DNA of 64,000 nt from the NCBI GenBank assembly GCA_018907035.1, contig JACCIC010000017.1:248001-312000 (forward strand), read 5' to 3'. Under the pieces are notes generated by a model. It was given only the letters and a program-made list of their open reading frames with translations. It was not told the origin of the DNA and searched no databases. Shown here piece by piece: positions 1-64,000 of this stretch. Each line of letters opens with the position of its first letter. Position 1 is the first letter of the stretch. The translations under genes were made by a program, and so were the position numbers. The stretch is from Sycobia sp. Sy_11 (taxonomy: Eukaryota > Arthropoda > Insecta > Hymenoptera > Epichrysomallidae).

Positions 1-164
1 ATCAGATGAATCAATTGGTTGTGGCTCGTTTTATATTGTTGCGAGTTATTTTATTTCGTATAGTGTTCCTACATAGTGGCTACTATAGTGGCCATAAAAC
101 AGACACAATCATGCTGAAATGTGCCGGCGGATTTATCGTGGTGAAAAAACCTTGAATTGTCTGT

Positions 165-470
165 TCACCAATTTCGTCGTCTACAGCGAATTGCTTCACG
201 TAGACTCCTCAACTTGACCAAGTTGTACTGCTTATGGACCGTTTGATATCCTGGAACGAATTTATGGTGAACCACCCCATAGTAATCGAAAAGAACGATG
301 AGCAGCGCCGTTATTTTCGGTGGATGGACGACTTGCATGAGGCACGTTTTCAACGTCTTCACAACCTTCACTGAATACTTTGTGTCACTTAAATACTTGT
401 GTTCGCGATAAAGTAGCTTCCCAAAACATTTTTGCAACATTTTCAACGATTCCATAGCCATGTTCTATTT
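165..470 (-). pseudogene. Mariner transposase fragment (middle part)
   Basis: The minus strand encodes VKVVKTLKTCLMQVV and then LIVLFDYYGVVHHKFVPGYQ...SLREAIR, matching the mariner block around the F-D-Y-x-G-V-V-H catalytic-core strand and the L-R-R-L-R-E-A-I helix. It is broken by substitutions and lacks both ends. It probably belongs to the same irritans/Hsmar1-like group as the relic at 984-2060, perhaps as a separate copy. Confidence 0.6.
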
Positions 471-479
471 GAAACACAA

Positions 480-983
480 AATTTCAAGCATACTCGTTGA
501 CCAACTTTTTTTTTCAATACTTGAATGAGCATAAATTTATGGGAGAAAAAATATCGTAGGCTCCCGGACTACTATGGCTATACTTCTGTCGGTTCATCTA
601 TTTGTGTTGAAAATTTGCGTGTTCATGTATGATGATACAATATTTTGGTTTGATGATAATTATAAAAATTATAAAAAATACAAAAAAAACTGGTTGTTTG
701 AATTTTTCTCGAAAAGGTAATGTCCAAATTGTATAATAACAAATAAATTTCTGTGAAAATATAGAAAAGAGTAGGTCTTTTATGTTATCAGCCTAGAGTG
801 AGATTGTTTAAATGGCCACTGCTTCGATAAATTAAAAATATATTAATATTGTATACCAGAAAATTTTTATTAGGAACCCGTAGAAAAGCGGTGATAGACG
901 ATTATCATAAATGGAAGAGGCGATTATAATAGATACTACTATGATCAAATTGAAAGGTGAATTTTCTTATATTTTGAAAATGA
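480..983. other. AT-rich spacer between mariner fragments
   Basis: No coding capacity, RNA gene or clear repeat was recognised here; runs of A and T dominate. Confidence 0.5.
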
Positions 984-2060
984 TTATTTACTTTCATCAA
1001 TTTTATCCCCTTTAAAGTAATCTCTTTCCGCTGTAATACACTTATGCCAACGAATTTTCGAGTCATCATAGAACTTGCCACAGGGCTCCTTCAGAATGGT
1101 TCCCAAAGTGCGAAGCAATTCGGCTTTTATCTCCTCAATCGAGTCAAAATAAAGTTCAAAATTCCGGGAACAGACTCTTGAATTTGTTGAATAGCCAGAA
1201 GTCATACGGACCCATATAAGGCGAAGAAGCAGGTTATAGCACAATATGTGTTGAAATTTTAGCGAAATGCTCGTGAACGACCAGTGCTGTATGAAATCGC
1301 ATATTATGGTGCTGCAAAAATTAAGAGTTATTTTGCCATATCCCCAAACAGTATTTTTACGAACAGCTTCACGCAAACGACGCATAACTGAGATAATATT
1401 CCCCATTAAAAGTTTGACACATCAGAAGGAATTCATAATGCACTAGAGCAGATAATCGAAGAAAACTGTTAACATTACCTTGATTTTTGAGTGTCTTTGG
1501 ACTGGTTTTTTCGCTTTTGTCTCACCGTTGGTTCGATATTCGCTCGATTGATTGGTTGTTTTCAGGTCGTATGCGTAGATCCAAGTCTCATCTCCCGTAA
1601 TGATACGTTAATTGACCGGTTGATAGAATTATTGATAGAATTGTTGACCGAAATTATCTCTTCGAAGATGTTAACGCGACGCTCTTTTTCCACAGCATGC
1701 TTCCAGATGGGATTTGACTTGTCTGAGGTCCAAACTGTCATTTACAACAGTTTGAGCTGATTCAATTGAAATTCTCATAGAAACGATCTGACCTACTTAT
1801 CAGTCGACGATTTTAAAGCACAAGTTCTTTGTCGTGATTTACGTGATGATCATCGGTCGATGTTTTTGGCCAATGTAACACCACATTCTTCTTAACACTC
1901 ACGTTGCTGGCTTTGAACTGGCTGTATCACTTGTAAACAATCTTTGAAGAGAGAGTCTGATCCCCAAAGGCTTTTTAAAGCATCTTCAATACTTCCGGAG
2001 TCGAAATTCCATTCCAGCAACATAATTTAATGAAACTTTTTTGTTCAATAAATCCAGACA
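984..2060 (-). pseudogene. Decayed mariner transposase (irritans/Hsmar1-like)
   Basis: Read on the minus strand, fragments follow transposase order: an E-T-W-I-Y-A-Y-D catalytic block near 1570-1600, K-I-K-V near 1480, S-V-M-R-R-L-R-E-A-V-R near 1385, and the C-terminal S-I-E-E-I-K-A-E-L...R-W-H-K-C-I-T-A-E-R-D-Y-F-K-G-D near 984-1140. Stops and frameshifts separate the blocks, and the segment around the second catalytic Asp is scrambled. Not functional. Confidence 0.7.
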
Positions 2061-2807
2061 TTATAAAAATCGCCGTATTCACTTTTAAATCTCAAAACGA
2101 AGTGTTTTTCAAACACTAATAATCATTTTGACTTAAAATTTGCTACTGGTATCAGTAAAAGTCTTTCAAACTTCCAAAAAAAAAATTTAACTGAAAATTT
2201 TATGAAAAACTCCGGGAAATTAAAATTGGAAATTTGCGATACAATTTGATCGCTTTAAGTTACTTTTTAAGTGTAAACTAATAAAAGTAAGTAATTAAGC
2301 TTTTCTCAAAAATATTAATTAATGGTAAATTATAAATTGGAAAATCTGCATTGAATTTATATATAATATATCCATCACTAAATTATAAGTATATAAAAAA
2401 ATGTTCAAAGTTCTACGAATCTATTCTTGATCATACTGAGATAATATTAAGAAGCAGTTTCTTAACATAAATATTCATTATTACATTATTCTATACAACC
2501 AATAATTTTATCATTAATGATGTCAGAAATGTATTTTTGTATTACAATAGATTAATTATTATAAGATCTAATCGAGTCTTAATTATTATCACCAAAATAT
2601 ACGTAATCAGTATCTCAAAAAAAAAATATACAGATATACAGAAATTTGTAGCGAAATTCGATATGAGATTTATAGATTTATTAAAGTATTTTTTTTATAC
2701 TAATAACGTTAAAATAAATAATCATATATGGTAAATAGCAATTTATTTAAATAAATATAAATACATATAAAAAAAATTGACATTAAGGAAAATTTTAAGA
2801 AATATAG
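2061..2807. other. AT-rich DNA, nothing recognised
   Basis: Very AT-rich with short open frames only; no gene, tRNA or repeat boundary could be supported. Confidence 0.5.
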
Positions 2808-3490
2808 TACGAGGTCAGACAATTTAGTAATGCGACCGATTTTCATTCTCGGCCTATGGTAACACTGCGACTGTAATGTAACTCCGGCACCGTAATAGTA
2901 GATCCCTACTCTCTCGATTGAAACCTTGACGACCCTTATACGATCATTTCTTCGCCAGCTGTTTAGTGTTTTGTAACGACACGCGAGTAGTGGCGTTTGT
3001 CCCCTGCGCGAACAAAGCCAACAGTGGCTGTCCTCTGGAGCGCCAAGGCCAAAGAAGGTAAGAATGAGCAAGTTCAATGTGAAAACCATATTCATTTGCT
3101 TCTTAGACAGCAAAAACGTAGTTCACATAGAGTTTGTATCATCTGAACAAACCGTAAATCAAGTATTCTACCGCTGTGTTGAAAAATAACGAAAAAATGT
3201 GCTTAGACTGCGCCCAGACATCACGAAGACTTGGGTTCTGCGTCACGACTATGCTCCCTGTCACAATCTTGCAGTGTCTCTCAGTTTCTGGCATCTAAAG
3301 GCATCGCAACGTTACCAGAACCGCTTTTATTCACCGGACATGTCATTCTGCGACTTTTTCCTATTTCCCCCTTTGAAAAATCCGTCTAAGGTTGACATAT
3401 TGACTCCGTTGAAAATATCCAAGAATCTGTGACGAGGTTACTTGGAGAGGTCCGACAAGAAGTGTTCTAGAATTGTTACGCAGACTGAAA
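2808..3490 (+). pseudogene. Truncated mariner relic (PCDFFLF type)
   Basis: A mariner-like 5' end (GAGGTCAGACAATTTAGTAA) is joined to a transposase missing its N-terminal half. From 3064 the plus strand reads MSKFNVKTIFICFLDSKNVV, then after breaks RPDITKTWVLRHDYAPCHN and YSPDMSFCDFFLFPPLKN, the second and third catalytic Asp blocks of mariners with the PCDFFLF signature. In-frame stops follow YRCVEK and ISKNL. It runs into a different mariner relic at about 3490. Confidence 0.65.
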
Positions 3491-4017
3491 AAGTCGCTGG
3501 AAAGTTCTGGGCAATCGCAAAAGTTTGAAGATAGTGAATTGCAAGAATTATTGGACTAAAACTCAGCTCAAACGCAGAAAGAACTCGCAAATAAGTTAGG
3601 AGTCAGTGGCAGAGGATTTGGCAAACGTTTACATGCGATGGCAAAGATTCATAAAGATGTAAAATAGATGCCATACGATTTGACCGAAATCATCATTATG
3701 AATCGATACAACATCGCACTGTCTTTGCTTCCTAGACAAAAAAAATAAGATATTTCTGTGGAGTATTGTGGCTGGTGACGAAAAGTGTACCTACCGTAAC
3801 AATCCTAAGCGCATAAAATTATGGATCGATCCAGGTCAACCGTCCAAATCGACAGCAAAACAGAACATCCAGGCCAGAATCGCGATATTTCCAGAAAAAT
3901 GGGAAGAAGTAGTAGAAAATGACGCAAAATATTTATGTTAAGCTAACGTGTATCCACTTTCCATCATAAATGTCCTTTCTCCGTTACAAAAGGTCGGAAA
4001 CTATGTTCGCTTCCTAA
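3491..4017 (+). pseudogene. Decayed mauritiana-type mariner, GGAGGCGAAC TIR family
   Basis: The plus strand keeps scraps of a mariner N-terminus (FEDSELQELLD, AQTQKELANKLGVSG) and C-terminus (P-E-K-W-E-E-V-V), with many stops and a large internal deletion. It ends in a terminal repeat related to the relic at 11838-12589 and a TA at 4018-4019. The upstream boundary is unclear because it abuts another relic. Confidence 0.55.
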
Positions 4018-5369
4018 TATATATGTGCGTATGCGCGCGCGCGCGTGTGTGTCTTAAATATTAGTAATTTAATTTTAATCATTCACAAATCAAACTGCAT
4101 CTAAATTATACAGTATCAATACAGTACCAAACAAAAATTACCTCTTGTTAATGAAACAAACATTACCACACCGCATTCCTTATTAGCTCCGCTAGTCGAG
4201 GAGAATAAAGAGAGACGCAGGATCTAGAGAAACAAAACAAATTTAAATAAGATTGTATATACGCCATCAGCGCGTGAATAGACCGACATATCGTCGAGAA
4301 TCTGAGCGTCAGTGCCATTTGTGAGGAGAAAATGTGGAGATATTTGTCTTGTCAAAATTGATTTGCGACAAGATCGAGCAAAGAAGTTACAGAAACAACG
4401 AGAGGTTAAGTGATGAGGGACGCTGACGTTGTTAAGTGGTATTTTCTAAATAATTTGGAAGATGACATGTACCGTCGTGCTTAATCCAGACATACATCTG
4501 GCATGCCAATATCCAAAGCTGCTAAATTTAAGCAAAATTTCAAGTGCCTAGAGAAGAAAGGTGACAAGACCTAAATTTTCCAAAAAAAACATAAATTACG
4601 GTTCAAATTTTCCCGTACTAATAACTCAAAATTTTCAGAGCGGAGGAGAAAAATTTTTCTTATATAAGTTAATCGTTTTCCGCCAAAACATGTTGTAAAA
4701 ATAAAAAATTAGAGTTCCTTTCAAAAAAATCAAGTTAACCCTATTATGCCTACCTTAGATAAAAGTCTAGTTAAATATAATAGTTTTTCGCCCCCCTCAA
4801 ATTCAATTTAAGGATCCACTTAGCTGTGTTTGATTAACAAAAAAGCATATGACGTCTATACGTGTCATCCCCGAACTCTAATGGTTAAATGTTTTCGATT
4901 TACAAAGTAATTATTTTTAATTTAAAAAAGGCAATTTATAGAATTTAAAATTTCTGTCATAAGAGGTCATAGAAACTGCTCGATTACAGAATATCATTTT
5001 TGAATAGTAAAAGTAAAATAGTAAAATTTTAAATCAAATTCGATGACATGAATAGCATAAGTATTTCGCACATGCACCATTTAAATATGCATTATTCCAG
5101 ATGCGTTATAATAAAGCGCTTTAAGTTAAAATAAATTTAATAATTAAATTTATTATATAAAATATTTAAATACATGTATTGTATACTATAAATCATGTAT
5201 GAAGAAGATCTATTCTACTGTCATTACATAGATTGTTATAAGTTTAAATACAAAGACTTAAAATAAGTTTTTGCAAATCGAAACCAGTTTTATTGCTACA
5301 ACAACGACGCGGTCATCAACAAAGGTAATCACGTCATGCTTTTAAAAAAATGCTTGTCACGCCACTCAC
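4018..5369. other. Left flank of MIC60 exon 13, mostly unrecognised
   Basis: Contains a short (CG)(TG) run near 4035-4052 and otherwise AT-rich sequence. Positions about 4856-5356 recur in inverted orientation at about 39265-39745. No terminal MIC60 exon was found here. Confidence 0.5.
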
Positions 5370-5557
5370 CTGCCTCGCTGCAGTATATCGTAGGTGTTGA
5401 GGAGTTCGGGGTCGATTGGCTCGTCGTTCAGCTCGTGTCTGGGTATTGGATTTACTGCTTTCACCAATAAGAAGCTCTGTAGATAACTAAGCAGGTAGAT
5501 AGGTAGCGAAGCACCGTTCTCCGGCACCAGCGCTAACTTCTTCGCCATTTGTTCGAC
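5370..5557 (-). CDS. Mic60: MIC60 exon 13 (penultimate or near-last)
   Basis: 188 nt encoding [39 protein letters not shown] and [14 protein letters not shown], the C-terminal mitofilin domain. Donor AG|GTGAGT. The expected continuation (a YW-containing segment) is not visible in 1-5369, so the terminal exon is outside the window. Confidence 0.95.
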
Positions 5558-8500
5558 CTGTGAGAAAACGAATCTTGTAGCTTATATTCAACTTTTATCC
5601 TTGTTACTTCCTGTTACAATTTGCTGCCCATTGCTGAACACCTTTCTATGAATACTTTTGGAAATTTCTTTTGGAAATACGCTACTTTAATTGTGTTAGG
5701 AGTTGCATTGTCTTGATAATAGATTGGATAAGAATTGACGATGCTAAAAGTGCGGCAAAAATACCAAACGTACAGTATGAAGTGAAAGTATTTTTATAAA
5801 AATAAAACAATAATTATAATCGGAATCTAAAAAATATTCTAATCAAAACAATGGTCACTGTTTTTTCCAGATTTTGATCACCTTTCTAGAAATTTGCGGA
5901 CACCATGCGATATTTATCTATTGAAACAAACTAATCAGACACCCAATTATCGACTTTCTATGTAGGAATTGAAGTGCTGCTCAATCCATGTGTGCCCCAT
6001 TGATGAAAATACTAAGTCTTGGATTTAAGTTTAAAAAACTCTTGATCTAAGTTGAAAAAACTAAGTCCAGTAAATACGGCGGTATGCTAGCAGATTCTGG
6101 TCAAGTACTATGATTGTATCTTATACCGGTTTTTTTTATGTGCAGATGCATTGTCATGTAGCAAAATGAACTTGCAGTGTTTTCATGCGCATTCTGATCG
6201 TTTTTGGATCAATTCATGATATAATTGATCGTTTTCGATATTTATAAATTTTTGCCATAGATTTTAAGCGTCCAGAAATGATTTGGTATGCAACATTTAA
6301 CATTTCTGCCACTTGCGTTTGAAAGTGTCATCGTCATATAATATCGATTGCATTTCGGCGCCTTTACACATTTTGGGCAATCTTTCACGTTCTTCATTTC
6401 TCACTTGAAAATTATAGGTTAATTTAAACCATTTTTTCCATGTTACTTCTAATAGAGTATAATTACCATATATCTCGACAAGAATTCGATGCGAGTCTAC
6501 AGCACTGTCTTTCAAATGAAAACAAACACTTAATGCTTTCCGCAATTATCACTTTCTCGTCCAAAATTCGACAATTTTAACAGGATGAAAAAATATGATA
6601 TTGTTTGTGCAATGACTTGATGAATACTAATGTATACTAAGTATGCTTAACAGTTGTTATGGAAAATAAAAAAAAAATTAAGGCACGTTCAGAACAATTG
6701 TTTCATATGGAGACGTTTGTATCTTGACACTCAATTCATACCAGTACACCTGGTATTTCTTATTACCTAGATTTTTTTTAATGACTTTTAGAGACACGTT
6801 GAGTTTCACGAACTTTGGTAAAAGTTCAACTCTGACTGAATCCAGCATTAATTATGAGTTTATAACTTTGGGTTAATCATTTGTGCTTAATTTTCATTCA
6901 AGCTTCATTTTTCTCATGTATAAAATAAATGTCGTGATATAACAAAATTAAGTAAGGATATTAAAGTGAAATAAAGTTATTGAATTTTCAAATAATTTAG
7001 AGTATTATATTAAATACAAACCGAAGACACCAATATATTATTGTAGAACATGAATTGATAGCAGATATGCAAAAGAGTATACTATTTTTAAATTTTAATT
7101 AAAAATATTAGGAGTACAACTTTGTTTTCGTCGTTTTTTTTTCCGAATGTCGAGGCTTTATTGTACAAAACTGGTTATTCATTTATAACTCAAAGTGCTA
7201 TCTACCGCAGGTCACTACTTTCTCCCATCTTTCGGACAGCATACGAATCCTGTGTTGAAAAAACTGGTCATATTTTGAAGCGATCCACGAATGCATCCAA
7301 TTTTTACTTCTTCATAAGACCGGAATTGCTGGTCAGCCAGGCTGTGTGCAATTGATTGAAACAAATGATAATCTGAGGGAGCAACGTCTGGAGTATACGG
7401 CGGGTGGCATAGAATTTTCCATTTTAATGATTCCAAGTACTTTTGATACATGGGATTGAGCATTGTCATGCTGTAAAATCACTTTTTCATGTCTATCGTT
7501 GTATGGCGTCCGTTTGTCCTTCAATGCTCGACTCTAACGTATTAATTGCATTCGATAACGATCGCATGTGACTGATTAAATCGGTTTTAGCAACTTATAA
7601 TACACTACACCGAGCTGGTCCCACCAAATACTCAGCATGACCTTGGAACTATGAATATTCGGTTTAGCCGTCGACGTGGAAGCATGGCCGAGATATATCC
7701 ATGATTTTCTGCGCTTGGAATTATCATAATGAATCCATTTTTCCTCCTCGGTCAATATTCGATGCAAAAATCGCTTCCGTCTTTGCCTTGCAAGCAGGTG
7801 TTCCAAGCAAACAAACGCTGTTCAACAGCTCTCGGCTTAAACTCGTATGGCACACAATTTCCTAGTTTCTGAATCATTACCATGTCTTTCGGACGTTTTC
7901 ACATTGCTTATTGTATCACTCCCAATGATCCTGCCAATTTTTGTTGCGTTTAAGACGAGCCTTGATCAAATAATGCCTCCAATTCTGCATCTTGGAAAAC
8001 CTTCTCTCTTCCACCGTCATGCTGATCTTCGACGTGAAAATCGCCGTTCTTGAAGCGTTGAAATGTATTGGAGAGCACTCGATGAGCCTCCGCCGCAGAT
8101 TTCTTCATATTAAAGCAGAAAATTAAAACCTCCCGCAAAGGACAAGACTTTGGCTGCTAAGCTAACATGTTTAATCGAGAATAACTTTATGATGCAGAAA
8201 CAAATCGACTAAAATTTCGATGACGTTATATTTACAAATACCTAAGCATATTGTATGACACCTACGATTTATTTATTTTCATGAGCACTTATCGCTACAG
8301 CCATATGTTGCAAAACGGCGGAAGTAAAGTTATACACCTAATATATCAGGTATGTGAATAAGTCTTTCCCGTTTTTTTTCAAATTTTGAGCCTTTATTGT
8401 GAAAAAATGGTTACAAGTGAATTATTGAAAGTATTGGCCATCGCTAGCTACAACTTTTTCCCATCTTTCTGGCAACATACGAATCCCGTTGCGAAAAAAT

Positions 8501-11500
8501 TCGACCGGTTTGGCCTCTATCCAGTCATCCACCCATTTTTTGGCTTCCTCGTAGGAATGGAAGTGCTGGTCAGCCAGGCCATGCGTCATCGATCTGAAGA
8601 GATGGTAATCAGACGGAGCAACGTCTGGACTATACGGCGGGTGGGGTAGGACTTCCCATTTGAGCGTTTCGAAGTATGTTTTCACCGGCGGTGCAACATG
8701 TGGGCGAGCATTGTCATGTTGCAAAATAACTTTGTCGTGCCTGTCGGAGTATTGTGGCCGTTTTTCTCGTAGTGCGCGGCTCAAACGCATCAATTGTCGT
8801 CGATAGACCTCGCCTGTGATCCTTTCATTCGGTTTCAGAAGCTCATAGTAAACCACACCTAGCTGGTCCCACCATATACAGAGCATGAGCTTGGCGCCAT
8901 GAATATTTGGCTTGGCCGTCGATGATGATGCATGGCCGGGTAGTCCCCATGATTTTCTTCGCTTCGGATTATCGTAACGTATCCACTTTTCATCGCCAGT
9001 CACGATACGATGCAGAAAATCATTTCTTTTATGTCGCTGAAGCAGCTGTTCGCAAGTGAAAAAACGCCGTTCGACGTCTCTCAGCTTCAGTTCGTACGGC
9101 ACCCAATTTCCTTGCTTTTGGATCATTCCCATGGCTTTCAAACGCTTGGAAATGGTTGTTCAGTCAACTCCCAATGCTTCAGCAAGTTCTTCTTGCGTTT
9201 GACAAGAATCTTCATCAAGCAAAGTCGCGAATTCTCGATCTTCAAAGATTTGCGGCCGCCCGGAACGCTCCTTGTCTTCCACGTCGAAATCACCGCTTTT
9301 GAAGCGTCGAAACCATCCGCGAACACTTGAATCATCGACACAACCTTCTCCATAAGCCTCCTGAAGCAATCGATGCGTCTCGGCAGCAGATTTCTTCAAA
9401 TTGAACCAATAAAGTGAAACTTCCCGCAAATGACGTCGACTCGGCTCAAATTTCGACATTTTCACGATATCAAAAATTTATGATGCGAAAAAATTTTAAC
9501 TAATGTGTTAGTATGGAATTGTTGACATATGAATAAGCTTTGATTATGACATATGTAACCATTGAATACTCGCACAGTATTGGTGGCGCCATCTCTTACA
9601 AAAAACGGAAAAGACTTATTCACACTCCTAATATTAGGTTAGTACATGAATATTCTGCAAGGATTAAATGGAACCTATATATATATATATATGTAATATT
9701 ATTATTCAAGCCCTAACGAAAAGTAAATTAGTCGGTTCTGAATTTCTCTAGGATATATGTATTATAAAAGGCTAAAAGTGTAATTTCATTTCAATAACCA
9801 ATGATTTATGAATGAATTAAAATTATATTAATATTCATAATATTTTTAAACAAATATAGAAAAGCTAAAATAACAAAATCAGATTGAATAAACCATTAAA
9901 AATATCAGAATACACTAATATTGATAATGAATTGGAGATGATGTAACGATAGCTGGAGAACAAGTTGTTATTGCTCACCTTGATGAATCTCTCTCGAAGA
10001 GCATCCTCAGGATACACGCCACGTTTCGCCGCCTCCTGAGGAATTCCTTCGATAGTTGCCTTCACGAACGCGTCGTCTTTAGCTGAAACACCAAAATAAA
10101 TAATAAAATATGTGCCAAATTTTGAAGAAAAAAAAAATTTGATTGTATGACATGACTCATAAATCAACAAAAAGAGAAGACCAAAAAAAAACACGTCGTA
10201 TAACCTACTTTTTATAGATGATTGTTTTTAAATAACTTCATTGCATGAAAAGTAGAAAAATAATATTGATAATAAAGTAAGGAAAAGTTTTATTGTAACA
10301 AAATTTTCGTTGATAAGCGATAGGCATAAAGAGTAGCGCATTCACAATTAATTGTCAGCGTCTGTTTACACTAATGACACTGTGTGGGTGTATAATTATA
10401 CAATACAGTTAGAAGCTTTTCAGAAAAAATAAATCAATGTTTATTTAGTAAAAGAATAAACAGCTAATGAATATACATAGATTATTTAGACTAGTACCTA
10501 CATTTCAATAAAGTTTTCCTTTTAAAATAATAATAAATATTTTCTTTTAATTTTCATATTGCAGTAAAGAATTAAAAAATATAGATTAAGGTTAAAGAAC
10601 CTATGATAAAAGTTAACTTTAAAATTATGACAGAAATCAAACAATGAACTGCAGTAGCAGATAAAAATATTATGACGCCAAAATTTTTTCTAAAAATTAT
10701 CCCCATTCATCCTATATTATCCTTCGGCGTTAAAATTTGATTTATGCGTTATAGAATTTTTTTCTAATTTTTGAATGTTGAAGTAAGTTTCCAGCGTTTT
10801 TTTCCCCAAAATGTGAAGTTTTATTATGAAAACTGGAAACTATAACTTTTTTCTATCTTTCTAGAAATTTATGAATTCTGGAGGCAATATATTTAAGTCA
10901 ACATATTTGAGCCCAAGAATGCATCAAGCCAATTTTTTATTTCCTTTACTGAACTGAAGCATATTCCTGTAAGAGCGTTCGGCATTGATAGAAATAAGTG
11001 GTAGTCGGCTAGTCTCAAATCTGGACTGTAAGACGGATGAGGCAGAATTTCCTATCCACTATTCTTCAAATAGTTTTTGAGCCAAGCCGAAACACGTAGC
11101 CGAGCGTTATCATGGTGAAAAATGACAACTCATGCCTGGTCTCATATTCTGGCCGTTTTTCTGTAATGTTCGCTTCCGACGAGTAAGTTGGATTCGATAC
11201 AATGGTCCTTTGATGGTTTGATCACTCGGAAGCACTTCGTACTATACGATAAATTTTAAATCCCACCATATGCAGAGCGTGACCTTCTTAACGTGAATAT
11301 TTCACTATGGTGTCGATTGGGCGGGCCAGCCGGGCTTGGTATATGATTTTCTGTGTTTATGGTTATAATAATAAATCCATTTTCATCAGTCACAATACCA
11401 TGCAAAAAATGATTTATTTTTATACCGTTGCAGAAATATTGTTGGTACACAAAATTGCCGTTCGACATCTTGGATTCAATTCATAAGGAACCCAGTTTCC

Positions 11501-14500
11501 TACCTTTTATTTGAATTCCAATACTTTTAGGCGTTGGGAAACGAGCATAAGTTTCCGCCCCATAAGTTTCCGAAATTAAACGATAGGCCTCAGCTATACT
11601 TTTTCGCAAATGATGTCTGTTTTTCTGGAAACTCTACATGATTTTACTCGATAAAATAAACGATACTTAAAAAATTCTCTATGAGAATGCTACAAAGTTG
11701 TTGACAGATACACAACCTACAAATATAATACATCATATATGACATTTCTACTCGGGATCCACTGATGACGCCATCTTTTGACAAACGCTGTAAACTTACT
11801 TATACAGCTAATAATTTAAAACAATAATTTGAATACATATGGAGGCGAACTTAGTTCCCGAGTTAGTCCCCCTGTTTTAACGCAGAAATGACATTTATGA
11901 TGGAAAATGGATACACGTTAGCTTAATCAAAAAATTTTCCGTAATTTTCTACTACTTTTTCCTATATTTCTGGAAATATTATGATACTGTAGCGAGAAAA
12001 CGATGTCGATTTCGAGGCCATCCAATCATCCACTAATTCTCGCACTTCTTGAACCTGTCGGATGTGCCTATCAACGAGATCGTGCTGCATCGATCTAAAT
12101 AGGTGGTAATTAGAAGACGCTATGTCTGACGAGTAGCAGGGTGGGGCAACACTTTCCATTCGAGCTCCAACAGGGTATTTTTGACGACTTTCGCAACATG
12201 TGGCCGAGCGCTGTCATGCAAGACTTTGCGTCTATTACTCACGATTGCTGTTCTATGTTCGATTAATTTCTGTTGCAAATCATTCAGTTTGCGTTTGTAA
12301 GCGATGGAGCTTGTTCGCCATAACATTCTTGAAGTAATCGATAATTTTCCGCTACACTTTTTTTCAAATCAAAATAGTGAAAAGGACATATCGAAAAAAC
12401 GATTTATCACGATTCATTTTTCACTGATCAAAAATTATAATTATTACACAAATGATGCCACCTTTTAACGGAATTCTATTGGTAAATACCAATTCTAAAA
12501 AATATGTACTAGATCCGATACATCTGAGTTTTCGTACTACTTATATCGTCATCTAAACTTGAAGGTTAGAAACTAAGTTCGCCTCCTAATATGTATAATA
12601 GGAGATTTTTTTTAATTCATGATTAACTTATATAAGAAAGATATAGTATATTTTTATAGACATCAAAATGTAATAAATCTCCAAATATAAAGGCTCAATT
12701 GTATAATACTTTTTTATTTGAAGGAATTATAGAAAATAATGTAATCTATTCGAGTGAAAAAGAATATTAATTGATTCAAGGAACTAGAAATTTATAATTA
12801 CTCATCTAACAATGAAAGTTTACATTTGGTTAATTGAACTACAAAGGGGCACTGAAAAAATCTTTAGAATATTGTTGTAAATAGTTATGGTATTTACCAT
12901 TATTTATTTAAATGATGAAAAAAGAATAAAAGTAATGTCAATTAGACTTTCACACAGTAAACTAGTTCATTTATAGAATCAATGTTGAAAATATAATTTT
13001 TCTCTGTACGTTTTATAGAAATGAGGTATTATTTAATGAATCACGTTTCTTCCATTAAATTTTACTCAGAGATATTAAGGCAGTATTCTACTTTACAACT
13101 TTGAAAAAAATTTTTTTTTTTTTTACATTTTTCCAAAGTAAATATATTCAAGAATGTTAGCTCAAAATTTTAGAAAGATTCAGGTAGTCTAACTATACTT
13201 TTTTACCTTTCGAACGCACTTACCTGAGCGCGCTATTCAGACCTGCCCAGCGCGCGCGCCGGATAAGTCATATACCTGGCCTTGTTCGCTGCATCAGCTG
13301 TTCCCCTATTGTAAATCATTACACCTATATATATTCTCATCAAAATATATACCTTTGCTTCTCAATATTACCTTCCCTATATAATTTTGCTTCTGAATTT
13401 CAGTTCTGTACTTCAGTAGTGGAGAATCAGTCGTGATTCGAAGTTCAAAAGTGAAGTATCTATCTATTCGCAATGGATACGAAGAAAGTGTATCGTGCAC
13501 AGAAAGCTTCTAGTCGTCCATCTAGAACTAGAACACGTTCTTTTCACGGAAATAGATTCACTGACGAAAGAGGTACTAGTAACACGAGTACGTCAGCAGC
13601 AAAACTGAAAAAGTCTAACGATCCTAGTTTTGATGTGAAAGTTGATAATACTGGTGATTATTCTTTTATTCATTTTTTACTGTGTTTTCAATGCTCTCAC
13701 AGTGGGCAGTGTATTCTGTTTCTATCTATGAAGATCTGACAAAAACGGAATTGCTGGAATGATGGTTGGGCAGAAACACGCAAAATAACAATGAGTGTTT
13801 CAACTCAATAGTTTGGGCTATGGCACCGAAGCATACCTATAATGGAAAAAAATCGTTAAAATTGCATGCTTCACTGCTGCCTGCATTTTTAATGAACAAT
13901 TCAGCCCACTTTTGAAAATAATGGAAATTATGGGCCTGAAACTCAGCCAAACCGCCATGCAGTTCGCGAATATGTGCGACCAACAGCGCATCGTTCGAGA
14001 GAACCGCCGCTCGACTGAGGCTTATAAGGAGAGCAGAACTCAAAAAAGCAGGCTAAATTAGATGAAAATACTCGCTTGGAACAAGTTGAAGGCATATTGT
14101 ATGGCCCAGGCATCGCTGATTGAGCGTAAGATAATTTTTTCTGCGATTTTTCACTTACAAAAACTTTAAACGCGTTTTTCTCAAAACAGCGTTTTCAAGT
14201 ACCGTGGTCGTGAAAACTAAAAAACTATTGAACCGATCCTTATGAAATTTTGAAAACATATTCTATATGTTTGTATCAACCGTCCTAGCTACAATCAACT
14301 TAAAAGTTTAATTCTAACTATATTTTTATTGCAAAAAAGACGAAAAAAAGACAATTTTTCTTTCTTCCGTATTTTAGCCGCCATTTTGTTGATTTTGCAC
14401 GTACATAAAATATTCTAGTTAGATCGGTTTCTGGAGTCATACTGAACATATAACTATTTGATTTTTTTTGTTTCAGACCATCCGTCGACAAGATTTTACG

Positions 14501-17500
14501 ATCACGACAACGTTACCTACTTTTTGAGGTGTTGGCTTTGATCATACTTTACATGTATAAAAAAAGGAAAATCAATAAAAAAATTTTTTTTTGTACTTCA
14601 AGAGTGTATTTATTAAGTATTTCAAATCCTACATCCATATCTTCAATATCATTCTCAGAAAAATTTCGCAAAAATAGCGTTTTTTTCGAGGGTCTAAAGT
14701 AGAATACTGCCTTAAGTATATGTAAAGATTTGCTTGGTAATACTTTTGGCATTTGAAGTTAATTATAATAGATAGAATAGAATTAACAAGAATAAAATAG
14801 GATTCGATTTATAACTAGAACGAAGGTTTATTCAATAAACGTCTGAATAATGAGATTGAGCGCCTGCCAGTCGTCGTATAACATAGAGCCCTTGTCCACA
14901 TTGACCAAGGCATCGGAAAAATTTAGGATGCTGCTTGTCAAAATGCATCTCTATTTATGGTAGACCTTATAAAAGCATACGATCAGGAATTTTTACGGGA
15001 CGGTCGCCTCATATAAGGTGAACAAGGTCTATGTCAGTCTTGAATACTGATTTTTTGCTTAAACCAATCGAGTCAGTGAATAATTAATTAAAAGAATGCT
15101 AACAGAATGATCATACTCGTTTATTATCCATGGCGATTTTGATATATTAGAAAGCTCATAAATGTGTTAGAACTAAAAATTGACTACATAAATAATATAA
15201 TTTTCAGATAAAAATTGGCAAGTGATATGTAAACTTTAGAATGTGTCTTCATTACTTATTTACTTTAATTAGGTTAATGAATTTTCCATCCTTTATCGGA
15301 AAAAGGAGCTTGACCTACGACACTGTTAAAAATAACAATTGATAATTATTTATAAATATTGCTTAAAACTAATTTTTGGACATGATGAGTTCTAAAACAT
15401 CATTTATTCACAACTAAATAAATCACTTGAACCAAAATTAAATGTTTTGAATAGTATTTTTTCAATCTGCGCATGGTATAGCTATATATTTGCAATTAAT
15501 TTAAAATTACTTTTTTACTTAAAACATTTCTGGAAAAGCTAATCTTTTATTGCTATATCATTATTGTAAATCTAATTTAAGAATGCTGTATACCTCGATC
15601 ACAGCGCCACGTTGAACTACCAGAACGGAAGTAAATTTACTTTGACGTTTCATTCCCTCAATTTTGATTGTATACAGTTAAAAAACATTTTGTATAAATC
15701 TTCAACCATGCCTACAAGTGGCGAAGCTTTCTAAGAGTTCATAACATTTATCTAAGTAGGGTAAACAAAAATAACGAAAATTCGTACAAATTTATCTTCT
15801 GCTCCATGTGATGCTAGTACTTTCAAAGAAAGTAATTATTACAAAGTTTGGGTATCATTTACATACATAATTCGAGTGTCGACACTTGTAGGACAAAATA
15901 ATAAATCAAATAAAATGTTTCACCGTTCTGCATATTATTTAAACAACATGATCCGTCGAAGTAAATTCATGAAGCTGAATCCATTATTTATCCATTACAT
16001 AAAAAAACCTAAAAAACGTAGTAGTTGTTGGAGTTTATAAAATCCAGTCTGTACGCTAAAAGCAGTTGGGTACCGTCAATACCACAACCTTTATTCCCAA
16101 AACTGTTATTTCTAAAGCCATTTACCCCCAATTCGATATTTTTAATGGATGTTTTTCTCAACAAAGAATCTTTGTTAAATATAACAAATATAACAATATA
16201 AATAATAATATATAAAGATTGGTATAAATCTGATAAATTGTAATATGTTTATAAATAAATGAATACATAGTTGACGGAAGATACAAATTTTTTAAAAACT
16301 TTTTATCACATACTAAATTTTTTATATAATTAATGATATTATTTTTCTCTAAATTTACATTATATTTATTCATTACATTTAAAATTTGTTGATCCAAACA
16401 AAATGTACGAAATGAGAAAATAAAGAAGATTTAGAATATATAAACTCTCTTAATAGCCCATAATGATATAAGTACATCTCAATTTACAACGAGCAATTAC
16501 CATTCACAGGCTAATGAAGTGGAAAACTCATACCTTTAACGTCCTTCCATCACCTATCTAGAATTTTGTATATAGTACTATGATCCTTAACATGGTGAGA
16601 TCGACCTATGCATATGAAGTTCGAATATGATTTTTTTTTCATAATGTAAAATCATTCAAAAAGAAAATGCTTAATTTTTTTTAAACATGTTGTTATAAAA
16701 GCATCTTGAATTAATTTATATAAACCTTTATTTAAGATTTTGAACCGATTAAAAGCGTTCAATTTCCTTTAAAAAAATATACACTCAATTTATCTATTAA
16801 ATAAACATAAGAGATATTTTAAACCCTTGGAGCCCATGCTTCTTAAATAGGCTACTCTTGTGATAAAAGAATTTATTATTTGAGTCGGACTAAAGTTTTG
16901 AAAATAATTCTTACAATAATCTTCCTAAATATTATTAGACGAGATTAATTAAGGTTACTATTATTGGATGAAAAATTTACGATTTTTGATATACTTTATC
17001 TTGAACAAATACTTATGACATTGATCGACATTCAAATATAAATTTAAACTCGGGATAAATTACAACAATTTTTTCTCTCCAAACTCTAAATTACTCATTC
17101 CGAAAATTAATTTAGTTCTGTAAACAAAAAAGGCGATATGCGTTGACTTCTTCGACAATTCGCGCGTTCCAAAGCCGTCGACTGAGATTATTGTCATTTT
17201 GACGAAAGCTTTAACTGCAAGGACTCCCTTTTCCAACGCTCCAACTCGACTTTTACAACAAGTATGACTCTGTTTCTCGGCTTTTCAGGATAAGTGAGAA
17301 AATTTAAATAATAGCTGCGCCAATCAGCTATCCAGCAAGAAAACTTATTTAAATAAAATGGTGGTTCGTGGATAAAAAACGAGGAAAAATATAAAAAATA
17401 GTAGTGAGGGATTTGTACTCACGCGCTGCCTTTAAAATGGCATGTATTTCTGGTTCTAATGGTCTCACAGCCTTGTTAGGCTTAGTTCCTGGTGGCGCTG

Positions 17501-20500
17501 CTCTAACAGCTCGACCTAAGGCCTGGCACGCTCCCCACATTAGCTGTGCATCGCTCGCATCTTTCTCTGCGTTCAAGCGATCTGCAAAGGACAAAAACAA
17601 AAGAAATCGTTTAATAATTTTGTTTTTATTATGAGCGGAGCAATGTATATTGTATTCCGAAGTTAATGTATAAAGTTACTACTGGAGATTAAGGTATCAT
17701 TTTTTTCAATTTATAGTAGAATGCAATTTGAATTTATTTATTTTTCTAACTATATAGGTAAATAATTTCAATTAAATGATTTAAACTAAAATACAGAAGA
17801 ATTATCAATGGTGAAAAATATCATTAATAAATATTTCTATTGGTCTTACAGTCCAATTAAATTAAAAATAATAGATAATTATATTAATATATGTTTATAT
17901 TAATATTAATACATATAATATATAATTAATTAATAATTATAATGACACTGAGACTGTCCTAAAATTACCCCCGTATACTAATCTGAAATAAAAGTTTTAT
18001 TAACTGAAAATATTTTTTATTAGTAAAGTACAATCTGACTATTCCCATCACCTTACACTTAACTGAAGTTGCTGCTGCCCTTGTCCAATGTTTCGAACTC
18101 GCTATGATACTTCATAGTTAAAAAATACCTTTATAATTAGAAATGGATATATCATTGCAGGAATTTATTTCTTGTTTTGTAATAATCTCATAGTATCTTT
18201 TTAAAGATGTGAGAACGTGCTGATTTCCTGCGTGTAATACATATTTATGTTTATTTTTGATGATCAAGTCTATTAAGTGATTATTCTAGGACAACAGAAT
18301 AGGATGTTTTTCAACGTAAGCGATAGTTGCATTGTGCAGTCTACCATCTATCGTTAAGAGCTCCTGCTCAGAAACAAAAGGATTTAAATCACTCAGTGGA
18401 TTGTCATTAATAGACTGTCCCTTTTAAGACTGCTGAGATTTCTTTGAAAAACACAATGGATTGAATATTTTTTATTAGTTTTAAGGCTGTTTCTTGAAGT
18501 TCTGCTGCGCTGAATGGTGTGATGAGATTTGTCTCCTTTTTTTTATTATTGAGGATTTTTGATTACAACATGCTTACTATAATTTAAAATTTTTAACATA
18601 ATTGCCACAGTCCATATTAATCAATTAAATGTCGAAAACCTAGCTGAGATTTTAAAATTATCATTGGTCCTTTCAATTAAGAAGGTTTACGTCGATTCTT
18701 TGTGTTCGGGGATTTCTGTTGGATATTTATTGCTCACGCTGGGCCCTTTTGTATTTTCCTAAGCAAAGCTCGATGGTCCGTTCCATTACAAATCTAATGT
18801 TTGCAATTCTGTGATGCTAATCCTTTTGGATATTACGTCAGCTGGTTATGTATCGTTCTACGTATATTATAGTGACAGCGTACAGCATTATTGGAGAATC
18901 ATACAAAAAACACAGCATTTTATTCATATCGCAAGCAGCTAAAACTTTATTTGATCATTGCAATATCAGTGATACACCTAGTAATTTTAACTTTGCCAGT
19001 GTTATTTTCTTCAAATATGGAACTCGATTTTGCACACAATAATTATGTTGTGTATTATATATGCATCTGATGTAGATGCATGCCGTGTTCAATGAAAATT
19101 TATATATAATTTGTATTAATGTATATAATGGAGAAAACATAAATAGCAAAAAATAATAAAAAGTAGGTTGAAAAACTTATTGAAAAGAAAAATACTAATT
19201 TATTTACTTGAATTATATTAATAAATATTTTTATCGGTTTTACAGTTCTTAGGTCGGCAATGTCACTAGAGTTAGTAATAACAAAGTGAAATTAAATTGG
19301 TACAGAAAACCTACATGGTGAGGTAGATTGTTAAATTTTAACTTACACCATCTATTCGCAAACAAGATAGATGCTGTAAAGGGAGTCATCGACAGAGCAA
19401 TCAAATTATCACACAAAGATTTTAGAAAAGATAATTTAAAATTAGTTAAAGAGATATTCATTAATAATGATTATCCAATAGACTTTATAGATAAAATGAT
19501 TGCAGAGAGAGTGGATCAGACTTATAATAGCACTAGAGAACGTGATAGGGAAAAGAGGGATAATAATAATAAAATCGTGGCATTAGTATATGAAAAAGGA
19601 TTGTTTGAAAGAATTGGAAGTGCATTCAGAAAGCAGAATGTTCAAGTTTACTTTGGAAGCAATAATAATATTATATAAGTTATTTAATAATTGTAAAGAT
19701 AAGGATGATAAATTTTTGAAAACAGGAGTGGTATACAAAATAAATTGTAAAGATTGTGATAAATATTATATTGGACAAACTGAATAAGTCTTTCCCGTTT
19801 TTTGTAAGAGATGGCGCCACCAATACTGTGCGAGTATTCAATGGTTACATATGTCATAATCAAAGCTTATTCATATGTCAACAATTCCATACTAACACAT
19901 TAGTTAAAATTTTTTCGCATCATAAATTTTTGATATCGTGAAAATGTCGAAATTTGAGCCGAGTCGACGTCATTTGCAGGAAGTTTCACTTTATTGGTTC
20001 AATTTGAAGAAATCTGCTGCCGAGACGCATCGATTGCTTCAGGAGGCTTATGGAGAAGGTTGTGTCGATGATTCAAGTGTTCGCGGATGGTTTCGACGCT
20101 TCAAAAGCGGTGATTTCGACGTGGAAGAGAAGGAGCGTTCCGGGCGGCCGCAAATCTTTGAAGATCGAGAATTCGCGACTTTGCTTGATGAAGATTCTTG
20201 TCAAACGCAAGAAGAACTTGCTGAAGCATTGGGAGTTGACCGAACAACCATTTCCAAGCGTTTGAAAGCCATGGGAATGATCCAAAAGCAAGGAAATTGG
20301 GTGCCGTACGAACTGAAGCTGAGAGACGTCGAACGGCGTTTTTTCACTTGCGAACAGCTGCTTCAGCGACATAAAAGAAAGGGTTTTCTGCATCGTATCG
20401 TGACTGGCGATGAAAAGTCGATACGTTACGATAATCCGAAGCGAAGAAAATCATGGGGACTACCCGGCCATGCATCGTCATCGACGGCCAAGCCAAATAT

Positions 20501-22201
20501 TCATGGCGCCAAGCTCATGCTCTGTATATGGTGGGACCAGCTAGGTGTGGTTTACTATGAGCTTCTGAAACCGAATGAAAGAATCACGGGCGAGGTCTAT
20601 CGACGACAATTGATGCGTTTGAGCCGCGCACTGCGAGAAAAACGGCCACAATACTCCGACAGGCACGACAAAGTTATTTTGCAACATGACAATGCTCGCC
20701 CACATGTTGCACCGCCGGTGAAAACATACTTAGAAACGCTCAAATGGGAAGTCCTACCCCACCCGCCGTATAGTCCAGACGTTGCTCCGTCTGATTACCA
20801 TCTCTTCAGATCGATGACGCATGGCCTGGCTGACCAGCACTTCCATTCCTACGAGGAAGCCAAAAAATGGGTGGATGACTGGATAGAGGCCAAACCGGTC
20901 GAATTTTTTCGCAACGGGATTCGTATGTTGCCAGAAAGATGGGAAAAAGTTGTAGCTAGCCATGGCCAATACTTTCAATAATTCATTTGTAACCATTTTT
21001 TCACAATAAAGGCTCAAAATTTGAAAAAAAACTGGAAAGACTTATTCACATACCTGATAGATTATATTATATTATATTATACTAATTTATAAAGGCAAAG
21101 CATGTTTTTGTTTGTACACGATAAACATAAAAACTACTGAATCGATTGTGTTGAAATTCAAAATATATACATTCAGTCTTATCTTTGGAAGGACATAGAC
21201 GATGCTTTTTATCGAAAATCATTTTACTTTCGTCAATAAATTAAGAGCATAGTTGACGGTCTTAACAATCAGTTTCATCAGCGGCTAGCAGATGGTGTCC
21301 TCAGTTATGTCGAATATCAACTCAGTATTAACTATTAAATACAGGCCAACTCAAGGAAGAGAAAATCTCTCTCTCTCTCCCTCCGCCTTCTCTTATAAGA
21401 TGGTTGTATGCCAAATCATACTTAACTAATATGTGAAGACAAATTATCTTTTTGCTTTATATTCTATTATCTTCCGAATCACATAGGCTACATTTTTTTG
21501 AGATTGCACAAAAGAAATTATGACAAAATAGTAAATTACTATGAATATATATATATGCGCAGACATTATCGCTTCTGTTTAAAAAAGCGACTCAAAATTT
21601 GAAAAAAAACGGGAAAGACTTATTCACATACCTGATATTTTATATTTAATTTTTAAGGTAATTTATTATAGTAATAAGTTTTATTTTAGATTCTACGGGG
21701 GTGAATATAAACAAGGACAGTCTGACTGTCATTTGAGCTAATATATTATATTATAAAAACTGTAAGACCGATAAAAATATTTATTAGTTTAATTCAGAAC
21801 AGTTGACATAAGTACAATTTTGAATTCTAATTTATTTACTTAAAAATAGAAAAGGTTTCTTGACGGCTTACAAAATCTCTCCGTTCAAGTCCGTTATAAA
21901 CATGAACAGTTCGTGCTTCAAAGCTCTCCCGTCTACCCACTAAAATCCAAAAACACCTCTTACATGTCCAGTAAATTATAGCGGACGTCTTGCATTAAGA
22001 CTAATATTCAAGGGGTACATAGAGCGTCCCAGGTATATATTACTGCTTAAATTAGCATAGTACTACGTCTGAACAATGGTCGCGCATATACAATTGCTAT
22101 TATATTGTATACATCCAAATGGTACTACCTCGACCTAAATAAATACAATAAATAGTGTGTAACGTTAAATAAAAATAATCTATTGAAAGATTTACTTCGG
22201 T

Positions 22202-22253
<52 letters not shown>

Positions 22254-23088
22254 GGTATTATGGAAATAAGTGATCAAAGAATCACCATGGATAGAGAAGA
22301 AAAAGTTATGTATAAATACCAAATCAATTTTTGATTTTTGGCTATTACGAATAGTTTTTGCACCACGCGCCAGTTTCCATCAGCCGTACTAATATGCAAA
22401 CCATTACCGCGGTTACAAAAATCGACTTTTGTTGACGCAAGCTCACTTCTCAATCCCTTCGTTTAGAACGAAGCAGAAAAGAAAACAAAATGATGGGATA
22501 CGTCGATGAGGGACTAACTAATACGCAGGTCAATATGGCGGTTATAAAAATCGACCTTTCTTATACCACTTCGGAAGACTTTAGCTGAGAAAATCTCTCT
22601 ATACAATCTTTATATACAAACGGGGGGAGCTGGCATATGTCCCTCCATTAGTCAACAAATATTGGATAGAGAGACGTTCTAAACTAAAGTCTTGAGAAGC
22701 GGTACGAAAAGGTCGGTGTTATAACCGCAATATTGGCCTGCGTATTAATAAAGCCATCATCGATGTATCCCAACTTTTTGTCTTCATTTCTGCTTCATTC
22801 TAAGCAAAGGGATTGAGAAATGAGCTTACGTCAACAGAGGTCGGTATTAGTTAGGTCCTCCCATCGACAGATCCTAGCATTTTGTATTTTCTTCTTCGTC
22901 AATAGTTCCACCTAGTTTTTCCTTTTCCAGTTCCACGAGCGTTGGCCAAGAAATATGTGTTCTGATTGGCTAATGGATACTGGCGTATAGCGCAAGAACG
23001 ACTCGTAGTAATCAAAAATTGATTTGGTATTTACACGTAATTGTTCCTTCTAGATCCATGGTGATACGTTGATCACTTATTTTGGAAA

Positions 23089-23140
<52 letters not shown>

Positions 23141-26100
23141 GTATTATTTTTTGCGTTGTATAGAAGTAGGATACTCTTGTACTAAACAAGAAATAATTTT
23201 TTTAGGTTTTTTGAAGTTGTCAGAATATTAGAACGCCTCTTTGCGTAGGTATCTATGTGTAGCAACGAATCGTGTTTATTGTTGCCCTTTCGAGGCAGTG
23301 CGAAAGTGCACTGTTTGTTGCGATGACCAGGCAATAAGCAATTACAACAGATGTCGAAATAATTCATCATTTTTATTCATTTAGCAGCAGAAAGTGCTTT
23401 AAATATCTCATATGCATAATGCTCATGCAATGCTTTACAAATGATTCATGGTTTAGCTATCACGGTGTATTATTTTCCCATGGAATGACCGGCTTTAGAA
23501 TTTATTTTATCCACTTTCTCAACTCTACCTTTATCTGCACTAGTTATTCTTAGTATTTTATATTATTTTTTATTAATAAATATTTTTTCATTGGTCTTAC
23601 AGTCCAATCAAATCAATCGAAAACAATACGTAACAACATCAATACACATCTACATTAACATTAATACATCAATACACAAAAATAATAAAAACAAAAATAA
23701 AAATTAAAAATTAAATTAAAAATTATAATGACAGTCAGACTGTCCTTATTTACAATCACCCCCGTAGACTAATCTGAAAATAAAATATTAACTGAAAAAA
23801 AAATTTTGTTAGTAAAGTGCAGTCTGACTGTCCCCAACATCCTTACCTAATTGAAGATCCAGTCCAACGTTTCGAGCTCGCTACGACTCCTCATTAGGGA
23901 CTGTAAGACCAATGAAAAAATATTTATTAATTTATATATAAGCAGTCGACAAAAGTACAATTAAATTATATTATTTTTTATGTTTAGATTGGATCTACCT
24001 TTTGTATCGGCGAGTTCCTTTTTCCAAGGACATTATAAAGTGTAATTTAATTTTGAATTCGGCAGATATATAATTAATGTATCTCATTAATCAGTTATTT
24101 TCTTTAATACTTTAATGGCGCATAAATGATTGCTAAATGTATTTATTAATTTCTCATATGTATTTTTTTATAATTAAAAGAAAATAATATTTTAAGGAAA
24201 AAAAAATACATGTATACTGGTAGACGTGTTGTTTGGGCGAGGGAAATGTCAGTTTCGTGGAGAAAATGCACCTCCCCCCTTTCGCTTATTGTTTTGGGTT
24301 TCTAGCTCGCAGTATGCGCTCATCCTGCGCTGGCAAGGAGTTTTCCGAAGTGGAAATCTCGCGCCAGCACGGGTTAAGCTTTCTTACAATTTTGGTCGTC
24401 TTTTGCTCAAGGTCAAGATACGCATTTTAGACATAGGGACAGGAAGACGACGCGACGGTTGATTGGGTCGTAAATTATAATGTGCGCACTCTTTCCCGCT
24501 TTCCCTTCCGGTGGGATTCGGTAGTTCGTGAGAAAATATTCGGAGTTTTCTTTTCCAAATATTTTCTCAACGAAACTGCGTTGCGACGTAACAGTATTAT
24601 GTACTTTTCTCAATTTTGTTTAGTATTGTGTCAAAATTACTGTTTCTCGATATTTTTGCCTATTTAAAATACCATAATTTTTGTCGACGAGCCCGCAAGC
24701 ATATATTTTTTAAACTTTAAGTTCTTTGCACTGTTTTCATATTATCAAGAAGTGAGCAACGAGGGCGCAAGAACTGAGTTGTCAAAGTACACCAAATTTT
24801 CGTAAAATTATTATTCAGACTGCATAAGTAAAAAATTTTAAACTTTAATTTATGTTAATTCAAAATTATGAATTCGATAAAAATGTACAATCTATTAATT
24901 TAAATAATAATAACCTTTAAGTAAAGTACATTTTTGTTGAAAAAAAATGCTGAAACAAATTTAACCAATAGAACAGTTTGCTTTCGACGGCAGCTATGTT
25001 GTTTGCTTGTGTAAATATTTATTGAGTATTGCAAGTTTATTATATGGTGAATATTAAAATAATCCGTTTCTAGCTCTCCATAACCTGTTAGAGCTGAAAT
25101 TGGATTTTTTCCTCTTTTACTATTCCTGTGATTTGATTACTTTGGGGAGAATAAATAAATTACACGTATTTATTTATTTACTAAAATTTTACATAATTTA
25201 TTAAAAAAAGGAAAATAATTATTTATAAAAAGTAAAATAATAAATATTAAGACACAGGTCCGCGTTCGACAAAATCTGCTACAAACAAATTTATAAATTA
25301 TTAAAAGTCCCATATGAGCTTTTCGTGATAATATATTGTGCGTGCCTATCGATCTAATATAAATCCAAACCATTACCGTTTAATATATATGACGTTCCGA
25401 TCTGACGCGCCGAAAGTGACATAATTTGTCCCCTGTTATCGCACTGACGACTGGTCCCTCTCATTAGGCGGCTTTTGAAGAACCCAGCACACTGAAGTCT
25501 GCAACCATAGCGGCTTCACTTCGCAGCTGTCGCACTATTACCATGTGGCACAGTTTATTTGCTGCTCGCGAAGCATTTATCATCGGCTCGTATCCACAGA
25601 TCGTCGAGTATTTTCGCGCATCGAGTGCGCTTGCTCTATCGAATTGCCGAATCTGTGCGTATTTCCTATTATAATAAAATATCATATATGTTCATTTTTA
25701 ACGGCTTTACTGTCGCTCTGGTCGGATTTCACCATGCTCCGTTGCACTTTTCTTCACGTTACTTATACAAGCCTGCGTACTCCTGGCAATATAGATATAT
25801 TTAAATACACACAGCATGATTACAATTTAAAACTAAAATGGCTTTCTGCTAAGGTTTTCTGTTTAATAAATTTTCCTGTTTCATTTTAAAACTACTTTTT
25901 TAATTCAGCAAGTGTGATATTACTTGTGTTATTACTTATGTTATTAAGTGTTATTATTCGTCATTTCCATTTAATTAATAATCTGTTTCATCAGAGAATT
26001 TTCTTAGGAAAGAGGAATTATGTATTCAATTATTTATTTTATGAAATTATGAATTATGAATAATTATGCATGCAAAAAATAAATCATCTTGGATATACAT

Positions 26101-29100
26101 CAATTGAGTTGTAATACAAAGTTTAATCCTTGCTTTTTATTTTTCTCTATGATTAGTATATCAAAGTTTATCAACCAATGTATACAAATCACCTGCAAAT
26201 TAAGACTAAAATTCTATAACATTGGAATTTAGAGGGAGTTGGCTTCCTTTGTTGGTTCTCTAAGCTTTAATACTGACATTATACTGCTAATCTTAGAAAA
26301 ATATAATAGATGTTAAATCTTATAATTACATTAGTGTTAATCTTATTTCTGAAATCAGTTTGTCTTTTACTGTCACTTTACTAATCTTCCTGTTCTTTTA
26401 GACTTTCCGATTTTTTTAGTGCCACATGATTTAAAATTAAAAATTGTACTGATCAAATACTGTCGACTGTCCTGAATTAAATTAATAAATATTTTTATCG
26501 GTCTTACAGTTTTTATAATATCATATATTAGCTAAAATAATGACAATCAAACTTTCCTTGTTTATGATCACTTTCGTAGAATCTGAAATAAAACTTATTA
26601 CTATAATAAATTATATCAAAAAATTAAACATAATAATAAAATAAAAATAAAAATACAATAATAAGTAAAATAAAAACATAATAAAAGTACTATTCTATGT
26701 TAGTAAAGGACAACCTGACTGCCTTCACCACCTTAAATTTCGAATTATCTTCTTGTCCGACGTTTCGAACCGCTACGGTTCATCCTCAGGAGCTAAACTA
26801 AATTGAAAAACACAGAATAATACTTTATATAATCCACCCCCACTCTAAATTTATTAGTATAACATTTATAGGATCCTCCCCCTTTTTTCTTAAACTTAAA
26901 TGCGAAATACAAATTCTATATTAATAAGGAATGATAAGTGTTGTCCAATTTATTCGACCCTACCATTAAATTTACATTATTGGGATTTTTCAAAGTATGA
27001 ATATTTTCAAGAGTTTCTCTTTTACATTTATTCTTAATACCATGTTCCAAAATATTTACATTTTCAAAGTCGAAAGAATGTAACAAGTTTACACTATGTT
27101 CTTTTAGCCCGGATGTACCATTCATGCTTCGTAAGCTATATTGATGTTCATATATTCTTTGTTTTAGGTATCTTCTCGTTTGTCCAATATAATATTTGTC
27201 ACAATATGATTTAATGATAAAGTTGAATAGAAATATGTATAGTTTCTTTTTCTTTGAGAACTACAGCAAGAATCTTGGCGCGAAATACATGAATGCCTTA
27301 AGAAAGAATAATTATGCGCACCCTCCCTCTCCGCTTCAAATGATGCCACGATTAAACGAATATTAATGCAAGGAAAAAATATTTCATTATTATATCTCTT
27401 GAAATATCCTTCTTTACTGTTTTACATTGAAGTCTTTAACACCTCTCTTAGCTTGACGTAATTTTATATACATAATCCTAGTTCTAACACTGGAAGTGCA
27501 ATTATTAATAAACATTTGTACATCATTCTCTATGTATTTGTATACTAGTTCTCCGACATAAGGTGACGAAGGAAACCCATCCACCTGCTAGGATTTGAGT
27601 GAAAACTCTACACTGAGACAACCGTTAATGACTCTTAACTGTAAGGAACAATGAAGGACACACTCTCCCCACAATTGCCTACAAATCAGGGTTAGCTGTA
27701 GAGGTAATACAGTTATCCCCCGTCCGAACGCTTAATAGTATTATTATTGTCCGGGTTGTTGGATACTTTATAATCTAAGAGATACAAACTCACTCTAGGT
27801 AAGATTATTCTGCGACAATAAAAACATCAAGTATCACAGCGTGATTCTCCATCACGCTGAGTCTGATCAGGTTTATAATGTCCTTCAGTGATGGGAGAAT
27901 GCTGTCACTGAGAATCCCACAAGACCGACGTTCCGACCAATGAAGTAAAATAAGATATTACGCCACATAATCCTGGTATAATAGATGCAACCATATATTT
28001 GCAGAATATGATTGTTTGATTCTGTATGCGGTAACAGAAGGATAAAGTACAGGTCCTGAATTTGTGACAAAATATATAGTCACGTCCAGACTAGAGTCCT
28101 TCGGGAATCCATTGATCTTGATCGGATACTGAGTCTGTTTTTGAGTAGAGCTCCCATTTTCTTATCTTAGAGAAAGGCAACCTAGCGCTTGGCGATGTCA
28201 CTAAAATAATAGTGAGACATTAACAGTGAGTCATTTCTTGCATCTAGAAATTTTTAGTTAAAGCTACTTATTGCAAATATCAATTCTTCGTATGTAGCTC
28301 ATGGGTCTGTTGTACCGATAGAGAAGCACTATTCAGCGATCACATAATATGCCTTTTTATTGTTACGTGCATGTCAAAAATCCATGTTGAATTTGAATTA
28401 ATGGGCTTTTAAATTTGACGCGTAAATATATTTCTCAAATCATTATGGAACGATTACGTATATGATAAAAGCAACTTTTAATTTTTAATACAATGATTCC
28501 TAAATTTATAAATTAACTGCCATGTATTTTTATTATCTTATTTTATGATTTCAATATATTTGACGAAATCAATATTATTATTCCTTTTTTAATTTTACAT
28601 AATATTGATTTAAGACTAACTTAGTATAATATATGATTGCATTTACTATACTTATTGCGCTTTAACTCTTTTACTGTACATTCATTAAATTAATAAGTTG
28701 TTTCAATATATACTGATGATAATTGAATACAAATCCAAATAAAAATTTTATGTAATTACTTACCTGGCAATATTCCTAATGCATTTGCTTCTAAAAATAT
28801 TCGCTATTATTAGTCAGAAAAAAACTCAATGTACTATAAGATGACTAAATTATTCAAAGTAATCGAAAGCGGTTTGATAAAAATAATCTGCATTTTCAGA
28901 GACAGACACTTATTTATATTAAGACGTAACTGTAAATGTTGGCTTGTTAATCGAATTATCATGATTTACTCATCTATTAAAAATGTATAATATTAAAACA
29001 TATCAGATTATCTTGCAAAATATATTTTTTTATTGTGTAAAGAAAAATAATATTGAACATCTTAAAATTAATAAAACTCTTATAAGGAGAATATCTCAAC

Positions 29101-31808
29101 TGTGAGTCAAAAATTTTATTGAAATTAATTCAGCTTTAGTTCAGTTAAATTCTAAGTTAACTTAATATCTAAATACATGATTTCTACAGTAGTTAATTGT
29201 AACGCTTAAAATTTCATCCAGTATAGAGATATACGATTTTTGCAAAGATATTACTTGTGTTGAACTTGTTTTTTTTTGCTTTCAGTACGATAATGCAGAG
29301 ACATGTAATAAATAAAATAGTCGATAGATAGCAATAATATAGATAAATGTTTATTTATTAATTCTAGACTAATGCGTATTCTACAATTCGTTATACATAT
29401 ACTATATATACCACTATAATACGATTTTAGTGATGATATAAATGGGCCTTATCTTAAAAATAACCAATTATTGGGCCTGGTAGCCTCGAAAAATTGGTTG
29501 AGCCTACTGAAAAATAAACATAAGGTAACACCAACTCATCAAAGGGACCCAGATTTGAACTGAATTCAATTGATCCAGATTTGAACCAAATTGAAACTGA
29601 ATCCAAACCTAAATTATTCCAATTGACATGAAAATGATTTAATTCAGTTATGTATTTAATAAATACGAAGTCCTATAAAAATGGTATATTTATGTAACAA
29701 ACAAAATTTTAAGTATTACGGCTATCTACTACAGAAATTATTTATTAAGTTATCAAGAATAAAAGTGAAAATTATTACAAAAATAAAAATCTCTTACGGT
29801 TGTGATATTCTTTTTTGTTCCTAGTTAGTATAGAATTTATATAGATACTGACTATAGACTTTGCTAAAATATCAAATAACATTAAAATTAGGTAACTGAA
29901 CTTTAGTTACCCAAAAATAAAATAAAAATTCGAAAAAAAAATTTTAATCTTAAACATTCAAAATCCAACTAAAATCGAAGAACAGATGTTCAAATATGTT
30001 TATGATTCAAATGTGCGTTTTAGTTTCCAAAAAGCCATAATCGGTACGAAAAATTTATCAAGTCATCAAATAATGGCAACTGAAAATCATAATTCGACAA
30101 GCCAGTGACCAAGGCCTCATCTAAAACTAAACTTTAAATAGAAACCAACGCCAGCAACGGACTTCAGTAATTTCTTATAAATTTATTATAATTCTAAAAT
30201 CTCATCACATCAGCAGAAAATATCATGTTTTACTATTTATGAGAAGGAAGATCGAGCTACTTACTTTTGAGGGCTTCGTCGATACCGCGAAGCCTGCCGA
30301 TAACCGCGGCAAGTTCAGTCTTATGCTTTTGCGTTTCGTCCTCCTTCCTTTCGCTCAGAGCTCGCTTAACTTTGCGATCTGCCTCACGGTCCTTCGTTGC
30401 CACTAACTCCTGCAAATGATCCACGTGTACCTGCGCTTGGAGCTTCAGTTGCCGGCGCATTTCAGTGTCGACTTCCTTTCGCTCCTCCAACAACTGTAAA
30501 AAATATATTACCCTTTTTTGATTTCTGTATTATTTGTAGTATTGCTGCAAATAATTATAGATTTTGTTAAAAATTACAATAAGTTATTAACTAACTATGC
30601 TTTTTATTACTATATTATATTGATTCCGTAATCTTGTTCATTTCATAAAAATAATTCTTTGAACAATTTTAGTATTGAATTGTAACAGAGAACACTTTTG
30701 AATTATAAAATTACATAATAACGTAGTATACATTTTCTTATAAAAATACAGAAGCCTCCTTAGCTTATTTAAGTATTGTAATTTTTTATGTTATAATAAT
30801 TTACTTAAACTATATAAAATTTTGAATTTTAGTTATAAAGTAATTACATTATCCCTCACGTCGATATTTATTTCATCTTATTTATATGGAACCAACCTGC
30901 TGTAATAATTTACATGTGCTTTGTTTACAAACACATCATAGACCTCCGTCGCTGATTAGCACCAGTATTTGGAAGCATAAATAGAGCAATGTTAAATAAG
31001 ATAAAATAAAAATATGCAACCAACGTTTAAAAGTAGAAATTTGTCCATGTACGCTTAATAGCCTTTTTGACCGTGAGAATGGCCGATTAGTGATACTCCG
31101 CAGTTTTTTAAAGTGGAAGAATATCAATACCGCTAGGTAGTGTCGTAATCAATGATCAGGAGACCGCCATATACTAACTAAACTTACGTTCCTGTGTAAA
31201 GATGATAAATCCAATGGTTTCTAATTATTTGTGAATGAATGTAAATTATGAGAATTTAAGTGTGTCGGTATGTGGTTGCGTGTGCTTGTTACGCAATCAC
31301 TTAATTGCAGTCGATATTTTTATTTTTTTATATTACGTTCAAATAATTTTGAAGCTTGTGATTTCAAACAGAACCAGCTAGTTTAATTGTGAAATACATA
31401 TGCCAATTGGATCTCGGATACGAAACTATATTACAATACATTAAAATAGCATTTTATTGACGAGTTCATATATAAATTATTTTTAGTTAGTGGAGCAATC
31501 ATAAAATATAGATTAAGCATATCTCCTACACAGTAATTGTGATAGTTAAAGTTATTTGACCTGAGCGAATAAACTCAGTTTTGATAAAGATGTTTTGATA
31601 GGTATTTTGCCATCTTCATTAGTTCTAAAAAAGTTTAAGAATTATTATTAGACAGACACATCGAAGTCACCATAAAATATGTACAAAATTTTATTTTGTC
31701 ATAATTAGAGTACTTTAATTATTTAACATTTGATAATTTTATCTATAAATTACATGTTTAGTCTTTTATGCATGGCCCGAACTCACTTTTTTATAGAAAA
31801 ACGCCGAC

Positions 31809-31854
<46 letters not shown>

Positions 31855-34800
31855 GTGGGATTGGTGGTATGGGTTGGTATTTGTGATAGTCAAGTAACTC
31901 TGGTATACGGATAAAGTACTTTATTAGATCGCTAATATTTTCATATACAATACGTGAAGCGTGCATGTGCACAATGCAGAGGCCCCAAAGCAACTGCTTC
32001 GCACCACCCGCGCGACTTCCGCGTCACCACCGATCTCTCCCCTCTCTTGCACGCTTTTCCCGTGTTCTAACGGTTTCCGCAGGAGACCATTAGGCGCACG
32101 TATAAACCCACAGTGACCTGTTCGAACCTGCCGACTGCGTCCATGCACTATATCGTTATTAATACGTTGCACACTTATACGCATCCACGCTCTCTCTCTC
32201 CCTCTCTCCTCTCTCTATATTTCTACCCTATACAACCCCCCCCCCACACACACACACACACACCAGTGTGGAGTTTTGTTGCTTTCTCCCATCTGGCGCC
32301 TCCCCAGGTTGCGGATAGGGGATGGCTCGCTACAATTTGTAGAGGGCACTGAGGAAATAAAATACTCAGGGCGGACAGAAAAAGCTAATAGGGAGGGACT
32401 CCCGAACTTAAGGCCAATTATGACTAATGTTTGGTATAAACAAGGATATACCCCAGGGAGTAACTCTGGCAAGACCGGTCAGTCTCCTCAATGATTCCGA
32501 TAGAGTGCAAGCCTCTATGGTCGGTGGTAGCCCCTCGGATTCTGGGGAGGGCAAATCAAACATAATCATAGATAGTACACTGGGTACTAAAGGAGATGTC
32601 ATGATGGATCAAGAAACGACGGATCGAGAAATCTCCATCACGCGCAGAAACAATCACCTGGAGCGACTTGGTGAGAAGATCAACCAATTGTTGGACTTTG
32701 TCAAAGATAGGCATAACGTGCATAAGACCATTAAGGATCTTGCTCGTTCTATTAATACCTCATATAAATGCATTAGTATGGCAGAGGATGATCTATTACA
32801 GTATCAACGTCCTGGTACACATGAAGTGGTGACTCAGACTACGCCGAGTCTACGCTCTGACACCAAACGAAGCGCAGCAGAAGCGATGGTTTCCACTCCT
32901 AAAACCATAGGTGGCAAAAGGACGAAAGAACCAGCATTGGGCTCAAGGAGACCATTAGAGTCGGTCGGCGTACCTATAGGCAAGTCTGAAGCCAAAGAAA
33001 ATCAATGGCAGACCATCAAGCGTAAGAAGCCCAAAGGCAAAGATAAAGAATTATCTAGTATACGCAGGCTTAATGGACGAAATAGGCCTAACTCCATTTT
33101 GATTAAGGCCAATGAAGGAGTTACATACGCGGAAGTACTGCGACAAATAAAGAATGACCCGGAGTTATCTCATGTCAAGAATGAGGGTAACAGGATACGT
33201 AGAAATGCAAGCGGTACCCTTGTACTTCAGTTGGAACGGACAGCCAAAGATGCACATGAGTTGGCACGCATTGTTGAATCTAAGGTTGGCCATAGCGCAT
33301 CCACTTCGGTCCTGACTAATCTCATTACATTGGAGATTAAAGATATAGATGAGGTCACTTCAAAGGATGAAGTATTAGAGGCTCTGAGAACACACCTCCA
33401 GCTAAAGGAGACTAACCTACTAATGGCTCGTTCCTTGCGGCAAGCTTATGGGGGTACTCAGACGGCGGTGGTGTCTGTACCATATAGCCATGCAGCTGAG
33501 CTACTACGTGCAGGGCATGTTCGAATCGGATGGATCAGCTGCAGAGTTCGAAAAAAAACAGAAATAAAGCGCTGCTTCAGGTGTTGGCAGATTGGCCACT
33601 TAGCGTAAGTGTGCTCGGGCCCTGACAGAACTAAACTTTGCAGGCACTGCGGTGGAAAAGACCATCTATCCAAGCTGTGTGTAAACGGGCCCTGTTGTTT
33701 ACTCTGTAAATGTGAAGGAAAAAAGGAGATTAACCATCCAGCATACAGCTATAAGTGCCCGATTACCGTGGAGTTTTTAAACAGACATAAAACATGAGAA
33801 TACTCCAACTGAATACCAACCATTGCGTAGCAGCTCATGACCTGCTGAAACAGACAATAAAGGAGCTAAGAATAGACATTGCTGTAATCTCCGAACCATA
33901 TTGTGACAGGGTCAGACCACAGCGCTGGATAAGTGACACAAGCAATAGAGCTGCCCTCTGGATTGGTCAAAATAGGCAGGTACTAAAGCAGTCGAGTCAT
34001 CGGAGCGAATTGATATTCTGGGCTAAAATACAAGAAATATACCTCTTTAGTGTATATGCTCCTCCAAGCTTGACGGACAAGCAGCTTGAAATCCTTGTAG
34101 CTAAATTAGTTGATAAAGGCATGGACAAGAAACCATTATTAATCGCTGGCGATTTTAACGCGTGGTCCACAGCCTGGGGAAGCGCTTCAACAAATAACAG
34201 AGGTAGTATGCTGCTTGATGGACTTAATTCTCTTCAACTCCACGTGGTTAATAAGGGATTTGAATCCACTTGCATTAGGGGTGATAAACAATCAGTCATT
34301 GATGTAACATTCGCCAGTGATGACTTGATTCAGCGGATCCTTAATTGGAGAGTAAGCGACCTTTACACCCACAGTGAACACAGGGCGATCCTGTATGAGA
34401 TTGCAGAGAAGAAAGTAAAGAACAAGTGCAATGAGTGGATGCCCACACGGAAATGGAACATCAGATCGCTAGACTGTGAAGTGTTCGCCACTATAATATC
34501 AGAAGAGCGTTTAGAATATGGTGCACCAGGCCATCTGGCAAATGCACTCATGAAGCATATCTCTGAAGCATGTGATGCATCGATGACTAGGACTAAGAGC
34601 GGATTTAAACATCGTCAATCTGTCTACTGGTGGACAAATGAAATTGCAGAATTGCGCAAACAATGTCATCGCGCACGTAGACTTGCCCAAAGAGCCCGCA
34701 CCCATAGTTATACGTTTAATAGATTATTTAAAGAAGCACAGAGAGCGCTTGTCAAGGCCATTAAGGCAAGCAAGCGTCGATGCTGGCTTGAACTGTGTGC

Positions 34801-37094
34801 AGAGGCCAACAATGACTTATGGGGACGACCATACAAAACAGTCATGGCACGATTGAGTAGGGCACCAATACAACCCACTAGCACGGTATTGATTGATAAG
34901 ATTGTTTCCGCTCTCTTTCCCAATGACATCCATGGGACTGTACTGCGCACGCAACACTCGGACGATATACCTCCTATAACAGAAATGGAGCTACATAATG
35001 CTTACGCTAAGACTAGAGACAATGTTGCCCCTGGCCCTGATGGTATCCCTAATGCGGCAGTTAAGTTGGCGATACAGAAGAATCCAGCTATATTTCTAAA
35101 AGTATATAATGCTTGTCTTCTTGAGGGTATTTTTCCTGATTGCTGGAAAACTCAAAGGTTAGTCCTGTTACCTAAGGGCAATAAGCCACTTGATGATCCT
35201 TCATCATACAGGCCATTGTGTATGCTCGACACGGTAGGTAAAATATTTGAAAAAATAATATGTAGCCGACTGGAAGCATTCACTGAAGGATTGCACGGCT
35301 TATCCTCACGCCAATTTGGATTTCGGAAATCAAAATCAACAGTCGATGCCATTAAACTGGTAGCGTGTACCGCAAGAAATGCAATCAGTGGTAAGAGATG
35401 GAAAGGTGGCACTAAACAGTATTGTGCCATTGTCGCTCTAGATGTCAAGAATGCCTTTAATTCAGCGCGCTGGTCTTCTATTATGAGTTCTCTTAAAGAT
35501 TTCGGAGTACCTGGTTATTTACAGAATGTCGTGGCCAGCTACTTTGAGAATAGGATAATATTATACCGAACGGATGAAGGCACTGTATCGCATAAGGTTA
35601 CTGCGGGAGACCCCAGGGCTCAGTTATGGGACCTATATTGTGGAATATTATGTATGATGGCGTGTTGAGGATTCCACAACCGCCTGGTTCAATAACAGTA
35701 GGGTACGCCGACGATATCGCTCTAGTAGTGACGGCTAAAACCCTTGATGAACTTACTGAAAATGCCAATGAGGCAATCAGCAACATCAGTAGATGGATTA
35801 AGACGGCTGGTCTACAATTAGCGGAGCACAAGACAGAAGTAGTTCTTGTCAGCAGTCGTAAGAAGGTAGATAGTATTACTCTTAAAGTTGGTAGCTGCCG
35901 CATTAGTTCTGCGCCATCCTTACGATACTTGGGTGTCCAGCTTGATGCCAGGTTAAATTTCAAAGAACATCTAAAGATATCTGGCGAAAAAGCGCAACGA
36001 GTTTCAGCTGCCTTGTGTCGGCTCATGCCTAACATTGGTGGCCCACGTCCACCCCAGAGGAAAGTATTAGCTTATGTTGTTAATTCTGTCAGCATGTATG
36101 CAGCACCAATCTGGCATCATGCATGCGGAATTAAATCGTATTGTGAGTTGGCCATTGCGACCCGTCGTCGCTCCTGTATACGTATTATTAGTGGTTACAG
36201 GATGGTATCCACCGACTCAGCTGAGGTTCTTGCCGGAATTCTTCCTTTCGATTTAGCTGTAGATGAACTGGCTAGGCTGCATAACATATGCAAGGCCGCA
36301 GTGGATTCCCAGGTGCTAAAAATGTGGAACGTCATCGTTCTATAGAAATATGGCAAAAACGATGGACCGATTCTAGCAAAGGCCGATGGACTTATCGTAT
36401 CCTCCCAGACATACACAGATGAATCAACAGGAAACACGGGGAATTAGATTTCCACCTAACTCAGTTGTTGACTGGACATGGTTGTTTTAGGTCCTATTTC
36501 CACTGCTTTCACCTGGATAATAATGATCTCTGCCCCATCTGTCCGACTTTGGTCGAGGATGCTGAGCATATATTAGTGAGCTGCCCTCGTTTTAGAACAC
36601 AACGTGAGCACTTGATGAACATCATCAATAAGCCAATAAGACCAGAGAGCATCCTATCAATAATGCTGGAATCTTCTGAAAACTGGAAGGCAGTAGCCAG
36701 TTTCGCAAAAGAGTTGATGACCAAACTTAGATATGCCGATAGAATTAGGCGAATGGCCCAGGATGAACCAGGCTAGCTAATTCTATTTTAAGATGCAGAG
36801 GACGAACACCGAACCCCTGATCACTTGTGTGGATGGGGGACGTAGGATAGTGTCATAAGAAGAGGAGTCGTATAGGCTAACTAACAGCCCCGCCGAAGTA
36901 ATATTCCCGGATAGTTCCGGCGGGATGCTGGTTTCGAGAGGCCACTAGTGCAGAGCTTGCTCTGCCTACGCCTAATAAAAAAAAAAAAAAAAACACACAC
37001 ACACATGTGCGTGCGTGCGCGCGCGCGCGTGTGTGTGTGTGTGCGTGTGCGTGTATGTGTGTAACTTTGTATATTATAAATTATAATATTACTA

Positions 37095-37144
<50 letters not shown>

Positions 37145-38134
37145 TATCCTTTGGATATCTGCAAGGGTCTGATGACAGAAGACTTTTTGTTATGCTTTAC
37201 TATAACTATATAATATATTAGAGAAAATATATTTTTGATCATTTTGCATATGAAATACGTAGTTATAAAATATGTATAAACAGATTTTTTTATTTTATTT
37301 AATGTTGCTCTATTTATGGTTCCAAATACCGGTGCTAATCAGCGTCGGTGGTCTACGATGTGTTTGTAAACAAAGCGCATGTAAATTATTATAGCGGTGC
37401 TTGTGTCTATCGGCCAAGACCGGAATTTAAACGCGGATCACCAAGTTACTAGTCCTTAGCTCTAGCGATCGAACCAAACTTTTCCTTATTTTATTATCAA
37501 TATTATTTTTCTACTTTTCATGCAATGAAGTTATTTAAAAACAATCATCTATAAAAAGTAGATTATGAGTTTTCAATTATAGTTTTATACTCGTAAGTAA
37601 TCTTTTATTGTTTCACAAAAGTTACTTTTGACGTGTTTTTTCCGGTCTTCTCTTTTTGTTGATTTATGAGTCATGTAAAAATCATACTATCAAATTTTTT
37701 TTATTCAAAATTTGACACGTATTTTATTATTTATTTTGGTGTTTCAGCTAAAGATGACGCGTTCGTGAAGGCAACTATCGAAGGAATTCCTCAGGAGGCG
37801 GCGAAACGTGGCATGTATCCTGAGGATGCTCTTCGAGAGAGGTTCATCAAGGTGAGCAATAACAACTTGTTCTCCGGCTATCGTTACATCATCTCCAATT
37901 CATTATCAATATCAGTGTATTCTGATATTTTTAATGGTTTATTCAATCTAATTTTGTTATTTTAGCTTTTCTATATTTGTTTAAAAATATTATGAATATT
38001 AATATAATTTTAATTCATTCATAAATCATTGGTTATTGAAATGAAATTACACTTTTAGCCTTTTATAATACATATATCCTAGAGAAATTCAAAACCGACT
38101 AATTTACTTTTCGTTAGGGCTTAAATAATAATAT

Positions 38135-38188
<54 letters not shown>

Positions 38189-41100
38189 TTCCATTTAATC
38201 CTTGCAGAATATTCATGTACTAACCTAATATATTAGGTGTATAACTTTACTTCCGCCGTTTTGCAACATATGGCTGTAGCGATAAGTGCTCATGAAAATA
38301 AATAAATCGAGGTGTCATACAATATGCTTAGGTATTTGTAAATATAACGTCATCGAAATTTTAGTCGATTTGTTTCTGCATCATAAAGTTATTCTCGATT
38401 AAACATGTTAGCTTACGAGCCAAAGTCTTGTCCTTTGCGGGAGGTTTTAATTTTCTGCTTTAATATGAAGAAATCTGCGGCGGAGGCTCATCGAGCGCTC
38501 TCCAATACATTTCAACGCTTCAAGAACGGCGATTTTCACGTCGAAGATCAGCATGACGGTGGAAGAGAGAAGGTTTTCCAAGATGCAGAATTGGAGGCAT
38601 TATTTGATCAAGGCTCGTCTTAAACGCAACAAAAATTGGCAGGATCATTGGGAGTGATACAATAAGCATTGTGAAAACGTCCGAAAGACATGGTAATGAT
38701 TCAGAAACTAGGAAATTGTGTGCCATACGAGTTAAAGCCGAGAGCTGTTGAACAGCGTTTGTTTGCTTGAAACACCTGCTTGCAAGGCAAAGACGGAAGC
38801 GATTTTTGTATCGAATATTCACCGAGGAAGAAAAATGGATTCATTATGATAATTCCAAGCGCAGAAAATCATGGATATATCTCGGCCATGCTTCCACGTC
38901 GACGGTTAAACCGAATATTCATAGTTCCAAGGTCATGCAGAAGAAGTAAAAATTGGAAGAAATAAAAATTGGATGCATTCGTGGATCGCTTCAAAATATG
39001 ACCAGTTTTTTCAACGCAGGATTCGTATGCTGTCCGAAAGATGGGAGAAAGTAGTGACCTGCGATGGACAGCACTTTGAGTTACAAATGAATAACCAGTT
39101 TTGTACAATAAAGCCTCGACATTCGGAAAAAAACGACGAAAACAAAGTTGTACTCCTAATATTTTTAATTAAAATTTAAAAATAGTATACTCTTTTGCAT
39201 ATCTGCTATCAATTCATGTTCTACAATAATATATTGGTGTCTTCGGTTTGTATTTAATAAGCATTTTTTAAAGAGCATGACGTGATTATCTTTGTTGATG
39301 ACCGCGTCGTTGTTGTAGCAATAAAACTGGTTCGATTTGCAAAAACTTATTTTAAGTCTTTGTATTTAAACTTATAACAATCTATTTAATGACAGTAGAA
39401 TCGATCTTCTTCATACATGATTTATAGTATACAATACATGTATTTGAATATTTTATATAATAAATTTAATCGCTTTAGTTTAACGCATCTGGAATAATGC
39501 ATATTTGAATGGTGCATGTGCGAAATACTTATGCTATTCATGTGATCATATTTGACTTAAAAGTGTTTTTCATTTTTCCTGTTATAGCTGACTATTTAAC
39601 AACGATGTTCAGTAATCGAGCAGTTTCTATAACCTCTTATGACAAAAATTTAAAATTGAATAAATTGCCTTTTTTAAATTAAAAATAATTACTTTGTAAA
39701 TCGAAAACATTTAACCATTAGAGGGCGGGGATGACACGTACAGATATAGTATAGTATACAAGATAGATATACAAGTATAGTATACTTGAAGAGTTAAATC
39801 AAAATATTTCATATGAATCCCAAACATTTTGAATAAGATACCATTAATCTTAAAGAGTTTTTCAATAATAATTTTGAGAGTAAAGTAATTCTTTCTTGAT
39901 ACCGCTCAAAACAATGATTCGATCCTCGTATAAGAAAACAATTGTTATATTTCGTTACAATACAAATATAATAATAAAACGAGAATGAATATGAAAAAAT
40001 ATTACTTCTAAAATACTTTTAACCTTGAAAGGGTTGGGTTTTGAGGTTTCGAAACCTCCTTTAAAAGTGTCCAAATTTATATCTTGTATCACCCATCAAC
40101 TATGTACAATGCGCTTGTTCTGGATCGAGCCCGTATATCGGCTCTTCCGCCCAGAAGGGTCATGAAAAATTTTTAGTTCGGTAAAATAGGAATAAAATCA
40201 TATGCTCAGATTTTGAGATGTGCTTCATCCAAATTTGGAGTTTGATCGGTTATAACTGCTCATAATCACGATCGTTCGAGATCAAGTAAGATCACTTCCA
40301 GGTCAAATACAAGAATAAATTTCTAGTTATAATTGTACGATTTAAATGATGATATATACGTTTTTAGCAAAAAGTAATTCTGTAATGTTACTGGCAAACT
40401 ACTTTCATAAGAATAGATTATGAAGTTTATCTGAATAATGATATTGACAGAAATGGGATTGGTTGAATGAGAAAATTCGGTGTCAAGCGCTCTTAAAATC
40501 TAAAAACCAATTTTAAATATTTCCCCCTAGGTATATTCTCTACCTGACCTTGGAGAAATCTTCATCTCTTTTTATTTGAGGTCAAAATAACGTAAAACCC
40601 AAAGTCAGTGACTCCAAAAACATAAAGATATAGCTTTTACAATGATTCAAACCATATTGCTAGGTTTGACCTTCAAATGATTTTCATTGACCTTGACTCT
40701 TAAGTGATAAAGTCAAACCAACTTCAGATAGGAACTTGCATCAATTTACTTAAGGATAAAGAAGTATCCTAGCATTATGCTTTTGAGCCGATATATCACC
40801 TTTCCAGGCCTTTAAACATAAATTGAATTACTGTTCTTATTCCATATAATGTATTGAGCTGCTTGATTATGCGAGGACACAAAAAATTGGAAATCAGATA
40901 GTATTGAAAACTTCGATAGCTTAATAACGCAAACTCAAATAGGAAATCATCTTTATATTTTAATCTAGTGCATAACAGTGGTAATTATTTTATGCCATTC
41001 TAATTATTAGGAACAATGCTCATTTCTTTCAATTAATTTAAGAATTATGGAAGCACTGAGCAAATTAAAGAGGATCGTCACTTGTTTGCAGCTAATAAAA

Positions 41101-44100
41101 AACTCACAGTACAACCATACCTAATTATTCTACGAAAAAATGATTTTGAAATAATCTCAGTATATGTATTAGGTGTACGATTTGTTTCCGTCGTTTTTTC
41201 CAAATTTTGAGGCTTAATTGTAAAAAACTGGTTATTCATTTATAATTCAACGTATTGTCCATCGTTGGCCACTACTTTCTCGCATATTTCGGGTAGCATA
41301 CGACTCCCGCGTTAAAAACACATCAATTGAGTTCGATAAAAATCTCCTGTGATTGTGTCATTCGGTTTTAACAACTCATAATACACTAAGCTGAGCTGGT
41401 CCCACCAAATACTGAGCATGACCTTGGAACTATGAATATTCGGTTTAGCCGTTGACGTGGAAGCATGGCCGAGATATCTCCATGTTTTCTACGCTTAGAA
41501 TTATCATAATGAATCCATTTTTCCTCCCCGGTCAATATTCGATGCAAAAATCGCTTCCGTCTTTGCCTTGCAAGCAGGTGTTCCAAGCAAACAAACGCTG
41601 TTCAACAGCTCTCGGCTTCAACTCGTATGGCACACAATTTCCTAGTTTCTGAATCATTACCATGTCTTTTAGACGTTTTAAAATGGCTTGTTGAGTCACT
41701 CCCAATGATCCTGCCAATTGTTGTTGCATTTGACACGAGTCTTGATCAAGTAATGTCTCTATTTCTACATTTTCAAAAACCTTCTCTCTTCCATCGCCAT
41801 GCTGATCTTCGACGTAAAAATCGACGTTCTTGAAACGTTGAAACGACTCTTGAAACATTTTTTCACTAATAGCTATCCCACCATAGGCATTACAGAGCAT
41901 TCGATGTCCTCAGCCGCAGGTTTTTTCATATTGAAGCAGAAAACTAAAACCTCCCGCAAATGACGAGAATTTGGCTCGTAAGCTGACATGCTTCATTGAG
42001 AATAACTTTATGATTCAGATACAAATCGACTAATATTTCAACGATGTTATGTTGAAAAATACCTAAGCTTATTGTATGACATCCATGATCTATTTATTTC
42101 GACTACCACTTACCTCTATAGCCATCTATTTCAAAACGGCGGAAGTAAAGTTGTACATTTAATATATAAAGATCAAATAATTTATGGAGTATGTACATTG
42201 TTGAAAGCATTGGATATCTGCTTCAAAGCTGTAATACTTTTAATGCAAAGTAAAATTCTCAAAGCGAGCAAATCTGGTTGTTATATATTATATATAGTAC
42301 AATATGACTTATATAAATTCAAAACAAAATGAGGTAGTACAATATAGGACTAAACGAGATTTTAAATGATTTAAGACATCATTTACAACTTTTAAATCAA
42401 TTACTTTTCATAATAATACATATATTATTAAGATTTTTCAATTATAGCTATTCGATAGCTTATGTAAACAAAAATTTAATCTTATAGTTCAAGAAATGCT
42501 ACAATTATTTAATATTAATCAATGTTAAATTTATTAAATTATTATTCAATTTTGTGCTTACATGTTACTTTTATAAAATATTAGCTATGGTATTCGTTTA
42601 CTATCCACTATGAAAATTCTAACATTGGATTTGGTAAAATAGTTTATATTTATATTAATAAAAAAGACAACTGTAAATTCTTTGTATGTAAAAATGTTTA
42701 CATAAAGAAATGTTTTGCGCAATTGTGCGCATATGAAATAGAAGATACAGATTTACAGATTTACAGATAAGTATATAATTTACAAAAATTTACCTTCTAA
42801 AAATAACATGTTTTTTTTTTTTAAATAGTAGTTTATTTTACGTATAGATATAGTTACGATGTAAGTACCTATCTGCAAGTAGCCAGTTTTTGATCAAATT
42901 AGTATATAAAAGCACATCGGTAATAATTTGATATAGCGAAAGCGTAGTTGATCCAAACAGATTTTTTTAAGTGTATTCTTGGTTTTTATACGATAATTTT
43001 ATTATATCCAGTGCATAATAACATAAATTAATTCTTTTAAATTTTTAATTGTTTTATTTTATAATTTCCAATTACTTTTATTTCATCTTTTTTCTTTCTT
43101 GTGATAAACAATTTTTAATATTGATCCACATTCAGTTCATTATTTCTTGTATAGTTATTTATAAACCAATTATATTATTTATAATATCAATTTATTTTAT
43201 ATTTTTGTATATAAGAACAACAGAAAAAAAAGCAAAAATGTCAGTAGGCGGCGCCACGATGTAGGCGCGTGGATATATAAGTTGCTGCCGGCCTACGCGT
43301 AAAAACTATTTTTTTAATGTTTTATTTTAACATAATTATTAATCGTTCAGAATGGGATAAAAATGTAAAGATAGATGAACCTTTTTACTTGCGTCTTGTC
43401 AAATTTGAAGTTAAAATGTTAATTAGATGGTCAGTAATAACAAAAGATTAAACAAAAAAATTCTTTAACTTCTATTGATCGGATCAGAATATGTAACGGC
43501 TCAAAATTTTCAACGTAATAAAATACATCTTGTTTCAATATTGTACCGCTAAAAACTTCTCAAATAGCCTCCCTAGCAATGCCGTTTTTCACTTTAAACA
43601 ATATAAATGTATAGTTGAAAAATGTGCTCTTTTGAACTTTGATTAATACTTATATTCTCAAGCGATTGCACTTTATTGCATTAAAAAAGTCCCAGCCGTT
43701 GAGGAACTTCGCAATGGTTAATTTTTAATATAAATAATTTTGTAACATGTGGCCATATTTAAATTACACTTTGTAATTGTACAAACATTATAAGTAGATA
43801 ATAAAATATGTATTTGCAACATTATTATTGAATTTAATTGTTTAAACAAATTTTAGAACTCTTTGGATATCGAACATTTTTTTTATTTCCTTATGTATTT
43901 AACAATAAAAAATTGATTTTTTAAGTTTTTAATGTACGTATTTTTGTATAGAATTATCTCTTGCACAACTTTTATACGAAACATTTTTCGATTAGAGCAA
44001 TAGTTTTGAAACTATTGAATAAAAAGTAAAAAAGATCATTTTTTGCTCCCCACAGTTTAGGCTCTTATTCTACACATCATAAGCTATCGTGTAGTAGGCG

Positions 44101-47100
44101 TTGAAGAAAACGTTGGTAAATCGGTCATTTTGGACTTAATTCGTTTGGACTAATAGGCGCACGAACGGAGTACACCAGTACAAAGGGGGTGGAGGATATT
44201 ACAGTAACTGTGGGAAGAAGAATGCAATGAAATGGTTGTTTTAGAATTCATCATTACATGTGCATTAAAAAATGATACACCAATTTTAGCTTCCTGAACT
44301 TCTCTAATAAGTTAGAGTTTATCTCTCGTTTTACTATCCAGTCAGTGGTCAAGAGTAAAATGTAAAAAAAATAGTTCTTTTCAAATTAATTAAAATGACT
44401 TACATTTTTAAATTTATCCTTCTACTGAATGAAATGTTTTTCTTTCATTATTTTTATAAAAATAGTCTTTAAATTTGATTTATTACATAGAAAATAAGTC
44501 GATGAAATATTTATTTCTATTATCTAAATATAGCATATTACATGAGAATCATTTAGTTAAGTATATGGTAATTAAATTAGAGCGCGAGAATACAAACAAA
44601 GTCAATCGTGTGTTTTAATATCTGTGGAAACTTTCATGACTGTATTGATTATAAATCTATAACAACTTATTTGTAATAAATAATTTTTTATTTTTCCGTT
44701 TTATACATACATATACACGGTCTTTCCGAAATAACTAAACAACGTTTCACGACGGGATCGAGAAAGAAAAGTTATATGTGTAAATTAGAATCAATTTTGG
44801 GCTATTGCGAATAGTTTTTGCGCTAAGCGCTTGCGTCCATCAGCGAATCAGGACGCACAGATCTTGGTCGATGCTCGTGGGCTAGAAAAAGGTAAAACTA
44901 GGCAGAACTGTTGACGAAGAAAAAAAAAGAAAATGGTCGAATCTGTCGATGAGATGACCTAACTAATACTGTGGGCCACTACGACGGTTATAAAAAATTG
45001 TTTATTGACAAATGGAGGGACATATGCCAGCTCCCTCCGTTTGTACACAAAGATTGGATAGAGAGACAGTCTAAGCGAAAGTCTTGAAAACTGGTGTCAA
45101 AAAATGTCGGTTTTTATACCTACTGTATAAATGCGTATCAGTGAGGCCCTTATCGACAGATTCCACCATTGTGTTTTTTTTTCTTCGTCAATAGTTCCAC
45201 CTAGTTTCTCCTTTTCCAGGCCCACGAGCGCTGGCCGAGATCTGAACGTCCTGAATGGATAATGGCGCTTAGCGCAAAAACTATTCGCAATAGTCCACAA
45301 TTGATTCAAATTTACACAAAACTTTTCCTTCTTGATCCCGTTGTGAACGTTGATCAATTATTTCGGAAACATCGTATATATATATTGTTCACGCCATTCC
45401 ATTATAAAAGTAAGTTTCAAATCTTATATGCTTGGGAATTGGCATTCAGTTTTGCTTTACTGAAATTGACCATAAGGTGTCAATAGCAGTTCTAATACTA
45501 CGGATAAGGACTGGCCTTTAATGCCTTATTAATTTAAATGTACCGTAGGGATATCCTACATGCCAAGTCTGCCTACAGAGGGCAGCTTGGCATTTAATTA
45601 ACACGTGAGCGACCACATAGGCCTCTGATTAATATATGAGCCCTTGACCCGGTCCATATAACCGCGTCTAAGGCAGGCGTTACCGACAATGCCTTACTGA
45701 TGAGTCCAGTCGGTAACCCCGAGACGAAACGCACCACGAGCCATTACTCGATATATAGGTGTGTTCATATGGGAATATAGAACACCCATGTAATACGCCC
45801 TATAGTGAGTCTGTTCCAAAAGGCCTCCGGTAAGTTGCCGATAAGTAGATAGGCAACACTCCAATGCATTTTCCTATACTCCCCATGTAAATGTCATAAA
45901 CGGTTATGAAACTGTCAGTTTTCCGCCGCTGACGTAGTCAATGGAAATAAACGGTCAGGTACGATATTTTGACTTACTGGGATACCGTTCCGTTGAGTTT
46001 ACTTCAGTAAGCAGCTGATCGCGCTTATTTTCATGAAACCCTCGTCGAACAGCTGGTGACGCTCATATACATGTATGTGTATAAGCAAGCATTAGTGTTA
46101 AAGTTTGCATGTATACTAGACATTTGAATTCAAATAAAAGACTTTTTTAAGAAGGTTTCAAATCGAATTTTAATAATTTTTATAATGGACAATCGAGTAC
46201 AATTACTTATAAGGGACTAGGTGGGGCCCAAAAATATACTTAATAATCAGTTTTATTTATTAGATTATTTAATTTCATAAAGTTAAATGAATATAGAAAT
46301 GTAATAACTTATTTGTGTTGTACGCATACTTGGTTTAAAGATTTTGCTTTCTATATTCAATAGAATTATTTATTAGGTTGTTAAATAACTCACTTCCGCC
46401 TTTTTGTCTTATGAATTTCGCGGCTATCTACAAAGCGCTACAGAGTTCGCATCCGGCAATGGTGTACATCATTTGAAAGGTCTTGACATAACGTTCAAAA
46501 CGGCGCTATGCATAATTAGTTTGGATGTTGCGTTCAAAAGTCATAGATGCGTAAACATGGAGTTCACTAATGCCGAAATTCGCGCTATTTTAAAGTTTTC
46601 CTTCGTCAAAGGCAAATCCGCTAGAGAAACGTTCCGTGAGATTAATGGTGTTTTGGGGGATGGTACGCTACCACTTCGAACCGCAAAGGAATGGTTTCGA
46701 CGATTCAGAGCCGGTGAAAACGAAACCATGGATAAGCCAGCCGGCGGAAGACCTGTGACGATGAATTCCGATCAAATCGTGGAATTTATCGAGTTAGGCC
46801 GGCATGTGGCATCTCGTGACATGGCCCAGGAGATGAGAGTTAGTCATCAAACCATTTTAAACCATCTACAGAAGGCATCTACTTTAAACCATCTGGATAC
46901 AAAAAAGCTTGATGTTTGGGTGCCGCATGATTTGTTGCAAAAAAACCTTCTGGACCGAATCAACGCCTGCGATGTGCTGTTGAAACGGTACGCACTCGGC
47001 CCATTTTTGAAGCGGATGGTGACTGGCGATGAAAAATGGATCACATACGACATCAAGCGAAAACGGTCGTGGTACAAGGCCGGTGGACCGTTCCAAACAG

Positions 47101-47681
47101 TGGCCAAGCCGGGATTGACGGTCAGGAAGGTTTTGCTGTGTGTTTGGTAGGATTGGAAGGGAATCATCCACTATGAGCTGCTCCCATATGGCCAGTCGCT
47201 TAATTCTACCATCTACTGTGGACAAGTGGGCCGCTTTAAGCAGGCTATCGACCAGAAGCGTCCACAATTGGTCAAAAGGAAGGGTGTAGTGTTCCACCAA
47301 GACAACGCCAGACCACTGACTTCGTTGATGACTCGTCAGAAGCTACGGGAATTCGGATGGGAGGTTTTATCGCATCCACCATATAGCTCGGATATAGAGC
47401 CAGGTGATTACCACCTGTTCCTGTCCATGTCGAACGCCCTTGGTGGTGTAAAGTTCGATTCAAAAGAGGCTTGTGAAAAGTGGCTGTCCGAGTCTTCGCA
47501 AATAAGGAGAGGGGTTGCTACGAGAGGGATATTATGCAGTTGCCACCTAGATGGAAACAGATTATCGAACAAAACGGCATAAATTTGAAGTAAATCCGAC
47601 CACTGTAACACTTTTTATATAGCATTGAATGAAGAGCAAAAAGCCGAAGGGAGATATTTGACAACCTAATATATGTATGAA

Positions 47682-47747
<66 letters not shown>

Positions 47748-49948
47748 ATTATGAATATATATAATTATATATAATACATACTAAATAATTATATATAAAT
47801 TTGTAAAATTTATAAATATAAATAATTTATAATTAATAAAGAAAACTGATTATTAAGTATTCATTCTGTAATAAAACTATTAAAATTCGATTTGAAACCT
47901 TCTTTAAAAAGTCTTATTTAAATTCAAATGTGTAATATCCATGCAAACTTTTAGACTAATAGTTGCTTATACACATACATGTATATGGGCGCGATCAGCA
48001 GCAACCAGCTGTTCGACAGGGTTTTGTTAAAATGAGCGCGATCAGCTGCTTACTGAAGCAAACTCAACGGAACGATATCCTAGTAAGTCACCAATAAGTT
48101 AAAATACTGCACCTGACCGTTTATTACTACTGATTTCATCAACGGCGGAAAACTAGCAGTTTCATAACCGTTTATGACATTTACATGGGGAGTATAGGAA
48201 AATGCATTCCAGCATTGCCATATCTATTTATCGGCAACTTACCGGAGGCCTTTCAGAACAGACCTAGTTTCTTAAATGTCTCAAGTTTCGAACCGCTTAA
48301 AATATGCTTGAAGATGAACCGTAACGGTTGGAAACGTCGGACATCTAAAGTACATTTAAATTTATGGTCGTAGTCAGATTGTTTTTACTAACATAAATAT
48401 AGTTTATTTTTATTCTTCTTATTATTTTTAATTTAATTTTCTTTTTAGTAGTCAGTGCTATTTCAGATTCTTCAGGGTAATTATGAACAAGGACAATCTC
48501 GCTGGCATTATATTAGTTATAATATATTATTGTATAAAGACTGATCGATAAAAATATTTATTCATTGAAAAATTGTTTTGATAAACATCTACACTTATTT
48601 TTAGATTGAAATAAAGGCTTAAATCGAGAGTATCATCTTAAATTTTTCAACAAGAAAAAAAATATATTATTTCACAAATCGACCAAATTTAAAAAGACAT
48701 CAAGACTTGATCTTTACAAAATTGTCACTATTAAACATGGATTTTTAGAGGATGAATTTTAGAGTTTTTCTGCTTAAATATTTTTTAATGTTTAAACAAT
48801 AGATATTTGAAAATATTTTACCGTTTCACAACAAAGCTTTCAGATTCAAATTTTGCGGATAAATAAATAAAATAGGTCTTTTTTATTCAGAAATATATTA
48901 TTGTAAACATAAGAAAATTTAATTTTTTTTAAAACCTTTATAGTCTTGGTGCCAAGTGTCTTCCTGTTTACAATAATATATTTCCGAAATATATATATAC
49001 TAGCATCCCCCGTCTCGGCTTCGTCCGAGATAATAATTTAACCGATTTCATAAACAATTCAATAATATCTAAGTAAAAAGTACTCTTATATATACAAATC
49101 TATATTTCTATAAATAATTGACCGTAATTTACCTGTCGTCGCTTCTGTATAAAAAGCTGCGTCAATGTAGCGCCCACTTCAAAAAGTTAATATTTTTCCG
49201 ACTATTTTATACAATCACACACACATGCATATTACATACGACTTTTATGGGAAAAACTGTACTTTCCGAGTTCAAGCGGTAGAAGAAAATGTCCAAGTCT
49301 CTCGAGACGACGATTTCGGAGAGAACAATGTTCGGACTATTGGAAATTTCTCGGGACGCTTGCTATATAGAGTTTTGTGATGGGAAGGTAGAATACAAAG
49401 TCCAGGTATCTCGAGACTACTCTTACTGGGAGTGTGCGTGTTCGAATGATAGAATACGAATCTCTTCATAGAAGTCGTGCTGGCATACCTAGATTTCGTT
49501 TCCCACCAGCTATACACGAAATTCCCCGTAGAAGTCGTTCCAAAACACCTGGAAATCGCATTCTATGATCCGAACATGAAACTCCCCCTAGAAGTTGTCC
49601 CACTATACCTAAACATCATTTCCTACCAACTAACCACGATAGTCCCAGTAGAAGTCGGCCCGTAACGACTAAACACAATACTCCCCGCAGAAGTCGTTTG
49701 GAAAGACTAAGATATCGTATTTTACCGTCCCAACACGAATCTTCTCATACAAGTTGATTTCCTCATACCTGGATGTCGGTTTCTATGAACTAAATACAAT
49801 ATTCCCCTTAGAAATCACCCAGAGACACCTGGGCATTGCATTCTATCATCCAAACACACAACTGCGTATAGAAATCGTCTTGAGGCAACGGAATATCGTA
49901 ATCAACCGCCCGTACACGCCAATACAATATTACTCAGTAGAAACCGTA

Positions 49949-50008
<60 letters not shown>

Positions 50009-50893
50009 TTTTTATATTTCCGTTTTTTCAATTAAATACCGTGAATATTTTCGTAGTGATGTTAACTGAAATTCAAGCAAAATGTTGGTATGCACATAGG
50101 ATATTTTTTTAATAGGCGATAGATATTGCCTTTTTATGCAGAAAGAACGATATTTTTTAGTTATATATACATAGTTTCGAAGTTGTTGGTAAAGAACCCT
50201 ATTTGGCCATAATTTCTTTTGTTCGAACTAAAAAAAAACATAGTCTCTTGTCACAATTCTGAAGTTAATAGAATGTATAAAAATAAAAATATAATTTGTC
50301 GTCACAAACTATATTCAGTATGATTTGGCATACAGAACCATTTTATAAGAGAAGGAGAAAGAAGGACAGAGAGAGAGAGAGAGAGAGAGCGAGATTTTCC
50401 CACGTAAGAGAAAATAAAATTTACAAAAATCAAAAAATATCCATAAAGTGTGAGAATAGTGTCAGATTAACCTGAAGAACAAAAAAGGTAATACCGACTA
50501 ACGTCACACCTTCTTTAAGATACAAATTCTAAAGTTGGATATGAACATTCACTTGAGCTGGTCTATGGTATTAATACTTTAAGCTGACTACATTGAGTTG
50601 ATGTTCGTGATTCAAGACGCCACCTAGTGGCTGCTGGTCAAACTGACCACTAAAACTGTTAACTTAATTTATTATTAAAAGTAAAATGATTTTCAAGAAA
50701 AAACATAGCCTATGTCCTTCCCAAGATAATATAGAATCTCTGTTAAATAATTTCAGAATAATTGGTTCAGTAGTTTTTTCGGTTATTGCGTACAAACAAA
50801 AACACGCTTTGTCTTTATAAATTAGTATATATGTATATGTATATATATCTAAGTGTTATCTATTCTATCATGATAAGAATATACACAAATAGA

Positions 50894-50930
<37 letters not shown>

Positions 50931-53900
50931 TATGATAGAATAGATAACACTTAGATGAAACATTTTTAATTATAAAAGTAGTTTTATACTCCCATATAGG
51001 ATTATTTTTAACATCGTCCTGCCATTTTCAGCAAAAATATCATAGTTATATTCAATACCCCAAAAATTTTATTAAAATACTTGTTCCATACTTTTTTCTT
51101 GATGGCTAAAAATCGATTGTTTTTAAGATTATTTTTACTTGTATGGATAGTATATTCCATACAAGTAAAAATAATCTTAAAAACAATCGATTTTTAGCCA
51201 TCAAGAAAAAAGTACTTTATTAATTTTTATTTAAATATGATCTTTTCAGTTTAAAATACAAATCTTAATAGAAATATAAATATATTTTTCATTCAGTAAT
51301 GACATGAAGGTAATGCATTAAATAAATTAGATTCAAGCTTCATCGTGTATTATAATATATTCATCTTTTCTGCAGTATTCTCTATTGATGTACATCACTT
51401 ATATTTTTATTTGTATTATTTGCATCTTATTATGTTATGTACTTACTTTATTCAACATTCTGGAATTTCAAAATTATAAAACCAGGTAAACTTTGTTTAT
51501 AATGAAATATTTTAATTAAGCAATGTTCACTTTGAATTTTAATTATAATAGCATTTTTGTTCTCAATCAAGTTAAAAGAAAAAAGTGTGTCTCTGCAAAA
51601 AAGGAGGTTCCTTCTATTGCTGTAGTAGTCAAAGTTTATAAAAAAAAGTTAAAAATTAATGCGTAATTTTAGCATTAAAAAGTAAAAAATGATTTCAACA
51701 TAGTATAAATATTGTGTTTATTTATCAACTGTTAATATTTGATGTAAATATAAGTTCATTTGAATCTTTGTCGAATAGTGCTCGCAGTACATATAATAGT
51801 ACATGTAGAAGAATAGAGTATGAGTACAGTATATAATGAACAGAGTAAGTAGATTTCCGAATTTACTGTGTGTTTCGCACTTCTTATCGCTTTTTGATCA
51901 AAATTCGATTGCAGCAAACGTTTACTTAATTTAATGAGATTATCTTTAGATTGTGCACGTAATGAAATTTGAAAGCTATCATTTAAAAAAAGAAGATTCG
52001 ACGCTTACAATGACGGTATTCTATTTATAAATACTCTTGTGGAAGGACCTCTATTAACTTTTCTTATTAATAGCATTATTTTAATATATTTTCATTTGAC
52101 TTTGCTTTAAATTAATATTCATAAATAATGAATAATAAATTCATAAATAATAAATTAATATTCATAAACTATCATCAAATTTATCATTATTTTTTCTCTA
52201 TTTCTATATTATACTTCTTAGCAATAAAAGAAGTCTTGTTATAAAGATAAAACTTTACTAATTTCAGATATTATATGTCTTATCAAAATTGTTGGAGAAA
52301 AAATATATTATAAAGATATTTTTGAATAAACTTCTATTTTCATATTTATTGTTATGTTGGAATCTAGAAAATATGTAAAATTTTATAAAATGCAAACATT
52401 AAAAAAAGTACAATATTGTTGATTAATTTTTATACTGTGTATAAAAAGTTTAGTAATACATTTTACTATTTTTATTTAAACTATCTTATTTAAAATAAAA
52501 ACTTTTTCAAAATGTTCAACTTATAGTTTTACTACTAATTAAATCAAATTGCTAATATCCATTATATTATACTTACCCTTAGTTCGTAATTTTCTTGTAT
52601 TATTCTTCTTTCTTTATCAACCTCCAAAGATATTGCTTCTTTAATTTTTTCTTGATCATTTTGAGATTTTAAAGCTGATTTCAGCTTGGCATCAGCAAGA
52701 GTCTAAAAGATTTTTTAAATAAATAAAAATTACGTACTAAACTAAAATACAAAAAAAAATTTGTTACCTGCATTCTCTCTATTTCTTTTTGTAAAAATGT
52801 TATTTTACGGTACATGTGTAAAACAAATAGATCAAATGCATCTTCGGTAATTGAAAGTTTTTTATCATCAATATTAACATTAGGAAATAAAATTTGTAAT
52901 TCTTCGTGAAACTGTTGGCGTGCTGTTTTAACGCTTTTCCAATATTTTTCCGAAATATTTGCATTTGCTACTTCTTCATCAAATGCTTTTTTTGCATCAT
53001 CAACATCAGATAATATTTTATCAATATTTCTTCTGACAATAATTTTTTGTCCTTGTGTTGCTTTAAGTTTAGGATCATCAATAGAATGCTGCAACTGTTC
53101 TAAGGTTTTAACAACTTCATCTGCTTTTTTCTCAGCCTCTTCTAGTGCTTTTCTTCTTTTTCCTGATGCACTTTTTAAACTGAAAGAAAATTAATTATTA
53201 ATTTTGTAAACAACTGCATTAACTTAAGAAAATAATTAAATTAAATTATTTTTTAATTCAATAATAAAATTTAATTATTTGTTTAATTAAATACTTAAAT
53301 TATTATGTTCAACATTTTTCTTTATAATATTTATACATTTTACATTTCTCTCTACAATACATAATTCAGAATTTTTTAAATATTTCTAATAAATATTTAA
53401 AATAATTAAAATTTATCTTATTTAAAAGTATTTAATCAGAAGATAAAAAGAATCAATAAAATCAGAAAACATAAAAGCTTTTCTTTTTAATAATTTGATT
53501 ATTAAATATTTTACAATGGTTCTTTGAATTTTGGATTATACAAATTACAACTTTCACATTATAAAAAAAAAACCAAACAATTGTTCCATTGGTCAAGTAT
53601 TACCTGATAAATTGAAAAAAGTAAATTTAGTTTTAATGAAAGAATATTATTATTAATCAATTTATAATGCAATTATATTTACTTATCCCAAATTGGCTGC
53701 CCGACGGTTGAATCAGAAGTTTCTACTACAGTCACAACATTTCTATTGTATTCTTGAACTGCACAAGCTGCATCTTTAAATGCTGCTATAGCAGTTGTGG
53801 CAAGTGTTCCAGCATATTTTTCCAATTCAAGCAAGTCAGGTACTAGATCTTCCTCATTTTCCCCCACTGGCTTTGATGATACTGTACAATGAAAATTTTT

Positions 53901-56036
53901 AAAACTTAAACGTGATAGAAATAATTTATATTCACTTTGCAAGGATATAAAATTTTATAAACTCAGAAACAATATAAGATACTTTTAATTAAAATTTGTT
54001 AAATAAAAGGAAATTATTAATAAAATCTAATATATATGAAAATATAGTGCAATACTAATGATTATTTATGTACCAGCTAGGTGATACATACCAACTTTAA
54101 TTTTTTCTCCTGGTTTACTTAATCGAATTTCTGGTATAGGTTTTTCAGAAGTTAATTTAGGTGACAAATCTAAAGCTGATGAATCAAAAGCAGGTCTTGG
54201 AGCTAAACAGACATTAAGTAATGGGTCAACCATTATTAGTTGCATGTTAGTAAAAGCAAAACTCAAATGTCAAGACTAATAAATCAGCTACATATTAAAT
54301 TAAACAAGATGTAATTTAATATTTTTTCTAAGTAGATTGAAGGTTAAACATATTTTCAGTTTAAACATTTTTAATTAAAAAAAAAGGAAATAATGAAAAT
54401 AATTATTTTAAAATATTCTTACATGCAATCTATTATACACTAATAACATGCATCATTTATCGAAGGAAAAGTTGTTAACATTATTTAATTTATTTACTTA
54501 TTATTGCTACTCTATTTATAGTGGAGCAGTAATAATTAATTTTTAATATAAATACATAATGTAGTTGATAACAGGAAAAAAGATTGAAGTAAAAGGCTCA
54601 CGTTTATACTCTTCATTATTCTTGCAATCTAATGTTGACTGAACCTGACCAGGTCTATTAGGATCAATTCCAAACACCATATCTAAAATTCTAAATTCAT
54701 AAATTTAAATATAAATAAATAATACACATTTACAATATAATAAATTTAAATTTACTTTTTTTTCAAAGTATTGAAAAAATTAAGAATAAATTCAAAATAA
54801 CTTGATTCTTCCTGGAAAATAATCTGAATTGCTCGATCAGTTCCTGGAAGCCACCCTTCCAGTGTTTCTCTAAACTCTTCATTGTTTTTAGCATATGTTA
54901 ATATTCCAAATGCACCAATTGTCACTGCACTAATAGTTAAAAGAGTTCCAGTACTTCCATGAGATTTATTACTATTACATAATATATTATATAATTAATA
55001 ATTAATAATGATTATAAATGGAATTTTTAATTTAGCTTGCAAAGATTATTTTAAACGCAGTATTAAAATAATTTACTCAATTTTGAACATAAAAATATGA
55101 ACATTTTTAAAGTATACAACTGAATTACCATGCATCACTTAGGAAGGGTGAAAATAGAATAGCTATTAATAATGTGTAGCTACAAATAATGTGTTTGAAA
55201 ATTAGCCGAAACTTGAAAATTTTTGAGCAAGTACCTTTTTGATTCAGTTGAATACCTATAGCTATGATCAGATAATCTGGATACAAGTGAAACATCTTTG
55301 AGAAGCCTAAAAACACACTTCTTTAAATAAGAAATTTTTTGATTTAATACAGCTATAGTTTGTTTTAATTAATTTTATTTTGAAAATAAAGTTCGAATCA
55401 TAACATAACATTTATAAATTATAATGAATTTATAATTTGTACTGACAATGAACAAGTGACACATTCAATGAAATTTTTTAAAATATTGAATGTTTTTGTT
55501 AATCTTAAACTTTTGACATATAACTCACCTTTCTTCACATTTGATTTTTGACCTTGTTTCATAACACCTTGCTGCTAAATAAAGCCTTTCAATACCTTGT
55601 TTCTTAATCTATAAAATTATATGATGTTAGTCATAAAAAATATACACAGAGAAATTATGTAAGCCATCTTGACATATCGAAAACACTAAAGTCTTACTTT
55701 TTTAAATCAAATAATTAATGACAATTACGACAAGTCTTTGACTTTTCTCATTTATATTAAACCTAATGCAAGCTTAATAATCATATAATAAATAAACGTA
55801 AAAAATATTGTAAAACATTGTTTTTTTATAGATACTTGAACAGATTATAATCGAGAATAAAAACACGAATATCATAAAGGTTCATTCATAAACATTCTCG
55901 GGGATTTTGCTATTCGAAGAACACAATATAGTGTAAAAAATACATCAGTATTTGGAGAGTATTGCCAAATAATAGCAGTACGTACCCGATTAAGATTGAG
56001 GCCATTGATGGGAAATTTTAATCCAATTCGGTACAT
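5370..56036 (-). CDS. Mic60: MICOS complex subunit MIC60 (mitofilin), 13 coding exons, 3' end outside window
   Basis: MIC60/mitofilin is an inner-mitochondrial-membrane protein that organises cristae junctions within MICOS. Thirteen exons join in phase (minus strand): 56036-55986, 55608-55529, 55306-55235, 54971-54756, 54690-54602, 54202-54092, 53881-53683, 53179-52768, 52702-52577, 30493-30265, 17581-17423, 10082-9979, 5557-5370. They total 2036 nt, or 678 codons plus 2 nt. In order the protein shows a basic N-terminal presequence ending near RYSTES, one transmembrane helix (about residues 73-92), a long charged coiled coil (exons 7-10), and the conserved mitofilin signature in exons 11-13 ([28 protein letters not shown]). 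Length fits the family, which is usually about 700-760 aa. The final exon with the last 50-70 residues was not found in 1-5369 and should lie beyond the left edge. Introns 9 and 10 (22 and 12.7 kb) are swollen by mobile elements. Family assignment is firm; exons 2 and 3 are the least certain. Confidence 0.93.
5875..6700 (-). pseudogene. Mariner N-terminal relic
   Basis: On the minus strand the frame ending at 6297 encodes [18 protein letters not shown] followed by W-K-K-W-F-K, the mariner helix-turn-helix pattern (S-A-A-E-A-H-R ... W-F-R-F). Further C-terminal similarity runs toward 5875 but is heavily mutated. No terminal repeats could be placed. Confidence 0.5.
7108..8341 (-). mobile_element. 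Degenerate mauritiana-type mariner (older copy)
   Basis: Flanked by TA (7106-7107, 8342-8343). Termini are similar inverted repeats (left TTAGGAGTACAACTTTG). The minus strand encodes broken transposase: [19 protein letters not shown], then [51 protein letters not shown]. The first catalytic block reads EEEKW instead of GDEKW, and stops and frameshifts are numerous. A shorter inverted copy lies at 38233-39159 and a relative at 41169-42162. Confidence 0.85.
8346..9631 (-). mobile_element. Full-length 1286-bp mauritiana-type mariner, one nonsense mutation
   Basis: A complete DD34D mariner flanked by TA (8344-8345 and 9632-9633). The inverted termini pair TCAGGTATGTGAATAAGTCT with TTAGGAGTGTGAATAAGTCT. 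The minus-strand frame 9465-8422 would encode a 347-aa transposase, broken only by TGA at 9159-9157 where the sister copy at 20 kb has CGA, so a single C-to-T change at a CpG. Catalytic blocks GDEKW, QHDNARP and SDYHLF are intact with 34 residues between the second and third Asp. It sits directly beside the older mariner 7108-8341. The inverted duplicate at 38 kb lacks it, so it is younger than that duplication. Confidence 0.95.
9634..9978. other. Intron 12 sequence
   Basis: AT-rich with a short (TA)n at about 9677-9692. The same sequence, with a longer (TA)n, is present in inverted orientation at 37852-38230. Confidence 0.7.
9979..10082 (-). CDS. Mic60: MIC60 exon 12 (mitofilin signature)
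   Basis: 104 nt encoding [20 protein letters not shown] and then [14 protein letters not shown], one of the most conserved mitofilin blocks. Acceptor GTTTCAG, donor AAG|GTGAGC, ending in phase 0. A near-identical inverted copy lies at 37748-37851. Confidence 0.95.
10083..10770. other. Intron 11 proximal sequence
   Basis: AT-rich. Up to about 10290 it belongs to the segment duplicated in inverse orientation at 37476-37747; beyond that nothing was recognised. Confidence 0.6.
10771..11811 (-). mobile_element. Decayed mariner relic
   Basis: Termini share AAGTAAGTTT(C/A)CAGCG in inverted orientation, and TA follows at 11812-11813. The minus strand keeps short transposase-like pieces ([11 protein letters not shown] near 11380, corresponding to R-I-V-T-G-D-E-K) with many breaks. 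Length is somewhat below that of an intact mariner. Confidence 0.6.
11838..12589 (-). mobile_element. Internally deleted mariner, GGAGGCGAAC TIR family
   Basis: Inverted ends GGAGGCGAACTTAGTTCCC and its partner (AAACTAAGTTCGCCTCCTAA) with TA at 12590-12591. The minus strand retains the mid and C-terminal transposase ([36 protein letters not shown]) where the third catalytic D is N (SNYHLF). The first catalytic block and the N-terminus are deleted. Confidence 0.7.
13079..14711 (+). mobile_element. TTAA-flanked Kolobok/Mutator-like element with deleted transposase
   Basis: A 1633-bp element with perfect 17-bp inverted termini (GGCAGTATTCTACTTTA) flanked by TTAA on both sides (13075-13078, 14712-14715). 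The TTAA duplication with GG-starting termini fits Kolobok better than piggyBac. Inside, an open frame (13473-13739, 88 codons) encodes a basic N-terminus with FHGNRF at residues 24-29. After a break, 13790 onward reads [20 protein letters not shown], resembling the C-terminal core of arthropod Mutator-like transposase-domain proteins. The central catalytic part is missing, so it would depend on a helper. Confidence 0.65.
13473..13739 (+). pseudogene. N-terminal remnant of the TTAA-element transposase
   Basis: 88 codons from ATG; basic, Ser/Arg-rich start ([17 protein letters not shown]) then a cysteine pair ([10 protein letters not shown]) resembling the zinc-binding region of large arthropod Mutator-like transposases. 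The frame stops where the rest of the protein has been deleted. Not a host gene, judging from its position between matching terminal repeats. Confidence 0.55.
14716..17422. other. Intron 11 of MIC60, no feature recognised
   Basis: About 2.7 kb of AT-rich sequence. A slightly GC-richer patch at 14840-15010 and another at 15590-15660 have no readable coding pattern. No element ends were found. Confidence 0.5.
17423..17581 (-). CDS. Mic60: MIC60 exon 11
   Basis: 159 nt encoding [20 protein letters not shown] and then [12 protein letters not shown], the start of the conserved C-terminal mitofilin domain (the W-x-x-CQAL pattern). Acceptor TTTGCAG, donor C|GTGAGT. Confidence 0.93.
17825..18120 (-). 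mobile_element. Penelope-like terminal repeat fragment (pLTR)
   Basis: In minus orientation it shares, in the same order, blocks found in five other places in the window: a GCGAGTTCGAAAC... motif (18081-18118), a GACAGTC(T/A) block, a CGGGGGT block, and the terminal ACTGTAAGACCAATA. This is the long-terminal-repeat-like end of a Penelope-like element. It holds a degenerate hammerhead-like motif. Confidence 0.6.
18175..18560 (-). pseudogene. BEL/Pao retrotransposon fragment (integrase zinc-binding region)
   Basis: The minus strand reads [20 protein letters not shown], then [32 protein letters not shown] and [18 protein letters not shown]. This is the linker and H-H of the integrase zinc-binding domain in BEL/Pao polyproteins (the usual pattern is L-x-x-x-G-R-L-x-N ... 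K-H-P-I-L-L ... H-x-G). Stops interrupt it and nothing of gag, protease or LTRs is seen. Confidence 0.65.
18561..19214. other. Unrecognised intron sequence
   Basis: Could include further degraded BEL/Pao sequence on the minus side, but no motif is readable. Confidence 0.4.
19215..19780 (+). pseudogene. Penelope-like element: end of RT and start of GIY-YIG endonuclease
   Basis: After an inverted terminal piece (19215-19245) the plus strand encodes NWYRKPTW and [20 protein letters not shown], then [20 protein letters not shown], typical of the Penelope RT thumb and linker. After a frameshift near 19675 it reads [20 protein letters not shown], the start of the GIY-YIG nuclease with its C-x-x-C. 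The mariner at 19781 cuts it off immediately after YYIGQTE. Confidence 0.8.
19781..21057 (+). mobile_element. Mauritiana-type mariner with intact ORF, 5' terminus truncated
   Basis: Sister of the element at 8346-9631. Its 3' end is complete (...TTATTCACATACCTGA followed by TA), but at the 5' end the first nine bases of the terminal repeat are missing: homology starts at TGAATAAGTC directly after Penelope-like sequence. It could therefore be immobile in cis while still encoding a full-length protein. A second copy of the 3' terminal 46 bp lies at 21592-21637. Confidence 0.93.
19938..20981 (+). CDS. Mariner transposase, uninterrupted 347-aa ORF
   Basis: Uninterrupted frame of a DD34D mauritiana-subfamily transposase, which cuts and pastes its element at TA. 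The N-terminal paired helix-turn-helix region ([32 protein letters not shown]) is followed by a second HTH ([20 protein letters not shown]), the WVPYEL motif, and catalytic blocks GDEK, QHDNARP and SDYHLF. The residue after GDEK is Ser, while the sister copy at 8.4 kb and most mariners have Trp. Length matches Mos1-like proteins (about 345 aa). The ORF is open, but activity is doubtful because of that substitution. Confidence 0.93.
   Translation: MKMSKFEPSRRHLQEVSLYWFNLKKSAAETHRLLQEAYGEGCVDDSSVRGWFRRFKSGDFDVEEKERSGRPQIFEDREFATLLDEDSCQTQEELAEALGVDRTTISKRLKAMGMIQKQGNWVPYELKLRDVERRFFTCEQLLQRHKRKGFLHRIVTGDEKSIRYDNPKRRKSWGLPGHASSSTAKPNIHGAKLMLCIWWDQLGVVYYELLKPNERITGEVYRRQLMRLSRALREKRPQYSDRHDKVILQHDNARPHVAPPVKTYLETLKWEVLPHPPYSPDVAPSDYHLFRSMTHGLADQHFHSYEEAKKWVDDWIEAKPVEFFRNGIRMLPERWEKVVASHGQYFQ
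21060..21590 (-). mobile_element. Fragment related to the 49.0-50.8 kb element
   Basis: Starts ATACTAATTTATAAAGGCAA, the reverse complement of the right end of the element at 49.0-50.8 kb, and shares further blocks with it (the exotic-base-poor stretch with CTACTGAATCGATT, a GA/CT-rich tract, and CGCTTCTGT near the other end). It lies between two copies of a mariner 3' end. Class unknown; no protein. Confidence 0.5.
21592..21637 (+). repeat. Second copy of the mariner 3' terminus
   Basis: 46 bp matching 21012-21057 with a few changes, again ending TTCACATACCTGATA. It brackets the insert at 21060-21590 and may be an unusually long target duplication or a leftover of another mariner. Confidence 0.75.
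21655..21800 (+). mobile_element. Penelope-like terminal repeat fragment
   Basis: Plus orientation: CTACGGGGGTGA, GGACAGTCTGACTGTCATT, then ACTGTAAGACCGATAAAAAT at the end. Probably the distal part of the Penelope-like element whose coding part is at 19257-19780, separated by the mariner and a second insertion. Confidence 0.6.
22204..22252. repeat. (TA)n microsatellite
   Basis: About 24 TA units, immediately left of the foldback element at 22253; a matching (TA)n lies on its right, so the element probably inserted into a TA tract. Confidence 0.95.
22253..23091. mobile_element. Foldback MITE, copy 1 (839 bp)
   Basis: Ends are inverted repeats: left ATGGAAATAAGTGATCAA near 22260, right with the complement of AAATAAGTGATCAACG near 23070. 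Inner sequence continues the palindrome almost to the centre near 22640 (for example AAGACTTTAGCTGAGAA against TCTAAACTAAAGTCTT). (TA)n flanks both sides. No ORF. A related element is at 44718-45374. Confidence 0.85.
23092..23137. repeat. (TA)n microsatellite
   Basis: Right-hand TA tract flanking the foldback element. Confidence 0.95.
23574..23945 (-). mobile_element. Penelope-like terminal unit with 30-bp perfect inverted ends
   Basis: Begins with ATAAATATTTTTTCATTGGT... and ends with its exact reverse complement, giving about 30 bp of perfect inverted termini, the outer parts of which read GGACTGTAAGACCAATGAAA. Internally (minus) it carries GACAGTCAGACTG, CGGGGGT, and the hammerhead-like motif at 23861-23899 (CTAATGAGGAGTCGTAGCGA then GAGCTCGAAACGTTGGAC). 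Confidence 0.65.
24226..24620. other. GC-richer block of unknown nature
   Basis: Clearly less AT-rich than its surroundings. Holds short overlapping frames without recognisable motifs and an 11-bp inverted repeat (GAGAAAATATT near 24531 against AATATTTTCTC near 24559). Could be an old TE or a regulatory segment; not identified. Confidence 0.35.
25384..25670. other. GC-richer block of unknown nature
   Basis: A CpG-containing patch inside MIC60 intron 10 with overlapping frames on both strands and no family resemblance. Neither a coding exon in MIC60 phase nor an RNA gene could be supported. Confidence 0.35.
26478..26880 (-). mobile_element. Penelope-like terminal repeat with hammerhead-like motif
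   Basis: Minus orientation, starting from ACTGTAAGACCGATAAAAAT at 26490-26515. At 26755-26792 it carries CTGAGGATGAACCGTAGCGG followed by TTCGAAACGTCGGAC, with the stem GAACCGTAGCGGTTC. It joins directly to the endonuclease fragment at 26916-27210. Confidence 0.65.
26916..27210 (-). pseudogene. Penelope-like GIY-YIG endonuclease domain
   Basis: The minus strand encodes [23 protein letters not shown], then [20 protein letters not shown] and [13 protein letters not shown], the GIY-YIG nuclease that is fused to Penelope-type reverse transcriptase. Y-Y-I-G-Q-T corresponds to the YIG half and the later E to the metal-binding glutamate. No reverse transcriptase is readable upstream (27210-27700). 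Confidence 0.8.
27211..28763. other. Unrecognised intron 10 sequence
   Basis: Moderately AT-rich. Positions 27540-27900 are GC-richer and contain palindromic bits, but no gene or element could be named. Confidence 0.4.
28764..28790 (-). CDS. Candidate 27-nt cassette exon of MIC60
   Basis: A 27-nt segment lies between a TATTTTTAG acceptor and a consensus GTAAGT donor, inside intron 10. Because 27 is a multiple of 3, inclusion keeps the frame between exon 10 (ends with one base) and exon 11. It would replace the junction codon and insert roughly KANALGILP before DRLNAEKDA. Splice-site quality and phase support it; no conservation or transcript evidence is available, so it could be chance. Confidence 0.4.
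28791..30264. other. Intron 10 proximal sequence
   Basis: Very AT-rich; nothing recognised. Confidence 0.5.
30265..30493 (-). CDS. Mic60: MIC60 exon 10 (coiled coil)
   Basis: 229 nt encoding [20 protein letters not shown] and a further charged helix ending [10 protein letters not shown], typical of the mitofilin coiled coil. Acceptor TTTACAG, donor A|GTAAGT. It is distinctly more GC-rich than the surrounding intron. Confidence 0.93.
30897..31013 (+). mobile_element. 5'-truncated SINE copy
   Basis: About 117 bp nearly identical to the reverse complement of 37287-37405 (shared blocks GCTTTGTTTACAAACACATC and GCTGATTAGCACC), ending in a TAAAATAAAA-like tail. It lacks the tRNA-like head found at 37405-37475. 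Confidence 0.6.
31811..31850. repeat. (TA)n microsatellite
   Basis: About 20 TA units. Confidence 0.95.
31854..32244. other. GC-rich block upstream of the R1 element
   Basis: Starts TGTGGGATTGGTGG and ends near CCCTATACA with an internal TATAAA; this resembles an LTR but no target duplication or partner was found. It leads into CT-rich and then (C)n(CA)n sequence where the R1-clade element inserted. Confidence 0.35.
32245..32262. repeat. (CA)n target tract, left side
   Basis: CA repeat immediately upstream of the retrotransposon; (AC)n resumes directly after its poly(A) at 36993. Confidence 0.9.
32427..33797 (+). pseudogene. R1-clade ORF1 (gag-like, zinc knuckles), one nonsense codon
   Basis: 457 codons including an internal TAA at 33606-33608. 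The N-terminal part is polar and charged; the centre has an RNA-binding-like region ([11 protein letters not shown] ... [20 protein letters not shown]). The C-terminus carries CCHC knuckles: [17 protein letters not shown], then [14 protein letters not shown], then [22 protein letters not shown]. The TAA falls inside the first knuckle. The ORF1 protein normally binds element RNA and the target site. Confidence 0.85.
33794..36776 (+). pseudogene. R1-clade ORF2 (endonuclease and reverse transcriptase), frameshifted
   Basis: Starts at the ATG overlapping the ORF1 stop. The N-terminal APE-type endonuclease has the ISEPY glutamate (E34), GDFNAW (119-124) and the SEH box. The reverse transcriptase has [39 protein letters not shown] and [10 protein letters not shown] (motif A), then a one-base frame break near 35605 inside the P-Q-G-S motif, and [10 protein letters not shown] (motif C) in the new frame. 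A second frame break near 36320 and a TGA near 36421 precede the C-terminal zinc finger ([20 protein letters not shown]). Not translatable as one protein. Confidence 0.9.
36994..37060. repeat. (AC)n/(GT)n low-complexity tract
   Basis: Right-hand continuation of the CA tract followed by a mixed CG/TG run, then AT-rich DNA and (TA)n at 37098-37142. Confidence 0.9.
37098..37142. repeat. (TA)n microsatellite
   Basis: About 22 TA units. Confidence 0.95.
37270..37475 (-). mobile_element. tRNA-derived SINE
   Basis: On the minus strand, 37475-37405 reads like a degenerate threonine tRNA from the D-arm onward: TAGAGC, an anticodon-arm-like CTAAG-GACTAGTAA-CTTGG (AGT anticodon), then GTTTAAATTCC where a B box is expected. 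It is followed by a body shared with 30897-31013 and an A-rich tail. The 3' part of an acceptor stem is absent, so it is not a working tRNA. Confidence 0.5.
37748..37851 (+). pseudogene. Antisense-oriented copy of MIC60 exon 12, splice sites intact
   Basis: 104 bp matching exon 12 with three visible differences, one changing Val to Met ([12 protein letters not shown]). The GTTTCAG acceptor and GTGAGC donor are kept and the frame is open. It points against the gene, so it cannot enter MIC60 mRNA unless antisense transcription occurs. Probably a passenger of the duplication. Confidence 0.9.
38233..39159 (+). mobile_element. Duplicated copy of the old mariner, further deleted
   Basis: Inverted copy of 7108-8341 with TA at both ends. 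Transposase fragments: [36 protein letters not shown]. The central and C-terminal part between about 38940 and 38960 is deleted relative to the parent. Confidence 0.85.
39746..41168. other. Unrecognised intron 9 sequence
   Basis: AT-rich; includes a 39750-39790 stretch of TATAGTATA repeats. No element ends or coding pattern. Confidence 0.45.
41169..42162 (-). mobile_element. Degenerate mauritiana-type mariner
   Basis: TA at 41167-41168 and 42163-42164. Relative of 7108-8341; the minus strand keeps [55 protein letters not shown]. The middle and C-terminal parts with the second and third catalytic Asp are deleted. Confidence 0.8.
42165..44717. other. Unrecognised intron 9 sequence
   Basis: About 2.5 kb of AT-rich DNA; a small GC-richer patch at 43240-43310. 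No features recognised. Confidence 0.45.
44718..45374. mobile_element. Foldback MITE, copy 2 (657 bp)
   Basis: Ends CGGTCTTTCCGAAATAA and its inverted partner (complement of CGATGTTTCCGAAATAAT). Shares terminal and internal blocks with 22253-23091 (GACCTAACTAATAC-like, TTCCACCTAGTTT(C/T)TCCTTT). No coding capacity. Confidence 0.8.
45545..45592 (+). ncRNA. Tandem hairpins upstream of the hammerhead
   Basis: GTAGG/CCTAC (45545-45549, 45555-45559) is followed by TGCCAAG/CTTGGCA (45561-45567, 45586-45592) extended by CTGCC/GGCAG with one bulged T. Predicted from pairing only. Confidence 0.4.
45664..45732 (+). ncRNA. Type III hammerhead ribozyme
   Basis: Self-cleaving RNA motif with every conserved core base. 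Stem III is GCGT (45664-45667) with ACGC (45729-45732). The cleavage triplet is GTC, predicted cut after C45668. Stem I is a perfect 7 bp, TAAGGCA (45669-45675) with TGCCTTA (45690-45696). Then CTGATGA (45697-45703), stem II GTC/GAC (45704-45706, 45723-45725), and GAAA (45726-45729). Loop I (14 nt) contains GTTACCGAC (45679-45687), the exact complement of GTCGGTAAC (45709-45717) in loop II (16 nt), so a strong loop-loop pairing is possible. Stem III is only 4 bp, as in other type III hammerheads that work best as dimers. The host element is not identified. Confidence 0.85.
45761..45785 (+). ncRNA. Small hairpin downstream of the hammerhead
   Basis: GTGTTC (45761-45766) pairs with GAACAC (45780-45785) over a 13-nt loop. 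Part of the hairpin-rich stretch between 45545 and the foldback arm. Confidence 0.35.
46373..47669 (+). mobile_element. Irritans/Hsmar1-type mariner, 1297 bp
   Basis: TA on both sides (46371-46372, 47670-47671) and inverted termini TTAGGTTGTTAAATA / TTAGGTTGTCAAATA. It occupies the loop of the foldback element. Confidence 0.92.
46557..47593 (+). pseudogene. Mariner transposase with one TAG and a 3' frameshift
   Basis: From ATG 46557: [60 protein letters not shown], then catalytic [24 protein letters not shown] and GDYHLF. TAG at 47148-47150 replaces a Trp codon in the conserved C-V-W-W-D-W-K-G block, and a frameshift near 47490 spoils the last 35 residues. Closest by motif to the Hsmar1/SETMAR group. 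Confidence 0.9.
47688..47750. repeat. Interrupted (TA)n
   Basis: TA tracts interrupted by TG, to the right of the mariner, still inside the foldback loop. Confidence 0.9.
48275..48570 (+). mobile_element. Penelope-like terminal repeat fragment
   Basis: Plus orientation: hammerhead-like GAAGATGAACCGTAACGGTT then GGAAACGTCGGAC (48308-48351), AGTCAGATTG, TCAGGGTAATTATGAACAAG, GGACAATCTCGCTGGCATTA and the GACTGATCGATAAAAATAT end. Begins 12 bp from the foldback right arm. Confidence 0.6.
48890..48984. repeat. 20-bp perfect inverted repeat
   Basis: GAAATATATTATTGTAAACA (48890-48909) and its exact complement at 48965-48984, with a 55-bp loop. Confidence 0.85.
49280..49945. repeat. 60-bp tandem repeats with a polarity switch
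   Basis: About eight direct units begin with (G/A)AAGTCGT-like starts at 49471, 49531, 49591, 49651, 49690 (shortened), 49750, 49811 and 49871. Upstream, from about 49280 to 49460, at least two or three units run in the opposite orientation (GTTCGGACTATTGGAAATTT; GTTCGAATGATAGAATACGA). The 60-bp period is divisible by 3 and gives a 20-residue periodic peptide in one frame, probably by chance. Confidence 0.8.
49951..50007. repeat. (TA)n microsatellite
   Basis: About 28 TA units. Confidence 0.95.
50848..50955. repeat. 23-bp perfect inverted repeat around (TA)n
   Basis: CTAAGTGTTATCTATTCTAT+CAT at about 50848-50870 and its exact complement at about 50933-50955; the loop contains (TA)n at 50899-50929. 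Confidence 0.85.
51089..51214. repeat. 59-bp perfect palindrome with 8-bp spacer
   Basis: Arms 51089-51147 and 51156-51214 are perfect reverse complements (left starts TACTTTTTTCTTGATGGCTA, ends TTTTTACTTGTATGGA) around TAGTATAT. A transcript would form a long perfect hairpin. No flanking duplication was seen. Confidence 0.93.
51215..52576. other. Intron 9 proximal sequence
   Basis: AT-rich; no features recognised. Confidence 0.5.
52577..52702 (-). CDS. Mic60: MIC60 exon 9 (coiled coil)
   Basis: Exactly 42 codons in phase 0, starting [14 protein letters not shown] and ending IIQENYELR, with a consensus GTAAGT donor. Highly charged helix. It is followed by the 22-kb intron 9, which contains the R1 element, the hammerhead and several foldbacks. 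Confidence 0.92.
52768..53179 (-). CDS. Mic60: MIC60 exon 8 (coiled coil)
   Basis: The largest coding exon (412 nt). It encodes charged heptad-rich sequence, including [35 protein letters not shown] and [20 protein letters not shown], as in the mitofilin coiled coil. The donor is CAG|GTAACA; the exon ends in phase 0. Confidence 0.93.
53683..53881 (-). CDS. Mic60: MIC60 exon 7
   Basis: 199 nt encoding an acidic stretch ([20 protein letters not shown]) followed by [20 protein letters not shown], the conserved start of the mitofilin helical region. Acceptor TGTACAG, donor AA|GTAAAT. Confidence 0.9.
54092..54202 (-). CDS. Mic60: MIC60 exon 6 (proline-rich linker)
   Basis: 111 nt encoding a proline- and serine-rich linker ([15 protein letters not shown]... 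ending KPGEKIKV) between the membrane anchor and the coiled coil. The donor is G|GTATGT. Phase is continuous with exons 5 and 7. Confidence 0.85.
54602..54690 (-). CDS. Mic60: MIC60 exon 5
   Basis: 89 nt encoding [20 protein letters not shown] and a further short acidic segment. Two nearby AG acceptors exist; only the upstream one (exon start 54690) keeps the frame open. The donor is GTGAGC. Confidence 0.8.
54756..54971 (-). CDS. Mic60: MIC60 exon 4 (transmembrane helix)
   Basis: 216 nt encoding a hydrophobic helix ([20 protein letters not shown]) followed by [20 protein letters not shown], the typical mitofilin membrane anchor and short intermembrane-space linker. The donor is AA|GTAAAT. 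The acceptor at 54972-54973 is the one that keeps frame with exon 3. Confidence 0.88.
55235..55306 (-). CDS. Mic60: MIC60 exon 3 (end of presequence)
   Basis: 72 nt with a TTTTTAG acceptor and a GTACTT donor, in phase with both neighbours. It encodes [20 protein letters not shown] and a few more residues; the RYST/S pattern resembles a matrix-processing site just before the transmembrane segment. Confidence 0.72.
55529..55608 (-). CDS. Mic60: MIC60 exon 2
   Basis: 80 nt between a TATAG acceptor and a GTGAGT donor, entering in phase 0 and leaving with two bases. It encodes an arginine- and lysine-rich stretch ([20 protein letters not shown]) compatible with a mitochondrial presequence. The call rests on splice sites and phase; this part of mitofilin is poorly conserved. 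Confidence 0.7.
55986..56036 (-). CDS. Mic60: MIC60 exon 1 (start codon, presequence)
   Basis: The ATG at 56036-56034 opens 17 codons (MYRIGLKFP...) ending in phase 0 at a GTACGT donor. The peptide is basic and hydrophobic, as expected for the start of a mitochondrial targeting sequence. This start was chosen because it chains in phase to exon 2 and sits 142 bp from the divergent mRpL35 start. Confidence 0.75.
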
Positions 56037-56178
56037 CTTTCAGGATGGCCGGTGTCGGTCGGCTAGCCAGGGGAAAAAGGGGAACGACGGCACGCAGAAA
56101 AACAGCTGGTATCTAACAACCTCAGTAGCGCCAAATCAGCTTTATTCGTTGGTTGCTGTGCTTCCGTCGTAGAAGATA
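56037..56178. promoter_or_regulatory. Divergent promoter between MIC60 and mRpL35
   Basis: Only 142 bp separate the MIC60 start codon (minus) from the mRpL35 start codon (plus), so both 5' UTRs and core promoters must lie here or overlap. The segment is far more GC-rich than its surroundings and has no TATA box, as in housekeeping bidirectional promoters. Both products act in mitochondria, so shared control is plausible but inferred. Confidence 0.65.
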
Positions 56179-56474
56179 ATGATACGATTGTTCAGCGCCG
56201 CTTTGCGACGTAAGTCAAAATATATTTGAGGGATAATTTTGTACTTGATTTGGAGTGTCAAATAAAATATAAATCATATAAATTCATTTTTATGAAAAAA
56301 GTTTGAAAACTAGTATAATTGTTGACAATATTTTGAGAAGTGTTTCAAGAGCTTAGAGGTTAGTTCGAACAAAAACATGGGTGGCCATGTTGAATGCGGT
56401 TAAACGAAGGAACGATATGTAGTTCGACGTTCTTTTGGTGCACAGTTTTAAATTTTATAACGGAGTAGATATGT

Positions 56475-56525
<51 letters not shown>

Positions 56526-58314
56526 GTATATTACATTAATTATTTTGTACATATTTAATTTTATTTGAAATATTTTTTAAATATATATTTAAATTCTATT
56601 ACAATTGTCTCTACCTTATTTTTTATCTCATTTACGACTTGAATAATCTATTAATTTAAATCAGTCTCATATAACATTTTATTAAACAAATTTATGAATA
56701 TATTCATATAAATATATATATATATATATATTTATTTATTTATTTATTTATTTATTTATTCTTATTCTATTTATAGGTAATACACAAAAATTAATTGGTT
56801 TGAACAATATTTGTCGCAATGAAAATAATTTCATTTCACATATAAAATGTATGAGTGTAATTGCAAAGCAGTTTGAATGGCCAAATAAGTTTAATAATAA
56901 TATGAAATTTCAAATATGCAGCAATATTTTAAGGTATATATTTCTAAGAATAAAAATGATAATATTTATGTTAAAATAATTATTTGCATACAAATTATTA
57001 AAAGATGAAATATTTAAACTAATGAAACAAATATTTTATTATTGTATACAATAATAGGGTTGTTGCATCAAACAATAGTATGCTTTTTATTTTTTTAAAA
57101 CTTAAATAAAATTATTTCAAAATTTTTTGTAAAAGAATTTTTATTTTCTATAATAATTAAGCTTAAAAAACAATTTCAAAATTCAAATAATTTTGCTATC
57201 TAAATAAGCGATTCTTATTGTTAGAATTGTGAAATACACCATATTGTGATAACAGTGTACACTTCATGTAGAAAAAAGATATTATTTTTTCATCACATTT
57301 CTGGCTTTTATATGCTGTTTGATAGGAATAAAAAATGCGTACCTATTGAATTATTATTCTAATAAAAAAATATCTTTTTTAATTTCGAATTAAAACAGTT
57401 TTACATTAATTTTCTTTATGAAAATATACTTTCCATATTGAATATACGCAATCCATTACAATGCTAAGTCAAGAATTTGGTGATCACAGTTCTTTGTATT
57501 TACGGATGTGTTTATGAATACTACAATTATTGCTTTAAATGAGTAAAAAACTTTTTCAAAGCAATATAAGATAAGAGAAAACCATTGTTCAAATTGATAA
57601 ATCTCAAAAATGAATGCACAACCTTTGAGGAGACTTAAGTGTTTCTGGAGTATTTTCCTAGTTTATTAAAAGTTAACGTTCTTGTTACTTTTTTTATGAC
57701 TAAATATGCACTAATAAAATTTGGGAAAAAATATTTGTCAATACAATTATTTATAACCTATTTAATGAAAATGTTTTCAAAAATCAAGTAACAACTCTAT
57801 TATTTACAAAAATGATCATGTGAAAAATATTTAATTCTATTCTATGTATTTTTAGTGAATCATTAAATAAGCTACTGATTTCAAAAAAAGAATATCCTGC
57901 AACAGGTTGCAGGACAGTAACAAAATTTTCTTACCGATCAGGGAAGAGAAAATCTGTCAAAACTGTTCTTAAAAGATTTTATAGATTAAATTGGTGAGTT
58001 TATTGAATGACATAATTATAATACTACGTAGTAAATTTCATAATTTTCATAAAATTAAATTAATTAATTTTAGGGGGATTTGGATTCGTACTAAAGCTGG
58101 TCGACATAAACATTTATGGAAAAAAAGTATAAAACGTAGAATTAGACTTAAACAACATGTATTTTGTAATTCAACACAATCATGGATGTTAGATAAAATG
58201 GTTACAAAGTTCTGGAAGCGTCCAAAATATTTTGTAGATGATCCTTACGAACCTTATCATAAAAGAGAAGAATTTCGATTGACACAAAGTAATCCTAGAT
58301 TTCTACCTGAATAA
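56179..58314 (+). CDS. mRpL35: Mitochondrial large-subunit ribosomal protein bL35m (mRpL35)
   Basis: Four exons (56179-56209, 56777-56933, 57856-57993, 58074-58314) splice in phase to 188 aa and a TAA stop. Splice sites are C|GTAAGT, AG|GTATAT and TG|GTGAGT with AG acceptors. The N-terminus (MIRLFSAALRRNTQKLIG) looks like a mitochondrial presequence. The C-terminal half carries the bL35m block: SVKTVLKRFYRLNWG, GRHKHLWKKSIKRRIRLKQH, WMLDKMVTKFWKRPKYFVDD, PYEPYHKREEF. The protein is a structural component of the 39S mitoribosomal subunit. Intron 2 (922 bp) is plain AT-rich DNA. Identification is firm from the conserved C-terminus. Confidence 0.95.
56478..56522. repeat. (TA)n in mRpL35 intron 1
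   Basis: About 22 TA units; a (TTTA)n tract follows at about 56729-56760, just before exon 2. Confidence 0.95.
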
Positions 58315-58344
58315 TTTAACTTATATCTAAATTTAATGTTGATA

Positions 58345-58350
58345 AATAAA
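58345..58350 (+). terminator. Polyadenylation signal of mRpL35
   Basis: AATAAA lies 31 nt after the mRpL35 stop codon and is followed by a T-rich stretch, consistent with a short 3' UTR. Confidence 0.65.
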
Positions 58351-59450
58351 GTGTATGATTTTAATTGAATTGCATTAAAAACACCTTAGTTATTAAATTA
58401 GTTACTTACTAAATTTATTTCTTTTAATCTAGTATTGATAATTATTTACCAAAATATTGAAAATTAATTTAATTGGAATTAAATAATAAATTAAATGTAT
58501 GAATTTCTTATGATATGATAATTTATATGATTTATACTATTATTTTAAAAATTGTATTAATAGAAATATTATATATGTGTATGTTTTTAAAAAATTTTTA
58601 AAGTATGATAGGTTTAAAAATTTCAATCAATTATCCATTGATAATTGATTTAGTATAAAAGGTAGTGTTCGTAAAATATGTACTATTGTAAACTATGTAT
58701 TATCTATGTACTTATTGTGTTATAGTTTCATTACTAACTCCAAATTTCAATAAATTAATATAAAAAGTTAATTTGATAATATCTGTTAATTCAAATAAAC
58801 GGTTAATAAAATTCAATATCTAAATAGCCTTCATTTTTGTTAAAAGATTCAAGTAAGTAAATTAGTAATTTTGATTTTTTTGTCGAAAGCCGTGTAAATA
58901 TCAGGTAACAAGAAAATTAACACGTAAGGAATAAAATAAATATCTGGTAAGAATAATTCTACAACCTATAAATGAATATATATGTAAGATAAAACAAGCA
59001 AGTCTATTTATATGATCCATGTACAAAAAAAGTATTGTAAAATCCGGTAATTTTGATTCAATCTATTTAGTGCTATGCAAAAAGAATCAGACTTCTGAGC
59101 TTCCTTTTGTTGTCCTATTGTAATCTTATTTTTATTTATGTTTGAAAAAATTTTTGATTATAGTTTATTGTTATTTCTAGAAGGGTAAAATAGAATTATA
59201 TTTTAAAAACTCAAACTTTTCTCATTAATGATAAATTAAACAGAACATTTGTATATCAAGAAAATCTATGAAAATTCACTTATATAAACATATTCAGAAA
59301 GCATTAGATGTGCGTAAACAGCTATTCTGTAAGGCTGCAACTTGCTGTAATGTAACTTCAGTAGGCTGTATAACCTTTAATTGCAACCGTCCGCAAAAAG
59401 TGTTTGCTTGAAAAACTTGAAAACGAGTTGAGTGCTGAATAAATAAATAA

Positions 59451-59503
<53 letters not shown>

Positions 59504-60382
59504 TAGAAAGAATAATAGTCGCAACCACGAGTTACCACGATGTAGAAAAAGCCATCAGAGGCAAGAAGAAAGTTTCAATCATTTTCAATGCATAAGCTAC
59601 AATAAACTGATATAACTAAACGCGTTTAATATTAATAGTCCATATCTGTTCATATTAGCTGCCTTTAAGATGTAACTATAGTTTGTAAGTTATATGGATC
59701 TACAGGAGTCTCTTTTTGTCCTTCGTTCTATGTGTTTGATACATTTTTGATGATAAGCACAGTTATAATCGCAATTTTCAAAGCAGCTACCTACAAAAAT
59801 TTTTGCTCCAGCAAAAAAATTTGCACCGTTCGTCATTTTCACAAATTATAAGTGTTGGTCAGTGAACAAACGGGGAATATTGGTAATTTGATAATTGCAT
59901 GTAATCGTACATTAGCGAACATAATTCTCGACAACGGTTAGCGAGGAAAGAAGCGTAACTAAAAAAAGAAATAAAAAAATTATGCTGCAACACGGAAAAT
60001 TTCGTATACTCAGTACTTTGTACTGCCAACAACTAATCAACGGTTTCGATGGCAAGAGTTTGAAAGTGCGTTGGAATGAACGTATCACCGGCCGAAATTT
60101 TTCAATTAGCAGGGCTGCTAATATGAGGTTCGTGTAGCTTCGTATTAATCTTATATTATTTTTCTTTTGTGTAACCTTATGAAACATTACGCACTGCAAC
60201 CTTTCATTATAATGCAAAAATTACATAATTCGTACACGTGTCTGAACATATGCGCTCATCTGGAGATTCTATTTTCTATATAATAATTATACATTGCATG
60301 TACATTATAAAACCAATTGCGTGATTACTCCTCAGCCAATAGTACATGCTAGTAGCGATCAGAGCATCATCAGAAGCTCAAC
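58351..60382. other. Intergenic AT-rich DNA
   Basis: No gene recognised. Holds a (TA)n tract at about 59455-59500. Confidence 0.5.
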
Positions 60383-61003
60383 CAGAGGTGCCAAGCGGTA
60401 CTGCCAACTCGGGCATGCGTGTTAGAGGCTTTACCCCTTCACGCACTGATTGGCTGAAACTCGCGCGATATTTTAAAGTTATATGATCTGTATGATTGTA
60501 TAAAGCAACAAGCAAGACTGTTAAAAACATTATTGATGCTAATATATAACTGTGGCCGCATGCATATAAATATTTTACATGTCCAGTACTAAAAACTCAT
60601 TAATTAAGATTATTAATTATTAAGATTATTATTAATTATTAAGATTATGATTAATATTATTATTAACTATTATAATAATTATTAAATATTATAATTATTA
60701 ATATTATTATTAATTAAAATCAAAATTCAATATTAAAATTATTATTAATAGTTATGATTATTTTAAATACTATTTTTAAGAATAATATAATAGTACAAAT
60801 ATTATTATTAAAAATAATAATTATTATTATTTAATATAATTTATAGCATTAATAATTTTTTTTAATAATTTTGCTTGTTATTTTATACGATCATATAGAT
60901 CATATAACTTTAAAATATCGTGCGGATTTCAGCCAAGTAGCGCGTGGAGAGGTAAAGCCTCTAACGTGCATGCCCGAGTTGGCAGTAACGCCTGGCACCT
61001 CTG
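60383..61003. mobile_element. hAT-type foldback MITE (621 bp) with 8-bp target duplication
   Basis: Inverted arms of about 160 bp (60383-60547 and 60841-61003) start with CAGAGGTGCC, the CAGNGNTG-type terminus of hAT elements. AGCTCAAC is duplicated exactly at 60375-60382 and 61004-61011, the 8-bp target duplication of hAT transposition. The centre is an ATT/AAT-rich tract with no ORF. Confidence 0.88.
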
Positions 61004-61011
61004 AGCTCAAC

Positions 61012-61873
61012 TAGGGTCAGACTCAGACCCTAGTTAGCACGTTCCACAGCACAGGATCACGGACATCGTGGTCTATATTAATATCTGCTTTTCATTCTGT
61101 TATTATTATAAGGACATTGAAAGGGCAATGATAAGCTTACGGCTCTTGAGTACGTGACTCGATTTATATTGATGAAGGCTCTGTAGACTTTGAATCTAGA
61201 CTTTGATCACCCACTGAATTCAATGATTATCAACGTATAAACTTTTGTTTTAACTTGATATTCTTTCAATTTAAACTGTAATAAATAAAAAATCTTATTG
61301 ACAAACTTGACTATAAAAAGCTACAATCAGATATATGGATAACAATTAGCAAATTCTAGTCAATCGTAATAAAAATATAATAAATTAGCGGTATTGTTTA
61401 GCTTAAACATATTTTTAAAAAATACGAGTATGACGTAGATTTTAATGTTAACGTAGTGGAAATCCATGTCTGATACTACATACTAAAAATAATTCATAAA
61501 TCACATACATTATTTCTATTTTCCTTCACATTCAAACAGCATACTTTGCATTTATATTTATTATAATCTACTCTGTATTGTTAGTTATTGATATTTTAAA
61601 CAATTCCTGTAATTCCGATTTAACACAAACATTGGTCTAAGGAGTAGAGTCATTTTCTGATTCTGTTTGTTTATTTATAATATTAGAGTGATTGTGGACA
61701 TAATCTCACTTATGATAAAATGATCTATTAAAGAAATTGTTAAAAATACATTATATGAATTACTTATGTATATTATAGAGTAATTGCAATCATTTATTTT
61801 ATTCTGAAAATTGTAGTATAACATTTTAAAGAACATATAATACATCGTTTACAACCTTAAATGTATATTATTT
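61012..61873. other. Intergenic sequence, nothing recognised
   Basis: AT-rich with no readable gene or repeat boundary. Confidence 0.5.
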
Positions 61874-63470
61874 AATATATATAATTGAATACAGAGCTGT
61901 TTCGAAAAATATAAAACCTGATAAAAATTCTACATAGATAGATTACGTATACATTTTGATTCGCTTGATTACAAATATTATAGAAATTGGTCACAAAAAA
62001 GTTTTTGGAAAAAATTGAATAAAAAATTATATATGAGATCAATATATAAAACTTATTTTCCATGCAATTTTTCTCTATAAGAAAAAAATAAAACCGGATA
62101 CAAAAAGATCGATTAAAAAAGAAATTGCAGGGAATAAACTTGGTGAACAAAATTTGTGAAATAAACAAAAATTTGATAAAAGTCAAACCAGTTTAAAAAA
62201 CATAATATAAAAACCAAAAAAAATTGGTTCAAAAAAATAGAAAAATAAATTTAAATAAAATTAGTTCAAAAAAAGGTAAAAAGAAAAAGTACGAAATATC
62301 GATAAGATTGATTTTTCTGAGTCAGTGCCAAACATCCCAATTTAACTATACCAATGAACTTCTTTTCACGCGTTGATGATTTTTTGATTTATAGAGTTGA
62401 TTAAAAAAGGCTTAGTCGAATTATATGGTCGAAAATGCCCGAACAGTATTTGTAATAAGACTGTCCTCATGTCAAATGTAATAAAAAACTCCTTTTGTCA
62501 GATTTTTGTACCCCAAAGTGGTCCGGCGATCCTCGCAGATCCAAAAAGATCTACGAACATTGTTTCTAAATATCGTAGCTTCTAAAACAGTTAACGGAAC
62601 CAGCTGTACATAAAAAATTTTATTTTTAAGAGATCTATCTATCAAACAATTTTATATAAAACATAAGTTTTATTCTATTAATTCATTGCCGTTTATTACA
62701 ATTACTTTAGCTAATAATAATACATTTATAGATTTTTAATCCATAAACTAACAATATTTATATTATATATGTAAATTTTTTCATAGAAAAACAAAAAAAA
62801 TGTTCGTATATAAGAGCAATATTTATATAAAATATTTTTCGGAAATATTTCGAAGTAGCTTGACAAAAAATAAATTATATAACGAAATTACAGCTGACAA
62901 CTATGGACCATTAAAACAAATGGCTGAGTACATTTTATATGTATCTTCCTAAATAACAGCATGTATAGTTTAGCAGAGATAATATAAGCAGTCTATTATA
63001 TGGTAGTAGTCTATCGACATTTCGTATTTTTTTTTACATTTTTTAAAACCAATTTTCTTTCAATCTATTTTGTTGAAATCAGTTTTATTTAAAAATTTTT
63101 TTATTTTTTAACTACTTTTTTTTCTTATGTTTTTTTAAACTGGTTTGATTTTTATAAAATTTTTTTTTATCTCACAATTTTGTTTCACCAAATTTTTTAC
63201 TGCAATTTCTTTTTCAATCGACTGTTTTGTATTCGATTTTATTTTTATCTTTTAGAGGAAAATTACATGGAAATTAAGTATTATATTTTGATATGATCTA
63301 TATTTTTTTATTCAATTTGTTCCAAAACCTTTTTTTGTTATCAATCACTATAATATTAGGAATCAATCGACTCAAAATCTATACTTAATCTATCTATCCA
63401 GAATTTTTATCAGTTTTTTGTATAAATCTGACAAGTTGTTCGAAACATCTCTGTTTCAATTATATATATT
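61874..63470. mobile_element. Large foldback element (1.6 kb)
   Basis: Arms of roughly 440 bp (61874-62310 and 63005-63470) are inverted, diverged copies: for example AATTGAATACAGAGCTGTTT on the left against the complement of CAATTATATATATT at the right end, and CCTGATAAAAATTCTACATA matched on the right. The unpaired centre (62311-63004) has one 62-codon frame without recognisable motifs. No clear target duplication. Confidence 0.7.
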
Positions 63471-63544
63471 GTAAAATGTATAGGTTAGTGCGACCTATAC
63501 ATGTTAATATTTTTAACAAATAGGAAAAAAGGGAGGTAAAAAGG

Positions 63545-63549
<5 letters not shown>

Positions 63550-63580
<31 letters not shown>
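63550..63580. repeat. (GA)n microsatellite
   Basis: About 15 GA units. Confidence 0.95.
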
Positions 63581-63584
<4 letters not shown>

Positions 63585-63779
63585 GAATAAAGAGGAATAT
63601 AATATAGGAAAATTATTATTATAATATAGTTAGTTTATTTTACCTGACAAGTTGTTAGTAAAAATTTTTGCTCTTTTATTCTCTTGGCTATTGTCGAATA
63701 TTGAAAATCATTACTAATATTCAATCGTGATAGTGAATTTTCGTTCACTTATATAAATTGTGCAAAAGATAGTTTCTTG

Positions 63780-64000
63780 TTTATAAAAAGATTATTGCCG
63801 AGGAAAGGCATTCAAACCGGCCGGTTATATAACACCAAGGAGCTCACGTTCATTTCGTCGTTGGGTCGTATTTTTTTCGGCGTCGGTGTATTAAGGTTGG
63901 TGTATTTTTCTTTTTATATATTTATTGTGCTTTTAGTTTTCGGTACAATATTATATACTTTTAATTTTCTTTATTCGTTTTCTTCCCGATTGAAATTATT
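63780..64000. other. CpG-containing segment at the right edge
   Basis: 63800-63900 is GC-richer (CCGGCCGGTTATATAACACC; TCGTCGTTGGGTCG) and is followed by a T-rich stretch. It could be the 5' UTR or promoter of a plus-strand gene outside the window; no start codon with a readable product is present. Confidence 0.3.

Follow-up and report, generated by a model that had tools for sequence, protein, structure and literature searches.

Type III hammerhead ribozymes in the LTRs of a short retrotransposon family of the wasp Sycobia sp.: a candidate LTR retrozyme in an insect

The hammerhead motif and its place in the window

The window analyzed here is the whole 64,000-nucleotide stretch of Sycobia sp. 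Sy_11 DNA (GenBank assembly GCA_018907035.1, contig JACCIC010000017.1, positions 248,001 to 312,000), and all positions below are counted within it. Its forward strand carries a hammerhead ribozyme motif inside a long terminal repeat (LTR), followed directly by a mariner-like DNA transposon (Table 1). The core boxes, the NUH triplet and three helices of a complete type III hammerhead can be read from the letters, and in the alignment to the Rfam family RF00008 (Hammerhead_3) the three helices are present and stem III is open-ended, which is the type III topology. A cmscan search of 501 bases matched RF00008 to positions 45661-45735 (25.8 bits, E 0.0028), in agreement with the first-pass annotation, which had described a complete type III hammerhead with this core, a 4-bp stem III, a 7-bp stem I and a 3-bp stem II. 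This score lies under the gathering score of the family (48.5 bits), which is a threshold of the model and not a biochemical feature, and a cmscan of the whole window at the gathering score therefore listed no hammerhead. The hammerheads at two other loci, L098 and L099, reach 27.9-29.5 bits, also under the gathering score; the low score is probably due to the length of both loops. When other hammerheads were sought on both strands of the window, the pattern CTGATGA-N5..35-GAAA gave three matches, a number equaled in 18 of 100 shuffles. The copy in the window is slightly decayed, as the fourth pair of stem II (C45707/A45722) is broken and C45678 faces C45718 in the loop complement, while the majority sequence of the aligned genomic copies has a 4-bp stem II and an uninterrupted complement. 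The motif is a real type III hammerhead, for which self-cleavage is predicted.

Table 1. Features of the window around the hammerhead motif
Feature	Positions	Strand	Basis and remarks
Solo LTR (H-LTR), 261 bp	45544..45804	+	Alignment with other copies; ends from the 4-bp duplications of other copies
TATA-like stretch TATATGA	45633..45639	+	Sequence and alignment; 29-35 nt upstream of cleavage site
Hammerhead ribozyme, type III, cleavage predicted after C45668	45664..45732	+	Sequence, cmscan, genome copies
Cleavage-site side GCGTC^	45664-45668	+	Read from sequence
Stem III 5′ strand GCGT	45664..45667	+	Partner ACGC 45729-45732; 86.2% of cells paired, 80 copies
Stem I 5′ strand TAAGGCA	45669..45675	+	Partner 45690-45696; 96.3% of cells paired, 80 copies
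Loop I segment, complement of loop II	45676..45687	+	Sequence, copies; 12 nt in majority sequence, 11/12 here
Stem I 3′ strand TGCCTTA	45690..45696	+	Sequence and 80-copy alignment
Core box CTGATGA	45697..45703	+	Sequence, cmscan
Stem II 5′ strand GTC (majority GTCC)	45704..45706	+	Partner 45723-45725; 98.4% of cells paired, 80 copies (set partly picked for stem II)
Loop II segment GTCGGTAACCCC, loop I partner	45709..45720	+	Sequence, copies
Stem II 3′ strand GAC	45723..45725	+	Sequence
Core box GAAA, last A paired with T45667	45726..45729	+	Sequence, cmscan
Mariner-like DNA transposon, long inverted ends	45805..48264	+	Inverted arms, HTH_48; ends uncertain by a few bases

The first-pass annotation had left the motif in an unassigned context. 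Alignment with other copies and their target duplications now assign it to a short non-autonomous LTR retrotransposon, of which the window has a solo LTR. Other full copies of this LTR measure 258-270 bp, mostly 259-261 bp, and have the form TGTGGGGTACCC...CCCTATA; the window copy resembles a subtype starting with TGTAGGGGTACC, but C replaces T at 45544. Its left flank, GTAC (45540-45543), is not perfectly matched on the right side, where the mariner-like element adjoins. The window holds a decayed solo LTR and nothing more of the element. The TATA-like stretch, which reads TATATAA in most of 28 aligned rows, is possibly the LTR promoter. In the mariner-like element, the outermost inverted arms lie at 45809-45851 and 48221-48263, with more arms nested inside, and an open reading frame (46404-47150) encodes an HTH_48 (Mos1) domain. 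Membership of the hammerhead in this transposon was ruled out because the motif falls outside the inverted arms.

A family of short LTR elements

The 67-nt motif with up to three mismatches occurs in 28 copies in the 621-Mb genome, and the pattern CTGATGAGTCC-N3..25-GGACGAAAC, which demands an intact core and stem II, has 72 matches, of which three (on C445, C460, and C466) were left out of the fetched sequences; reversed controls gave none in either search. A first alignment had suggested a SINE-like repeat, a reading that was dropped once paired LTRs, a primer-binding site (PBS) and a polypurine tract (PPT) appeared. Perfect 4-bp target duplications flank 13 of the 20 LTRs counted as solo (shuffled pairs: mean 1.07, maximum 6), and at least three of the four positions match in 18 (shuffled pairs: mean 2.8, maximum 9), where the 20 include L041, in fact a 3′ LTR from a mixed element, which does not pass the duplication test, and L011 and L017, which have common flanks.

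Six loci (L014, L016, L024, L045, L050, and L099) retain two LTRs separated by 84-86 nt. The element at L014, for example, is 605 bp long (259-bp LTR, internal region of approximately 85 bp, 259-bp LTR). The hammerhead motif is found in both LTRs at four of the six, namely L014, L045, and L099, which have two full LTRs, and L016, whose 3′ LTR is incomplete; L024 and L050 have damage in one or both of their hammerheads. The two predicted cleavage sites of a two-LTR locus lie 345-347 nt apart. Perfect 4-bp duplications surround L014 (ATAA) and L099 (ATAG). Four of the two-LTR loci have outer ends that can be read on both sides, and two of these, L024 and L045, are without a matching duplication. 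Among 13 internal stretches listed, 12 measure 84-97 nt and that of L056 measures 69 nt; at approximately 85 nt the internal stretch is non-coding. It begins, directly after the 5′ LTR, with the PBS TGGTGACCCCGACGTGATCTA and ends, directly before the 3′ LTR, with the PPT GAGGGGGAGTGA, which is exact in 6 of the 13 and differs by one or two letters in most of the rest. The LTR pairs inside five elements are 88.5-93.8% identical and thus hardly closer than random copies (mean 89.6%), which implies that the family is old in this genome; its present-day activity is doubtful.

The PBS presumably matches tRNA-Trp, pairing with the tRNA 3′ end at TGGTGACCCCGACGTG. Searches for the host tRNA-Trp gene with two typed patterns gave no match with one and five with the other, and all five were these elements. 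With up to one mismatch, the PBS occurs at 29 loci in the genome. On its 5′ side stand the ribozyme LTR, at least in part (six loci), another LTR, here called P (seven), or other sequence (14); at the remaining two (L041 and L056), another LTR-like sequence lies 5′ and the ribozyme LTR 3′. A domain scan that covered three of those 14 loci found a gag-type domain (DUF7041) at L057, a retroviral protease domain at L038, and reverse transcriptase followed by integrase zinc-binding domains, the Gypsy order, downstream of L055. Gypsy-type loci thus have the PBS in common with the ribozyme elements, and a Ty3/Gypsy element is their putative helper. Mixed elements, with a 5′ LTR of type P and a 3′ ribozyme LTR, are bounded by perfect duplications at L029 (ATAT), L033 (ATAT), and L039 (GCAT), and also at L044 (TATG) if the first LTR base is read as mutated. 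These four elements suggest template switching. None of the 29 loci showed a complete P LTR at both ends. Since the mixed elements are compatible with a linear RNA template as well, they are not evidence of circles.

With LTRs, a PBS and a PPT in less than 1 kb of non-coding sequence (605 bp in L014), the family has the characteristics of a TRIM; with two direct LTRs that each contain a hammerhead, a PBS, a PPT and a 4-bp duplication, it also has the architecture of a plant LTR retrozyme. Its type III hammerhead, LTR, PBS and PPT set it apart from the metazoan non-LTR retrozymes. The motif probably belongs to an LTR retrozyme, a gene-less LTR retrotransposon of approximately 605 bp whose two LTRs each carry a type III hammerhead. 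The two LTRs, PBS, PPT, 4-bp duplications and many copies are visible in the sequence, and cleavage and the proposed RNA-circle route are inferred. An ordinary TRIM, moving via a linear RNA with R regions and carrying the hammerhead as a passenger or end-trimmer with no circle, would have the same size, LTRs, PBS, PPT and duplications, which match those of animal TRIMs such as ant PbTRIM (PMC3532108), and template switching on linear RNAs could also give rise to elements whose LTRs differ. However, with a hammerhead in each LTR, such an RNA would be cut close to its two ends and would lose its R repeats, a loss noted for plant retrozymes (PMC4918200), and the intact core recurs in 72 places, although the search pattern itself picks intact cores. 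We consider this account rather unlikely.

The loop-loop complement and the competing hairpin

Loop I of the window copy, GTTACCGAC (45679-45687), is the exact reverse complement of loop II, GTCGGTAAC (45709-45717), as had been noticed at first sight, and in the majority sequence the complement extends to 12 nt (GGGGTTACCGAC/GTCGGTAACCCC). When the letters of the two window loops were shuffled 60000 times, 11 shuffles gave a complement of at least 9 nt. The first-pass annotation had called this contact unusually strong, which holds for its length; a pseudoknot between the loops is not in itself new, as approximately 40% of known hammerheads are predicted to have one, with 4, 5 or 6 pairs (PMC3088659), and type III hammerheads are known from insects (PMC7936874). 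It is the length of 12 nt that is unusual.

Among 80 aligned copies, partly selected for likeness or an intact core, 93.9% of the cells in the stems and the loop-loop helix are paired, and the loss of core and stems in other genomic copies that would have told against a ribozyme was not found. Left out of these 80 rows were L102 and L133 (whose stem I side has a different sequence), seven duplicate rows and, by the analyst's choice, L126 (insertion), as well as L035, L096, L097, and L098, which the filter did not return. Covariation in the helices of the 80 copies was no higher than in shuffles (9 cells, against 6.0 ± 2.1; 62 of 500 as high), and no double changes occurred in the loop helix among 28 distinct copies, so that neither set proves this helix by covariation. 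Slid partners gave as many or more double changes in the 80 copies (9-21 cells), but only 29-43% of their cells pair. At L096, a second hammerhead locus, a 7-nt complement between loops I and II is readable (388 of 60000 shuffles have one as long); cmscan (21.9 bits) pairs the same letters otherwise, and this complement was therefore not counted as support. L097 scores 15.9 bits in cmscan and is without a clear stem I.

A competing hairpin that disrupts the core had also been proposed at first sight, and folding bears this out. For the majority sequence, the hammerhead helices without the loop contact give -14.5 kcal/mol, and the best nested fold, which in this sequence as in the window copy is a hairpin and not a hammerhead, gives -29.5 kcal/mol, under energy models that take no account of pseudoknots. 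Since the core-blocking hairpin is preferred in folding, the hammerhead may possibly switch between active and inactive folds. The predicted circles are clearly more stable than shuffles in two of three elements (z -4.6 and -3.0; -1.6 in L016). The preference for the hairpin would equally suit a structure that is functional in its own right, for instance as a packaging or dimerisation signal, with the hammerhead mostly off or dead. By contrast, the majority sequence keeps the core boxes, the cleavage triplet and stems I-III, a plain hairpin has no need of the RF00008 match seen at L098 and L099, and the energy difference comes from models blind to the pseudoknot; such a function in place of the ribozyme seems improbable.

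A proposed RNA-circle route and the closest known systems

If the family is an LTR retrozyme, a transcript spanning both LTRs would cut itself at both hammerheads and the released 345-347-nt RNA would be closed into a circle. A tRNA, presumably Trp-like, would then prime on this RNA inside particles of a Ty3/Gypsy element with the same PBS, and the resulting DNA would integrate into the genome; template switching onto a co-packaged RNA is the best account of the mixed-LTR elements. A short part of the loop complement would let loops I and II dock when the RNA is in its active fold, and the full loop-loop helix would be the hairpin that shuts the core and guards the circle from recutting. Two uses of the long complement, as dock and as core-shutting hairpin, are most likely according to this model. 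The complete scheme, an animal LTR retrozyme that moves via 345-nt circles and reverse transcription in Gypsy particles, with the 12-nt helix as a switch (partly formed for cleavage and ligation, fully formed as a lock), is put forward tentatively. If true, the mixed-LTR offspring would document directly that templates were switched between ribozyme RNA and the RNA of an LTR retrotransposon.

Type III hammerheads with loop pseudoknots are also described from HDV-like RNAs of termites and toads, and isolated ones from termite genomes and also from fly genomes (PMC7936874), so that the motif might be what is left of a genomic copy of a viroid-like or delta-virus-like RNA. The LTR ends, PBS, PPT and 4-bp duplications, which define an LTR element, make this very improbable. 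Neither the family pattern nor the PBS region has relatives in IMG/VR; a loose hammerhead pattern occurs there in 38 stretches, in which a simple script found stem I and the NUH triplet in 3 of 40 motifs, with 4 bp each. Chance likeness to a hammerhead, to which the Rfam score under the gathering threshold might point, is scarcely credible given 72 matches against none for the reversed pattern and 28 against none for the 67-nt motif.

These findings suggest that animals, too, may carry LTR retrozymes moving by small RNA circles. The papers cited here divide retrozymes by kingdom, with LTRs and type III hammerheads in plants, non-LTR elements and type I hammerheads in animals, and separate proposed helpers. 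A plant-type element in an insect would imply either repeated invention or transfer, and it allows the Gypsy-helper model to be tested in an animal. In addition, the mixed-LTR elements provide genomic evidence on the copying of such RNAs, and the 12-nt complement is a simple means of testing what keeps a hammerhead from recutting its own circle. The presence of type III elements in insects is not a complete surprise, because it has been suggested that plant LTR retrozymes originated in organisms that carry type III elements, for example bacteria or insects (PMC7761336, citing work in preparation).

The metazoan non-LTR retrozymes (Cervera and de la Peña, 2020; PMC7229834) have in common with the Sycobia family an animal host, a hammerhead and a unit of 170-400 nt, but are described as tandem repeats with type I hammerheads and without LTR, PBS or PPT; a review of December 2024 again characterizes animal retrozymes as non-LTR and type I (PMC11722881). 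The hammerheads of HDV-like agents, termites and flies share the type III topology, the Watson-Crick contact between loops I and II and the occurrence in insects, whereas their contact is approximately 4 nt (GCCR/YGGC), their long helix I has an internal loop, and the termite genomic copies are isolated motifs; searches with this architecture are reported to have found none in some hymenopterans (PMC7936874). Ant TRIMs and the Helenus TRIMs of chalcid wasps are likewise short hymenopteran LTR elements with 4-bp duplications, and the PBS of some hymenopteran Helenus elements, like that of Gypsy-32_NVi, matches tRNA-Trp (PMC3532108; PMC10886601). PbTRIM differs in its LTR of 152-184 bp and its tRNA-Leu PBS, and the word “ribozyme” is absent from the text of the paper describing it (PMC3532108); Helenus differs in a tRNA-like sequence inside the LTR, and the paper on it mentions retrozymes as a group apart (PMC10886601). 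The plant LTR retrozymes (Cervera, Urbina and de la Peña, 2016; PMC4918200) are likewise non-coding and have type III hammerheads in both LTRs, a PBS after the 5′ LTR, a PPT before the 3′ LTR, 4-bp duplications, a putative Ty3/Gypsy helper and a predicted fold with the hammerhead “in a blocked conformation.” The insect element is smaller in its LTR (approximately 259 bp, against 300-400 in plants), internal region (approximately 85 nt, against 300-600) and unit (345-347 nt, against 600-1000), its PBS is not the tRNA-Met one, and its 12-nt Watson-Crick complement between loops I and II sets it apart from the plant elements (PMC4918200).

The hammerhead and the LTR that carries it

The hammerhead elements named in the first-pass annotation were all found in place when the window sequence was reread, and the type III assignment was borne out by a cmscan match to RF00008, whose score of 25.8 bits lies below the gathering score; at gathering, none was listed in the window scan. 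The genome (621 Mb, 472 contigs, with the window at G000:C80:248001-312000) was searched for the motif and its flanks were aligned, and the 67-nt motif with up to three mismatches proved to recur 28 times, including the window copy (reversed control, 0), within flanks that form one repeat with fixed termini, TGTGGGGTACCC...CCCTATA. The context, which had been left unassigned, is a solo LTR of a family of LTR-element repeats (ribozyme LTRs). Full ribozyme LTRs measure 258-270 bp (259-261 bp in most); in the 28-copy alignment, L002 and L003 are truncated on the left, L009, L016, L024 and L028 diverge to the right of the ribozyme, and most rows have a TATA-like stretch ~30 nt upstream of the cleavage site. 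A looser pattern of core and stem II matched 72 places in the genome and none in the reversed control; the letters of loop II assign 70 of the 72 to the ribozyme-LTR family, 69 of the 72 having been read with their surroundings and the remaining three being known by the matched letters alone. The hammerhead-like loci L096 (G000:C113:8216830-8217180) and L097 (G000:C214:2149840-2150190) differ from the family in their flanks and are alike in loop II (AGCAGSTAAC), and they possibly represent a second hammerhead family.

Among 20 full LTRs scored as solo, which include L041, really a 3′ LTR that fails the comparison, and L006, which fails as scored, the flanking 4-mers are identical in 13 (shuffled pairs: mean 1.07, maximum 6) and agree at three or more places in 18 (shuffled mean 2.8, maximum 9); when one flank is shifted by 1-3 bases, 0-2 perfect pairs remain. 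The target duplication of the window LTR itself was not recognisable. The solo LTRs L011 and L017 are not independent, because they have the same flanking sequence on both the left and the right, and they are probably one duplicated insertion. The common subtype of ribozyme LTR opens with the near-palindrome TGTGGGGTACCCACA, and L030, L052 and L098 open with one resembling TGTAGGGGTACCCTACA; since both versions are near-palindromic, the symmetry has largely been kept.

Features of the window around the ribozyme LTR
Feature	Position	Strand	Remarks
RF00008 match	45661-45735		type III hammerhead
Solo ribozyme LTR	45544-45804		right edge abutted by mariner-like element
Near-palindrome	45544-45564		opens the LTR
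CCCTATAGTGAGTC	45799-45812		spans LTR end and mariner start
Mariner-like element	45805-48264		inserted at LTR edge; inverted ends of unusual length, with nested 27-129-base arms that are 75-96% complementary
Short element with inverted ends	44707-45385		a short way left of LTR; relative at ~22206-23140
Closely similar repeats	7008-10135, 19781-21064, 37695-39744, 41189-42332	both	arms up to 99-100% complementary
Mos1-type transposase ORF	19938-20981		one of the closely similar repeats
Mos1-type mariner pieces			within window
Non-LTR-type endonuclease/RT ORF	33794-35668		RT continuing in 35626-36345
Mitofilin-like exon	52681-53094	minus	

The closely similar repeats may reflect recent activity. 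Relatives of the window RT that name an organism, among the 120 listed of 502 found, all come from insects, mostly the wasp Trichogramma and also Neodiprion, Euphydryas and Bactrocera; the host is accordingly read as an insect and probably belongs to the Hymenoptera. The sequence across the LTR-mariner junction matches a stretch of the T7 promoter in reverse complement, a likeness that looks like coincidence.

Two-LTR and mixed elements

Two complete two-LTR elements were found: L014 (605 bp in total), with LTRs in direct order 86 nt apart and ATAA on both flanks, and L099, with ATAG on both flanks. L045 has two full LTRs without a matching duplication, and one LTR is incomplete in each of L016, L024 and L050. 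Both LTRs contain the hammerhead motif in L014, L016, L045 and L099, and the hammerheads of L024 and L050 are damaged. In 13 stretches compared, the internal region opens with a primer-binding site (PBS), which reads TGGTGACCCCGACGTGATC or a close version of it, and closes with the polypurine tract GAGGGGGAGTGA, exact in six and variant otherwise. The PBS would presumably pair with the 3′ end of tRNA-Trp, with complementarity extending ~45 nt into the anticodon arm; its tRNA-Trp match was sought in the host genome and not confirmed. In five elements, the two LTRs share 88.5-93.8% identity, against a mean of 89.6% for random pairs, so the family appears to be an old burst, with no recent movement apparent among the sampled copies.

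The PBS with at most one mismatch is listed at 29 genome loci. It is preceded by a whole or partial ribozyme LTR in six (L030, L034, L035, L045, L050 and L052) and by P, a 340-bp LTR of another family, in seven (L029, L031, L033, L037, L039, L044 and L047); two loci (L041 and L056) have other LTR-like sequence 5′ and a ribozyme LTR 3′, and the remaining 14 have other sequence before the PBS. A domain scan of three of these 14 detected the gag-type domain DUF7041 in L057, a protease barely over the cut-off in L038 and, behind L055, an RT followed by an integrase zinc-binding domain, with a weak integrase-core match below the cut-off; the order behind L055 is that of Ty3/Gypsy.

Downstream of P, the ribozyme LTR has the same orientation in five of the seven loci and the opposite one in L031 and L047, where the P LTR and internal region are followed by an inverted ribozyme LTR, as if two cDNAs had been joined. 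Perfect 4-bp duplications enclose the entire mixed element in four of the five same-orientation loci, in L044 only if its first LTR base is taken to have mutated; L037, the fifth, is broken at its left end. In ordinary LTR retrotransposition one template gives both LTRs, yet here mixed LTRs are flanked by a duplication, which would point to a template switch in the shared internal region: minus-strand synthesis would start on ribozyme-element RNA and end on P RNA. Such elements fit linear and circular templates alike.

The loop-loop complement

In the majority sequence, the complement (GGGGTTACCGAC / GTCGGTAACCCC) occupies 12 of the 14 nt of each loop. In nested folding, the hairpin with stem III reaches -29.5 kcal/mol, versus -14.5 when the hammerhead helices are scored with no contact between the loops. 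If all 12 bp kissed, 2 nt of each loop would remain as a bridge, which looks too short by RNA geometry; the active form would therefore be expected to kiss partially and a locked form to pair in full. In the 3′ LTR of L035, loop II is short (CTGATGAGTCGCACGAGGACGAAAT) instead of the usual 14 nt and loop I is unchanged; this natural variant lacks the long complement.

Across 80 distinct copies, a set biased in that 28 loci were picked by likeness to the window copy and others by an intact core and stem II, the outer four loop-loop pairs are kept in 90.3% of cells, the other eight in 95.3%, and stems I-III in 86.2-98.4%. Two-sided changes did not exceed those in shuffles (9 cells versus 6.0 ± 2.1; 62 of 500 shuffles as high), and controls with slid partners gave as many or more double changes (9-21 cells), with 29-43% of cells pairing. 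In the loop helix, both sides changed from G-C to A-U at the fourth pair (six copies) and the second (one), and from C-G to U-A at the ninth (L056); stem I has a G-C to A-U replacement in L123. That the two-sided changes stay within the range of the shuffles is what post-insertion decay would produce, and it lends no support to helix selection.

Proposed cycle and comparison with known retrozymes

The proposed cycle follows the plant LTR retrozyme model (PMC4918200). The element would be transcribed and its RNA would cut itself at both hammerheads; the stretch from one cleavage site to the other would be released and closed into a circle; a tRNA would then prime reverse transcription by a Gypsy enzyme, and the DNA would integrate. 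The inter-cleavage unit measures 346 nt in L014, 345 nt in L016, 347 nt in L099 and, because its 5′ LTR is incomplete, 280 nt in L024. The circular folds exceed dinucleotide shuffles in stability, with z -4.6 for L014 and z -3.0 for L024, and do so weakly for L016 (z -1.6).

In the passages available, animal retrozymes are described as non-LTR elements with type I hammerheads, without PBS or polypurine tract (PMC7229834, PMC7761336, PMC11722881). Termites and flies have type III hammerheads whose loops form short pseudoknots, and searches based on this architecture reportedly yielded no example from some hymenopterans (PMC7936874). Short non-autonomous LTR elements (TRIMs) are present in ants and wasps, the passages concerned mentioning no ribozyme (PMC3532108, PMC10886601). 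De la Pena and colleagues refer to work of theirs on insect type III hammerheads that is in preparation (PMC7761336, PMC7936874). No animal LTR retrozyme was described in the literature searched, which excluded preprints and most subscription papers. From its sequence, the hammerhead carrier is best read as an LTR retrozyme of an insect whose loop-loop complement is unusually long, for which cleavage and circles are predicted and a switch is possible; it agrees with plant LTR retrozymes in the architectural features tested.
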